DNA of 41,358 bases from an uncultured Clostridia bacterium (GTDB lineage: Bacteria > Bacillota > Clostridia > Lachnospirales > Anaerotignaceae), in the NCBI GenBank assembly GCA_944381455.1, contig CALWLF010000088.1:1-41358 (forward strand), read 5' to 3'. Each line of letters begins with the position of its first letter. The first letter of the stretch is position 1. The translations under genes were made by a program, and so were the position numbers. Below the pieces are notes generated by a model, which was given only the letters and a program-made list of their open reading frames with translations, was not told the origin of the DNA and ran no database searches. This document shows, in pieces, positions 1-41,358 of the stretch.

Positions 1-681
1 GGCAAAATGCAGCTGCTCGGTACTGATAGCACCCAAAGAAAGGTGGTCCAAATGATGTTCCAAGGAAAAATAATCCCGTACGCCGCGCATGAAACGCAGC
101 TGCTGCAATTCGGAAAAAGAAATATGGTCTTTTTGAAAACAAGGATGGTTGGGACCGACGTAGATGCAGGCCTTTTTCACATCCATTGGTCCAAATACCA
201 GTTTTTTGTGGCCCATGATATGTTGAAAGCTTTTCAGCTGCTTTTGCGCAATATAGACGATGCCAAGCTCGCTGATGCCTCTGGCTACCCAGTCGCTTAC
301 CTCCTCCACCGTCCCCTCCTGATGCTCCACCACATAGCCCTTTGGGTGCCAATGACAATAAAAATCGGCTAAAAGCCGGGCGATCATATTGCTGGGATAA
401 GTGGAGAGGGCAAATTTTTTTCCTTGATTATGGTCAGCCATGGCATTGATGACGGACATACTTTTTAATACCATTTGGGCATATTCCCGCACCGTTTCTC
501 CATATGGCGTAATTTGCAGACCTCGGCTGGTGCGTTCAAAAAGTTTTCTGCCCAATTCTTTTTCCATGGCAGAAATGGTTTTGCTGACATTTGGCTGGGT
601 GGTATAAAGACACTCGGCAGCCTGATTGAAGCTGCCTTTGTCGCAGGCAACGATGAAATACTCCAGTTGTTTAATTTCCAT
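1..681 (-). CDS. LysR-family transcriptional regulator, 3' end outside window
   Basis: The first 227 codons of a LysR-type regulator are visible and the frame is still open at the left edge of the window. The N-terminus MEIKQLEYFIVACDKGSF and the following QAAECLYTTQPNVSKTIS segment are a typical LysR winged helix-turn-helix (about residues 1-60). The rest is the start of the effector-binding domain. The start at 681 is supported by a GGGAGG ribosome site at 689-694. The gene is divergent from the AraC-type regulator at 848, and its promoter (727-755) carries a palindrome at the expected start site. Which genes it regulates is unknown. The family is clear; the ligand cannot be read from the sequence. 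Confidence 0.93.
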   Translation of the reverse strand, partial: MEIKQLEYFIVACDKGSFNQAAECLYTTQPNVSKTISAMEKELGRKLFERTSRGLQITPYGETVREYAQMVLKSMSVINAMADHNQGKKFALSTYPSNMIARLLADFYCHWHPKGYVVEHQEGTVEEVSDWVARGISELGIVYIAQKQLKSFQHIMGHKKLVFGPMDVKKACIYVGPNHPCFQKDHISFSELQQLRFMRGVRDYFSLEHHLDHLSLGAISTEQLHFA

Positions 682-703
682 GATGGAACCTCCCTGATTT
701 ATA

Positions 704-719
704 GTTAGATATAACTAAC
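704..719. promoter_or_regulatory. Palindromic operator GTTAG-N6-CTAAC, copy 1
   Basis: GTTAG (704-708), six bases, CTAAC (715-719). It lies directly at and below the predicted start of the LysR transcript, a position suited to repression. An identical arrangement occurs at 807-822. Confidence 0.6.
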
Positions 720-726
720 AACAAAG

Positions 727-755
727 AGTATACAAATGGTCCATTTCTTTGTCAA
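727..755 (-). promoter_or_regulatory. Sigma-A promoter of the LysR gene
   Basis: On the minus strand a perfect -35 TTGACA (755-750) is followed after 17 bases by TATACT (732-727). Transcription would start near 720, at the edge of the palindrome at 704-719. Confidence 0.75.
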
Positions 756-774
756 GTATTCCGTCAGAAAAAGG

Positions 775-803
775 TTGCAAGAAACGGAAAGGTGTCGTAT
801 GCT
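775..803 (+). promoter_or_regulatory. Promoter of the AraC-type regulator operon
   Basis: TTGCAA (775-780), 17-base spacer, TATGCT (798-803). Transcription would begin near 809, inside the second palindrome. The hexamers are good but not perfect matches to the consensus. Confidence 0.5.
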
Positions 804-806
804 TTA

Positions 807-822
807 GTTAGCTTTTACTAAC
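807..822. promoter_or_regulatory. Palindromic operator GTTAG-N6-CTAAC, copy 2
   Basis: GTTAG (807-811), CTTTTA, CTAAC (818-822), with partly symmetric flanks (CTTTA before, CTAAAG after). It overlaps the start region of the AraC promoter. It has the same half-sites and spacing as 704-719, so one dimeric regulator probably binds both. Confidence 0.6.
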
Positions 823-847
823 CTAAAGAAAGAGAGAAGGTTTCTTC

Positions 848-1798
848 ATGTTGACAGAATTTTTTTCCCGCTTTGCCCTTCCCTTTTCCCCGCTTTGGCA
901 GGATTTGCTGCCAGGGGTGCGCGCCTGCCGGGTTTCCATCTGCGCGCAAACAAAAATGGAAACGTCCCTTTCCGTTTGCAGACAGGAAAATGAGACGGAA
1001 CTCTTTTTTTGTTTTTCGGGACAGATGGAGCTTTGGAGAGGAGAGAAAAAACACTGGTCTTTGACTGGCAACTGCATGCTGCTGTGCCTGCCTGCTTCAG
1101 GTGAAAGGACCTTGGTGCTGCAAGGGGCATTGGAGGGAGTGCTGCTGGCCATTCAAAATGATGCCTTTTGTTTTTGGATGAAGCAAAACAGAGAGAAACA
1201 AGAAACGACTTTGGCCGAAAAAGCAAAAATGCAAAAGCTCATGGTGGAACAAGGCTGGCTAATACAGCCTTTGGATTGGCCGGCGGCATTTTTGGATGCA
1301 TGGAGCCGGCTTTCGCCAAAAGAGCAAGGGCTTTGCTGTTTGACAAAGGGGATGGAGATTTGCGGCCGCATCGAGCAGAAGACGCTTGCCGAAGGAACTT
1401 CTTTTGCCCTGCGCAACGCATGCCAGACAAGGCAGATGGCTGCCATGGCAGCTTATCTGGAGGCACATTTGGATGAAAAGCTGACCATTGCCAGCTTAAG
1501 CCGGCGTTTTTATATGTCTCAGACGGCTTTGAAAACGGCTTTTCGCAGCCATTTTGGCTTGCCAGTGCATTGTTATTTGCAGCAAAAACGAATGGAACGG
1601 GCAGAACAGGCTTTAAGAGAAGGAGAAAAAAGCATTTTGGAAGTGGCTCATGCAGTGGGATACGAAAGCATCAGTCAATTCAATGCCTGTTTTAAGCGCT
1701 TTTTTGGCGTAACACCAACGCAATATCGAAAATTGTCCGATTCCGGCAAAAATGGACCATTTCCGTTAGACGAAACAAACTCTCCTCGTTTATCATAA
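848..1798 (+). CDS. AraC-family transcriptional regulator
   Basis: A 316-residue protein with a variable N-terminal sensing region and a C-terminal AraC/XylS DNA-binding domain (about residues 198-296). The two helix-turn-helix motifs are visible: LTIASLSRRFYMSQTALKTA, then SILEVAHAVGYESISQFNAC followed by the family signature FKRFFGVTPTQYRK. The start has a GAGAGAAGG ribosome site. The layout resembles PchR/YbtA-type regulators of metal or siderophore genes, which fits the metal ATPase downstream, but the ligand is not evident. It lies 47 bases upstream of a micro-ORF and DUF6110-like gene and is probably co-transcribed with them. Confidence 0.92.
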   Translation: MLTEFFSRFALPFSPLWQDLLPGVRACRVSICAQTKMETSLSVCRQENETELFFCFSGQMELWRGEKKHWSLTGNCMLLCLPASGERTLVLQGALEGVLLAIQNDAFCFWMKQNREKQETTLAEKAKMQKLMVEQGWLIQPLDWPAAFLDAWSRLSPKEQGLCCLTKGMEICGRIEQKTLAEGTSFALRNACQTRQMAAMAAYLEAHLDEKLTIASLSRRFYMSQTALKTAFRSHFGLPVHCYLQQKRMERAEQALREGEKSILEVAHAVGYESISQFNACFKRFFGVTPTQYRKLSDSGKNGPFPLDETNSPRLS

Positions 1799-1845
1799 GA
1801 GTTCGAAAAGCAGTGCAACGAACGACACAAAAAGGAGGAATTGGG

Positions 1846-1926
1846 TTGAAACAACATCGATTTTGGGCCTGGGGTGCTCTTTTTTGTATGGCAATGGTAA
1901 TGATAACGGGATATCAAAAAAAATAA
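1846..1926 (+). CDS. 26-residue hydrophobic micro-protein
   Basis: A TTG start at 1846 lies eight bases after a very strong AAAGGAGG site (1831-1838) and opens a 26-codon frame ending in TAA. The peptide starts (M)KQHRFWAWGALFCMAM and ends ITGYQKK: basic and aromatic residues, one short hydrophobic segment, basic tail. From memory it resembles small DUF6219-like peptides of Clostridia, although most members I recall are longer. Its position between the AraC regulator and the DUF6110-like gene, with a 19-base gap to the latter, suggests a membrane peptide of the metal-transport unit. No function can be assigned. Confidence 0.6.
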   Translation: MKQHRFWAWGALFCMAMVMITGYQKK

Positions 1927-1945
1927 TGAGAAAGGAAGAACAAAG

Positions 1946-2218
1946 ATGAATGGATACCACAAATTGGCTTGTTTTGCAGGCGGAGTGCTGTTTGGCTCCT
2001 TTGGCGTGAAACTTCTGACCAGCCAGGATGCGAAAAAAACGTATATCAAAGCAACGGCAGCCGGGCTGCGCATGAAAGACAGCGTGATGAAAACGGTCAC
2101 CGATGCCCAAGAAAATGTCAATGATATTGTGGCTTCGGCCAAGGACATCAACGAAGCCCGCTACATGGCAGCCCAAGAAGCTGAACTGGAAAACCATGTA
2201 GAAGACGAGGCAGAATGA
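1946..2218 (+). CDS. DUF6110-like small protein of the metal-ATPase locus
   Basis: A 90-residue protein. Residues 7-26 (LACFAGGVLFGSFGVKLLTS) form a Gly-rich hydrophobic segment that probably inserts in or lies on the membrane. The rest is a charged helical tail (KDSVMKTVTDAQENVNDIVA) with an acidic end. Size, layout and neighbourhood match what I recall of DUF6110 proteins, which commonly sit beside heavy-metal P-type ATPases in Clostridia. A GAAAGGAAG ribosome site precedes it. It may be an accessory or metal-handling subunit of the ATPase; that is inference from position. Confidence 0.7.
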   Translation: MNGYHKLACFAGGVLFGSFGVKLLTSQDAKKTYIKATAAGLRMKDSVMKTVTDAQENVNDIVASAKDINEARYMAAQEAELENHVEDEAE

Positions 2219-2249
2219 TGTAAGGCAGAAAAAAACTGTTTTTGGCGCA

Positions 2250-2317
2250 GCCTCCTCCATCCCCTTTGGAAGAGGCATGACAGATGGAGGATGGTTTTGG
2301 CCGATTTCATCTGTCAT
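2250..2317 (+). promoter_or_regulatory. Structured leader with mutually exclusive helices upstream of the metal ATPase
   Basis: Three helices compete for the same bases. GCCTCcTCC (2250-2258) can pair with GGAaGAGGC (2268-2276). CCTCCATC (2254-2261) can pair perfectly with GATGGAGG (2283-2290). ATGACAGATG (2277-2286) can pair perfectly with CATCTGTCAT (2308-2317), which abuts the terminator hairpin. This is the geometry expected of an attenuator or riboswitch. I cannot match it to a known class by eye, and no ligand is shown. Confidence 0.4.
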
Positions 2318-2380
2318 AACCGCCCCAAAGCGAACTGTTGGGCCGTGCATCCCGCTGGAATTGTTTGGGGCGGTTTTTTT
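2318..2380 (+). terminator. Intrinsic terminator ahead of the P-type ATPase
   Basis: A perfect 12-bp stem, AACCGCCCCAAA (2318-2329) with TTTGGGGCGGTT (2364-2375), has a 34-base loop and runs into a T7 tract (2374-2380). It ends the AraC/DUF6110 transcript or, if conditional, gates read-through into the ATPase that starts at 2469. No convincing promoter is visible between 2381 and 2468, which favours the conditional reading. Confidence 0.8.
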
Positions 2381-2468
2381 GTATGGAACAAATCCTGAAA
2401 GCGGATTGGCAAGAAGCTGCGCCGAGAACAGTTTCTTTTTTATTTGCATCCAATCAAAGGAGACAGAT

Positions 2469-4562
2469 ATGAAAGCAACCATTGAACATGAAAGCCGCGG
2501 CAGAATACGGCTGCGGCTTTTGCAACAGTATATGTCAATCCAGCAGGCAGATCATCTGGAGCTTTGGCTGCAACAGCAGCCCTTTATTTCCCGGGCAGTC
2601 GTTCATGAAAGAACCTGCTGTGCCATCATTTATTATACCGGTCCTAGAGCAGCAGTGCTGGACTGTATCTGTCAGTTTTCCTGGCAGAAGGCGGAAGAAG
2701 CCTTTCCCCTGCCCTTTCACAGCAGCCGTGCCCTCAACCGCACCTTTGAAGAGAAACTGGTGCAAAAAGTACTGGCGAAAGCGGCCGCTGCGTTGTTTTT
2801 GCCAAAGCCGCTGCGTTTGGCTAGAATGATGCTTCATGCAGTGCCGTTTTTTTGCCGCGGTCTGAGGTGTATTTTACGGCGCCAAATGAAAATTGAGGTT
2901 CTAGACGGCTGTTCCATTGCTTTATCCATGTACCGCCGAGATTTTGGGACGGCCGGCATGGTCATGTTTTTGCTGGAACTGGGCGAACTGCTGGAAGAAT
3001 GGACCAGGCGAAAATCGGTGGAAGATTTGGCCCGCTGCATGTCGTTGCAGGTGGACCGGGTTTGGGTTTGGACGGACCAAGGAGAAGTGCTTTTGCCGGT
3101 CTCTCAGGTGAAATGCGGCGACCAGGTGATTTTGAGGGCCGGAAGCGTCATTCCCTTTGACGGGCGTATTTTGGAAGGAGAATTGGCCGTTAATCAGGCT
3201 TCCTTTACGGGAGAAGCTCTTCCAGTACAAAAGAATGCTGGCAAAACTGTCTATGCCGGCACAGTGGTGGAAGAAGGAGAAGCAAAAATGGAAGTGATGC
3301 AGCTGGCAAACGAGAGCCGGTATGCAAAGATTGTGGCCATGATTGAGCAATCCGAGCAATTGAAATCTGCCACCGAAAGCAAGGCTGCCCGCCTGGCAGA
3401 CCGCCTGGTGCCTTATACGTTTGGGGCAAGCCTTCTTTGCCTGGCCTTCACCAAAAACGCTTCCCGCGCCAGCTCCGTTTTGATGGTGGATTTTTCCTGT
3501 GCGCTGAAGCTGGCCATTCCTTTGGCCGTTTTATCAGCCATGCGCCAAGCGGGAAAAGATCATATTACCGTTAAAGGCGGCAAATTTTTGGAAGCCATTG
3601 CCAAAGCAGATACCATTGTTTTTGATAAAACTGGCACCCTCACCCATGCCTGCCCCAAAGTGGTGCAGGTCATTGCCTTCGACGGCCAGGATCCAGAAGA
3701 AATGCTGCGCCTTGCCGCCTGTTTGGAAGAGCACTTCCCCCACTCTATGGCCAAGGCTGTGGTGGAGGAAGCAAAACGGCGGGGATTAGAGCATGAGGAA
3801 TTTCATACAAAGGTGGAATATATTGTGGCCCATGGCATCGCCAGCACAGTAGAAGGCAAGCAAGTGCGCATTGGCAGCGCCCATTATTTGTTTGAAGACT
3901 GCGGCTGTGTGGTACCGGAAGGAGAAGAAGAACGGTTTGCATCGCTTCCTGCCCAGTATTCCCATTTGTATCTGGCCATTGGCCAGCGCCTTTCTGCCGT
4001 TCTTTGCATTGCAGATCCGCTGCGGGCCGAGGCAAAAGAAGTGCTGGCTTATTTGAAGCGGCAGGGAATCCGGCAGACGGTGATGCTCACCGGAGACAGC
4101 TATCGCACCGCCTGTGCCATCGCCCAGGAGGTGGGGGTGGATCAGTTTCGGGCAGAAGTACTGCCGGAAGATAAGGCCAAAGAGGTGGCAAAGCGGAGAG
4201 CACAGGGCCATATTGTGGTGATGGTGGGAGATGGCATCAATGACTCCCCTGCTCTCTCAGAAGCCGATGTGGGCATCGCCATACAAGATGGGGCGGCCAT
4301 TGCCCAGGAAATTGCCGATGTGACACTTTCGGCCGAAAGCCTGTGGGAACTGGTGCTGCTGCGGCAAATTGCAATGGCATTGATGAAGCGCATCCAATGG
4401 AATTATCGGTTTGTCATAGGCTTTAATGGCAGCTTGATTGCAGCCGGTCTGGCCGGACTGCTTTCGCCTGCAACGTCTGCCTTGCTGCATAATCTTTCCA
4501 CTTTGGCCATCAGTGTTCACAGCATGGGCCCTTTGAAAGAACCGCCTTTACCCCTTTCTTGA
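2469..4562 (+). CDS. Heavy-metal P1B-type ATPase with atypical metal-site motif
   Basis: A 697-residue cation pump. The ATG at 2469 is chosen because AAAGGAGA precedes it and the protein then begins with an HMA_2-like domain (GRIRLRLLQQYMSIQQADHL) that lacks the CxxC pair. The usual P-type features are present in order: FTGEALPV actuator loop, phosphorylation site DKTGT at D386, the P1B-specific HP dipeptide in HFPHSMAK, and the hinge GDGINDSPAL. The membrane segment before the phosphorylation site reads DFSCALKLAIP (C344) instead of the CPC, SPC or CPH motifs of the best-known subgroups, so the metal is not obvious. The first membrane helices are few, as in this clostridial subgroup. It is likely an exporter for Fe, Mn or another transition metal. 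Confidence 0.9.
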   Translation: MKATIEHESRGRIRLRLLQQYMSIQQADHLELWLQQQPFISRAVVHERTCCAIIYYTGPRAAVLDCICQFSWQKAEEAFPLPFHSSRALNRTFEEKLVQKVLAKAAAALFLPKPLRLARMMLHAVPFFCRGLRCILRRQMKIEVLDGCSIALSMYRRDFGTAGMVMFLLELGELLEEWTRRKSVEDLARCMSLQVDRVWVWTDQGEVLLPVSQVKCGDQVILRAGSVIPFDGRILEGELAVNQASFTGEALPVQKNAGKTVYAGTVVEEGEAKMEVMQLANESRYAKIVAMIEQSEQLKSATESKAARLADRLVPYTFGASLLCLAFTKNASRASSVLMVDFSCALKLAIPLAVLSAMRQAGKDHITVKGGKFLEAIAKADTIVFDKTGTLTHACPKVVQVIAFDGQDPEEMLRLAACLEEHFPHSMAKAVVEEAKRRGLEHEEFHTKVEYIVAHGIASTVEGKQVRIGSAHYLFEDCGCVVPEGEEERFASLPAQYSHLYLAIGQRLSAVLCIADPLRAEAKEVLAYLKRQGIRQTVMLTGDSYRTACAIAQEVGVDQFRAEVLPEDKAKEVAKRRAQGHIVVMVGDGINDSPALSEADVGIAIQDGAAIAQEIADVTLSAESLWELVLLRQIAMALMKRIQWNYRFVIGFNGSLIAAGLAGLLSPATSALLHNLSTLAISVHSMGPLKEPPLPLS

Positions 4563-4565
4563 TGA

Positions 4566-4643
4566 AAAAGACTGCTGCGGCAGTTTTCTAAGAAAAAAAC
4601 ATGAAACACATTTTCTTGGAAAATTGCTTTGCGGCAGTCTTTT
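4566..4643 (+). terminator. Long hairpin terminator after the P-type ATPase
   Basis: The outer stem AAAAGACTGC (4566-4575) pairs with GCAGTCTTTT (4634-4643). An inner 17-bp stem, 4580-4596 with 4611-4627, is complete at the RNA level because its only two deviations are G-U pairs. The stems are joined by a small internal loop. It begins three bases after the ATPase stop codon. Confidence 0.7.
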
Positions 4644-4672
4644 GTTGTATTGGAAAATCATTGGAACAAAAA

Positions 4673-4742
4673 GAGAAAAACCACTTTATGCTGCTTGCTG
4701 CCCAGGAGAGATACAGCAATTAAAGCAAAAAGTGGTTTTCTC
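4673..4742 (-). terminator. Hairpin terminator of the RND efflux operon
   Basis: GAGAAAAACCACTTT (4673-4687) pairs with AAAGTGGTTTTCTC (4729-4742) with one bulged base. On the minus strand the stem runs out into TTTTTCTCTTTTTG, a good U-tract. Positions 4743-4893 hold only a further palindrome (4852-4862 with 4876-4886) and no credible gene. Confidence 0.65.
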
Positions 4743-4893
4743 CCAAATAGGATTGAAAGTAGTGAAAGTAGCGCTTGTTCCAATGAGCGAACATGTCAAA
4801 CAAACTGCGGTGGCATCTGCAGCCTGTGTGCGGCTCTGTCTCCCCTACTTCTTCCTTCTTCTATGGTGGCGGCACAGAAGAAGGAACATATGG

Positions 4894-7800
4894 TTAACAG
4901 CATTCTCTTTCCACTTCAAACGGGTTTGCCTTTGGCTTAATGTGGAATTTCTTTCGTACCGTGTTGGAGATGCGGTCGAAGAACATATAAAGCAAAGGCA
5001 CCACAACCAGTGTTAGGAATGTACTTGTTGCAAGGCCGCCGGCAATAACCAGGCCCATGCCGCGCAACATTTCGCTGTTGGAACCGTTGGAAAAAATCAT
5101 GGGGAACTGCCCCAAGATGGTGGTTAAGGCTGTCATCAAAATAGGCCGTAATCTGGTGGGACAGGCGGCCAAAACAGCTTCTGTCAGCTCATAACCGTCT
5201 CTTTCTCGTAATAAATTGATATAATCAATCAGCACAATACCGTTGTTTACAACAATGCCAACCAAAATCAAACAGCCGATCAAAGCCATCATACTGATGT
5301 GCTCTCCTGTGAGAAAGAGCAGGAAAATGGCGCCGGTAAAGGCCAACGGAATGGTAAACATAATGATAAATGGGTTAATCAAGGATTCAAACTGTGCAGC
5401 CATCACCATATAAACCAGCACAACGGCCAGCAGAATCACCAGGCCCAAAGAGGAAAAGGTATCGTTCATGGTTTCGTTGCTGCCGCCCAGCTTTGCAGTA
5501 TAGCCTTGCGGCATGGACATCTGATCCAGCATGGCCTGCACATCGTTTCCGACGCTGCCGCTGTCTCTGCCGTATACTTCACAAGAAACGGTGACATATC
5601 TCGTTTGGTCTTCGCGGTTGATGGAAGAAGGCACATCTTCCATGGAAATATCGGCAATGGCCGAAAGAGGAATGATGGAGCCGTCGCCGGTGGTAATGGA
5701 CATATCTTCCACATTGACAAGCGAAGAGGTTTTTTCTTCCGGCAAAACAACGATGATATCCATCTCTGTACCATCCGTTTTTAATGTGGTGGCCGTATAG
5801 CCGGAAACAGTGTTTTTCACTTGGTTTGCAACATCGGAACCGGTCAAACCATACTGACGGATTTTATCTTTATCCACAGTCAAGGCAATTTGTGTATCTT
5901 GATTGTCCAAGGAAGACGTGATTTGTCTGGTGCCTTCGATTTGTTCCATCTGGAAGGCAATCTGTTCGCTGATTTCTCTCATTTTGTCCAAGTCATCGCC
6001 GGTGATTTCCACTTCTACCCCGCCGCTGAACATGGAGGACATGCTGGAAGAAGACGAAACGGATATTTCTGCCCCTGCCACAGATTGGAGCATGGTTCTC
6101 ACCTCTTCCACAATTTCATCTGTGCTTCGGTTTCGTTCGGTTTTATCCACCAGTTCGCAGGTGATGCTGCTTTCTTCACTGGAGCCCATCATGGAACCGG
6201 AAGAACCGGAAAGGGAAACGGACATGGAAACCAGTTCCGGTATCTCCTCCAAAACTTCTTCCGCTTGCAGCGATAACGCATTGACTACTTCCAGCTGACT
6301 GCCTTTTGGCGCTTTGACAGTGACAGTAAACTCCCCTTCGTCGGAGGATGGCATCAGTTCCATGCCGATGGAAGGCACTAAACTTAAGGAAACAACAAAG
6401 AGGGCCATCACCACAAGCAGCGTCCGTTTTTTATGCCAAACGGCCCATTTTAAAAACCGGCCATAAATGGCATCCAGCTTTTTGATGAACCGGTCGAACA
6501 AGTCCAGCAGTTTATTGATAAAATCCAACTGTTTGGGGGCTCGGTTTCGATGAATGTTATTGACATAGTTGCCGGCAAACATGGGAACTACTGTCATCGA
6601 TGTGACCAAAGACATGGTTAAAGAGAAGATGATGGCAAAAGCCAAGTCTTTCATCATTTCAATCATCATGCCTGTCACAAACACGAAAGGAACGAATACC
6701 ACAATGGTAGTTAAGGTGGAGGCTACGATGGAAGCACGCACTTCTTTGCCGGCCAGGTAGGTCCCTTTGATTTTGCCATAACCTAAAGTGGTTCTGTAAC
6801 GATAAATGTTTTCCAGTACAACAACGGAGTTATCAACCAGCATCCCCACCCCAACAGATAGACCGCCCAAGGAGATCATGTTCAATGTGGTGCCGGAAAA
6901 ATACAGCAATACGAAGGTACCGATGATGGAGATGGGCATGGATACGGCAATGATGCCGGTTAAACCCACGTTTTTTAAGAATACAAACAGCACTAAGATG
7001 GATAAAAAGGCACCGGTATAGATGTTTGATAATACATTATTGATGGAATTTTCAATGCCGCTGGCCGATTCCATGGTGACATCGATGGTGATTTCCGGAT
7101 AATCTTTGGAGATGGCTTCTATTTCTTGTTCCACATCATCCACCACCGAAACAGTGTTGCCATCGCTGGACTTTGTGACGGAAATGGAGATACATTGCTC
7201 CCCATTATAACGACTGATGGACTGTGTTTCCTTGTCGCACTCTGTGATGGTGGCAATATCTTCTAACTTCAGCACCGTTCCTTCTGCAATTTGGATGGGT
7301 GTTTTTTTGATGTCTTCGATGCTTTCCATTTGCAGTTTCGTACTGATGGTCAAAGTTTTTTCGCCATAGTCGATACTGCCGCCAGATTGATTGCTGTTTT
7401 CAGCAGAAAGAATTTGACCGATGGAGCTCATGGTCAACCCATAGCCTTCCAATAATTCTGGATCAATTTCAATGCGGATTTCTTTTTGGGCGCCGCCCAT
7501 TACATCCACGGAAGCAACGCCGCTTTGACGTTCCAGCCGAGGTTCGATGTTGTCTTCCACAAATGTTTTCAATTCATATTCGTCCATGCTGTCAGAAGCC
7601 ACAACGGCCGTCAAAACGGGCATGGAGTTGGAATCCATTTTCATGATGGTGGGCGAGTCACAGTCGTCGGGCAGCATGGCCTCCACCATGCTCAATTTAT
7701 CCCGCAAGTTGGTGACTGCCGTATCCAGGTTTGTGCCATAGGTAAATTCAACCATCACCATAGAGCTGCCTTCGGAAGAGGTGGAGGAAATGGATTCCAC

Positions 7801-8028
7801 ATCTTCCACGTTGGCAATGGCACTTTCAATTTTCTCCGTTACCAGACTTTCCACTTCTTCCGGCCCGGCGTCTGCATAGCTGGTCATGACCATGACCATG
7901 GGCATATCCACATCTGGCGTTAAAGTCATTTCCATTCTTGTCAATGACACAATCCCTAAAATCACAACAATTAACATCACCATGATGATGGCAACAGGAC
8001 GTTTGATGGAAATTTTTGTAAAATCCAT
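4894..8028 (-). CDS. RND efflux transporter (HAE/SwrC-like)
   Basis: A 1044-residue inner-membrane pump, full length for the family. It starts with MDFTKISIKRPVAIIMVMLI, the usual N-terminal helix. It has the two large extracytoplasmic loops and the proton-relay helix reading GVGMLVDNSVVVLENIYRY; a single Asp followed by Asn is typical of Gram-positive members such as SwrC. The second half repeats the fold (VGIVVNNGIVLIDYINLLRE). The ATG at 8028 is preferred over an in-frame GTG at 8043, because that GTG overlaps the only ribosome-site candidate (GAAAGG, 8048-8043). The adaptor gene lies 33 bases upstream. Expected substrates are amphiphilic toxins or surfactants; specificity cannot be read. 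Confidence 0.93.
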   Translation of the reverse strand: MDFTKISIKRPVAIIMVMLIVVILGIVSLTRMEMTLTPDVDMPMVMVMTSYADAGPEEVESLVTEKIESAIANVEDVESISSTSSEGSSMVMVEFTYGTNLDTAVTNLRDKLSMVEAMLPDDCDSPTIMKMDSNSMPVLTAVVASDSMDEYELKTFVEDNIEPRLERQSGVASVDVMGGAQKEIRIEIDPELLEGYGLTMSSIGQILSAENSNQSGGSIDYGEKTLTISTKLQMESIEDIKKTPIQIAEGTVLKLEDIATITECDKETQSISRYNGEQCISISVTKSSDGNTVSVVDDVEQEIEAISKDYPEITIDVTMESASGIENSINNVLSNIYTGAFLSILVLFVFLKNVGLTGIIAVSMPISIIGTFVLLYFSGTTLNMISLGGLSVGVGMLVDNSVVVLENIYRYRTTLGYGKIKGTYLAGKEVRASIVASTLTTIVVFVPFVFVTGMMIEMMKDLAFAIIFSLTMSLVTSMTVVPMFAGNYVNNIHRNRAPKQLDFINKLLDLFDRFIKKLDAIYGRFLKWAVWHKKRTLLVVMALFVVSLSLVPSIGMELMPSSDEGEFTVTVKAPKGSQLEVVNALSLQAEEVLEEIPELVSMSVSLSGSSGSMMGSSEESSITCELVDKTERNRSTDEIVEEVRTMLQSVAGAEISVSSSSSMSSMFSGGVEVEITGDDLDKMREISEQIAFQMEQIEGTRQITSSLDNQDTQIALTVDKDKIRQYGLTGSDVANQVKNTVSGYTATTLKTDGTEMDIIVVLPEEKTSSLVNVEDMSITTGDGSIIPLSAIADISMEDVPSSINREDQTRYVTVSCEVYGRDSGSVGNDVQAMLDQMSMPQGYTAKLGGSNETMNDTFSSLGLVILLAVVLVYMVMAAQFESLINPFIIMFTIPLAFTGAIFLLFLTGEHISMMALIGCLILVGIVVNNGIVLIDYINLLRERDGYELTEAVLAACPTRLRPILMTALTTILGQFPMIFSNGSNSEMLRGMGLVIAGGLATSTFLTLVVVPLLYMFFDRISNTVRKKFHIKPKANPFEVERECC

Positions 8029-8061
8029 AGAGCGATCACACACCTTTCTGTCAAGACTTCC

Positions 8062-9351
8062 TTACGTTTCTGAAATGCTGACGGTGCTGCCGTCGTTGAG
8101 GAAATCCTGACCAGTGGTGACAACCAGATCGCCCATATTGAGCCCGCTGGTGATTTCAATGGATTCATCATTTTTGATGCCAGTTTCCACGATGGTTTTA
8201 TGTGCAATGTTGTTTTCGTCCACAACAAATACATATTTTTCACCGCCCGATTCAATGACCGTATTTAAGGGCACAGAAATGGTGTTTTCTTTTTGTTCCA
8301 GCACCAGACGGATGGAAGCAAACATTCCGGGTTTGATTTGGTGGTCTTCGTTGGGGAGATAGGCTTCTACCGTATAGAGCTTGGTTTAACTGTCGGCAGA
8401 GGGCGAAATGTTGGAAACTACGGTTTCAAAAGGTTCGTCGGAAATGGCCGAAAGCGTCACATAGACGGCAGAACCGGTGGAAATCCGGTTGATCACATCT
8501 TCTGAAACGCTGAAGGAAACTTTGATCTGGTCCAAACTGGTGATGGTCATTGCTTCTGTTTGGGTGGAGACAGTGGAGCCTTTGGAAATGTTCAAGCTGC
8601 CGATGGTTCCGTCAATTTCAGCCCGGACTTTTGTGTTATCCAAATTTTGCTGGGCGCTTGCCAAAGAAACTTGCGCCTGTGTGACAGAGGCTTCCGACTG
8701 GTTGACGGTGGCTTGAGAGGACTTTTTGGTTTCCTCAGCAATTTGGTTTTTCTGCAATTCCAGCTCGTTTTTGGTGGTATCCAGCTGCAATTTGGCTTTG
8801 TCTACGCTGGATTGCATATCTTCCAGGGCCTGCTTGGAGATGCTGCCTACTTCATAAAGCTGTTTGTATTGCTCTAAGGTTTTCTGCAAATCATCGTATT
8901 GGATTTGGTAGGTTTCCACAGAAGATTCCAGTTGCTGGATTTGCACTTCCATGCTGCCTCCGATGTTTGCTTCATAATTGGCCTGGGCAGATGCTAAGCC
9001 GGCTTCTGCCGAGTTTAAGGAGGCCTGTGCCTGCTGCACTTCTAAGCGTGCGTCGGTGTCATCAATTTCAAATAAAACATCGCCGGCTTTCACCTCATCT
9101 CCTATGGCGACATAGACTTCTTTGACCGTGCCGCTTGTTTTGGGAACGACAGAAACTTCATTTTCCGATGACACTTTGGAAGATAAGGTGACGTACTGTT
9201 CGATGGTCAATGGCTCCACAGTGCTGACATGGACGGCGATGGCAGTCACCGCTTCGCTTGCGGCAGGCGCCATGGCCGGCTTTGCGCCACAAGCCGAACA
9301 AGAAAGCGAAATGGCAGTCAGAATACTTATTGCAATCAGCTTCTTTTTCAT
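8062..9351 (-). pseudogene. RND periplasmic adaptor (HlyD/MFP family), interrupted by in-frame TAA
   Basis: The reading frame encodes a complete membrane-fusion adaptor of 429 residues apart from one stop codon. The first part (8386-9351, 321 residues) has a lipoprotein-type signal ending LSCSACG (likely lipid Cys21), a biotinyl/lipoyl-like half (VYVAIGDEVKAGDVLFEIDD), a coiled-coil hairpin and the return strand. TAA at 8388-8386 follows SPSADS. The same frame then continues TKLYTVEAYLPNEDHQIKPG and FASIRLVLEQKENTISVP to a normal end at 8062, so nothing is missing. AAA to TAA is the simplest explanation. An AAGGAG ribosome site precedes the start. Either the pump has lost a full-length adaptor, the stop is read through, or there is a base error. 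Confidence 0.85.
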
Positions 9352-9446
9352 CTTTCACTTCTCCTTTTATCCTGGTTTTTAGACAAAAAGATAAGACAAC
9401 CCGCCTAGCCTCTCTTTTCTGCCCTTCTCGTATTTGCCGTTATCAA

Positions 9447-9452
9447 AGTATA
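9447..9452 (-). promoter_or_regulatory. -10 element of the RND operon promoter
   Basis: TATACT on the minus strand (9452-9447). At the 17-base spacing the -35 position reads GTATTT, a very poor match. The phased repeats at 9459-9500 cover that place, as expected for a promoter that needs an activator. Confidence 0.5.
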
Positions 9453-9458
9453 AAGAGG

Positions 9459-9500
9459 GAATATGAACTAAATACAAAATGAATATCAACGGAATATGAA
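9459..9500. repeat. Four 11-bp phased direct repeats (response-regulator site)
   Basis: Nine-base units start exactly 11 bases apart: GAATATGAA (9459), AAATACAAA (9470), GAATATCAA (9481) and GAATATGAA (9492). OmpR/PhoP-type regulators bind tandem direct repeats with this period. The array lies between the pump operon and the divergent OmpR-type regulator. Confidence 0.6.
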
Positions 9501-9532
9501 GTTTTGACAATACAGGCCGTTTTTTCAAATTC

Positions 9533-9552
9533 TTAACAATTAGTTTACAATT
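9533..9552 (+). promoter_or_regulatory. Two TTWACAATT repeats upstream of the response regulator
   Basis: TTAACAATT (9533-9541) and TTTACAATT (9544-9552) are 11 bases apart and resemble PhoP-type TTAACA boxes. A possible -10 (TAGAAT, 9559-9564) follows. They could serve autoregulation, or TTAACA may act as a -35. Confidence 0.4.
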
Positions 9553-9612
9553 TCCCTTTAGAATAAAAAACAAACTTGTAAAAATGGGATGCCAGCGAAA
9601 GGAGGGCTATGG

Positions 9613-10299
9613 ATGTTTCGGATTTTAGTGGTGGAAGACGATAATGAACTGCGACATCTGTTTTGCACCGTTTTGGAAAAGAAAGGATATACCTGCGTTC
9701 CGGCCCACAACGGCAAAGAAGCGCTGGACAGGCTGGATGAAGAATATATTGACTTGATCATTTCTGATTTGATGATGCCGGTGATGGATGGATATGATTT
9801 TATCCAAACATTGCGGGATGCCTCTTATCAGCAGCCGATTTTAATCATCACAGCAAAAGACAGTTATGACGATATGGAAAAAGGGTTTCGGGTGGGGACC
9901 GATGACTATATGGTAAAGCCCATCAATGTCAACGAAATGGTGCTGCGGGTGCACGCTTTGCTAAAGCGGGCGCAAATCAGCCATGAGCGGCGGCTGACGG
10001 CGGGAGAGACGGTACTGGATTATGATTCTTTGACCATGACAACAAAGAGAAAAGAGGAAACACTGCCGCAAAAAGAATTTTTGCTGCTCTTTAAACTGGT
10101 TTCTTATCCCAATCATATTTTCACCCGGCATCAGCTGATGGATGAAATTTGGGGGATGAATACGGAAAGCGACATGCGCACAGTGGATGTACACATTGGC
10201 CGGCTGCGGGAACGATTGAAGGAAAACAATGATTTTGAAATTATAACAGTACGGGGACTGGGGTATAAGGCGGTGAAAAAAAGTGAAAAGACTACCTGA
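9613..10299 (+). CDS. OmpR-family response regulator
   Basis: A 228-residue regulator. The start MFRILVVEDDNELR at 9613 is chosen over an upstream in-frame ATG at 9589 because AAAGGAGGG lies seven bases before it. The receiver domain (about 1-120) has the acidic pair E8/D9 and D10, the phosphorylated D52 in ISDLMMPVMDG, Thr in IITAK and Lys in DYMVKP. The C-terminal winged helix (about 130-225) includes RTVDVHIGRLRERL and VRGLGYK. Its last 17 bases overlap the kinase gene. It is divergent from the RND operon and probably controls it through the phased repeats at 9459-9500. Confidence 0.95.
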   Translation: MFRILVVEDDNELRHLFCTVLEKKGYTCVPAHNGKEALDRLDEEYIDLIISDLMMPVMDGYDFIQTLRDASYQQPILIITAKDSYDDMEKGFRVGTDDYMVKPINVNEMVLRVHALLKRAQISHERRLTAGETVLDYDSLTMTTKRKEETLPQKEFLLLFKLVSYPNHIFTRHQLMDEIWGMNTESDMRTVDVHIGRLRERLKENNDFEIITVRGLGYKAVKKSEKTT

Positions 10300-11347
10300 T
10301 TTGCGTTTGAGCGCCCTTTTCATTTTGCTGGTGTTTGGCATACAATTTGTCAGTTCCTCTATTTTCCCCTTTCTTACCATCATTGCGTTTCATTTTGGCT
10401 ATCTTCAAAATCAAAACCCTGTGGTGATGCTGATCTTTATTTTGCTGACCAGTATTGTCATTGGGTTGATTTTATCTAAAATCATCAGCAAGCGGGTGTT
10501 AAAACCAATAATGGACTTGAACGAAGCAACAAAAAAAGTAGCCAAAGGTGAGTTTGATGTGCAGATTGAAGAAATTGGCATCGGGCAGGAAATCATTGAA
10601 ATGACGCATAGTTTTAACATTATGACACAGGAATTAAAAAACATTGAAACCTTTCGCAGTGATTTCATCTCCAATGTATCGCATGAGTTTAAAACACCGC
10701 TGTCTGCCATTGAAGGCTATGCCACATTGCTGCAAGATGAAACGCTTTCTTCCCTGGAGCGGGAGCAATATATCACAAAAATTCTGGCCAGCTCCAAACG
10801 GCTTTCTGCCCTCTCTGGCAATATTTTGATGATTTCCAAGCTGGAAAACCAGCAAATTGTACTGGATAAGAAATGGTTTTCTTTGGACGAGCAAATTCGT
10901 AACTGCATCTTGTCTTTGGAACATTTATGGAGTGAAAAAAACATTTCCATGGATGTGGAGTTGGATAATGTTTCCTATTACGGCAATAAAAGCATGATGT
11001 CCCACATTTGGTATAATCTGCTTTCCAACGCCATCCGTTTTACGCCAAAGGGCGACGTGATTTCGGTGCAGTTGAAAAAAGAACAAGGAAACATTGTCAT
11101 TGGGTGCACAGATACAGGAATTGGAATGTCCAAAGAGACGCAAAAACATATTTTTGAAAAATTTTACTGCGGGGACCGATCGCGCAATGATGGCGGCAAT
11201 GGCCTGGGACTGACTTTGGTAAAACGCATTGTTGAACTTTGTGATGGCGCCATTGCGGTGGAAAGCCAGGAAGAAATGGGAAGCACTTTTTGGATTACGC
11301 TGCCAGAAGCAGGACAGGAAAAAAGCGCTGTTCTTTTCAAAGGATGA
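10283..11347 (+). CDS. Sensor histidine kinase
   Basis: A 354-residue membrane kinase starting at GTG 10283, inside the end of the response-regulator gene (translational coupling). Two transmembrane helices (about residues 10-35 and 47-68) enclose only about ten extracytoplasmic residues, so the signal is probably sensed in or at the membrane, as in intramembrane-sensing kinases for envelope-active compounds. A HAMP linker follows. The HisKA site is FISNVSHEFKTPL with H134. The ATPase domain has WYNLLSNAIRFTPKG (N box), DTGIGM and GNGLGLTLVK (G boxes). A bidirectional terminator overlaps its end. Confidence 0.94.
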   Translation: MKRLPDLRLSALFILLVFGIQFVSSSIFPFLTIIAFHFGYLQNQNPVVMLIFILLTSIVIGLILSKIISKRVLKPIMDLNEATKKVAKGEFDVQIEEIGIGQEIIEMTHSFNIMTQELKNIETFRSDFISNVSHEFKTPLSAIEGYATLLQDETLSSLEREQYITKILASSKRLSALSGNILMISKLENQQIVLDKKWFSLDEQIRNCILSLEHLWSEKNISMDVELDNVSYYGNKSMMSHIWYNLLSNAIRFTPKGDVISVQLKKEQGNIVIGCTDTGIGMSKETQKHIFEKFYCGDRSRNDGGNGLGLTLVKRIVELCDGAIAVESQEEMGSTFWITLPEAGQEKSAVLFKG

Positions 11348-11363
11348 AAGACAGCGCTTTTTT
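11319..11363. terminator. Bidirectional intrinsic terminator
   Basis: A perfect 13-bp stem, AAAAAAGCGCTGT (11319-11331) with ACAGCGCTTTTTT (11351-11363), has a 19-base loop and T-tracts on both strands. It serves the histidine kinase and the convergent modification operon, and its arms overlap the last codons of both genes. Confidence 0.9.
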
Positions 11364-11904
11364 ATTTTTTGCTTGATTTGAGAAGATTCCAAAGGGTATG
11401 TAAATTTGAAGCATCGCCCATAAAAAAGCAATCGGGCAGATAACGACTTTTCGTCGGGTCAAGGCAAGTTTCATCATGAAACAAACGGTCTTTGATTTGT
11501 TCGTCCGTCTCAAAAAGAAGCTGCGGCCCCTGTTGATCTGAAAGGAAGTAGAGATAAAAAATGGGACGGTCCAGCCGGGAAAAGGCGCTGGTAACCTGCT
11601 TAATCAAAGGCTGCAAAGGCCAGGATAAATCAGGTTTTTCCCAAGGACTTCCCTGCCAAAACCGGAAAACCACATAGGCCAAAATGCCCCGGTCTCCCCC
11701 CAAAAAAAGATAGCCGGGATCGCTGGGGGTGCTGCTTTCCCAAGGACAAAGGTTCATTTTCCAGTGTTTTTTGACATAGAGTATAAACGCATCGATCAAA
11801 GTCTGTTCGTCCCAGGAACAAGTTTCGTTTTCCGTCTCCAAAAGGGAGGGCTGATACGGGTTTTCTTTCCCTAAACAGCGGGCAATCCATTCTTCTGCCT
11901 GCAT
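11362..11904 (-). CDS. Degenerate paralogue of the adjacent PD-(D/E)XK nuclease, putative restriction subunit
   Basis: A 180-residue protein translated from ATG 11904 with AAAGGAGG inside the end of the preceding gene. It aligns by eye with the nuclease encoded just upstream. RPIFYLYFL and LLFETDEQIKDRL match APVFYVHWL and IFFETSQQVKAYL, and the catalytic strand ILAYVVFRFWQGSPW matches VAAYFELKFHGAPF. In this copy the catalytic Glu and Lys positions are Val79 and Arg81, so it is probably not an active nuclease. It may be the second subunit of a heterodimer or a DNA-recognition partner. No database family is assigned; homology to the neighbour is my reading. Confidence 0.65.
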   Translation of the reverse strand: MQAEEWIARCLGKENPYQPSLLETENETCSWDEQTLIDAFILYVKKHWKMNLCPWESSTPSDPGYLFLGGDRGILAYVVFRFWQGSPWEKPDLSWPLQPLIKQVTSAFSRLDRPIFYLYFLSDQQGPQLLFETDEQIKDRLFHDETCLDPTKSRYLPDCFFMGDASNLHTLWNLLKSSKK

Positions 11905-11907
11905 CCG

Positions 11908-12696
11908 TTATGCCTCCTTTGATTGGATGCACTGCTTTAATGTTTCCAGAAACGATTCAAAACTGCCCATGGATAACAGCGGCGAATACATTTTCTTTAA
12001 ATAAACAGCCTGTTTGGATTTTTGCAGGTCCCCTTCCCGCTTGGCCCGGGAAAAGACGGCATGCTGTGAAGCCAGATATGCTTTGACTTGCTGGCTGGTT
12101 TCAAAGAAAATGCCTTTCAAACAGGGATATTCCAGCCAATGGACATAAAAAACGGGTGCATCCATCCCCTCTTCCATCAGCTGCAGCTGTTTTTCGATCT
12201 TTTTGTGATCCAGCGTGGCGCTTCCTTCATAGCAATACCGTCCTGTCAAAGAAAGGGCTGAAATGAAAGGAGCACCGTGGAATTTTAATTCAAAATAGGC
12301 AGCCACAGAACCATCATCCCGCAGCACCTTGCAGTCTGGATAGCTTCTGTTTTCTAAGTCGGCCCGCACAACTGCTGTGCCAAGTTTTTCTTCTAAAAAA
12401 TGCATCAATGCCTCTTCATGCTGTTTTCCCAAAATGACATCATATTTTGGAATGCTTTTATTGCGGGCAGGTAAATAGAAAGCGGCGCATTGTTTGCAGG
12501 TTTCGGCCAGGGATGGAATTTGCTCTTTCAGTGCTTTGACACTGTAAAGATGGTCATAGCTGTTGTTCTGGTACATCTATTGATAGCATTGGGCATGAAA
12601 AGGTGTGTAAGTAAACTGCGTTTCAAACAAAGGCACGTTTTGGAAAAACGCAGCAAAGCGTGCTTGGCAGGAGTCCAGTAATTCTTCGTATAACAT
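11908..12696 (-). pseudogene. PD-(D/E)XK restriction-type endonuclease, interrupted by in-frame TAG
   Basis: The frame opens at ATG 12696, six bases after GGAGGG, and runs 39 codons (MLYEELLDSCQARFAAFFQN onwards) to TAG at 12579-12577. It continues in the same frame for 222 more codons to 11908. The second part carries the nuclease signature: YPD (P80, D81 of that part), then AYFELKF (E96, K98), a PD-x14-ExK spacing. The context, directly behind two DNA methyltransferases, supports a restriction enzyme. CAG to TAG (Gln) is the simplest cause. ATG follows the TAG immediately, so the 222-residue core could be made by reinitiation. Specificity is unknown. Confidence 0.75.
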
Positions 12697-12707
12697 GGTT
12701 GCCCTCC

Positions 12708-13499
12708 TTATTTTTCTTCGGTTTCCTCTTTCAGCGCTTCTTTGGGCTTTGCTTCTTCTCTAAGACGCTGCTGAATTTCATGGCGATACTGCTCATCCAG
12801 CTCAAATCCAATGGCATTTCTGTCCAAAAGCTTTGCAGCCAGCAACGTTGTCCCGCTGCCGGCAAAAGGATCTAAAACAGTGTCTCCCACATCACTGGAC
12901 ATTTTGATGATACGGCTGATCATGGGCAGAGGATAGATGGTGGGATGGGACAGGTTCAGTTTCTTTTTGGTCATGTTGTTTACCCGGTCAAAATACCAGA
13001 CGTCAGTGGGATTTCTTCCTTGTTTGCCCACCAGGCGCTTATCGTTTTTGGTCAGGAAAGGAACGCGGACTTCATCAAGATGAAAAACATAATTATTGAT
13101 GTCTTTGACGCCCCACAGGATGTTTTCATACCGGCCGGAGAGGCGGTTGACACAATTTTGCATGTTGTTGAAAGTCCAGGTGATCATGTTGCGCAGGTAA
13201 AACTGATTTTGTTTCATAATTTGATAGCCCAAAAAAGGCAGCGGCAAAATTTCTTTCCCTTCCCCAAAAGGCACAGGGGAAAGGTTTAAAAAAAAGCTGC
13301 CGTTGGGCGTTAAAATCCGGTACACCTGCTGGGTGACTTCGTCGATCAATGCTTCCCATTCGTTGAGGGGGATTTTATCTTTATATTTTCCATAGGGTTT
13401 TCCGATGTTATAAGGCGGCGATGTGATCACCAGCTGGACCGATGCGTCAGGCACATCCTTTAACAGCTGGCGGCAGTCGCCAATTTTAAATTCAATCAT
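12708..13499 (-). CDS. Beta-class DNA amino-methyltransferase, second of pair
   Basis: A 263-residue site-specific DNA methyltransferase. The start MIEFKIGDCRQLLKDVPDAS at 13499 is chosen because GGAGGTG precedes it; the frame extends 12 codons further upstream without a better signal. Motif IV (TSPPYN, residues 27-31) comes before motif I (LDPFAGSGTTLLAAK, near the C-terminus), which defines the beta class. The TSPPY form is common in N4-cytosine enzymes but does not exclude N6-adenine. It overlaps the first methyltransferase gene by 8 bases. Together they would modify the two strands of an asymmetric site. Confidence 0.93.
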   Translation of the reverse strand: MIEFKIGDCRQLLKDVPDASVQLVITSPPYNIGKPYGKYKDKIPLNEWEALIDEVTQQVYRILTPNGSFFLNLSPVPFGEGKEILPLPFLGYQIMKQNQFYLRNMITWTFNNMQNCVNRLSGRYENILWGVKDINNYVFHLDEVRVPFLTKNDKRLVGKQGRNPTDVWYFDRVNNMTKKKLNLSHPTIYPLPMISRIIKMSSDVGDTVLDPFAGSGTTLLAAKLLDRNAIGFELDEQYRHEIQQRLREEAKPKEALKEETEEK

Positions 13500-14277
13500 G
13501 GGGCACCTCCACTCGATCCAGCCGGCTTTGGGCAATGAGACAATATTCCTTCACCGTTTCATACCCCACATAATGCCGGCCCAGTTTTTTTGCCACAACG
13601 GCCGTTGTGCCGCTGCCCATGAACGGATCCAGCACCACCTGCCCTTTTGATGTGCCGGCCAGCAGGATTCGCTCCACCAGTTCTTCTGGATATTGGGCTG
13701 GATGGGAAGTGCGTTCTTCAAAATTGCCGGAAACCATGGAGATGCGCCAAACGTCAGTGGGGTTTTTCATCTGGCTCTTATACCGGTCCGGCCGGTAGTT
13801 GAGGGCTGGAATTTTCACATCATCCAGATGAAAAGTATAGTGATGTTTGTCTTTGACAAACCAAAACACAAATTCGTAACGAGGGGCAAACCGTTTATTG
13901 GTGGAGCCGCCCCAGTCAAAATTCCAGATGATAAGATTTTTTAAGTAACAATCGGAAAAAAAGTCTTGAATCCAAAAGGGAGGCACCACCACACCGTTTT
14001 CGTAACGGTTTTTGATGTTTACCCAAATGGAGCCGTTGTCTTTGAGCACCCGCTTGCATTCGGAAAAAACGGCAGAAAGCATTTGACGATAGGCATCTTC
14101 TTCGAGACAATCGTTATATTTGATGCCTTTGCTTTCAGTGATTTTTCCGTGTTTTGTTTTGTTTCCATAGGAAATATCAATATTATAAGGCGGCGATGTC
14201 ACCACCAGGTCAATGGAGCCTGAGGCAAGTTCCGCCATTTGTTCGCTGGAATGGTTATAAATGACATCAAAGTTCAT
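13492..14277 (-). CDS. Beta-class DNA amino-methyltransferase, first of pair
   Basis: A 261-residue DNA methyltransferase with motif IV TSPPYNID at residues 28-35 and motif I LDPFMGSGTTAVVAKK near the C-terminus (beta order). The segments between (NPTDVW, TSHPAQYPEELVERIL) are typical of small type II enzymes. It begins 16 bases after the transglycosylase-like gene, with GAGGGAAG as ribosome site. It is only loosely similar to its partner, so each probably recognises a different strand or half of one target. It is the second gene of a five-gene operon with its own promoter at 15708-15736. Confidence 0.93.
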   Translation of the reverse strand: MNFDVIYNHSSEQMAELASGSIDLVVTSPPYNIDISYGNKTKHGKITESKGIKYNDCLEEDAYRQMLSAVFSECKRVLKDNGSIWVNIKNRYENGVVVPPFWIQDFFSDCYLKNLIIWNFDWGGSTNKRFAPRYEFVFWFVKDKHHYTFHLDDVKIPALNYRPDRYKSQMKNPTDVWRISMVSGNFEERTSHPAQYPEELVERILLAGTSKGQVVLDPFMGSGTTAVVAKKLGRHYVGYETVKEYCLIAQSRLDRVEVPHD

Positions 14278-14293
14278 AGGTCTTCCCTCTGTG

Positions 14294-15667
14294 TTAAAGT
14301 TGATGATAAATGGTTTGTAATGCCAGATTCAAAGGGCTGGGATAGGCGGCGCAAAAATCGTCCAGACAGGCAAAGCGGCAAAGCGTTTCACAAAGAATGC
14401 GGTGCTGCCAAACGGCGTGCATTCCCATCAGCTGGCGGCTGAAATAGTTGGCTTCATGATTCTGTTCTTTTTGGGCATACAAGTCTTTGATGCGGCGTAT
14501 GCTTTTTGCCTCTTGACAGGCTGGGCAGCCGCAAAGGGGCAATTGGTCGCTGATTTCATTGAGTTTTACATAGATGCAAGGCTCTTGGCGCAAAGAACCG
14601 TCTCGGTTGATGCCACCCACAAAAAACTTGCTAAATCCCACCTCTTTTTGCGGTGTTGGATCGTAGACCAGACGGGTGGACTCCAAACTGCCATCCCCCA
14701 CTCGCCGCACTGGAGAAGCAGAATCAAAGGAGGTGGCCCCGCAAAAATAATTCATGGCAATATTTGCATATCCGCCGCAGCCCAAGGCATGGATGGGGCG
14801 TGTGATGCCTTTTTTGCGCAGTATCATAGCCGCTCTGGCCGGCGTTACTGTTTCCACAAAACCGCGTTTTCCTGTTTTATGGAAGGAAATGTCGCTGTAC
14901 CAGCTTGGATCCACCTGTTTATAGCTGGCAATACCGCCCAGTGCAAAGCCCCAAAATTGATACTGGTATTTTTTTTCTAAGGCAAGAATGTTGTCTACAC
15001 AGGCGGCATATGCTTCCGGTGTTTTGCCATGGACGGGAGAAAGCACATGGGGATAAAAATCCTTTTCTTTGGCCAAAAAACGCACCGTTTCTTCCAAAAG
15101 CATGTCGTTGACTTTTTCAGCATCCAGTGCTTCTAAAAATGACATCAAAGGCAAGTTTTTCTTCTCATTGTCTTTTTCTGTATATTTTCCGCCCAAATCA
15201 AATCCCACCACCAAGTCCACCTTCAGCCGGTGCGCAAAGGTGTAATAGTCGATCATATGCTGGCGGATGGCTGTTTGAAACTGGGTTATATCGTAGTCCA
15301 CTTCGGCCGCCACCTGTTTTACAATATGAAAAGCGCCAGAATCAAGCAGAAATACTTTTTGGGAAAAATCATAGGGAACGGTTTCATAGCCAGCCATACA
15401 CTCCCCTTTTGCGATGAGCGCATGGCGAATTTGGTTATATAACGGCCCCACCTCTATGCCGGAAGCAGCCGGCTGAAAGAGACTGCTTTGAAAGGAATGG
15501 GGATAGCGGTTATTGATATAAAAATAATTGATGAGAGCCGGTGTATTGCCGCTGAACTGGCCGTAAACCAGCTCCCGGTCCTTATCTCCGTTTCCTCCGC
15601 CATAGTTAAATACTTGGAAAAAAGAGGGAACAGGAAGCCGTTTTTGATGTACAGAAAGAAATTGCAT
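14294..15667 (-). CDS. tRNA-guanine transglycosylase/DpdA-like protein in a restriction-modification operon
   Basis: A 457-residue protein starting at ATG 15667, with AAAGGAGG upstream. Three features of the TGT superfamily are visible. LLDSGAF has D109 in the place of the TGT DSGGFQ Asp. SFDSASPVRR has D315 where TGT has its nucleophile in FDxxxPxR. CGCPAC (C379, C381, C384) plus a downstream His (H404 or H417) is a TGT-like zinc site. WGFALGGI matches the glycine loop. Sequence around these motifs is unlike housekeeping TGT, and the gene heads an operon with two DNA methyltransferases and a nuclease. It may therefore exchange guanine in DNA, as DpdA does when it inserts 7-deazaguanines. The family call is firm; DNA as substrate is inference. 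Confidence 0.7.
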   Translation of the reverse strand: MQFLSVHQKRLPVPSFFQVFNYGGGNGDKDRELVYGQFSGNTPALINYFYINNRYPHSFQSSLFQPAASGIEVGPLYNQIRHALIAKGECMAGYETVPYDFSQKVFLLDSGAFHIVKQVAAEVDYDITQFQTAIRQHMIDYYTFAHRLKVDLVVGFDLGGKYTEKDNEKKNLPLMSFLEALDAEKVNDMLLEETVRFLAKEKDFYPHVLSPVHGKTPEAYAACVDNILALEKKYQYQFWGFALGGIASYKQVDPSWYSDISFHKTGKRGFVETVTPARAAMILRKKGITRPIHALGCGGYANIAMNYFCGATSFDSASPVRRVGDGSLESTRLVYDPTPQKEVGFSKFFVGGINRDGSLRQEPCIYVKLNEISDQLPLCGCPACQEAKSIRRIKDLYAQKEQNHEANYFSRQLMGMHAVWQHRILCETLCRFACLDDFCAAYPSPLNLALQTIYHQL

Positions 15668-15707
15668 CAGAATACCTCCTTTATGTCGTAAAACAGGAAG
15701 TTGTTTT

Positions 15708-15736
15708 ATTGTAACATAGCCCCATAGGAGACACAA
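15708..15736 (-). promoter_or_regulatory. Promoter of the five-gene modification operon
   Basis: On the minus strand TTGTGT (15736-15731), a 17-base spacer and TACAAT (15713-15708), the latter with an extended TGT before it. The distance to the start codon is about 40 bases. Confidence 0.6.
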
Positions 15737-15764
15737 GAAATTTTCCGTAAGAAAAGCAATAAGG

Positions 15765-16142
15765 TTATTTTGCTGCAGCAAAGTCGGCGGCCTCTGTGAG
15801 CCATGCCATCAGCTCTTCATCCAGCTGGGTTTCATCATCCAAGAGCAGATGATGTGTCCATCGGTTGGGATAAGGTTCTATGACGGCAGCAATCCGGCTG
15901 GAAGAAAGAGGATGACCCAGTCCAAAAGTCAGTGTCAGAAAGCCGGGAGCATATGAAATTCCTTTTTTGGGACGCAAAAAGGAAACACAGCCAAAAAGCC
16001 GTTTGTGGTAAAAAGAAATCTGACTTTTTTGCACCTTAATTTCCAATGGAGAAATGTTGTTTTTCAGCTTTGTTTCCAAGGCTTCATAAAGAGGCAGTGC
16101 CTGTGGATGAGAATGGAAAAAAAGCAATGTTTGATCGTCCAT
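15765..16142 (-). CDS. DUF5655-like protein
   Basis: A 125-residue soluble protein. The pattern is a short N-terminal helical region, a two-stranded segment with basic residues (VQKSQISFYHKRLFGCVSFL), then VIEPYPNRWTHHLLLDDETQ and a C-terminal helix ELMAWLTEAADFA. This matches what I recall of the DUF5655 domain, found alone or fused in many Firmicutes. An AGGAGG-type ribosome site (AAAAGGAGG) precedes ATG 16142. It has its own promoter (16188-16216) and lies 28 bases before the promoter of the modification operon. There is no evidence that it belongs to that system. Biochemical function is unknown. Confidence 0.7.
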   Translation of the reverse strand: MDDQTLLFFHSHPQALPLYEALETKLKNNISPLEIKVQKSQISFYHKRLFGCVSFLRPKKGISYAPGFLTLTFGLGHPLSSSRIAAVIEPYPNRWTHHLLLDDETQLDEELMAWLTEAADFAAAK

Positions 16143-16187
16143 TTTTCCTCCTTTTCACAGTTTCCAGGATGAATCATATTTATCTTT

Positions 16188-16216
16188 ATCATGACAAAAA
16201 AAGCTTCTGCTGTCAA
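16188..16216 (-). promoter_or_regulatory. Promoter of the DUF5655-like gene
   Basis: A perfect TTGACA (16216-16211 on the minus strand), 17-base spacer, then CATGAT (16193-16188). Apart from this and the terminator at 16381, nothing is seen in the 331 bases between 16143 and 16473. Confidence 0.5.
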
Positions 16217-16380
16217 TGGAGAAAAGAAGAACGGTTAAAAAAGAAGGATCTGACGCCTTTTTTCGCACTGCTTTTTTCTTTTGACAGAAACTTTATCCAA
16301 GGGCCTCTTTTTTGCCACAGAATGCTTGATAGAACAAACATCATCGGAAAGAGAGATTGGCCTTAGGAAGACAGAAAAAT

Positions 16381-16411
16381 CCACCCTCTGCCATAATGGC
16401 ACAGAGGGTGG
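16381..16411 (-). terminator. Terminator of the coiled-coil/beta-helix unit
   Basis: CCACCCTCTG (16381-16390) pairs with CAGAGGGTGG (16402-16411) around a small loop. On the minus strand the stem is followed by ATTTTTCTG. Confidence 0.75.
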
Positions 16412-16473
16412 GAAGATGGGGTTTGAAACAAATTGGGTTACAGGGAAGAAAACCGGGAGAGAAAAGCTGTAGA

Positions 16474-16998
16474 TTACAAGAGGCGTTTGTCTTTCTCCCC
16501 GTTTTTTTGTTCCAGCAAAGTTATGGTTTTATGGGGACAGCTTTCTTTTAGTTTTTGCACCTGTTTTTGTGTGGATTGGGCCTGCTCGTCTAAAGAATGC
16601 AGCATCGTTCCAAACATTTCTCGGATTTGTTTGAGCTGGGTATCCAATGTTTGCAGTTCCTGTTCTTTTTTTTGCATTGCTGCTTTCCATTGTTCCTGAT
16701 ATGCCTTTTCTTTTTCTTCTGCCTCTTTTTGCATGTTTTGGGCAAAACGCTTGGCTTCCATTAGCGTTTGGGCAATCAAGGATTGTTCTTTTGTTTGATT
16801 TTCCAGCTGCTTTCTTGTTTCAGACAAAGTTTGTTCCAACTGGCTGATTTTTTCTTGATACTGTTGGGCAGCTGCTTGTGCCTGTTCTTCTTTTTTAAGC
16901 AGCTGGGAAGAAAATTCTTCTTCCAATGTTGCCAAATATTGGTAAACGCTAGATTTGGTATATCCAAACAAGCCTTTTTTCAAATACTCTAAATTCAT
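16474..16998 (-). CDS. DivIVA-like coiled-coil protein
   Basis: A 174-residue protein. The first 30 residues (MNLEYLKKGLFGYTKSSVYQ) resemble the short membrane-binding N-terminus of DivIVA/GpsB-type proteins of Firmicutes. Almost all the rest is Gln/Glu/Lys-rich heptad sequence, a long coiled coil (for example QYQEKISQLEQTLSETRKQL). Such proteins gather at curved membranes or the division site. A GGAGG ribosome site precedes the ATG. The beta-helix gene ends 83 bases upstream with no terminator between, so the two may share a transcript. The role is inferred from architecture only. Confidence 0.7.
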   Translation of the reverse strand: MNLEYLKKGLFGYTKSSVYQYLATLEEEFSSQLLKKEEQAQAAAQQYQEKISQLEQTLSETRKQLENQTKEQSLIAQTLMEAKRFAQNMQKEAEEKEKAYQEQWKAAMQKKEQELQTLDTQLKQIREMFGTMLHSLDEQAQSTQKQVQKLKESCPHKTITLLEQKNGEKDKRLL

Positions 16999-17081
16999 GT
17001 TATGTCCTCCTATTTTTGCTGAGATGTTTTTTTAACTGGGTTACAATGGAAGAGCAGTCCGATTTTATGGCCAAATGCAGG

Positions 17082-19319
17082 TTATTGTTTTGCAAGAGAC
17101 TCTGGATGATAAACCAGGTATAGTGTTTCAGCTTCAGATGCAATGCTCGTTTGTTCCATGTCTGCGACAAAATAGGCAGTCAAATCTGTTTCGTCTAAGC
17201 TGTCTGCCGTTGCAATGGCCACTTTATCTGTGACAAAAGCGGCTGGAGAAAGAGATACGCCGATGGAAGCGCCTTCGGTCAATGGACCGTCGATGGAAAT
17301 ATGCCGCTCTTCTGGCAGGTACAAATTATCTGCCATCGTCTGCCCGTCTTTTTCTTTGGTATTATTCAAAATAACGGGATTTTGCTGGATGGCCAGTGTG
17401 CCGTCAGAAAAGCTGATGCCGCCGCCGTTTCCATCCACGGCATGGCAGTTTTGGATGGTGCCGCCGCGAAACGAGGATCGGCTGTTTTCTGCCAGGAGAA
17501 TGCCGCCGCCGCCCAAGGCACGACAGCCATCGATGGTGCCGCCGGAGGCAAACAAGGTGCCGTAAGAAAAGATGCCGCCGCCAAAGGAGGCTGATTCACA
17601 CTGGGTGATGGTGCCGCCGGTCAGATAAATGACTGCATTGGAGGCTGCAAAGATGCCGCCGCCGCCGTCCCAAAGCGTCATTTCTCCCGTGTTTTGAGAA
17701 GAGACCATGGCGCCGTTTGCCATACAGCCATCGATGATGCTGTCGCCGCTAAAAGTGGCAATGCCGCCTAGGATATAGATGCCGCCGCCGTTTTCTTTGG
17801 CGCTGCAGTTTTGGATGGTGCCGCTGGATATGGTTGCCTCTGTACCGTTAAAGTAGATGCCGCCACCATTTTTTTCTGCTTTGCAGTTGGAAAAAACACT
17901 GCCCTCCATGGTCAGCGTGCCGCCAAAACCAACGTAAACACCACCGCCAAAGGTGGATGCAGAAAAATCGCTGATGGTTCCGCCGGATAGGTGCAAAGTT
18001 CCGCCCAGCACATAGATGCCGCCGCCAAAAGCAGCTTGATGGTTCTCTTCTTCGCCTGTTTCTTTTTCTGTTTCTTCTGCCATGCCGGTTAATGTTCCGT
18101 CTGTAAACTGGAATGCGCCCTTTTCTCCTTGGATGCATACGGCGCCGCCGCCATAAGCACTGCAATGCTTCATGGAACCGCCAGTCATGATAACAGCTTC
18201 ATTGTTCAGCACATACAGCCCGCCGCCATGGGAAAGGGCCTGGCAGTTTTCTATGGATCCGCCTGCAATGGCGACAGATATGCTTTGTTCGCTGACGTAA
18301 ATGCCGCCGCCATGATAGTCGGAGGAGCAGTCCGTAATGATGCCGTTATGAAAAAGAAAACTGCCGTTATAGACGCCAACACCGCCGCCGCCAAAGGAGG
18401 ATTCCGTTGTCCCCTGCTGCCGCAAAACAGAACAGTTGGCAATGGTTCCGCCGTCCATTTGAAAGCTGCCGCTGCCAGAAACCTGCACACCGCCGCCATA
18501 GACATTTTTTTCGCCTGATACGCTGCATCCTTCAATGGTTCCGCCTGTCATAAGAAAGGTTCCGCCGTCACTGATATAAACGCCGCCGCCGCTATTTGCG
18601 GTACAGTTTGTGATGGTTCCGCTTTGCAGCTGAAGCGAGCCTTGTACAAAGATGCCGCCGCCAGAGAGGCTTTGCGTCCCTCCCTCCTGCTCCAGTTTTG
18701 TTCCTGTGCCTCCTTGAATGGATCCGCCGCGGAAAACTGGATAAAAGGAGCTGTCTTTGATCGTTAGCGTTCCGCCGTTTTCGACGGTGAGGACACTGCT
18801 TTGTCCAGTGCCTGTCAAAAGATGCCCGTTTAAGTCAATGGTCACTTCTGCACCAGATGGAATCAGCAGATCCAGTTCTTCAAGAGAAGTATCCTGCTGC
18901 AAAGCATAGGTTCCGGCAGATAAGGTGCCGCCGGAAGAAGGAATCGGCGTCATCGCCGCCAGCGCCTGAGAGGGCTGATACGTTTCGATGATGGCTTTGA
19001 TTTTTGCCTCTTGTTCCGGCGTCAAAGTGAGTTTGTTTTCTTCTGCCAAGGCATAGATGGCACAAATTTCTTGATACATTGCCTCTGCCTGGCTTTCATC
19101 GGTGATGTCGATGGTTTGGCTATCAGGCAATGTAGCAATGCGTTGTTCCAACTCGCTTTGAGCGCTTGTGTCTGGTTTATCCACAGTTGTTTCTATGGAT
19201 TCTTCCGAAGTTGTTGCGGTGGGCAGCAGTGTTTCCTGGTTTCCGATGATTGCAGCAACGGCTGCAACGGCCGCAATCAAACAAACAGATTCCAATACCA
19301 CCCTTGTATTTTTTTTCAT
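17082..19319 (-). CDS. Secreted right-handed beta-helix protein with Gly/Cys rungs
   Basis: A 745-residue protein with an N-terminal signal or anchor sequence (KNTRVVLESVCLIAAVAAVA), a Thr/Glu-rich linker with a helical part to about residue 125, and a long repeat domain (about 130-640). Each repeat is roughly 25-35 residues, with about 15 copies of a GGG(I/V/L) turn and often GGTI..C, as in SGGGVYISDGGTFLMTGGTI. This is the signature of right-handed parallel beta-helix (pectate-lyase-like or Pmp-like) proteins. The C-terminal region ends with a globular segment and no LPXTG or transmembrane anchor. It could be an adhesin or polysaccharide-binding surface protein beside the capsule locus. The start at 19319 has a GGGGGAA ribosome site. 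Confidence 0.85.
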   Translation of the reverse strand: MKKNTRVVLESVCLIAAVAAVAAIIGNQETLLPTATTSEESIETTVDKPDTSAQSELEQRIATLPDSQTIDITDESQAEAMYQEICAIYALAEENKLTLTPEQEAKIKAIIETYQPSQALAAMTPIPSSGGTLSAGTYALQQDTSLEELDLLIPSGAEVTIDLNGHLLTGTGQSSVLTVENGGTLTIKDSSFYPVFRGGSIQGGTGTKLEQEGGTQSLSGGGIFVQGSLQLQSGTITNCTANSGGGVYISDGGTFLMTGGTIEGCSVSGEKNVYGGGVQVSGSGSFQMDGGTIANCSVLRQQGTTESSFGGGGVGVYNGSFLFHNGIITDCSSDYHGGGIYVSEQSISVAIAGGSIENCQALSHGGGLYVLNNEAVIMTGGSMKHCSAYGGGAVCIQGEKGAFQFTDGTLTGMAEETEKETGEEENHQAAFGGGIYVLGGTLHLSGGTISDFSASTFGGGVYVGFGGTLTMEGSVFSNCKAEKNGGGIYFNGTEATISSGTIQNCSAKENGGGIYILGGIATFSGDSIIDGCMANGAMVSSQNTGEMTLWDGGGGIFAASNAVIYLTGGTITQCESASFGGGIFSYGTLFASGGTIDGCRALGGGGILLAENSRSSFRGGTIQNCHAVDGNGGGISFSDGTLAIQQNPVILNNTKEKDGQTMADNLYLPEERHISIDGPLTEGASIGVSLSPAAFVTDKVAIATADSLDETDLTAYFVADMEQTSIASEAETLYLVYHPESLAKQ

Positions 19320-19373
19320 GTCGTTCCCCCTTTCTTGATTGGAAACGGATGAGTTCCCTGAAAACCCCTGGAT

Positions 19374-19814
19374 TCATCGTTCTTTTTTGACGATATAAAT
19401 TAGGCCAAGGCCTAAAATACAACCTAAAAAATTTAAAATCATGTCAGAAATGGAGCAATGGCGTCCCGGTACAAATAGTTTTGCCCATTCGCTTGCCACA
19501 GAAGCAAGGATGCCGATGGCAAAGGACAGGGCAAAGATCTTCTTTCGATTCTTCTTTGTGAGAAAAAGCGCCCCGTAAATCAACATGGATAGAACTGTAA
19601 AAACCAGCACATGAGCTGCCAGACGAAACCCGTCAAAAAGAGGCATATAATAGGTTTGGCCCGAAAGGTGAAAAAGCTGCAGCAGGGTTTTGGTGATGGT
19701 GCTGCTTAGTTTTGTGGTGCCGGATAGTTTTTGCAAGGAAAGATAAAAACATAACCAGATCCAAAACAGCAAAAGGCACCACATCATAAAGGGTTTCCAT
19801 CGTTTTTGCTTCAT
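19374..19814 (-). CDS. VanZ-like family membrane protein
   Basis: A 146-residue protein with about four membrane helices and the VanZ signature: an Asp/His-containing first loop (PLFDGFRLAAHVLVFTVLS) and the end motif SEWAKLFVPGRHCSISDMIL followed by N-x-x-G. The start at 19814 is chosen over an in-frame ATG at 19910 because GGGAGGTGGG lies just upstream. VanZ proteins affect sensitivity to some glycopeptides and sit in many envelope loci. It follows the capsule operon by 130 bases and may be its last gene. Confidence 0.88.
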   Translation of the reverse strand: MKQKRWKPFMMWCLLLFWIWLCFYLSLQKLSGTTKLSSTITKTLLQLFHLSGQTYYMPLFDGFRLAAHVLVFTVLSMLIYGALFLTKKNRKKIFALSFAIGILASVASEWAKLFVPGRHCSISDMILNFLGCILGLGLIYIVKKER

Positions 19815-19944
19815 GATCCCACCTCCCAGGTTGTTCAAAATTTTGTGTGCCACAGGCAGGGTATGTTCTGCTGTTAAGATAAAGGCAGAAAACCCATGGT
19901 TTTTTGGCAAAACGGCCGATTGTTACCTATGAGGCTGAAACTGG

Positions 19945-20643
19945 TTAGGGCTGTAACAACTGATTCTGGCGGGCAGTCAGCCGGTCCAGATATTTCTGCC
20001 CAAGCGCGGCGGCAATCATTTTTTGCGCCGCTTCCAGGTTGGGCCGCCGGTCTTTTTGATTATGGCAGTCAGAACCCAAAACATCGATCATGCCATTTTT
20101 TAGCAGCTGCAATGCTTTCTTTCTTGTTTGCCGCTGAACAAAAAAGCTGCCATTTGCTTGGAAAAAAACATGTTGGCTGTGCATCCATTCCAGGCATTTT
20201 TGGTTTGGGGTAAACCAGTACCGCTCCATATGGGCCAGCAAGACGCGGACATCCTGCTGATGGTTTAAAAGCAAAACTTCCTGACACATATGATGTGTCC
20301 AGCGGGTTTGGGGCATTTCAAGCAGCAGCACTTTGGTTCCTTCCATCCTCAGCTTCAAAATTTCTTTTGAATGACTGATGCCGTCATAATACTGCACTTC
20401 GGCACCTAAAACGACGGCAGGCAGATGGGGATGCTGATGCAGGTTTAATTTTTCAAACGCTTGCTGCCGTTGGAGCAAAAAGACTTCAGGTGAAACTTTA
20501 TCTGCATAAAAATGAGGTGTTGCGGCAATGGAAGCAATCCCCTGCCGTTTGCATTCCAAAAGAAGTGCCATGCTTTCTTCCACACTGGCGCTTCCGTCAT
20601 CCAGTGCGGGAAGAATATGGGAATGAAAATCAAACAAATGCAT
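19945..20643 (-). CDS. Capsule tyrosine-protein phosphatase, CpsB/Wzb PHP family
   Basis: A 232-residue manganese-dependent phosphatase with the PHP metal motifs in order: FDFHSHILPALDDGS at the N-terminus, TPHFY, LLAHMERYWF, and GSDCHNQKDRRPNL near the C-terminus. It would dephosphorylate the tyrosine tail of the neighbouring CpsD kinase. ATG 20643 is used; a GTG one codon upstream is possible. The ribosome site is weak, and the CpsD stop codon lies eight bases before the start. It is the last gene of the cps module, which here is at the 3' end of the operon. Confidence 0.93.
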   Translation of the reverse strand: MHLFDFHSHILPALDDGSASVEESMALLLECKRQGIASIAATPHFYADKVSPEVFLLQRQQAFEKLNLHQHPHLPAVVLGAEVQYYDGISHSKEILKLRMEGTKVLLLEMPQTRWTHHMCQEVLLLNHQQDVRVLLAHMERYWFTPNQKCLEWMHSQHVFFQANGSFFVQRQTRKKALQLLKNGMIDVLGSDCHNQKDRRPNLEAAQKMIAAALGQKYLDRLTARQNQLLQP

Positions 20644-20651
20644 CACCTGCT

Positions 20652-21419
20652 TTACTGGTAAGAATCTTGATTGTAATAGCGGTATTGGTAGCCATATTTC
20701 CTGCTTTTTCTTTTTTGTTTTCCTTTGCAGTTTAAAACGAATCCTAGGATTTTGACATTGAGAAATTCCAGCTGCCGAATGGTTTCAGCCAAAGCATGCT
20801 GATCACAATAATCAGGACGAACCACAATCAGCATTCCGCTGAGCAGGTTGGAGATGGTAAGGCCATCGCTGACGACGCTGATGGGCGGTAAGTCGATGAT
20901 GATATAGTCATATTCTTTCGAAGTCTGAGATAATATTTGTTTCATTTTTGCAGAGGACAGCAGTTCTGCAGGGTTAGGCGGAATTTCGCCGGAAGGCAAA
21001 ACACTGAGACAATCTAAAAAAACATGGTGCTGTACCGTCTCTTCCAAAGGGCTTAAACCGGCCAAAACGTTGGATAGCCCGATGGCATGGTCAAACCGCA
21101 GCACTTTTTGAATCAGCGGCAAGCGCATATCGGCTTCGATGAGCAATGTGTGTTTTTTGGCTTCTGCGAACGAGTAAGCAAGATTGATGGCTGTGGTGCT
21201 TTTTCCTTCGCCGCGCAGGGCGCTGGTGATGCCCACAATTTTACATGGTTCTTCATCCGACATACTGAACATCAAATTGGTTCGCAGCAGTTTATATGCT
21301 TCTTGGCTGGCAAAATTTAGTTTCTCACCGATCATTTCCTGCTGATCGTCCAGCGATTTGGGCAGCTCCATCAATTTTTTCCTGCTTTTGATATATTTTT
21401 TTTCGTGGTTACGCATCAT
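20652..21419 (-). CDS. Capsule tyrosine autokinase, CpsD/CapB family
   Basis: A 255-residue cytoplasmic BY-kinase. Walker A reads ALRGEGKSTTA (Arg where most have Pro). The Walker A' region reads LLIEADMRLPL, with Glu where the family usually has the first Asp of DxDxR. Walker B is YIIIDLPPI. The C-terminal tail YGYQYRYYNQDSYQ is the tyrosine cluster that is phosphorylated. The start overlaps the CpsC stop by 4 bases (ATGA) with GGAGGG upstream. It works with CpsC as its membrane activator and CpsB as phosphatase to control polymer length and export. Confidence 0.93.
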   Translation of the reverse strand: MMRNHEKKYIKSRKKLMELPKSLDDQQEMIGEKLNFASQEAYKLLRTNLMFSMSDEEPCKIVGITSALRGEGKSTTAINLAYSFAEAKKHTLLIEADMRLPLIQKVLRFDHAIGLSNVLAGLSPLEETVQHHVFLDCLSVLPSGEIPPNPAELLSSAKMKQILSQTSKEYDYIIIDLPPISVVSDGLTISNLLSGMLIVVRPDYCDQHALAETIRQLEFLNVKILGFVLNCKGKQKRKSRKYGYQYRYYNQDSYQ

Positions 21420-22174
21420 TCACCCTCCTCTGTCTGACCGATGGAACGGCTGGCATCATGATATTTTGGAGCATGGCTGCTTTTCATATGGTCTGGAATG
21501 ACTGCCAAAACGGGAAACGGGTATGTTTCCATCAAATATTCTTCATCATGAATTAACGTATCCATCAAAGTACGAATCACAATGATTGCACTGGCAATCA
21601 TTGCACCGCAAAGAAACCCGCCTGCAAGAAAGGTTAATGTGTTGGGAGAGGAACGCTTCTCTGGGGTAACGGCATAATCCACAACCCGGACAGAGCTGCC
21701 GTCAACCACATCAGAAATTTTCCCCGGCAAAATGGCGGTGATGGCATTGGCAATGCGCTCTGCCTCCTGGGGATCGCTGCTGGTGACACGGATACGGAAG
21801 ATTTCTGTGTTATTGACTGCTTCAGATGAGATCATGTCATATAGTTCTTCATAAGTATAATCCAGGTTTTCTTTCTCGATGACTTCTTCCAAAGTCGCCC
21901 TTGTTTTTAAAATGATGATATAAGTGTCTGCCAGGCTTTGCGCCGCTGTCAATTCAGAAGAGCTGATGGAAAAAGAGGTGTTGCCCAGGGAAGCGGAACT
22001 GTTGTTGACGTACATTAAGGCATCCGATTCATACTGGGGTGTAATGAGATAGGTGCAAGCACCAAAGGCGGCACCTGCAAACAGCAGCCCCAAAAGGAAA
22101 ATGGCCCATGCCCTCTGCCACAAGGCTCTGATCAGCCGCAAAAGATCTAGTTCATAATACTGTACATTTTTCAT
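21416..22174 (-). CDS. Capsule chain-length regulator, CpsC/Wzz family
   Basis: A 252-residue polysaccharide co-polymerase. It has two transmembrane helices (about residues 20-45 and 178-203) around an extracellular domain, and the proline-containing motif TPEKRSSPN before the second helix. The short C-terminal cytoplasmic tail is the expected contact for the CpsD kinase. It lies 24 bases after the FrhB-like gene. Confidence 0.92.
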   Translation of the reverse strand: MKNVQYYELDLLRLIRALWQRAWAIFLLGLLFAGAAFGACTYLITPQYESDALMYVNNSSASLGNTSFSISSSELTAAQSLADTYIIILKTRATLEEVIEKENLDYTYEELYDMISSEAVNNTEIFRIRVTSSDPQEAERIANAITAILPGKISDVVDGSSVRVVDYAVTPEKRSSPNTLTFLAGGFLCGAMIASAIIVIRTLMDTLIHDEEYLMETYPFPVLAVIPDHMKSSHAPKYHDASRSIGQTEEGE

Positions 22175-22198
22175 TGTTTTTGCTCCATTCTAGTTATC

Positions 22199-23416
22199 TC
22201 ATAACTCCCGTTTCGGTTTAGAATCAGAAAAATGATGTTCTTTTTTTTGGGCTTTTTTCACTTTGATTCGTAGTGCCAAAGGAAGTTTTCCATAAAGGTA
22301 TCTCAGTTTCCAAAACATCGAGCTACAGTATTGGTTGGCCCATGCTTCATATCCCATTGTTTGGATGGTTTGATAAATATCTGTACGGCAGGGAGGATAG
22401 TTTGCAGGATGATTCAAGTTTTCATTGATTTGTTTCATCCACTCCAGCTTGCTGGGATAAAGCAGCATGGACTGCTCGATTTCTGGCAGATAGGAGAGAC
22501 TTTTGTTTGTATTCAGCAGTAAAATGGATGCCCCAATATCAGAGTTGATTTCTGGGTGAAACTTTTCCACAGACCAAAAATCAGCAAAAGTAAAATCGCT
22601 GATTCTCTTTTCCTGCGCATAAGTGCATTGATAACAGCAGGGCCGGTAAGTCTTTGCCTGCAGAAAAGACGCATAATAAGGATCCAAAGCGGCAGAACCG
22701 CCGACAGCCTTTTTGGAACGGACGAAATAATAATAATAGTACAGCCCCAGCTGGTAAGAACCAATTTTGTTGCGGAACCGGTAATGGATGATTTTATTTC
22801 CCTTTTTCTTTTCCAGCCACAAAATATTTTGGCGGAATAATTCTGGGCTTGGAACGCCGTGGCAGATGAAATCTGCCGTCAGCAGGTTTTCATATTCCTG
22901 CCCCAGATAAGTCTTTAATCCGGCAATCTGACACGGGGTGCCGGTGTACAGGACCATGCGGCCGTTTTCCAGCTGTTGTTTTACTTTTACAAAGGTATCT
23001 GCAGTATCGCTTTGCACATATTTGGAGCCTCTGCATTTGGAAAGGTCCTCCCGTTTTGACAGGAGAATTTGCTTGGCATAAAAATTTGTATCCAGCATAC
23101 ATCCCACCACAAGGCCGCCTTGTTTTAACACCATTTCGGCAAGGGCTGTAAAAACGCCGCCGCTGGAGCTATCCAAAAGGACTGTTTTGTCTTTGTGGAT
23201 GGCTGCATAGGCTTGGAGCGGCTGATATTGCTGTACCGGTGTTTCCACAGGACAAACAGTGAGGCAAAGACCGCAGTTTCCGCACTTTTCTTCATCTATA
23301 TGGGGATAGAGGAAACCTTCTTCATTTTTTTCCATGGTGATGGCTCCCTTGATGCAGGCATTTTCGCAGGAACGGCAGCCGGTGCAAAGATGAAGTTGAT
23401 CCATCAGGTTTTTCAT
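22199..23416 (-). CDS. FrhB-like iron-sulfur protein of polysaccharide loci
   Basis: A 405-residue protein with two 4Fe-4S ferredoxin motifs (CTGCRSCENACIKGAI and CGNCGLCLTVCP) followed by an F420 hydrogenase/dehydrogenase beta-subunit domain (SSSGGVFTALAEM, TGTPCQIAGLK, ICHGVPSP). Such proteins are frequent beside polysaccharide pyruvyltransferases in Firmicutes and Bacteroidota capsule loci, where their reaction is not established; a flavin-linked redox step on the glycan or its precursor is plausible. The ATG overlaps the pyruvyltransferase stop by four bases, so the two are translationally coupled. Confidence 0.88.
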   Translation of the reverse strand: MKNLMDQLHLCTGCRSCENACIKGAITMEKNEEGFLYPHIDEEKCGNCGLCLTVCPVETPVQQYQPLQAYAAIHKDKTVLLDSSSGGVFTALAEMVLKQGGLVVGCMLDTNFYAKQILLSKREDLSKCRGSKYVQSDTADTFVKVKQQLENGRMVLYTGTPCQIAGLKTYLGQEYENLLTADFICHGVPSPELFRQNILWLEKKKGNKIIHYRFRNKIGSYQLGLYYYYYFVRSKKAVGGSAALDPYYASFLQAKTYRPCCYQCTYAQEKRISDFTFADFWSVEKFHPEINSDIGASILLLNTNKSLSYLPEIEQSMLLYPSKLEWMKQINENLNHPANYPPCRTDIYQTIQTMGYEAWANQYCSSMFWKLRYLYGKLPLALRIKVKKAQKKEHHFSDSKPKREL

Positions 23417-24579
23417 GTTGTCTCACACTCCTCCAGGGCGTTTTTCAAAAATTGTTTGGCGCGGGTTCTTTCTTCCTGCAAAAAGACGTCAATTTCTTCA
23501 AAGGGTATGGGTGTATCCATGGCCTCTGGCTGAAGCTGCTGATGAATAAAACGATTTAAAATGCCAAGACGCTTCATGATGGAAACCATACGCTCAGACT
23601 GGTCGGAAGAATGCATATAGTTTCTGTGGAAGATATACATATTTTTGTGAAACAACAGGGAGAAAGCCAAAGCGTGATAAGAGTCGGAACAAACTTGTGT
23701 TGCGCCATCTAAAAGCCTCAAATAATTCCAAGGGCTTCCCCCTTGAAACACCACATGAGCCTTATCCTTTAAACAGTCATAATTGCTGGCAAAGGCCACA
23801 ATGGTCCATCCCTTTGCAATGCACCAGTCCAGATATTGCAGCACATAAGTGTTTGGCTCATTTAAAAAATAGAAAAACACATATGGACTTGATGGCAGGG
23901 AGAGATTTGTCTTGGCTTCATAAAGCTGACGCCATTGCTGCGCCGTCAGAAGCAGCACTGGATCTATCAGCTGAACGGCATCCCGGTTTGTCAGTTGTTT
24001 GATAATTTGGACTCCTGATTGTTCCCTCACCGATAAAATACGGTAAGCAGCAATATCCCTGGCAAAACGGCGGCAGTTATATGGGGCCACATGGTCCATC
24101 CCAAAGCTGGGCACCCAGGCAATCCGTTTTTCCTTTGGAGCAAATTTCAAAAAATAGGCGTCATTGCGCAAAAACCAGCTTCCATTCCACACTTGGTCGC
24201 TGCCGCAAAGAAAAGCCTGATATTCGTTGCTGTGTGCAGCACGCCGCATTTGCCGGTAATTTAGCTCCACAGAACAAATGTCTTCTTCGATGAAAGTTTG
24301 AATGCCCTGAAAATCGTTTTCCTTTAAAGAAGACAAAGCCGTTTTTCTTTTTGCCTTCATCATGTGCATAAATTCCTTGGCATAAGTTGGATGCAGCACC
24401 ATCTGGATGCTGGCTTTGAGAAAATAGCATAGTTTATTGCATCTGGGATTATAAATATGCTGCCGAAACAAGACACAGGTATACTGCAATTCCAAAACCA
24501 CCTGCTGTGTTGCAAAACATTGCAATGCAGAACCATAATTGAAGTTGTAAAGTGTAACTTGACCTATTTTACGGTCCAT
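23413..24579 (-). CDS. Polysaccharide pyruvyltransferase family protein
   Basis: A protein of about 388 residues. The N-terminus MDRKIGQVTLYNFNYGSALQ, then CGSDQVWNGSW and the late motif CSDSYHALAFSLLF, are those of the CsaB/WcaK-type pyruvyltransferase family, which adds a ketal pyruvate from PEP to a sugar. The start at ATG 24579 fits the family N-terminus; a GTG at 24591 is the alternative. The flippase gene ends 18 bases before this start. It would give an acidic pyruvylated glycan. Confidence 0.87.
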   Translation of the reverse strand: MDRKIGQVTLYNFNYGSALQCFATQQVVLELQYTCVLFRQHIYNPRCNKLCYFLKASIQMVLHPTYAKEFMHMMKAKRKTALSSLKENDFQGIQTFIEEDICSVELNYRQMRRAAHSNEYQAFLCGSDQVWNGSWFLRNDAYFLKFAPKEKRIAWVPSFGMDHVAPYNCRRFARDIAAYRILSVREQSGVQIIKQLTNRDAVQLIDPVLLLTAQQWRQLYEAKTNLSLPSSPYVFFYFLNEPNTYVLQYLDWCIAKGWTIVAFASNYDCLKDKAHVVFQGGSPWNYLRLLDGATQVCSDSYHALAFSLLFHKNMYIFHRNYMHSSDQSERMVSIMKRLGILNRFIHQQLQPEAMDTPIPFEEIDVFLQEERTRAKQFLKNALEECETT

Positions 24580-24597
24580 ACGTTCTTTCACCCGCCC

Positions 24598-25872
24598 CTA
24601 ATCTTTGTAATGGTTTTCCTCTACAATTCTGGCTGTTTTTTTCTGCCATAAAAATCGGTATACAAAATAAAGACGTAACAACAGCAAAATCAGCTCTGTG
24701 ATAATGCGTAACCTGCAAAGGGAAACCAGCGTAAAATGATCGCTAACAGCCAATAGAATCAATCCAAAAATCTGGGCAACTGCTGCAATCAATGTGGTAA
24801 AGGAAGTTTGGCTTTGCTGTCCAAGCGCACCCAGCAGAGGAAAACCCAGCATTTGTGCCACAAAAGAAAATAAAAGCATAGGAATCAGGCATTGCAGCAC
24901 TGTGGCGGCAGCCATATATTCTTCCCCGGCAATGATACGGACTGCTAAGCTGGAAAGCCAGTATAATGCAATACATCCAACAGCAACCACAGGCAAAAGC
25001 CCCACTGTTACCTGCAGCACAAATTTATAATTCTTTTTTTCTGCCACATGGGGATAAATGCTGGTGGTGATGGGATCGTACATGGACTGTACCGCCTGCA
25101 CCACTTGAAAGGCCACACCCCAATAAGCAATTTCCACCACCGGCATCCCCACAATGCCCATCACAAATGTGCTGGTGACAGAGAGGGCTGTGCTGGCAAA
25201 GGTGGATAAAAAATAGATGGACGACTCTTTCAGCGCTGCAATGGCATCATGGATTTTAGAAAAAGAATAATGATAGCCAAGTTTTTTCATCATATGATAG
25301 TTGGTGTAGCAGGCAGCCAACACATTGCCAATCAAATAAGCAACAGGTACAAAAATCAGTTGACTGTCATCTCGGACTGCCAAAAGCACCAAAACAGCCG
25401 TAACAAATTTAGCCAAGATATATCGTTTGGTGATGCCTTCCATGCGTTCCAGCCCCCGGTATAAAAAATCGGGAATGAAAATCTGCGCGGCCATGGCAAA
25501 ATAATAGACAAGCGTTAAAAGAAAATGATCCTGGAGCAAGGGGACACAGAAATATAAAATCAGTAAGAGAAAGAGCCCAACAGGGATCAGCAATAGTTTT
25601 GCCGTATAAACATCGCCGATGGTTTTTTCTATGTAAGATTGATTATTTCTGTTTTGGGAAATCTTTTTTGTGGCGCAAAAATCAAAGCCAAAGTCAAATA
25701 AAAGGATAAAATACCCCATCACCGGTGTCAGATAGGAAATAACGCCGTAACAGTCCGGCCCCAGTTTTCGCGTAAGCCATGCGGTGATGATAAGCGGCAG
25801 AACAAATTTTGCTCCGGTCATAATGTATAAGAAAAACGTATTTTTGATGACGATTTTGTCGTATGACCTCAT
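24598..25872 (-). CDS. Polysaccharide flippase, Wzx-like
   Basis: A 424-residue MATE/MOP-type flippase with about 12-14 membrane helices. The start KNTFFLYIMTGAKFVLPLII with WLTRKLGPDCYGVISY is the usual Wzx N-terminal signature. It moves the undecaprenyl-linked repeat unit across the membrane. The gene lies 18 bases after the Wzy gene and ends with TAG. Confidence 0.92.
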   Translation of the reverse strand: MRSYDKIVIKNTFFLYIMTGAKFVLPLIITAWLTRKLGPDCYGVISYLTPVMGYFILLFDFGFDFCATKKISQNRNNQSYIEKTIGDVYTAKLLLIPVGLFLLLILYFCVPLLQDHFLLTLVYYFAMAAQIFIPDFLYRGLERMEGITKRYILAKFVTAVLVLLAVRDDSQLIFVPVAYLIGNVLAACYTNYHMMKKLGYHYSFSKIHDAIAALKESSIYFLSTFASTALSVTSTFVMGIVGMPVVEIAYWGVAFQVVQAVQSMYDPITTSIYPHVAEKKNYKFVLQVTVGLLPVVAVGCIALYWLSSLAVRIIAGEEYMAAATVLQCLIPMLLFSFVAQMLGFPLLGALGQQSQTSFTTLIAAVAQIFGLILLAVSDHFTLVSLCRLRIITELILLLLRLYFVYRFLWQKKTARIVEENHYKD

Positions 25873-25890
25873 ATAAAAACCTTCTTTTTG

Positions 25891-27129
25891 TCAAATGGAG
25901 AAATGGTGTTTTGATTGACTGCGGCTGGACTTCCCATAAGTTTCCAGTCCAAAAACAATCAGTATGCCAATATAATATGTCATCCAAATGATGCTTGTGG
26001 AATTGGCCACCAGCATCAGTCCGCATAACAAGCCGGCCACCAGACGGGCAATGCCGCTGCAGCGCAGGGCTGTTTTTATCATGGCAAAATAATAGAGAAA
26101 AATGCCTAAGACGCCGGAACAATAAATCAGTTCCATCAACCCTGTAAAATATACATCAGGCAAATGGATGTAACCATATCCAAACAACAGATCCCTTCCC
26201 CCCATGGGTGCAATATAGGCATCCCAATACAATGTTCTGCCCCAAATGGCGTTATAGTTTTTTTGTGAGTATTGTACGGGAGAAAAAATACGATCCAAAG
26301 AGGAGCGGAAAAAGGAAAACTGGTATAGGATGGAAAACGCTGTGATCATTGCCAACAGGAAAACGGCGATTTTCATCATCCGCCCCGAAGCGCTGGATTT
26401 TTGCATCATATCCCAAAGGAATAAAAACCATATACCGCCAGTGAGCATGATGCCCATGCCGGAAGTGGTTGCTACCATCCCTAACGAGATACAGACAGCC
26501 TGTGGATATTGCCGGTTTTTGTGAAAGAGGCAAAGCAGCAATGCCACAAAGGAATACTGTGTCAAATGAGACGGCTCTAAAAAAAATGCAGAGGGACGAT
26601 AGAGGCTGCTCATTTCTTGATAACCTGTCAGAATAAAGCTGCGGTAATATTGGAGGCTGTCCAGGCAGAGATTTGGCGCTATGCAAGGCAGGTGGACGCC
26701 GAAAACATAATGCAATGCGGTCTGTATTATGGTGAGCACTGCTGCCAGCAAAGCAATGGCAATGATGCATTTTTTCAGACAGTCACCATCGACAGCACCA
26801 GTAGAAAAAGCAATGATATGAACAATAATGAGCATGGTTTGGATTAAAGTTACCGTATCGCCTGCACTTTTTATCACAACATAAAACAGATAAATGACAA
26901 AAGGGATGACAAGTTTTGCAATGCGAAGTTTCCAGTTATTTCTTAATATGTCATAAAAGATGACAGATGCAGCATAGAAAAAACTGATAATAATCATGGT
27001 TGTTGAAACGCCAATGCCTGCCAAAGGAACTTGATACATCATAAAAATAGGCAGAACAGAAATGAATATGGCATATCCTTTTCCTCCTTGGCGTTTATTA
27101 TTTTGATCAAATGCAAAATGATTGTTCAC
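25891..27129 (-). CDS. O-antigen/capsule polymerase, Wzy-like
   Basis: A 412-residue polytopic protein with about ten membrane helices and a large loop containing SSLYRPSAFFLEPSHLTQYS, the motif-bearing loop of Wzy-type polymerases (cf. RPxGxFxEP). It starts at GTG 27129 after GGAG. It would join flipped repeat units outside the membrane. Sequence conservation in this family is low, so the call rests on topology, that loop and its position between an acetyltransferase and Wzx. Confidence 0.87.
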   Translation of the reverse strand: MNNHFAFDQNNKRQGGKGYAIFISVLPIFMMYQVPLAGIGVSTTMIIISFFYAASVIFYDILRNNWKLRIAKLVIPFVIYLFYVVIKSAGDTVTLIQTMLIIVHIIAFSTGAVDGDCLKKCIIAIALLAAVLTIIQTALHYVFGVHLPCIAPNLCLDSLQYYRSFILTGYQEMSSLYRPSAFFLEPSHLTQYSFVALLLCLFHKNRQYPQAVCISLGMVATTSGMGIMLTGGIWFLFLWDMMQKSSASGRMMKIAVFLLAMITAFSILYQFSFFRSSLDRIFSPVQYSQKNYNAIWGRTLYWDAYIAPMGGRDLLFGYGYIHLPDVYFTGLMELIYCSGVLGIFLYYFAMIKTALRCSGIARLVAGLLCGLMLVANSTSIIWMTYYIGILIVFGLETYGKSSRSQSKHHFSI

Positions 27130-27159
27130 TTTTCTCCAACCTTTCTAGGCGGCAGCCAT

Positions 27160-27714
27160 TTACTGCTCTTCCAGTCTGCTTCGCTTGACAACAGCAGGAT
27201 TGCCCACTGCAATGGCATAAGGCGGCACATTTTTTGTTACAACAGCTCCGGCGCCAATGATTGCGCCTTTGCCAATGTGCACACCGGGCAGAACAATGGC
27301 CTTTGTGCCAATCCAGACATCGTCTTCAATGATGACAGGTTTTGGGTTGGTGAGTCCCTGCATCCGCATGGGGATATCTGTCCTTTGAAAACTGTGGTTC
27401 ATGGTGTAGATGCCGCAGTCTGGAGCGATCATCACATGATTTCCAATTTGTGTGCCGCTTTGGACAAAGGAGTTTTTGCCAATGCTGGAATAATCGCCCA
27501 AGATGATGTCCAGACCATAACGGGCGCCCTGATCGATGTTGACATGTTTGCCGCATTTTAAAATGGCCTGAGTGGTGAGCCATCCCCGCAAAAAGCGGGC
27601 AATGATGCAGTATTCCGACATGGGCATCTGTTTGGGGCCGCAGGAATACAGCATGCGAAAAAGAAACCGGATTCGTTTGTAGGGGGAAGCATGAAAAAAA
27701 TCAATTTTTTTCAT
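27160..27714 (-). CDS. Hexapeptide-repeat acetyltransferase
   Basis: A 184-residue left-handed beta-helix acyltransferase of the maltose/WcaF O-acetyltransferase type. Hexapeptide repeats (DIILGDYSSIGKNSFVQSGT, IGKGAIIGAGAVVTKNV) and the catalytic-loop segment TMNHSF are visible, with the usual end YAIAVGNPAVV. It overlaps the glycosyltransferase gene by four bases (ATGA). It probably acetylates a sugar of the repeat unit; the amino group of a VioA-type product would be an alternative acceptor. Confidence 0.9.
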   Translation of the reverse strand: MKKIDFFHASPYKRIRFLFRMLYSCGPKQMPMSEYCIIARFLRGWLTTQAILKCGKHVNIDQGARYGLDIILGDYSSIGKNSFVQSGTQIGNHVMIAPDCGIYTMNHSFQRTDIPMRMQGLTNPKPVIIEDDVWIGTKAIVLPGVHIGKGAIIGAGAVVTKNVPPYAIAVGNPAVVKRSRLEEQ

Positions 27715-28826
27715 GACAACAATCTCCTTTCCAAGCGTTTTGCTTCTGTTTTAATTTGAAATGGACTTTGGGCAACGATGTCATTCCAATCCTGCCGGTG
27801 ATCGGGGGCGGCAGCCGTTTTGGAAAGAACGGCGTCAGCCCAGGCGGCCGCAGGCGCCTGCAAGGGAAGAAAATGCAGCAAATCTTTGGAAAACTGTACA
27901 AACGACGGAATCACCTGAGCGGAAGCAAAGCAGGAAAGCCCTGCCGCCTGGGCCTCTACCAGCACAATGCCAAGCCCTTCAAAAAGGGAAGGAAGCACAA
28001 AGCAATCCATGGCACAGTAAAGCTTTGGCACATCGTCCCGCCGGCCTAAAAAATGCACACAATGGGAAAGCCCCTGTTCCTCGGCCTGTTTTTCCATGGC
28101 AGAGCGATATTCCCCTTCTCCAATTACCAGCAAGGCGGCCTGGGGATGCCTTTGATGGATGCAGGAAAAAATATCCATCAAAAACAGCGGGTTTTTTTGT
28201 GTTGACAGCCGCCCCACAAAGCCCACCACAAACTGATTTTCCAGCTGCAAAGCCTTGCGGACCTCGGTTCTTGTTTCCGGTGAAAAGCAAAACTGTTCCA
28301 CTTCAATGGCGTTATATATCAGTTCCACCGGCTTTTGCTCCACCACTCGTTTGCCAAACATAAACAGCGCTGAGTCTTTGGAATTGGTCAGGCGGATGCA
28401 AGGCAAGCTGCCAAGAAGCCACCGGCAGAAACAATGAAAGGCGCGATACCACCGGCTTTTGTTGGGAATATCATTATTGTGGGCGTGCAGCACAATACGG
28501 TAGCCAAGCAAAAAGCTCATCAAAATGGATGTGATATGGCACATGGAAAATAAATTGATATAAGAAACGGCATGGTCTTTTCTGGCCGTCTTTGCCACTT
28601 TCCAGGATTCTATGAAAAACAACAGGGGATTATGCCGAAAAGAGGGCACCAGAAAAACCGTTCCGCCTCTGGCTAAAATCCGTTTTGTATGGATACACGT
28701 ATCCCCCACCATCACATAGTCAAAAATGCAGTGAGGGCTCATGTGTTCCTGCATGGTCATCAAAAAACTTTCAATTCCGCCATACAAACTGCCGGAGGCG
28801 CCGTATACAAGAATTTTTTCTGCCAC
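27711..28826 (-). CDS. Glycosyltransferase, GT4 family
   Basis: A 371-residue GT-B glycosyltransferase. The N-terminal loop YGASGSLYGGIESFL is the acceptor-side Gly-rich motif. The C-terminal half has VVGFVGRLSTQKNP, CFVLPSLFEGLGIVLVEAQ and AAG, the EX7E motif that binds the nucleotide-sugar donor. The start is GTG 28826, eight bases after AAGGAG; a GTG at 28835 overlaps that site. It is the only clear glycosyltransferase besides the initiating sugar transferase, so the repeat unit is short or other enzymes are encoded elsewhere. Confidence 0.9.
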   Translation of the reverse strand: MAEKILVYGASGSLYGGIESFLMTMQEHMSPHCIFDYVMVGDTCIHTKRILARGGTVFLVPSFRHNPLLFFIESWKVAKTARKDHAVSYINLFSMCHITSILMSFLLGYRIVLHAHNNDIPNKSRWYRAFHCFCRWLLGSLPCIRLTNSKDSALFMFGKRVVEQKPVELIYNAIEVEQFCFSPETRTEVRKALQLENQFVVGFVGRLSTQKNPLFLMDIFSCIHQRHPQAALLVIGEGEYRSAMEKQAEEQGLSHCVHFLGRRDDVPKLYCAMDCFVLPSLFEGLGIVLVEAQAAGLSCFASAQVIPSFVQFSKDLLHFLPLQAPAAAWADAVLSKTAAAPDHRQDWNDIVAQSPFQIKTEAKRLERRLLS

Positions 28827-28847
28827 AGTGCGCACTCCTTTCTTTGT

Positions 28848-30020
28848 TTATAACAAAATACGTCTTCCCTGCTCGGCAGACAAATAGGCGGCATAGACCA
28901 GCTGCACGGTGTCTTTGGCCAGGGAAAAACCTGCTTTTGGACTGCGGTCATAGGCAATGGATTCCATGAAGTCTTGGATCTCGTTGGTATAGCCGCGGAT
29001 GACTTCATCGGAAATGAAAGGATGGTTCCAGCCGCAGTTGCTGGGCAGCATTTCTGATAAAGATACATCATCCAGCCCCTCTTCATCAAGAAAATAGGTG
29101 CTCATCAAATTGTTGAGCGTCAAGTTACACTGGATGGCCGCATCATTACAATATAACTCTACATAGTTTTTACTGCCGCCAAGGAGGGTGTCGCAGGCAA
29201 TGACAACGGCTCTGGTGCCGTCGGTAAATTCAATGATACAAGTGCCTGTATCTTCCACATCCTGAGGATTTGCGGCAATATGGCGGTGCTCCTTGGCGCT
29301 GAGGGAGGAAGTGACGCAGGCCATATCGGCAAAGACGCTTTTGATTTTTATTTCCGTATTCCTGGCCGCTGCTTCTTGCTGCTTTAACCATAAAATAGCA
29401 GTCAAAGGATGGGTGCCGGTGCGGATGAAGGTGCCGCCGCCAGTTTTTGCCCACTCTCCGGCAACGGGCGAGCTGGAGCCTTTTAGGCTCTCCTCCCCTT
29501 TCATATATAAAATGCGGCTTTTTTTTGCGGTGATTACTTCGGCCGCTTTCAAAATGGCAGGCGCATAGACAAAATTTTCTGCATACATGAATTTTTTACC
29601 GGAAGAACGGATGGCTTCCTCCACCAATGCTAAGTCTGCAAGGCAGTTTTGATACATTTTTTCCTTGGAAACAGCGCCAATGGGCAAAGGATCGTCTTTT
29701 GTACCAAAATAGCCGGTCAGAGGCTTTTCACAGATAACATGTTTGCCATGCTGCAAGGCCAAAATGGCTTCTTCTGCGTGCATATAAGGCGGCGTGCAAA
29801 GGTCGATGACATCTACTTCTGTGTCTTCCAGCAAGTCGGCATAGCAGGTTGTAATTTTTTCAAAGCCATATTGTTTTTGTACTTCCAAAAGCTGCTCCTG
29901 CCGTCTGGCAAACAGCCATTTATACCGCACCTGGATGCCGTGCACCCTTTCATAGCCGCCCATGTGAAGCTGGGCGCCGCGGCCGGCGCCAACCATGCCG
30001 ATGGTAATTGTTTTTGTCAT
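28848..30020 (-). CDS. Gfo/Idh/MocA family oxidoreductase
   Basis: A 390-residue NAD(P)-dependent dehydrogenase. The Rossmann motif [18 protein letters not shown] is at the N-terminus. CEKPLTG (the conserved EKP Lys) sits after the first helix-strand repeat, and TGTHPL is the later catalytic region. The start at ATG 30020 is supported by GAGGTG and by a four-base overlap with the DAHP synthase stop. It probably oxidises or reduces a sugar or cyclitol for the glycan; the substrate is not evident. Confidence 0.9.
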
Positions 30021-30880
30021 AAGTTCACCTCGCAGCACTTGTTTTCATATTGTTTCAGCTGAAATTGTTTCAGTCTTTGGCGCAAGGCCAGTGTTTGGCG
30101 CACATCATCCATCATGTCGGCAAACTGCTGCGGCGTCAGCTGTTGTTTTTTGTCGCAGAAAGCGTCGCAGGGAGACGGATGCACCTCTACCATCAGTCCG
30201 TCGCAGCCAGCCAAAATGGAGCTAAGTGCCATGGGCGCCACCAGTTCTGCCCTTCCTGTCGCATGGGATGGATCGGAAATGACAGGCAAATGGGTCAGGT
30301 TTTTTACAGCGGCAATGGCGCTGACATCCAGAGTGTTTCTGGTATAGGTTTCTATGGAGCGGATGCCTCGTTCACATAAAATCACGTTGGGGTTTCCCTC
30401 TTTCATGATGTATTCTGCGCTGGAGAGCCATTCTTCAATGGTGGCACACAAGCCCCGCTTTAACATCACAGGTTTTTTGGTCTTGCCCACTTCTTTGAGC
30501 AAAGAAAAGTTTTGCATATTGCGTGAGCCTATCTGAAGGACATCGGCATAGGCGCACACCAGATCCACATCCCGCGGATCCATCACCTCTGTAATGATGG
30601 GAAGGCCCACCTGCCTTCCTGCCCGTTTTAAGTAAATCAGCCCCTGTTCTCCCAGTCCCTGAAAGCTGTACGGCGAAGATCTGGGTTTAAAAGCACCGCC
30701 CCGAAGCATATTGGCGCCTGCCTGTTTGACGGCTTTGGCCGCCTGCATCACCTGTTCTTCTGATTCCACGGCGCAGGGGCCTGCGATCATCAAAAAATCT
30801 TTTCCAATGACCATATTTTGCACAGGGATCTTTGTGGTGGCGTTAGATGTATCTTTTTTACTCATTGGTAATTGCTGCAT
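30017..30880 (-). CDS. aroF: 3-deoxy-7-phosphoheptulonate (DAHP) synthase, type I-beta
   Basis: A 287-residue enzyme that condenses PEP with erythrose 4-phosphate. Diagnostic motifs: [68 protein letters not shown] and [12 protein letters not shown]. These separate it from KdsA and NeuB. There is no N-terminal ferredoxin-like regulatory domain and no fused chorismate mutase, so it may be feedback-insensitive. ATG 30880 has AGGAG eight bases upstream; an in-frame ATG at 30958 would extend it by 26 residues. An aromatic-pathway enzyme in the middle of a capsule operon is unusual. Confidence 0.9.
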
Positions 30881-30996
30881 CGTATCAACTCCTGCCCTTT
30901 GTTGTATTTGCTTGATTCCAATGGGAGTTTTCGATGAAAACTGCATGGTTTCATTCATTGGAACGATTGTCTTCTTTATTCCAAAGAAACAATTTG

Positions 30997-32211
30997 CTAT
31001 GCTTGCACGACAACTTGAATCTCTTGATAACGGTCAATCATCTTCTCCATCATTTCTTCGTAGGTACAAAAGTGGAAAAATAGAAAGGCCATGGGTTCCG
31101 GAGGATAATTGGTGCTGGTTTGCCTGTCGAAGCAAAGCACTTTTTTGTCATAACAATTTTTTTCCAAGTCCGGATGGACAATGATCTTTTGAAAAACACC
31201 GTTTTTTTGTGCAATGAGGGCGCGGTAAGCCCAAAAACCCTCTTGGGGCACAGAGGATGGAAAGGCGGAAAGGTCAAAACCGCATTTGGCCCGCACTTCC
31301 CATTCATCCCAGGAAAAACCGCCGCCAAGCCCTTCTGCCGGAACGCTGTACAAGTTGCCCAGCACGCGGCGCATACATTCCAAAATATAAGCCTTTCCGT
31401 CATGGAGGATATATTGTAAGTGAAAAATACCATCTGATAGATGCAAAGCCTGCGCCATCCGTTCCACTTGGAAAATCAAATCTGCCTGCACCAGCGAAAC
31501 ATCTTTGGCAGGAAACGTATCTACCTCTACACGGTAGGGGTTGATGAAGGAGTGCTCGTTATTGGAGCAGACGGCAACCACTTTCTGTCCCATGAGAAAA
31601 GTGCAAAAGCCATGCTGTGTACCTGAAATCCAGGGCTCGATGACAATTTCCTTTTTTCTGGAGCATTGGAAAGCCGTTTTGATCTGCGCCATCAGCTCTT
31701 CTTTTGTATTTGCCCGGCCAATGCCGTTACCGGCGCTCAAATCCACCGGTTTTACAATCAGCGGAAAGGACATCTTCTGGGAAGCGGCCCACATCAGCGC
31801 TTCCTCTAAGTGAGAAAATGGTGTGGCCTCCGGCGTCCGGATGCCGCCCAGCTGTTTGGCAAAGGCTTTGAATCTGCTTTTTTGGTGAATAGTCAAAGTG
31901 GTTTCATAACTGTCCTGGCCGGAAAAACCCAGTTTTTCAGAAACATAAGCAGCTGTGATGACGCCAAAATCATTGCAGCAAGGGCAGACGGCATCCACCT
32001 GTTTTTCCTTTGCCAAACTCAGCATGGCCTCCATATCGGTATAATCGCCATAGACATATTCATCTGCCAGCCGGTGTCCCGGCAGCTGCGGCCTGTTTCC
32101 GGTGGTAATCACATAGCAGTTCAGCTTTTTTAATGCCAGCAGCATGCGTTCATCGTTATGGCTGGCATTAAGCAGCAGCACTCTTTTTTGTTTCTTGTTT
32201 GTCTCCATCAT
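30997..32211 (-). CDS. ATP-grasp ligase
   Basis: A 404-residue protein of the carbamoyl-phosphate-synthase/PylC-like ATP-grasp type. It has an N-terminal Rossmann-like preATP-grasp domain ([40 protein letters not shown]), then the ATP lid ([17 protein letters not shown]) and the metal-binding region ending [12 protein letters not shown]. These enzymes join a carboxylate to an amine via an acyl-phosphate. In this locus an amino-sugar (made by the aminotransferase at 34895) is a reasonable acceptor. It overlaps the sugar transferase gene by four bases. It ends with TAG. Confidence 0.85.
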
Positions 32212-32921
32212 CGTATCTCCCCAAACACATCTTGGCGAAAGGCGCCTCGATTGGCATCGGCCCGCATTTTGCTTCCTTTGCGGTCAAAAACCATCTGCAC
32301 CACCCGCAGACAAAGATGAATGTCTACCAATAAACTGCAATGCTCCACATACCACACGTCGTTTTCAAACTGCTCTTCCCAGCTCCAAACATGGTCCATG
32401 GGAACATAGGTGGGGCATTCTAACCCTGGCCGCACCGCATGGCGCATCAGCTGCCGCTGGTCATAGCGGCATAAATATTCTGGCAGCAGCGGCCTTGGTC
32501 CAATCAGGCTCATGTCGCCTTTTAGAATCAAAAACAGCTGCGGCAGTTCATCCAGCGAAGTCTGGCGGATTTTTTTCCCGATTTTAGTTACCCGGTATTC
32601 TGCCAGCAGCAGCTCTCCGTTTTCGTCTCGCTCGTCTGTCATGTTTTTGAATTTAACAATGGTAAAAGGTTTGCAGTTTTTACCAATTCTCGTTTGCCGA
32701 AACAGTACAGGCGCACCCACATCAAAAAATGTAATCACTGCCACAATGCCCATCACTGGCAGCGCAAAAAGCAACCCCAAAGAGCAGATAAAAATATCCA
32801 GCAGCCGTTTTCCATGTCGCGTATAAAACGTATTGCGAACCTGGACACCGGTGTCATTGCAAAAAAGCGTATGGGCTGCAAGGTTTGTTTGTTGCTGCAA
32901 TATCCTTTCGTCCATTGGCAT
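32208..32921 (-). CDS. Initiating sugar transferase (polyprenyl-phosphate phosphoglycosyltransferase)
   Basis: A 237-residue monotopic phosphoglycosyltransferase. A membrane hairpin (about residues 40-65) is followed by LFRQTRIGKNCKPFTIVKFK, the catalytic SLDELPQLF (Asp-Glu pair) and MSLIGPRPLLPEY. The later segment reads RPGLECPTYVP where most members have RPGITGWAQV. It transfers a sugar-1-phosphate, probably from a UDP-sugar, to undecaprenyl phosphate to start the repeat unit. ATG 32915 is an alternative start with a better-spaced ribosome site. Confidence 0.92.
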   Translation of the reverse strand: MPMDERILQQQTNLAAHTLFCNDTGVQVRNTFYTRHGKRLLDIFICSLGLLFALPVMGIVAVITFFDVGAPVLFRQTRIGKNCKPFTIVKFKNMTDERDENGELLLAEYRVTKIGKKIRQTSLDELPQLFLILKGDMSLIGPRPLLPEYLCRYDQRQLMRHAVRPGLECPTYVPMDHVWSWEEQFENDVWYVEHCSLLVDIHLCLRVVQMVFDRKGSKMRADANRGAFRQDVFGEIR

Positions 32922-32977
32922 CCTCTCCCTTCCGTAAATCTATCTTCTGCCTTAAGCAGTGTGTCTCCCAAGCTTTT

Positions 32978-33997
32978 TTATGCCTTTGGCACAGCATCGT
33001 TTTCTGCCCGATAACGGTTTGAAACAATGTGGTCGAGCCATTGCTGGTGCTCCAGATACCACGCAATGGTCTGGCGAAGACCGTCAGAAAACGATATTTG
33101 CGGCTGCCAGCCAAACATGTTTTCCATTTTAGCCGGGTTGATGGCATAGCGCAGGTCATGGCCAGGCCGGTCGGCCACAAAGGAAATGAGAGATTCCGGC
33201 TTTTGCAGCAGCTGCAAAATGGTTTTTACTACATCCAGGTTGCTGACTTCCTGCTTTCCGCCGACGTTATAAATTTCGCCTGGTTTGCCATGGCGTATAA
33301 TCAGATCAATGGCGGCGCAGTGGTCCTCCACATGGAGCCAGTCTCTGACGTTTTTCCCAGTGCCGTATACAGGCAAAGGCTCGTTGGAAAGCGCTTTTGT
33401 AATCATCAGCGGAATCAGTTTTTCTGGAAATTGATAAGGTCCGTAATTATTGGAACAGCGGGAAATGGTGGTTTTTAAACCATAGGTTCTGCCGTAAGCG
33501 CCCACCAGCAAATCTGCCGCAGCTTTAGAGGCGGAATAGGGGCTGGAGGGGCACAAAGGCGTTGTTTCCACAAAGGAAAGGTCAGTTCTTTCCAAAGGCA
33601 AATCGCCATACACCTCGTCAGTGGACACTTGGTGGAACCGTAAAACACCATAGCGCAGGCAGGCGTCCATCAGCACTTGCGTCCCCAGCACATTGGTTCT
33701 TAAAAAAATGCCGGGATCAGCAATGGAACGGTCCACATGGCTTTCTGCCGCAAAGTGAATGACAATATCGGGCTTTTCCTCGGCAAAGAGGGAAAAAACG
33801 GTCTCTCTTTGGGCAATATCCCCTTTGACAAAGCGAAACTGCGGCTGCTTCATGGCCGCGCGCAAGGTCTGAATATTTCCGGCATAGGTCAGCTGGTCCA
33901 GACAAATCAAGCGGTCTTGGGGGTGGTGTTTGAGTTGGTAGTAGATGAAGTTTGAGCCAATAAACCCGGCTCCTCCTGTAATCAATAGTTTAGTCAT
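32978..33997 (-). CDS. rmlB: dTDP-glucose 4,6-dehydratase
   Basis: A 339-residue SDR enzyme. ATG 33997, with GAGGAGA upstream, starts at [17 protein letters not shown] (NAD-binding GxxGxxG). TDEVYGDL holds the catalytic Thr-Asp-Glu, and YSASKAA is the Tyr-x3-Lys pair. It makes dTDP-4-keto-6-deoxyglucose from dTDP-glucose. It overlaps rmlA by 8 bases. No rmlC or rmlD is present in the window, so the product is more likely used by the aminotransferase than turned into rhamnose here. Confidence 0.96.
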
Positions 33998-34868
33998 TGC
34001 TGTATTCTCCTCGATAAGAGAGCAAATATTGCCCATATTCTGTCATTTTCAGCGCTTCGCCCAAGGCAATCATTTCTTCTTTGGCAATAAAGCCTCTACG
34101 CCAGGCGATTTCTTCCAAACAGGCGATGTAATAGCCGGTGTTCACCTGCACCGTTTCCACAAAGGTGGCTGCCTTCAATAAAGACGATGGAGAGCCCGTG
34201 TCAAGCCAGGTGATGCCCCGGCCAAACAGTTCCACATGGAGCTGGCCCAAGGCCAAATAAGCATTGTTGATGGAAGTGATTTCCAGCTCTCCTCTGGCAG
34301 AAGGCTGCACTTGTTTGGCCAGTTCTATCACCCGGTTGTCGTAAAAATACAGTCCGGGAACAGCATAGTTGGATTTTGGATGCTGCGGCTTTTCTTCAAT
34401 GGAACGGACATTGCCGGCTGCATCCAATTCCAGCACCCCAAAATCCTGGGGATTTTTCACCAGATAGCCGAAAATAGTGGCGCCTTCTTTGCGCTGTGAT
34501 GCCTTGTTTAAAATCATGGTGATGTCTGTGCCGTAAAAGAAATTATCTCCCAGGACAAGACAGACGTTGTCATTTCCAATGAAGGATTCTCCAATGAGAA
34601 AGGCATCTGCCAATCCCCGGGGCGTTTTTTGTACAGCGTAGCAGATGTTCATGCCAAGATGGGCGCCATCGCCCAGCAGTCGTTTAAAATTTGGGGTATC
34701 TTCCGCCGTTGATATGATCAATACATCCTGGATTCCTGCAAGCATCAGCGTGGAGAGCGGATAATAGATCAACGGTTTATCATAAATGGTCAGCAGTTGT
34801 TTGGAAACGGCCTTTGTGCTGGGGTATAATCTGGTGCCCCGGCCACCGGCAAGCACAATTCCTTTCAT
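33990..34868 (-). CDS. rmlA: Glucose-1-phosphate thymidylyltransferase
   Basis: A 292-residue nucleotidyltransferase that makes dTDP-glucose from dTTP and glucose 1-phosphate. The N-terminus [20 protein letters not shown] and the region [20 protein letters not shown] are the classic signature, with LGDNFFYG and [12 protein letters not shown] further on. The start at ATG 34868 follows AGAGGGTGG. It is the first step of the dTDP-sugar branch and lies 26 bases after the aminotransferase gene. Confidence 0.96.
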
Positions 34869-34894
34869 TGGTTCCACCCTCTTTCCTTGCAAAC

Positions 34895-36010
34895 TTAAAC
34901 CCAAGTTTCTATCAGGTCGCAAACCCGGTGAATTTCCCCTTCCGTGATGCCAAAAAACAGAGGCAAACAGAGTACATGGTCTGACACAGCACGGGCAATG
35001 GGCACATCTGACTGACCGTATTCCGCCTGATAGCAGGGAAAATCACAACAGAGGGGATAGAAATATTTTCTGGTCAGGACGCCGTGTTCCATCAGCTTTT
35101 GCTGCAGCTGATCACGGGAAATGGCGCTTTCTTTTAACACAATGGGATAATAGGCATAATTTCTTGTAACATCTTGCTGCTGAGGCAAAATCTGGATTCT
35201 CGGATGGCCGCTGAGCCGTTTGTCATAGACCATTCCGGCCGTTTGCCGCTCTTTGAGTATTTCTTCTATATGCCGGAGGTTACAAATCCCCATGGCAGAA
35301 CGAAACTCATCCAGTTTGCTGTTGCAGCCGGTCAAATCCACCGTTTCAGGCCCTGTCAGACCAAAATCTTTGAGCGCTGTCAAGGGCTTTGCCAGCGTCT
35401 CATCTTGAAAGGCCGCTGCACCGCCTTCCACGGTGTGATAAAGTTTTGTAGCATGGAAGCTGAACATGGAAGCATCGCCATAAGAGGCAATGCCTCTGCC
35501 CCGCACCTTTACGCCAAAGGCATGGGCAGCGTCATAAATCACTTTCAGGCCGTAGGTTTTTTGGATTTTTTCCATGGCAGCCACATCACAGGCCATGCCG
35601 TAAACATGAACAGGAAGGATGGCTGCTGTTTTTTTGGTGATATACCGTTCCACCTTTTCTGCATCCAAAGTGAAATCATCTGGGCGGATATCGCAAAACA
35701 CAGGCGTTAAACCGCAGCGGACGATGGCATGAATGGTGGAAGCAAAGGTAAACGGCGTTGTAATGACCTCCCCTTTCAGCTGGAAAGCGGATAACACACA
35801 TTCCAGCGCACCATGGCCATTGGCAAAAAGCTGTAAATTTGCCGCGCCCAAATATTCTTTCAGTGCTTCTTCCAGCTGCCGGTGCTTTTGGCCCATATTG
35901 GTGAGTGAACGGGTGGTCCAAAGAGAAGAAATTTCTTCCATATATTCTTCCATGGACGGCATGAAAGGCCGAATCAGCGGTATTTTTTGCTCTGTTTTCT
36001 TGTTATCCAT
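34895..36010 (-). CDS. DegT/DnrJ/EryC1 aminotransferase, VioA-like
   Basis: A 371-residue PLP-dependent sugar aminotransferase. [31 protein letters not shown] and [14 protein letters not shown] (PLP Lys) are the family motifs, and the C-terminal [12 protein letters not shown] and HVLCLPLF fit. From memory the overall pattern is closest to VioA, which makes dTDP-4-amino-4,6-dideoxyglucose from the RmlB product; a 3-amino product is not excluded. ATG 36010 has AGGAGGG upstream. It is the first gene of the capsule operon, about 160 bases downstream of the -10 element at 36172. Confidence 0.9.
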
Positions 36011-36101
36011 TGTGAACCCTCCTGCTTCCATGTGTCTTTTTTTAATCCTTTCTTCAGAAAACAAGAAAATCTCTCAATGAAAAATGAGGGATATCCATAA
36101 A

Positions 36102-36161
36102 GGTTTTTCCAGTTTTAATCTTGGGTTTTCCAATTTGACTGAATTTATTTCCAGTATTTAT
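36102..36161. repeat. Three direct repeats at exact 21-bp spacing in the capsule leader
   Basis: On the plus strand CCAGTTTTA (36109-36117), CCAATTTGA (36130-36138) and CCAGTATTT (36151-36159), each preceded by a T-run, start exactly 21 bases apart (two helical turns). The nine-base unit plus 12-base gap recalls LytTR-type sites, but no LytTR gene is in the window. Confidence 0.5.
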
Positions 36162-36171
36162 CTTCGTTTTT

Positions 36172-36177
36172 ATTATA
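36172..36177 (-). promoter_or_regulatory. -10 element of the capsule operon
   Basis: TATAAT on the minus strand (36177-36172). The -35 at the right spacing is poor, so activation is likely. It leaves a leader of about 155 bases that contains the 21-bp repeats. Confidence 0.45.
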
Positions 36178-36199
36178 CAAGAAAAAAAAACCAAAATCT

Positions 36200-36255
36200 A
36201 TCACCCCTATGATGGCCTAAAATAGGTGATGCCCACGGATCAATCCGTGGGCATC
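36200..36255 (-). terminator. Terminator hairpins of the LuxR-type regulator gene
   Basis: A near-perfect hairpin, GATGCCCACGGAT (36228-36240) with ATCCGTGGGCATC (36243-36255), is followed on the minus strand by a second, bulged hairpin (36200-36230), then TTTTGG and a T9 run (36190-36182). Confidence 0.7.
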
Positions 36256-36278
36256 TTCCTGTCATATTATGTGTTTTT

Positions 36279-37481
36279 TTATAAAAGCATGTATTTTTCC
36301 AGCTCTTTTCTGTTTTTGACATTAAGTTTTTTCTTCACCTGAGTAAGGTGACTTTTAACTGTATTTACTGAAATATTCATGTGTTTAGCGATTTCTTGGT
36401 GAGTCCAGCCACGGGCATTGAGCATCGCCACGGCAAACTCCGTAGTGGTCAAATCATCAGCTACATCATGGCCTGTGATAGGATTATGAACTCTACGCCA
36501 ACCCGAAGAGAAACGATAGGTGATGTCGATAATTCGTTTAAAATCTTCTGGCCAGTTTGGTTTTATGACAGCTTCCAGCATGCCGCCCAAAAGTCCGTGG
36601 TGTTCTCCTAAACCTTCGATGAGGTTATCTGGGCAAGCCGTTTTCCATGCTTCCAGCATATGAAATTCTGCTTTTTCCCGGTTTCGAAGGCTCATATAAT
36701 CCATAACAGCCACCAGATGCAGATAAATTGCAGGAATGGGATATGCATTTCCGCCCATAGAAAGCGTTGCCTCGACAATACCGGCGCTATAACCATATTC
36801 TTCTTTCAAATAAAGATAATGGGCAAGCACATACATGGCAAATGCACGCAAACCGGAGGGTAATAAAGGCAAAAATTTTTCTAAAGGCGGTATTTTTTCC
36901 GGTAGCGGCAGATGCAGTAAAACAGCGGAGGCAGTGGCTACAAATGATTCAATGGCAAGGACATGAGACGCTTGCTGCTTGCCTTCTTCCAGTGTTTTAT
37001 TGATTTCATTGAGGGCATAGAGGGCATGGGAAATTTGGCCGACAGATAGACAGGCATAGGCATAAATCAAGCAGGAAGAAAAACGATAAGGCACCTCTGG
37101 ATGTGTCAAATATAGCTCTGCTTTTTGCATCGCTTTTTCCGCCTGTCCACTGAAATAATAATATTCTGTCAAGGCAATTTCTTTTTGAATTTGGTTGGGC
37201 ATTTTTTCAATGGTTTTCATGCATGTTCCAGGTTGAAATGCCGTGCACATCAAAGGCATAAAGCCTTGAAATAATTCCGGCTGTTTTTGCTGTTCCAGAG
37301 AAAAAGATGTGGTTTTCTTTTTTCTTGGATCACCTGGTTTTTCGGCCGAAATCGGGATTACCCATGAGGTTCCAAACCGCTGGGCACCAGGAATGCGTCC
37401 CTCAGTACAATATTGGTTTACTCTCCGTTCCGATACGCCCCATTTTTCCGCCGCTTCCCGAATTGATAAATATCCTTCCAT
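36279..37481 (-). CDS. MerR-like HTH / TPR / LuxR-HTH transcriptional regulator
   Basis: A 400-residue protein. ATG 37481 with AAAGGTGG upstream is chosen over an in-frame ATG at 37514. The N-terminus LSIREAAEKWGVSERRVNQY with GRIPGAQRFGTSWVIP is an excisionase/MerR-type DNA-binding fold. The middle (about 90-320) is helical repeats resembling TPRs. The C-terminus (FAVAMLNARGWTHQEIAKHM, ISVNTVKSHLTQVKKKLNV) is a LuxR/GerE HTH. Two DNA-binding heads on one chain is an uncommon layout. It lies directly upstream of the capsule operon promoter in the same orientation, so it is a candidate regulator of capsule genes; that is inference. Confidence 0.85.
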   Translation of the reverse strand: MEGYLSIREAAEKWGVSERRVNQYCTEGRIPGAQRFGTSWVIPISAEKPGDPRKKKTTSFSLEQQKQPELFQGFMPLMCTAFQPGTCMKTIEKMPNQIQKEIALTEYYYFSGQAEKAMQKAELYLTHPEVPYRFSSCLIYAYACLSVGQISHALYALNEINKTLEEGKQQASHVLAIESFVATASAVLLHLPLPEKIPPLEKFLPLLPSGLRAFAMYVLAHYLYLKEEYGYSAGIVEATLSMGGNAYPIPAIYLHLVAVMDYMSLRNREKAEFHMLEAWKTACPDNLIEGLGEHHGLLGGMLEAVIKPNWPEDFKRIIDITYRFSSGWRRVHNPITGHDVADDLTTTEFAVAMLNARGWTHQEIAKHMNISVNTVKSHLTQVKKKLNVKNRKELEKYMLL

Positions 37482-37528
37482 GGTTTGCCCACCTTTCTGC
37501 ACAATAATTTCCATTTCTTGGTGTTTTT

Positions 37529-37557
37529 ATTATATGACAAAATCCAACTGGTTTCAA
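37529..37557 (-). promoter_or_regulatory. Promoter of the LuxR-type regulator
   Basis: TTGAAA (37557-37552 on the minus strand), 17 bases, perfect TATAAT (37534-37529). It is a strong match to the housekeeping consensus. Confidence 0.75.
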
Positions 37558-37950
37558 ACAAAGAAGTGGGATAAAATCTTCAAAACGAATACGATCTAAT
37601 CTCCATTTCTTGAATCATGGATATGTTTTTGAAAGTTTTTTGCGTCCTATGGATAGATGCCGCCCAGATTTCATTGAGTTAGAGATTGTTAACCATATGA
37701 CCAGTTTTACCATTGATGTCAATGGATAGGATTTATTATCATTTGTACAACCGAGCATGGGTTGTAAAAGGCGCATTTTCCCGCAATCAGGGCCAGATAT
37801 GGAGAGACACAAGAATGTATCGGGAATACAATTTGATCCAAATATAAGTGGAAAATGATGGCGTTCCATTTGAAATGTTCTGGACCATCCTGGTGCAACT
37901 TCTTTTCTGTTTATCCCTTAATAAGATATGTTACCGTAATTTTATAGAGA
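37558..37950. other. Non-coding stretch, possibly with a decayed gene
   Basis: No intact gene is seen. A plus-strand frame from about 37648 (starting MDRCRPDFIELEIVNHM) reads as protein-like sequence for about 90 codons but is broken by three stop codons and has no ribosome site. It may be a remnant of an inactivated gene. The opposite strand gives an 84-codon frame with no supporting signals. Confidence 0.25.
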
Positions 37951-37983
37951 AAAAACTGGCAATAAGGTTTTATGCCAGTTTTT
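37951..37983 (-). terminator. Terminator of the flavodoxin-like gene
   Basis: A perfect 11-bp stem, AAAAACTGGCA (37951-37961) with TGCCAGTTTTT (37973-37983), has an 11-base loop. On the minus strand it is followed by TTTTTTCTC. Confidence 0.85.
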
Positions 37984-38016
37984 CCGATCGTGCATCTTTA
38001 GGTAATATGGGATGAA

Positions 38017-38502
38017 TTAAGAGAGCTTTGATGCTTGTTCTGCCATACGTTTGCCGTAAATGCGGAATAAATTTGCAAAGGAATCCAAATCTGGAGCAAT
38101 GGCTACAGGACCCAAGTGAATGACAGGCATACCTTTTGCTTGTCCACTGGAATAAGTCATCATTCCGTCTACCATCATATGCGTTAAGATGCATTGAATG
38201 GCCAAATCTTCACCACCGTGAATAAAAGCAGCTGTAGCATAGGCGCCGCCCAATTTGCCGGCTACATCTAATTTGCTGAGAGAGGATTCCAGCCAAGCTT
38301 TCATTCTGGCGGTAAGATAACCATTGTAAGTAGGAGTACCAATGATCAAAGCACAGCTTTCCTTTACAAACATTTCATCTACATTGTCAATAGAAAAAGT
38401 CTTCGCGTTGATACCTTCAACAGAATGAATACCTTCGATAACGTATTCAGCCATTTTTGCAGTATTTCCTGTTTTGGAATCGTAAATGATTGCTATTTTC
38501 AT
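38017..38502 (-). CDS. Flavodoxin-like FMN protein
   Basis: A 161-residue flavodoxin/WrbA-type protein. The phosphate-binding loop YDSKTGNTAKMAEYV is at the N-terminus, followed by IIGTPTYNGYL (isoalloxazine loop) and GGAYATAAFIHGGED. It would carry electrons or act as a small NAD(P)H-dependent reductase. GGAGG precedes ATG 38502. It is divergent from an HxlR regulator across an AT-rich 137-base region. This pairing is typical of electrophile- or quinone-response modules in which the regulator represses the reductase. Confidence 0.92.
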   Translation of the reverse strand: MKIAIIYDSKTGNTAKMAEYVIEGIHSVEGINAKTFSIDNVDEMFVKESCALIIGTPTYNGYLTARMKAWLESSLSKLDVAGKLGGAYATAAFIHGGEDLAIQCILTHMMVDGMMTYSSGQAKGMPVIHLGPVAIAPDLDSFANLFRIYGKRMAEQASKLS

Positions 38503-38639
38503 CTGAACCTCCTTGATATTTTTTTATATTTGATATAATTAACTTACTATAATTATAATTACAATTTGTTTTGTATGCAATAACGCAGTTTTTTTGTACA
38601 AGGTATAATTTATTTTACTTAAAAAAGAGGAGCATGATT
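38503..38639. promoter_or_regulatory. AT-rich divergent promoter region, flavodoxin / HxlR
   Basis: On the plus strand TATAAT at 38604-38609 serves the HxlR gene. On the minus strand TTGTAA (38564-38559) is a possible -35 for the flavodoxin. A symmetric TATAATTATA stretch near 38550-38558 is a candidate operator. Confidence 0.45.
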
Positions 38640-39008
38640 GTGGAAAAGGAAACAGAAAATATATGTCCACTACGTCTAGCAATGGATATCGTAGGAGGAA
38701 AATGGAAACTAAGTATCATTTGTTTATTGAAAAATGGAAATCCCATGCGGTATAACCAAATAAAAAAAAGCGTGCCTGGTATTACAAATGTAATGCTTGC
38801 ACAGTCACTAAAACATTTGGAGCAGTATGAGATTGTTTTACGCAGCCAATATAATGAAGTGCCAGTTAGAGTGGAATATCAACTGACAGAAAAGGGTATG
38901 TCTCTTTTATCTGTACTCAGCATACTAAATGATTGGGGTAACAACTATATGGAAGATCATCCAACATATCAGTCACATTGCAAATCTTGCCACTATAAAA
39001 ATGAATAA
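38640..39008 (+). CDS. HxlR-family transcriptional regulator
   Basis: A 122-residue winged-helix regulator. ENICPLRLAMDIVGGKWKLS is the HxlR signature, with the N-terminal Cys that senses electrophiles or oxidants in many members. The recognition region is NQIKKSVPGITNVMLAQSLK, and the wing RVEYQLTEKG follows. The GTG at 38640 is chosen because GAGGAG (38627-38632) lies seven bases upstream; the ATG at 38634 is only one base from it. The C-terminus has a Cys-His cluster (HCKSCHYKNE). Confidence 0.92.
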   Translation: MEKETENICPLRLAMDIVGGKWKLSIICLLKNGNPMRYNQIKKSVPGITNVMLAQSLKHLEQYEIVLRSQYNEVPVRVEYQLTEKGMSLLSVLSILNDWGNNYMEDHPTYQSHCKSCHYKNE

Positions 39009-39080
39009 GGAACAATGTTTTGTTCGCATTTAATTCCAAATGAAACAAGAAAAACAAAAAGATGGTGTAAAATAATTTCT

Positions 39081-39368
39081 TCAACATGTAATGAGAGTTT
39101 TTTTGTAATTTTCCGCAATCAAGTCTTCCGCAACCGATTGAGACAGTTTTGCTGACTGCCCTGTGCTTTTCCGTCCTCGGCGCTCTATTGCAAAACCTTT
39201 AGGACCTTCCTCAAGATAGGTTCGTTTCCAACGCTTAATAATATTGAGACAGTTGATGTGAAATCTTCTCATGATTTCGCTGAGACTCAAACCTTCTTCC
39301 CGCATTGTTTCTACTGCCAGTTGATTGAATTCTGGTGTATATCGTTTATTTGCTACTCCTTTTGGCAT
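39081..39368 (-). pseudogene. Truncated IS3-type OrfA
   Basis: A 95-residue fragment beginning MPKGVANKRYTPEFNQLAVE, with the HTH segment GLSLSEIMRRFHINCLNIIK and WKRTYLEEGPKGF, typical of IS3/IS150-group OrfA. After LSQSVAEDLIAEN the expected leucine zipper is missing and the frame ends in unrelated residues (YKKTLITC). The start at 39368 has GGGGTGA upstream. Confidence 0.75.
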
Positions 39369-39426
39369 AAAAATCACCCCACTTGCTTTCAGTATATCAT
39401 ACTGTCTAACAAATGGGGTGCAGGCC
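39081..39426 (-). mobile_element. Remnant of an IS3-family insertion sequence
   Basis: Only the 5' end of the element remains: an end-like sequence TGCACCCCATTTGTTAGACA (39422-39403 on the minus strand) and the start of OrfA. OrfB, the integrase, is absent, so the remnant cannot move on its own. Confidence 0.6.
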
Positions 39427-39456
39427 AAATATTTCCAGATTTTATTTGAAGTATTT

Positions 39457-40005
39457 TTACTTTTTTTCTTGAAGAACTAATGTTTTAAATTTTAGTAGTT
39501 CTTCATGCTCGTACTTTGTAATCAGATTATATAACCCTTGAACACCTTTTTCTTTTGATTTATCATACTGACTCATTGACTCTTCTATATTCTCTGGAGA
39601 TAATATTTGTTTGTCTCCCACATGTACAGGTATTTGACGAAACACACCTGCATGATTTACGTCAAAAAACAGAACATGCTTATGAATATTTAAAATTGTT
39701 TGCAGGCTTATTTCTGGCTTGTCCATCATATAATCCCACGCCTTGCTGCTGCCCAATACCTCCATATTGTCTTTCGCAGAGTATTCTTCCAAAAATGTAT
39801 TTGATTTAATAATATATGCCGTATCATATTCTGTGATGGGATTGCCCTCTATTGCATTTGTATTATAAACATAAGAGTTTTTCAATTCTTCCATAAATCG
39901 AGTATTCAGAGATGAGTTTGGATATTCAGAAATATAGTTCTGATAGAAATTTTTTTCTGCTTCTAATGCCTGTTTTGTAATTTCTCTATTCCATGTATTT
40001 TCCAA
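39457..40005 (-). pseudogene. Fic-family protein, C-terminally truncated
   Basis: The N-terminal half of a Fic AMP-transferase. YVYNTNAIEGNPIT matches the inhibitory helix motif (S/T)xxxE(G/N) of class II Fic proteins, and ILNIHKHVLFFDVNHAGVFR with PVHVGDKQI follows as usual. The catalytic HPFxxGNGR loop is absent and the frame ends in unrelated charged sequence, so it should be inactive. A TTG at 40005 is preferred as start, because GGAGGTGA sits six bases upstream and the ATG at 40020 has no ribosome site. It lies next to the IS remnant, which may mark the deletion. Confidence 0.75.
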
Positions 40006-40070
40006 ACCTTTCACCTCCATTTTTTCTGTTTCATTTTATCACAAAAAATAATTGGAATCAAATTTGTGTT

Positions 40071-40382
40071 TCAAATAGGAAACTGAACTGCAATCCAAAT
40101 TCCGATAAAACTGATTGTCCCGATACAGCAGATTGCTTTCAATACTGTTTTGTATGTTCCCGAGAAACAATCTTGATAGAAAATCACTTCATATAAAAAC
40201 AAAAGCTGTATTATGGTTGGAATTGGTGACATACCAAGCACAAAATAAAAAGTAAGAAAATTCGGTATAAAGTCGATGGAGAAAATCAATAGAATATATC
40301 GAATAAAAATAATGATAATGTACAATTCAAAAACAAAGAAAAATTTATTGATAAATTTTAATTCTTCTTCCCGTTCTATCAT
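40071..40382 (-). CDS. Small membrane protein, paralogue of its neighbour
   Basis: A 103-residue protein with three or four hydrophobic segments and no recognised domain. Its second half (QLLFLYEVIFYQDCFSGTYK and ICCIGTISFIGIWI) aligns with QILFLMETICLQHLFSEGYR and ICFVGTIFFMLLGYI of the upstream gene, so the two arose by duplication. An AAGGTGA ribosome site precedes ATG 40382. The gap to the upstream gene is 10 bases. Its position behind a possible toxin gene makes a membrane immunity role possible. Confidence 0.7.
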   Translation of the reverse strand: MIEREEELKFINKFFFVFELYIIIIFIRYILLIFSIDFIPNFLTFYFVLGMSPIPTIIQLLFLYEVIFYQDCFSGTYKTVLKAICCIGTISFIGIWIAVQFPI

Positions 40383-40392
40383 GGTTTCACCT

Positions 40393-40725
40393 TCAAAAAA
40401 TAGTTGCTACATAAAAAATATAACCTAATAACATAAAAAAGATAGTGCCTACAAAACAGATTCTCCGCATTTTCTTCCGGTAACCTTCCGAAAATAAGTG
40501 CTGAAGACATATCGTTTCCATAAGAAATAATATTTGTGCAACGATTACAAACAAAAGCGTAAATGTGTTAAAAATAATATTCTCATAATTACGAAGGCAT
40601 GAATCAGAATGATCTAAAAAAAAGTAATAAATGAACGTGAAAGGGCTATATAATTGGAGAAAAAAGAAAATATAATTGACATACTTTAAAATGACGATTC
40701 GTTTTTTATGATTGTTATCTATCAT
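40393..40725 (-). CDS. Small membrane protein, putative immunity protein
   Basis: A 110-residue protein with about three or four membrane helices. It starts inside the end of the preceding gene (11-base overlap), with GGAGGAA nine bases upstream, so its translation is coupled to that gene. It is paralogous to the next gene (shared pattern QxLFLxExIxxQxxFSxxY). Toxin-coupled, duplicated, poorly conserved membrane proteins are common as immunity proteins in polymorphic toxin loci. No domain is recognised, so the role is inference. Confidence 0.7.
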   Translation of the reverse strand: MIDNNHKKRIVILKYVNYIFFFLQLYSPFTFIYYFFLDHSDSCLRNYENIIFNTFTLLFVIVAQILFLMETICLQHLFSEGYRKKMRRICFVGTIFFMLLGYIFYVATIF

Positions 40726-41358
40726 TTCTTAATTCCTCCAAATACTCTTTCTTTTTTCGCTTCATTTCTTCTTCCGTATTTTGCCAAAAGTTATAGGTAA
40801 TAACATCTTTTTCCATATGATTGAAATAAGATGAGCTCTGAGTTGTATTTCCGTTTTTCCAAGCGGTAGAAGGTGCATAATTATATGTTCCCATATCCTC
40901 TGGTGCAGTATCTTCATTTAACAACTTATTATCATAAGAATATACAGCTTCAAAATAGCCATCAAAAGAAACATATTTTCTATTCCATTTCCAAAATGGT
41001 GCTGTGTTTTGATGCAGAATGGATGTCATAAAGTCCATTTGTTCCCAGCGGTAACCTTCTGGAAGTCTTTGGTTTAGCTTTTCAAAATCATTCCACTCAT
41101 ACTCAATGTTTAACTGATTTCTAAAGAAATGTTCTTCTTCGCTCAAAAGTGCTTCAGGCAAAGAAGGCATATATTTTATTCCTTCGTCATAAAAAGCAAT
41201 ACCTGTTTTCTTATAACCAGTTTTTCTAAATACCTCTATTTTATTTTCTATCATTTTCCGTTCTGCAATATCGTCAGATAAATACCAATCATATACATTC
41301 TTCATAATATAAGTATAAGCCATTGGGGCAATGTCCCCTTTTGCCAAAAGAGATAATT
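40715..41358 (-). CDS. Unrecognised protein, 5' end outside window; possible polymorphic-toxin C-terminus
   Basis: The frame is open at the right edge, so only the last 213 codons are seen. The sequence is hydrophilic with many Tyr and Trp residues. GTYNYAPSTAWKNGNTTQ and HMEKDVITYNFWQN recall, from memory, C-terminal ends of Rhs/LXG-type polymorphic toxins in Clostridia (GTYNY... H..DV.PY..WGN). I cannot name a domain or catalytic residues. Two paralogous membrane proteins follow directly, the first overlapping by 11 bases, which fits a toxin-immunity order. Confidence 0.6.
   Translation of the reverse strand, partial: LSLLAKGDIAPMAYTYIMKNVYDWYLSDDIAERKMIENKIEVFRKTGYKKTGIAFYDEGIKYMPSLPEALLSEEEHFFRNQLNIEYEWNDFEKLNQRLPEGYRWEQMDFMTSILHQNTAPFWKWNRKYVSFDGYFEAVYSYDNKLLNEDTAPEDMGTYNYAPSTAWKNGNTTQSSSYFNHMEKDVITYNFWQNTEEEMKRKKKEYLEELRNDR

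Follow-up and report, generated by a model that had tools for sequence, protein, structure and literature searches.

A PD-(D/E)xK nuclease and its nuclease-dead paralogue in a putative restriction-modification-like module with two DNA methyltransferases and a TGT-like protein

The window, by which the whole analysed stretch of 41,358 nucleotides is meant (contig CALWLF010000088.1, assembly GCA_944381455.1, from an uncultured Clostridia bacterium of the gut), carries five genes on the minus strand in the order TGT-like, MT1, MT2, nuc and deg. The first of them (14294..15667, minus strand) codes for a TGT-like protein of 457 aa counted from ATG 15667, which is preceded by a Shine-Dalgarno sequence, with the ORF remaining open up to 15781. 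The next two genes code for DNA methyltransferases assigned to the beta class by the PF01555 domain present in both, namely MT1 (13492..14277, minus strand; E 2.6e-59), which contains the TSPPYNI motif and has DNA methyltransferases as its closest solved structures, and MT2 (12708..13535, minus strand; E 4.5e-53), which is a paralogue of MT1 with 33-36% identity and matches the RsrI methylase with an E-value of 3.5e-27. The start listed for MT2 is a TTG codon; translation is likely to begin instead at ATG 13499, where the gene overlaps with the last part of MT1. Plasmid and phage relatives provided no recognition sequence for the methyltransferases, all of them being less than 60% identical, with the best at about 37% among the matches listed. 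The nuclease gene nuc occupies a full-length frame at 11908..12696 and is followed by deg (11362..11904, both on the minus strand), a nuclease-dead paralogue of nuc with an intact ORF of 180 aa and a Shine-Dalgarno sequence of its own.

The TGT-like gene has as its immediate upstream neighbour a gene for a DUF5655 protein (15765-16142), which was not seen beside the relatives and was not counted as a module member. Farther along, at 19374-37514, the minus strand harbors a capsule-type cluster including genes for CpsB/CapC, an NAD-sugar epimerase, a NeuB/DAHP synthase-like protein, an ATP-grasp protein and the F420 hydrogenase beta subunit.

The full-length nuc frame begins with ATG 12696 behind a good Shine-Dalgarno sequence (AAGGAGG), and the nuc start of the relatives, located about 40 codons upstream of the open part in the window, corresponds to the same codon. 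The original prediction had set the end of the gene pair at 12696, which is indeed the true full-length start, and had overlooked the TAG interrupting the frame at codon 40 (12577..12579, minus strand). The open part left behind this codon (11908-12576, minus strand) comprises 222 aa with all the catalytic residues inside and has ATG 12576, not preceded by a Shine-Dalgarno sequence, directly after the TAG as a restart candidate, so the nuclease of the window is either interrupted or restarted. As the frame holds a nonsense codon, this genome has probably lost some or all of its restriction function, unless ATG 12576 allows translation to resume. A second interrupted copy was found in locus L002, where a TAA is present at codon 225 of 260 and the TGT-like gene contains a frameshift; MT1, MT2 and deg of this locus match along their length. 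Both stops could be assembly errors. Recoding of TAG was considered for the stop in the window and rejected, since the stop in L002 is a TAA at another codon, which makes shared recoding unlikely.

The model of the nuclease, built with AlphaFold2 from the intact L003 protein together with seven relatives, has a pLDDT of 85.6. Foldseek matched it weakly, with low global TM values, to SPARDA nucleases, Hjc/RecU resolvases and type II restriction enzymes. According to VIA-align, the nearest structures are the D212 nuclease and the ST1444 resolvase (Z 9.6), followed by other Hjc resolvases (Z 8-9), the SPARDA nuclease and the restriction enzyme 3ndh (both Z 8.1), several restriction enzymes with Z 6-8, and EcoRV with Z of about 6. 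In the numbering of L003, which is used for the whole nuc/deg alignment, the residues E94, P120-D121 and E136-x-K138 are invariant in nine nucleases and in the L002 protein. The structural matches taken with the invariant motif assign nuc to the PD-(D/E)xK nucleases, in agreement with the original prediction. Although Hjc-type resolvases and SPARDA nuclease domains are its nearest solved structures, their gene context differs, and the likeness is that of the common core only. No family was found for nuc or deg in Pfam, NCBIfam or PADLOC, and no match to nuc in a sequence search of the PDB; weak PHROG and Pfam matches were dismissed as chance.

The two adjacent proteins are homologous, as had been proposed from the shared patterns PVFYV/PIFYL, FFETxxQVK/LFETxxQIK and AYFELKF/AYVVFRF, all of which are found in the translations of the two ORFs. 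BLASTP of the window pair alone gives a short match (29% over 42 aa, E 5e-4), and nuc used as a query in a relative genome also hits deg there (E 4e-7); when a profile of nine nucleases is compared by hhalign with a profile of five deg proteins, 162 columns align with a probability of 99.5 and an E-value of 2.6e-23. The predicted catalytic decay of one copy is likewise seen across the family: in deg, D121 is replaced by G, K, R, N and Q in the five copies and K138 by R, N, R, R and F, and E136 is replaced in four of them (V, V, R, S, with E kept in the fifth). Lacking intact PD-(D/E)xK residues, deg is a homologue of nuc and not a catalytic member of the family. The blocks CYEGSATLD, YPCLKG and REGD are gone from deg, and the blocks DKGILAY, LDRPVFY and FETxEQIKD are retained.

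The nuclease is rare: the order sample of 392 genomes has two that carry it and the phylum sample of 398 has one, and each of these numbers includes the genome of the window. Ten nuc-bearing genomes were compared, consisting of eight loci from a species-genome collection, one relative genome and the window. Orthologues of MT1 and MT2 are found in every one of them, and each nuc locus contains a TGT-like gene, divergent in one case (L009). An initial impression that L003 was devoid of MT2 proved wrong, as the contig also holds a 75% identical copy at a distance of about 5 kb. Within the order sample, exactly the two genomes that hold nuc have an MT2 orthologue, and among the sampled relatives the TGT-like family is confined to the same two genomes, apart from one weak match (G106) which sits in a histidine kinase gene and was rejected as chance. 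This shared occurrence indicates that nuc, MT1, MT2 and the TGT-like gene form a unit, and the variation of gene order and strand between loci argues for selection on its content. The restriction-modification setting with two methyltransferases, part of the original prediction, is upheld. No relatives of nuc or of the TGT-like protein were found in phages, plasmids or viral contigs. Loci L005 and L006 carry a near-identical module in a Lachnospiraceae MAG and a MAG labelled Alphaproteobacteria, which suggests either recent transfer or mis-binning. The surroundings of the module in L004 look like a defence island, with two neighbouring genes at 6927-8902 whose translations, judged by eye, resemble a radical-SAM protein and a three-Cys-motif partner.

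The TGT-like protein of the window has a marginal TGT match (E 0.005). The AlphaFold2 model of its L003 relative (pLDDT 81.9) has archaeosine and bacterial TGT as the best Foldseek matches (E 4e-9), and the VIA comparison with 1iq8, in which 322 residues align with Z 27.1 and an rmsd of 3.5, identifies it as a TGT barrel fold; for archaeosine and queuine TGT the Z value is about 27 over 320 residues. A canonical Tgt is encoded elsewhere in the genome of the window, which makes the protein a second, divergent member of the family and means that the usual tRNA role is already taken. The hhalign comparison of the two is weak overall (E 6e-4, probability 28), with the aligned motifs GGIA/GGLA, LGCGG/MGVG, FDAASPVR/FDCVLPAR and CGCPAC/CQCPVC; the DSG pocket and the zinc histidine (CxCxxC...H) are also conserved. 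In the TGT-like proteins the catalytic Asp is intact, and the zinc motifs are present in nine of the ten genomes. In L009, the usual protein is replaced by one of 385 aa (1764-2918) which keeps DSG, LGCGG and an Asp, has no zinc motif and gave no match in Pfam, so that its apparent kinship with TGT would be read from aligned motifs alone. The genome of the window encodes Tgt and QueA; searches for QueC and QueT in it returned partial QueC matches, with no full QueC and no QueT, and a 7-deazaguanine would therefore need to be salvaged by another route. The protein is regarded here as a putative guanine transglycosylase or glycosylase component.

Five loci bear deg (the window, L002, L003, L004 and L010), and in all five it is located directly downstream of nuc and is open, at 28-44% identity with 29 invariant positions. 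In the other five whole genomes deg is absent, the deg profile matching only nuc itself. The nucleases accompanied by deg form one clade (100/100), as do the deg proteins (100/99), and the branching orders of the two trees are compatible, which fits one origin and joint inheritance. The constant position, the intact frames and the single clade with a tree compatible with that of nuc mean that deg is a retained, clade-specific partner of nuc, and long-term co-inheritance of the two is supported. In the AU test, nesting of deg with the clade of its partner nucleases is disfavoured (p-AU 0.013, with long branches). At three positions (G130, S176 and R180) the residue of the deg-less nucleases persists in deg and the partner nuclease has changed; such a pattern would be left by a division of roles, but the columns are few and the overlap is not above chance. 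The deg protein is probably a non-cutting subunit. As its frame is open in the two of the five deg-bearing loci where nuc is interrupted (the window and L002), deg might also act without nuc.

It is suggested that the TGT-like protein, MT1, MT2, nuc and deg make up one restriction-modification-like defence module, and we give even chances to this proposal with the following roles. MT1 and MT2 would mark both strands of a recognition sequence, and nuc would cut DNA devoid of the marks. The TGT-like protein, with DNA as its supposed substrate, would exchange guanine, or remove it, at this site or close to it, and the outcome would most likely be an extra self-mark of the Dpd kind. The deg protein would go back to a nuclease of this family which lost catalysis and would have been kept in one clade as a structural or DNA-binding partner in physical contact with nuc, so that a homodimer would have given way to an active/inactive nuc-deg pair. 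The fuller picture, with two methyl groups and guanine exchange by TGT as the marks of self (or with excision of guanine from non-self DNA), with nuc as the reader and with an obligate heterodimer of an active and a dead subunit in one lineage, is less likely than not.

The role of deg can be explained in several other ways. The original prediction likened the pair to type IIT enzymes, that is, to a heterodimer which would cut one strand per complex and hence nick, or which would owe to deg a site asymmetry requiring two methyltransferases, and the adjacent paralogues, the two methyltransferases and the dead subunit all agree with such a reading. Nevertheless, the five deg-less loci carry the same two methyltransferases, so deg cannot be what explains them, and any asymmetry would be independent of it. 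Moreover, type IIT enzymes have by definition one catalytic site per subunit (PMC12707154 and PMC6326814, the latter for BbvCI), and an inactive subunit such as deg, deprived of the catalytic residues, does not fall under this definition; we consider the type IIT reading quite unlikely. A related suggestion is that deg regulates or inhibits nuc by forming inactive mixed dimers which restrain toxicity during establishment, like a dominant-negative immunity protein. The loss of D121 and K138 in all copies and of E136 in four of five, the position directly downstream of nuc and the intact state of deg at the two loci with a broken nuc would be expected of such an inhibitor, but half of the systems manage without deg, the two methyltransferases already protect the host, and the residues G130, S176 and R180 kept by deg fit a structural part better than pure inhibition, which leaves this explanation unlikely. 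It is very unlikely that deg is simply a functionless duplicate in decay, as would be suggested by the lost active site and by branch lengths indicating faster evolution than that of nuc, given that it is open in every copy at such divergence, with its invariant positions preserved, that it has its own ribosome-binding site in the window and that its genealogy agrees with that of nuc.

The remaining alternative concerns the TGT-like protein, which might belong to the restriction arm instead of the self-marking one, excising guanine from unmethylated sites, much as restriction glycosylases of the R.PabI kind do with adenine, and leaving a lesion at which nuc would cut. TGT chemistry itself breaks the guanine N-glycosidic bond, by way of a covalent intermediate, and the module appears to have no genes for 7-deazaguanine synthesis. 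Moreover, in L002 the genes for the TGT-like protein (frameshift) and nuc (nonsense codon) are the ones that are broken, with MT1, MT2 and deg matching throughout. This loss pattern is nevertheless known from one locus only, in a metagenome assembly, and the known DNA-acting relatives of TGT (DpdA) insert bases; a place of the TGT-like protein in the restriction arm is unlikely. In the preferred reading it would add a guanine-based mark or lesion, with deg as a non-cutting partner of nuc.

In the literature searched, with limited coverage of papers on Dpd, no account was found of a TGT-family protein that shares a system with a small nuclease and a pair of methyltransferases, so a type of restriction-modification module coupling double methylation with TGT-family chemistry is apparently undescribed, and a TGT-family enzyme in a small restriction system appears to be new as well. 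If the proposal is true, the module is a small restriction system in which methylation is combined with the base chemistry of the TGT family, hitherto connected with large Dpd islands, the camouflage of phages and loci related to BREX. The loci with and without deg offer a natural series for testing a transition from a homodimeric restriction nuclease to an active/inactive pair.

Two methyltransferase genes are typical of the loci of type IIT and two-subunit type IIS enzymes. The module resembles type IIT (BbvCI, Bpu10I) and two-subunit type IIS (BtsI, BspD6I) systems in having two subunit genes along with two methyltransferase genes, but one subunit here is catalytically dead and missing in half of the relatives, and a gene of the TGT family belongs to the module. 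With the restriction glycosylases of the R.PabI family (PMC10273834) the possible shared trait is base excision within restriction; these enzymes are not of the TGT family, the guanine exchange of TGT works by covalent catalysis, and excision by the TGT-like protein is hypothetical. Homologues of TGT are known from Dpd islands and phage DNA modification (PMC6884629) and from BREX-related capture systems (PMC12839542). The latter, BRC with TGT/GNAT, likewise have a TGT-family protein in a defence locus, where it is proposed to be a DNA self-marker, but also PglZ, a BrxC-like ATPase, a STAND NTPase and a HerA translocase, none of which is among the module genes. In the Dpd system (DpdA-K, 7-deazaguanine in DNA) a TGT-family protein is likewise tied to DNA restriction. 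No close match was obtained in the hhalign comparison of the TGT-like protein with DpdA of phage 9g, the only DpdA compared (41 columns, E 0.017), and Pfam revealed no DpdB, DpdC or preQ0-synthesis genes among the neighbours in the window, the other loci being judged by their ORF lists. In place of the Dpd set, the module described here contains two PF01555 methyltransferases and a small PD-(D/E)xK nuclease.
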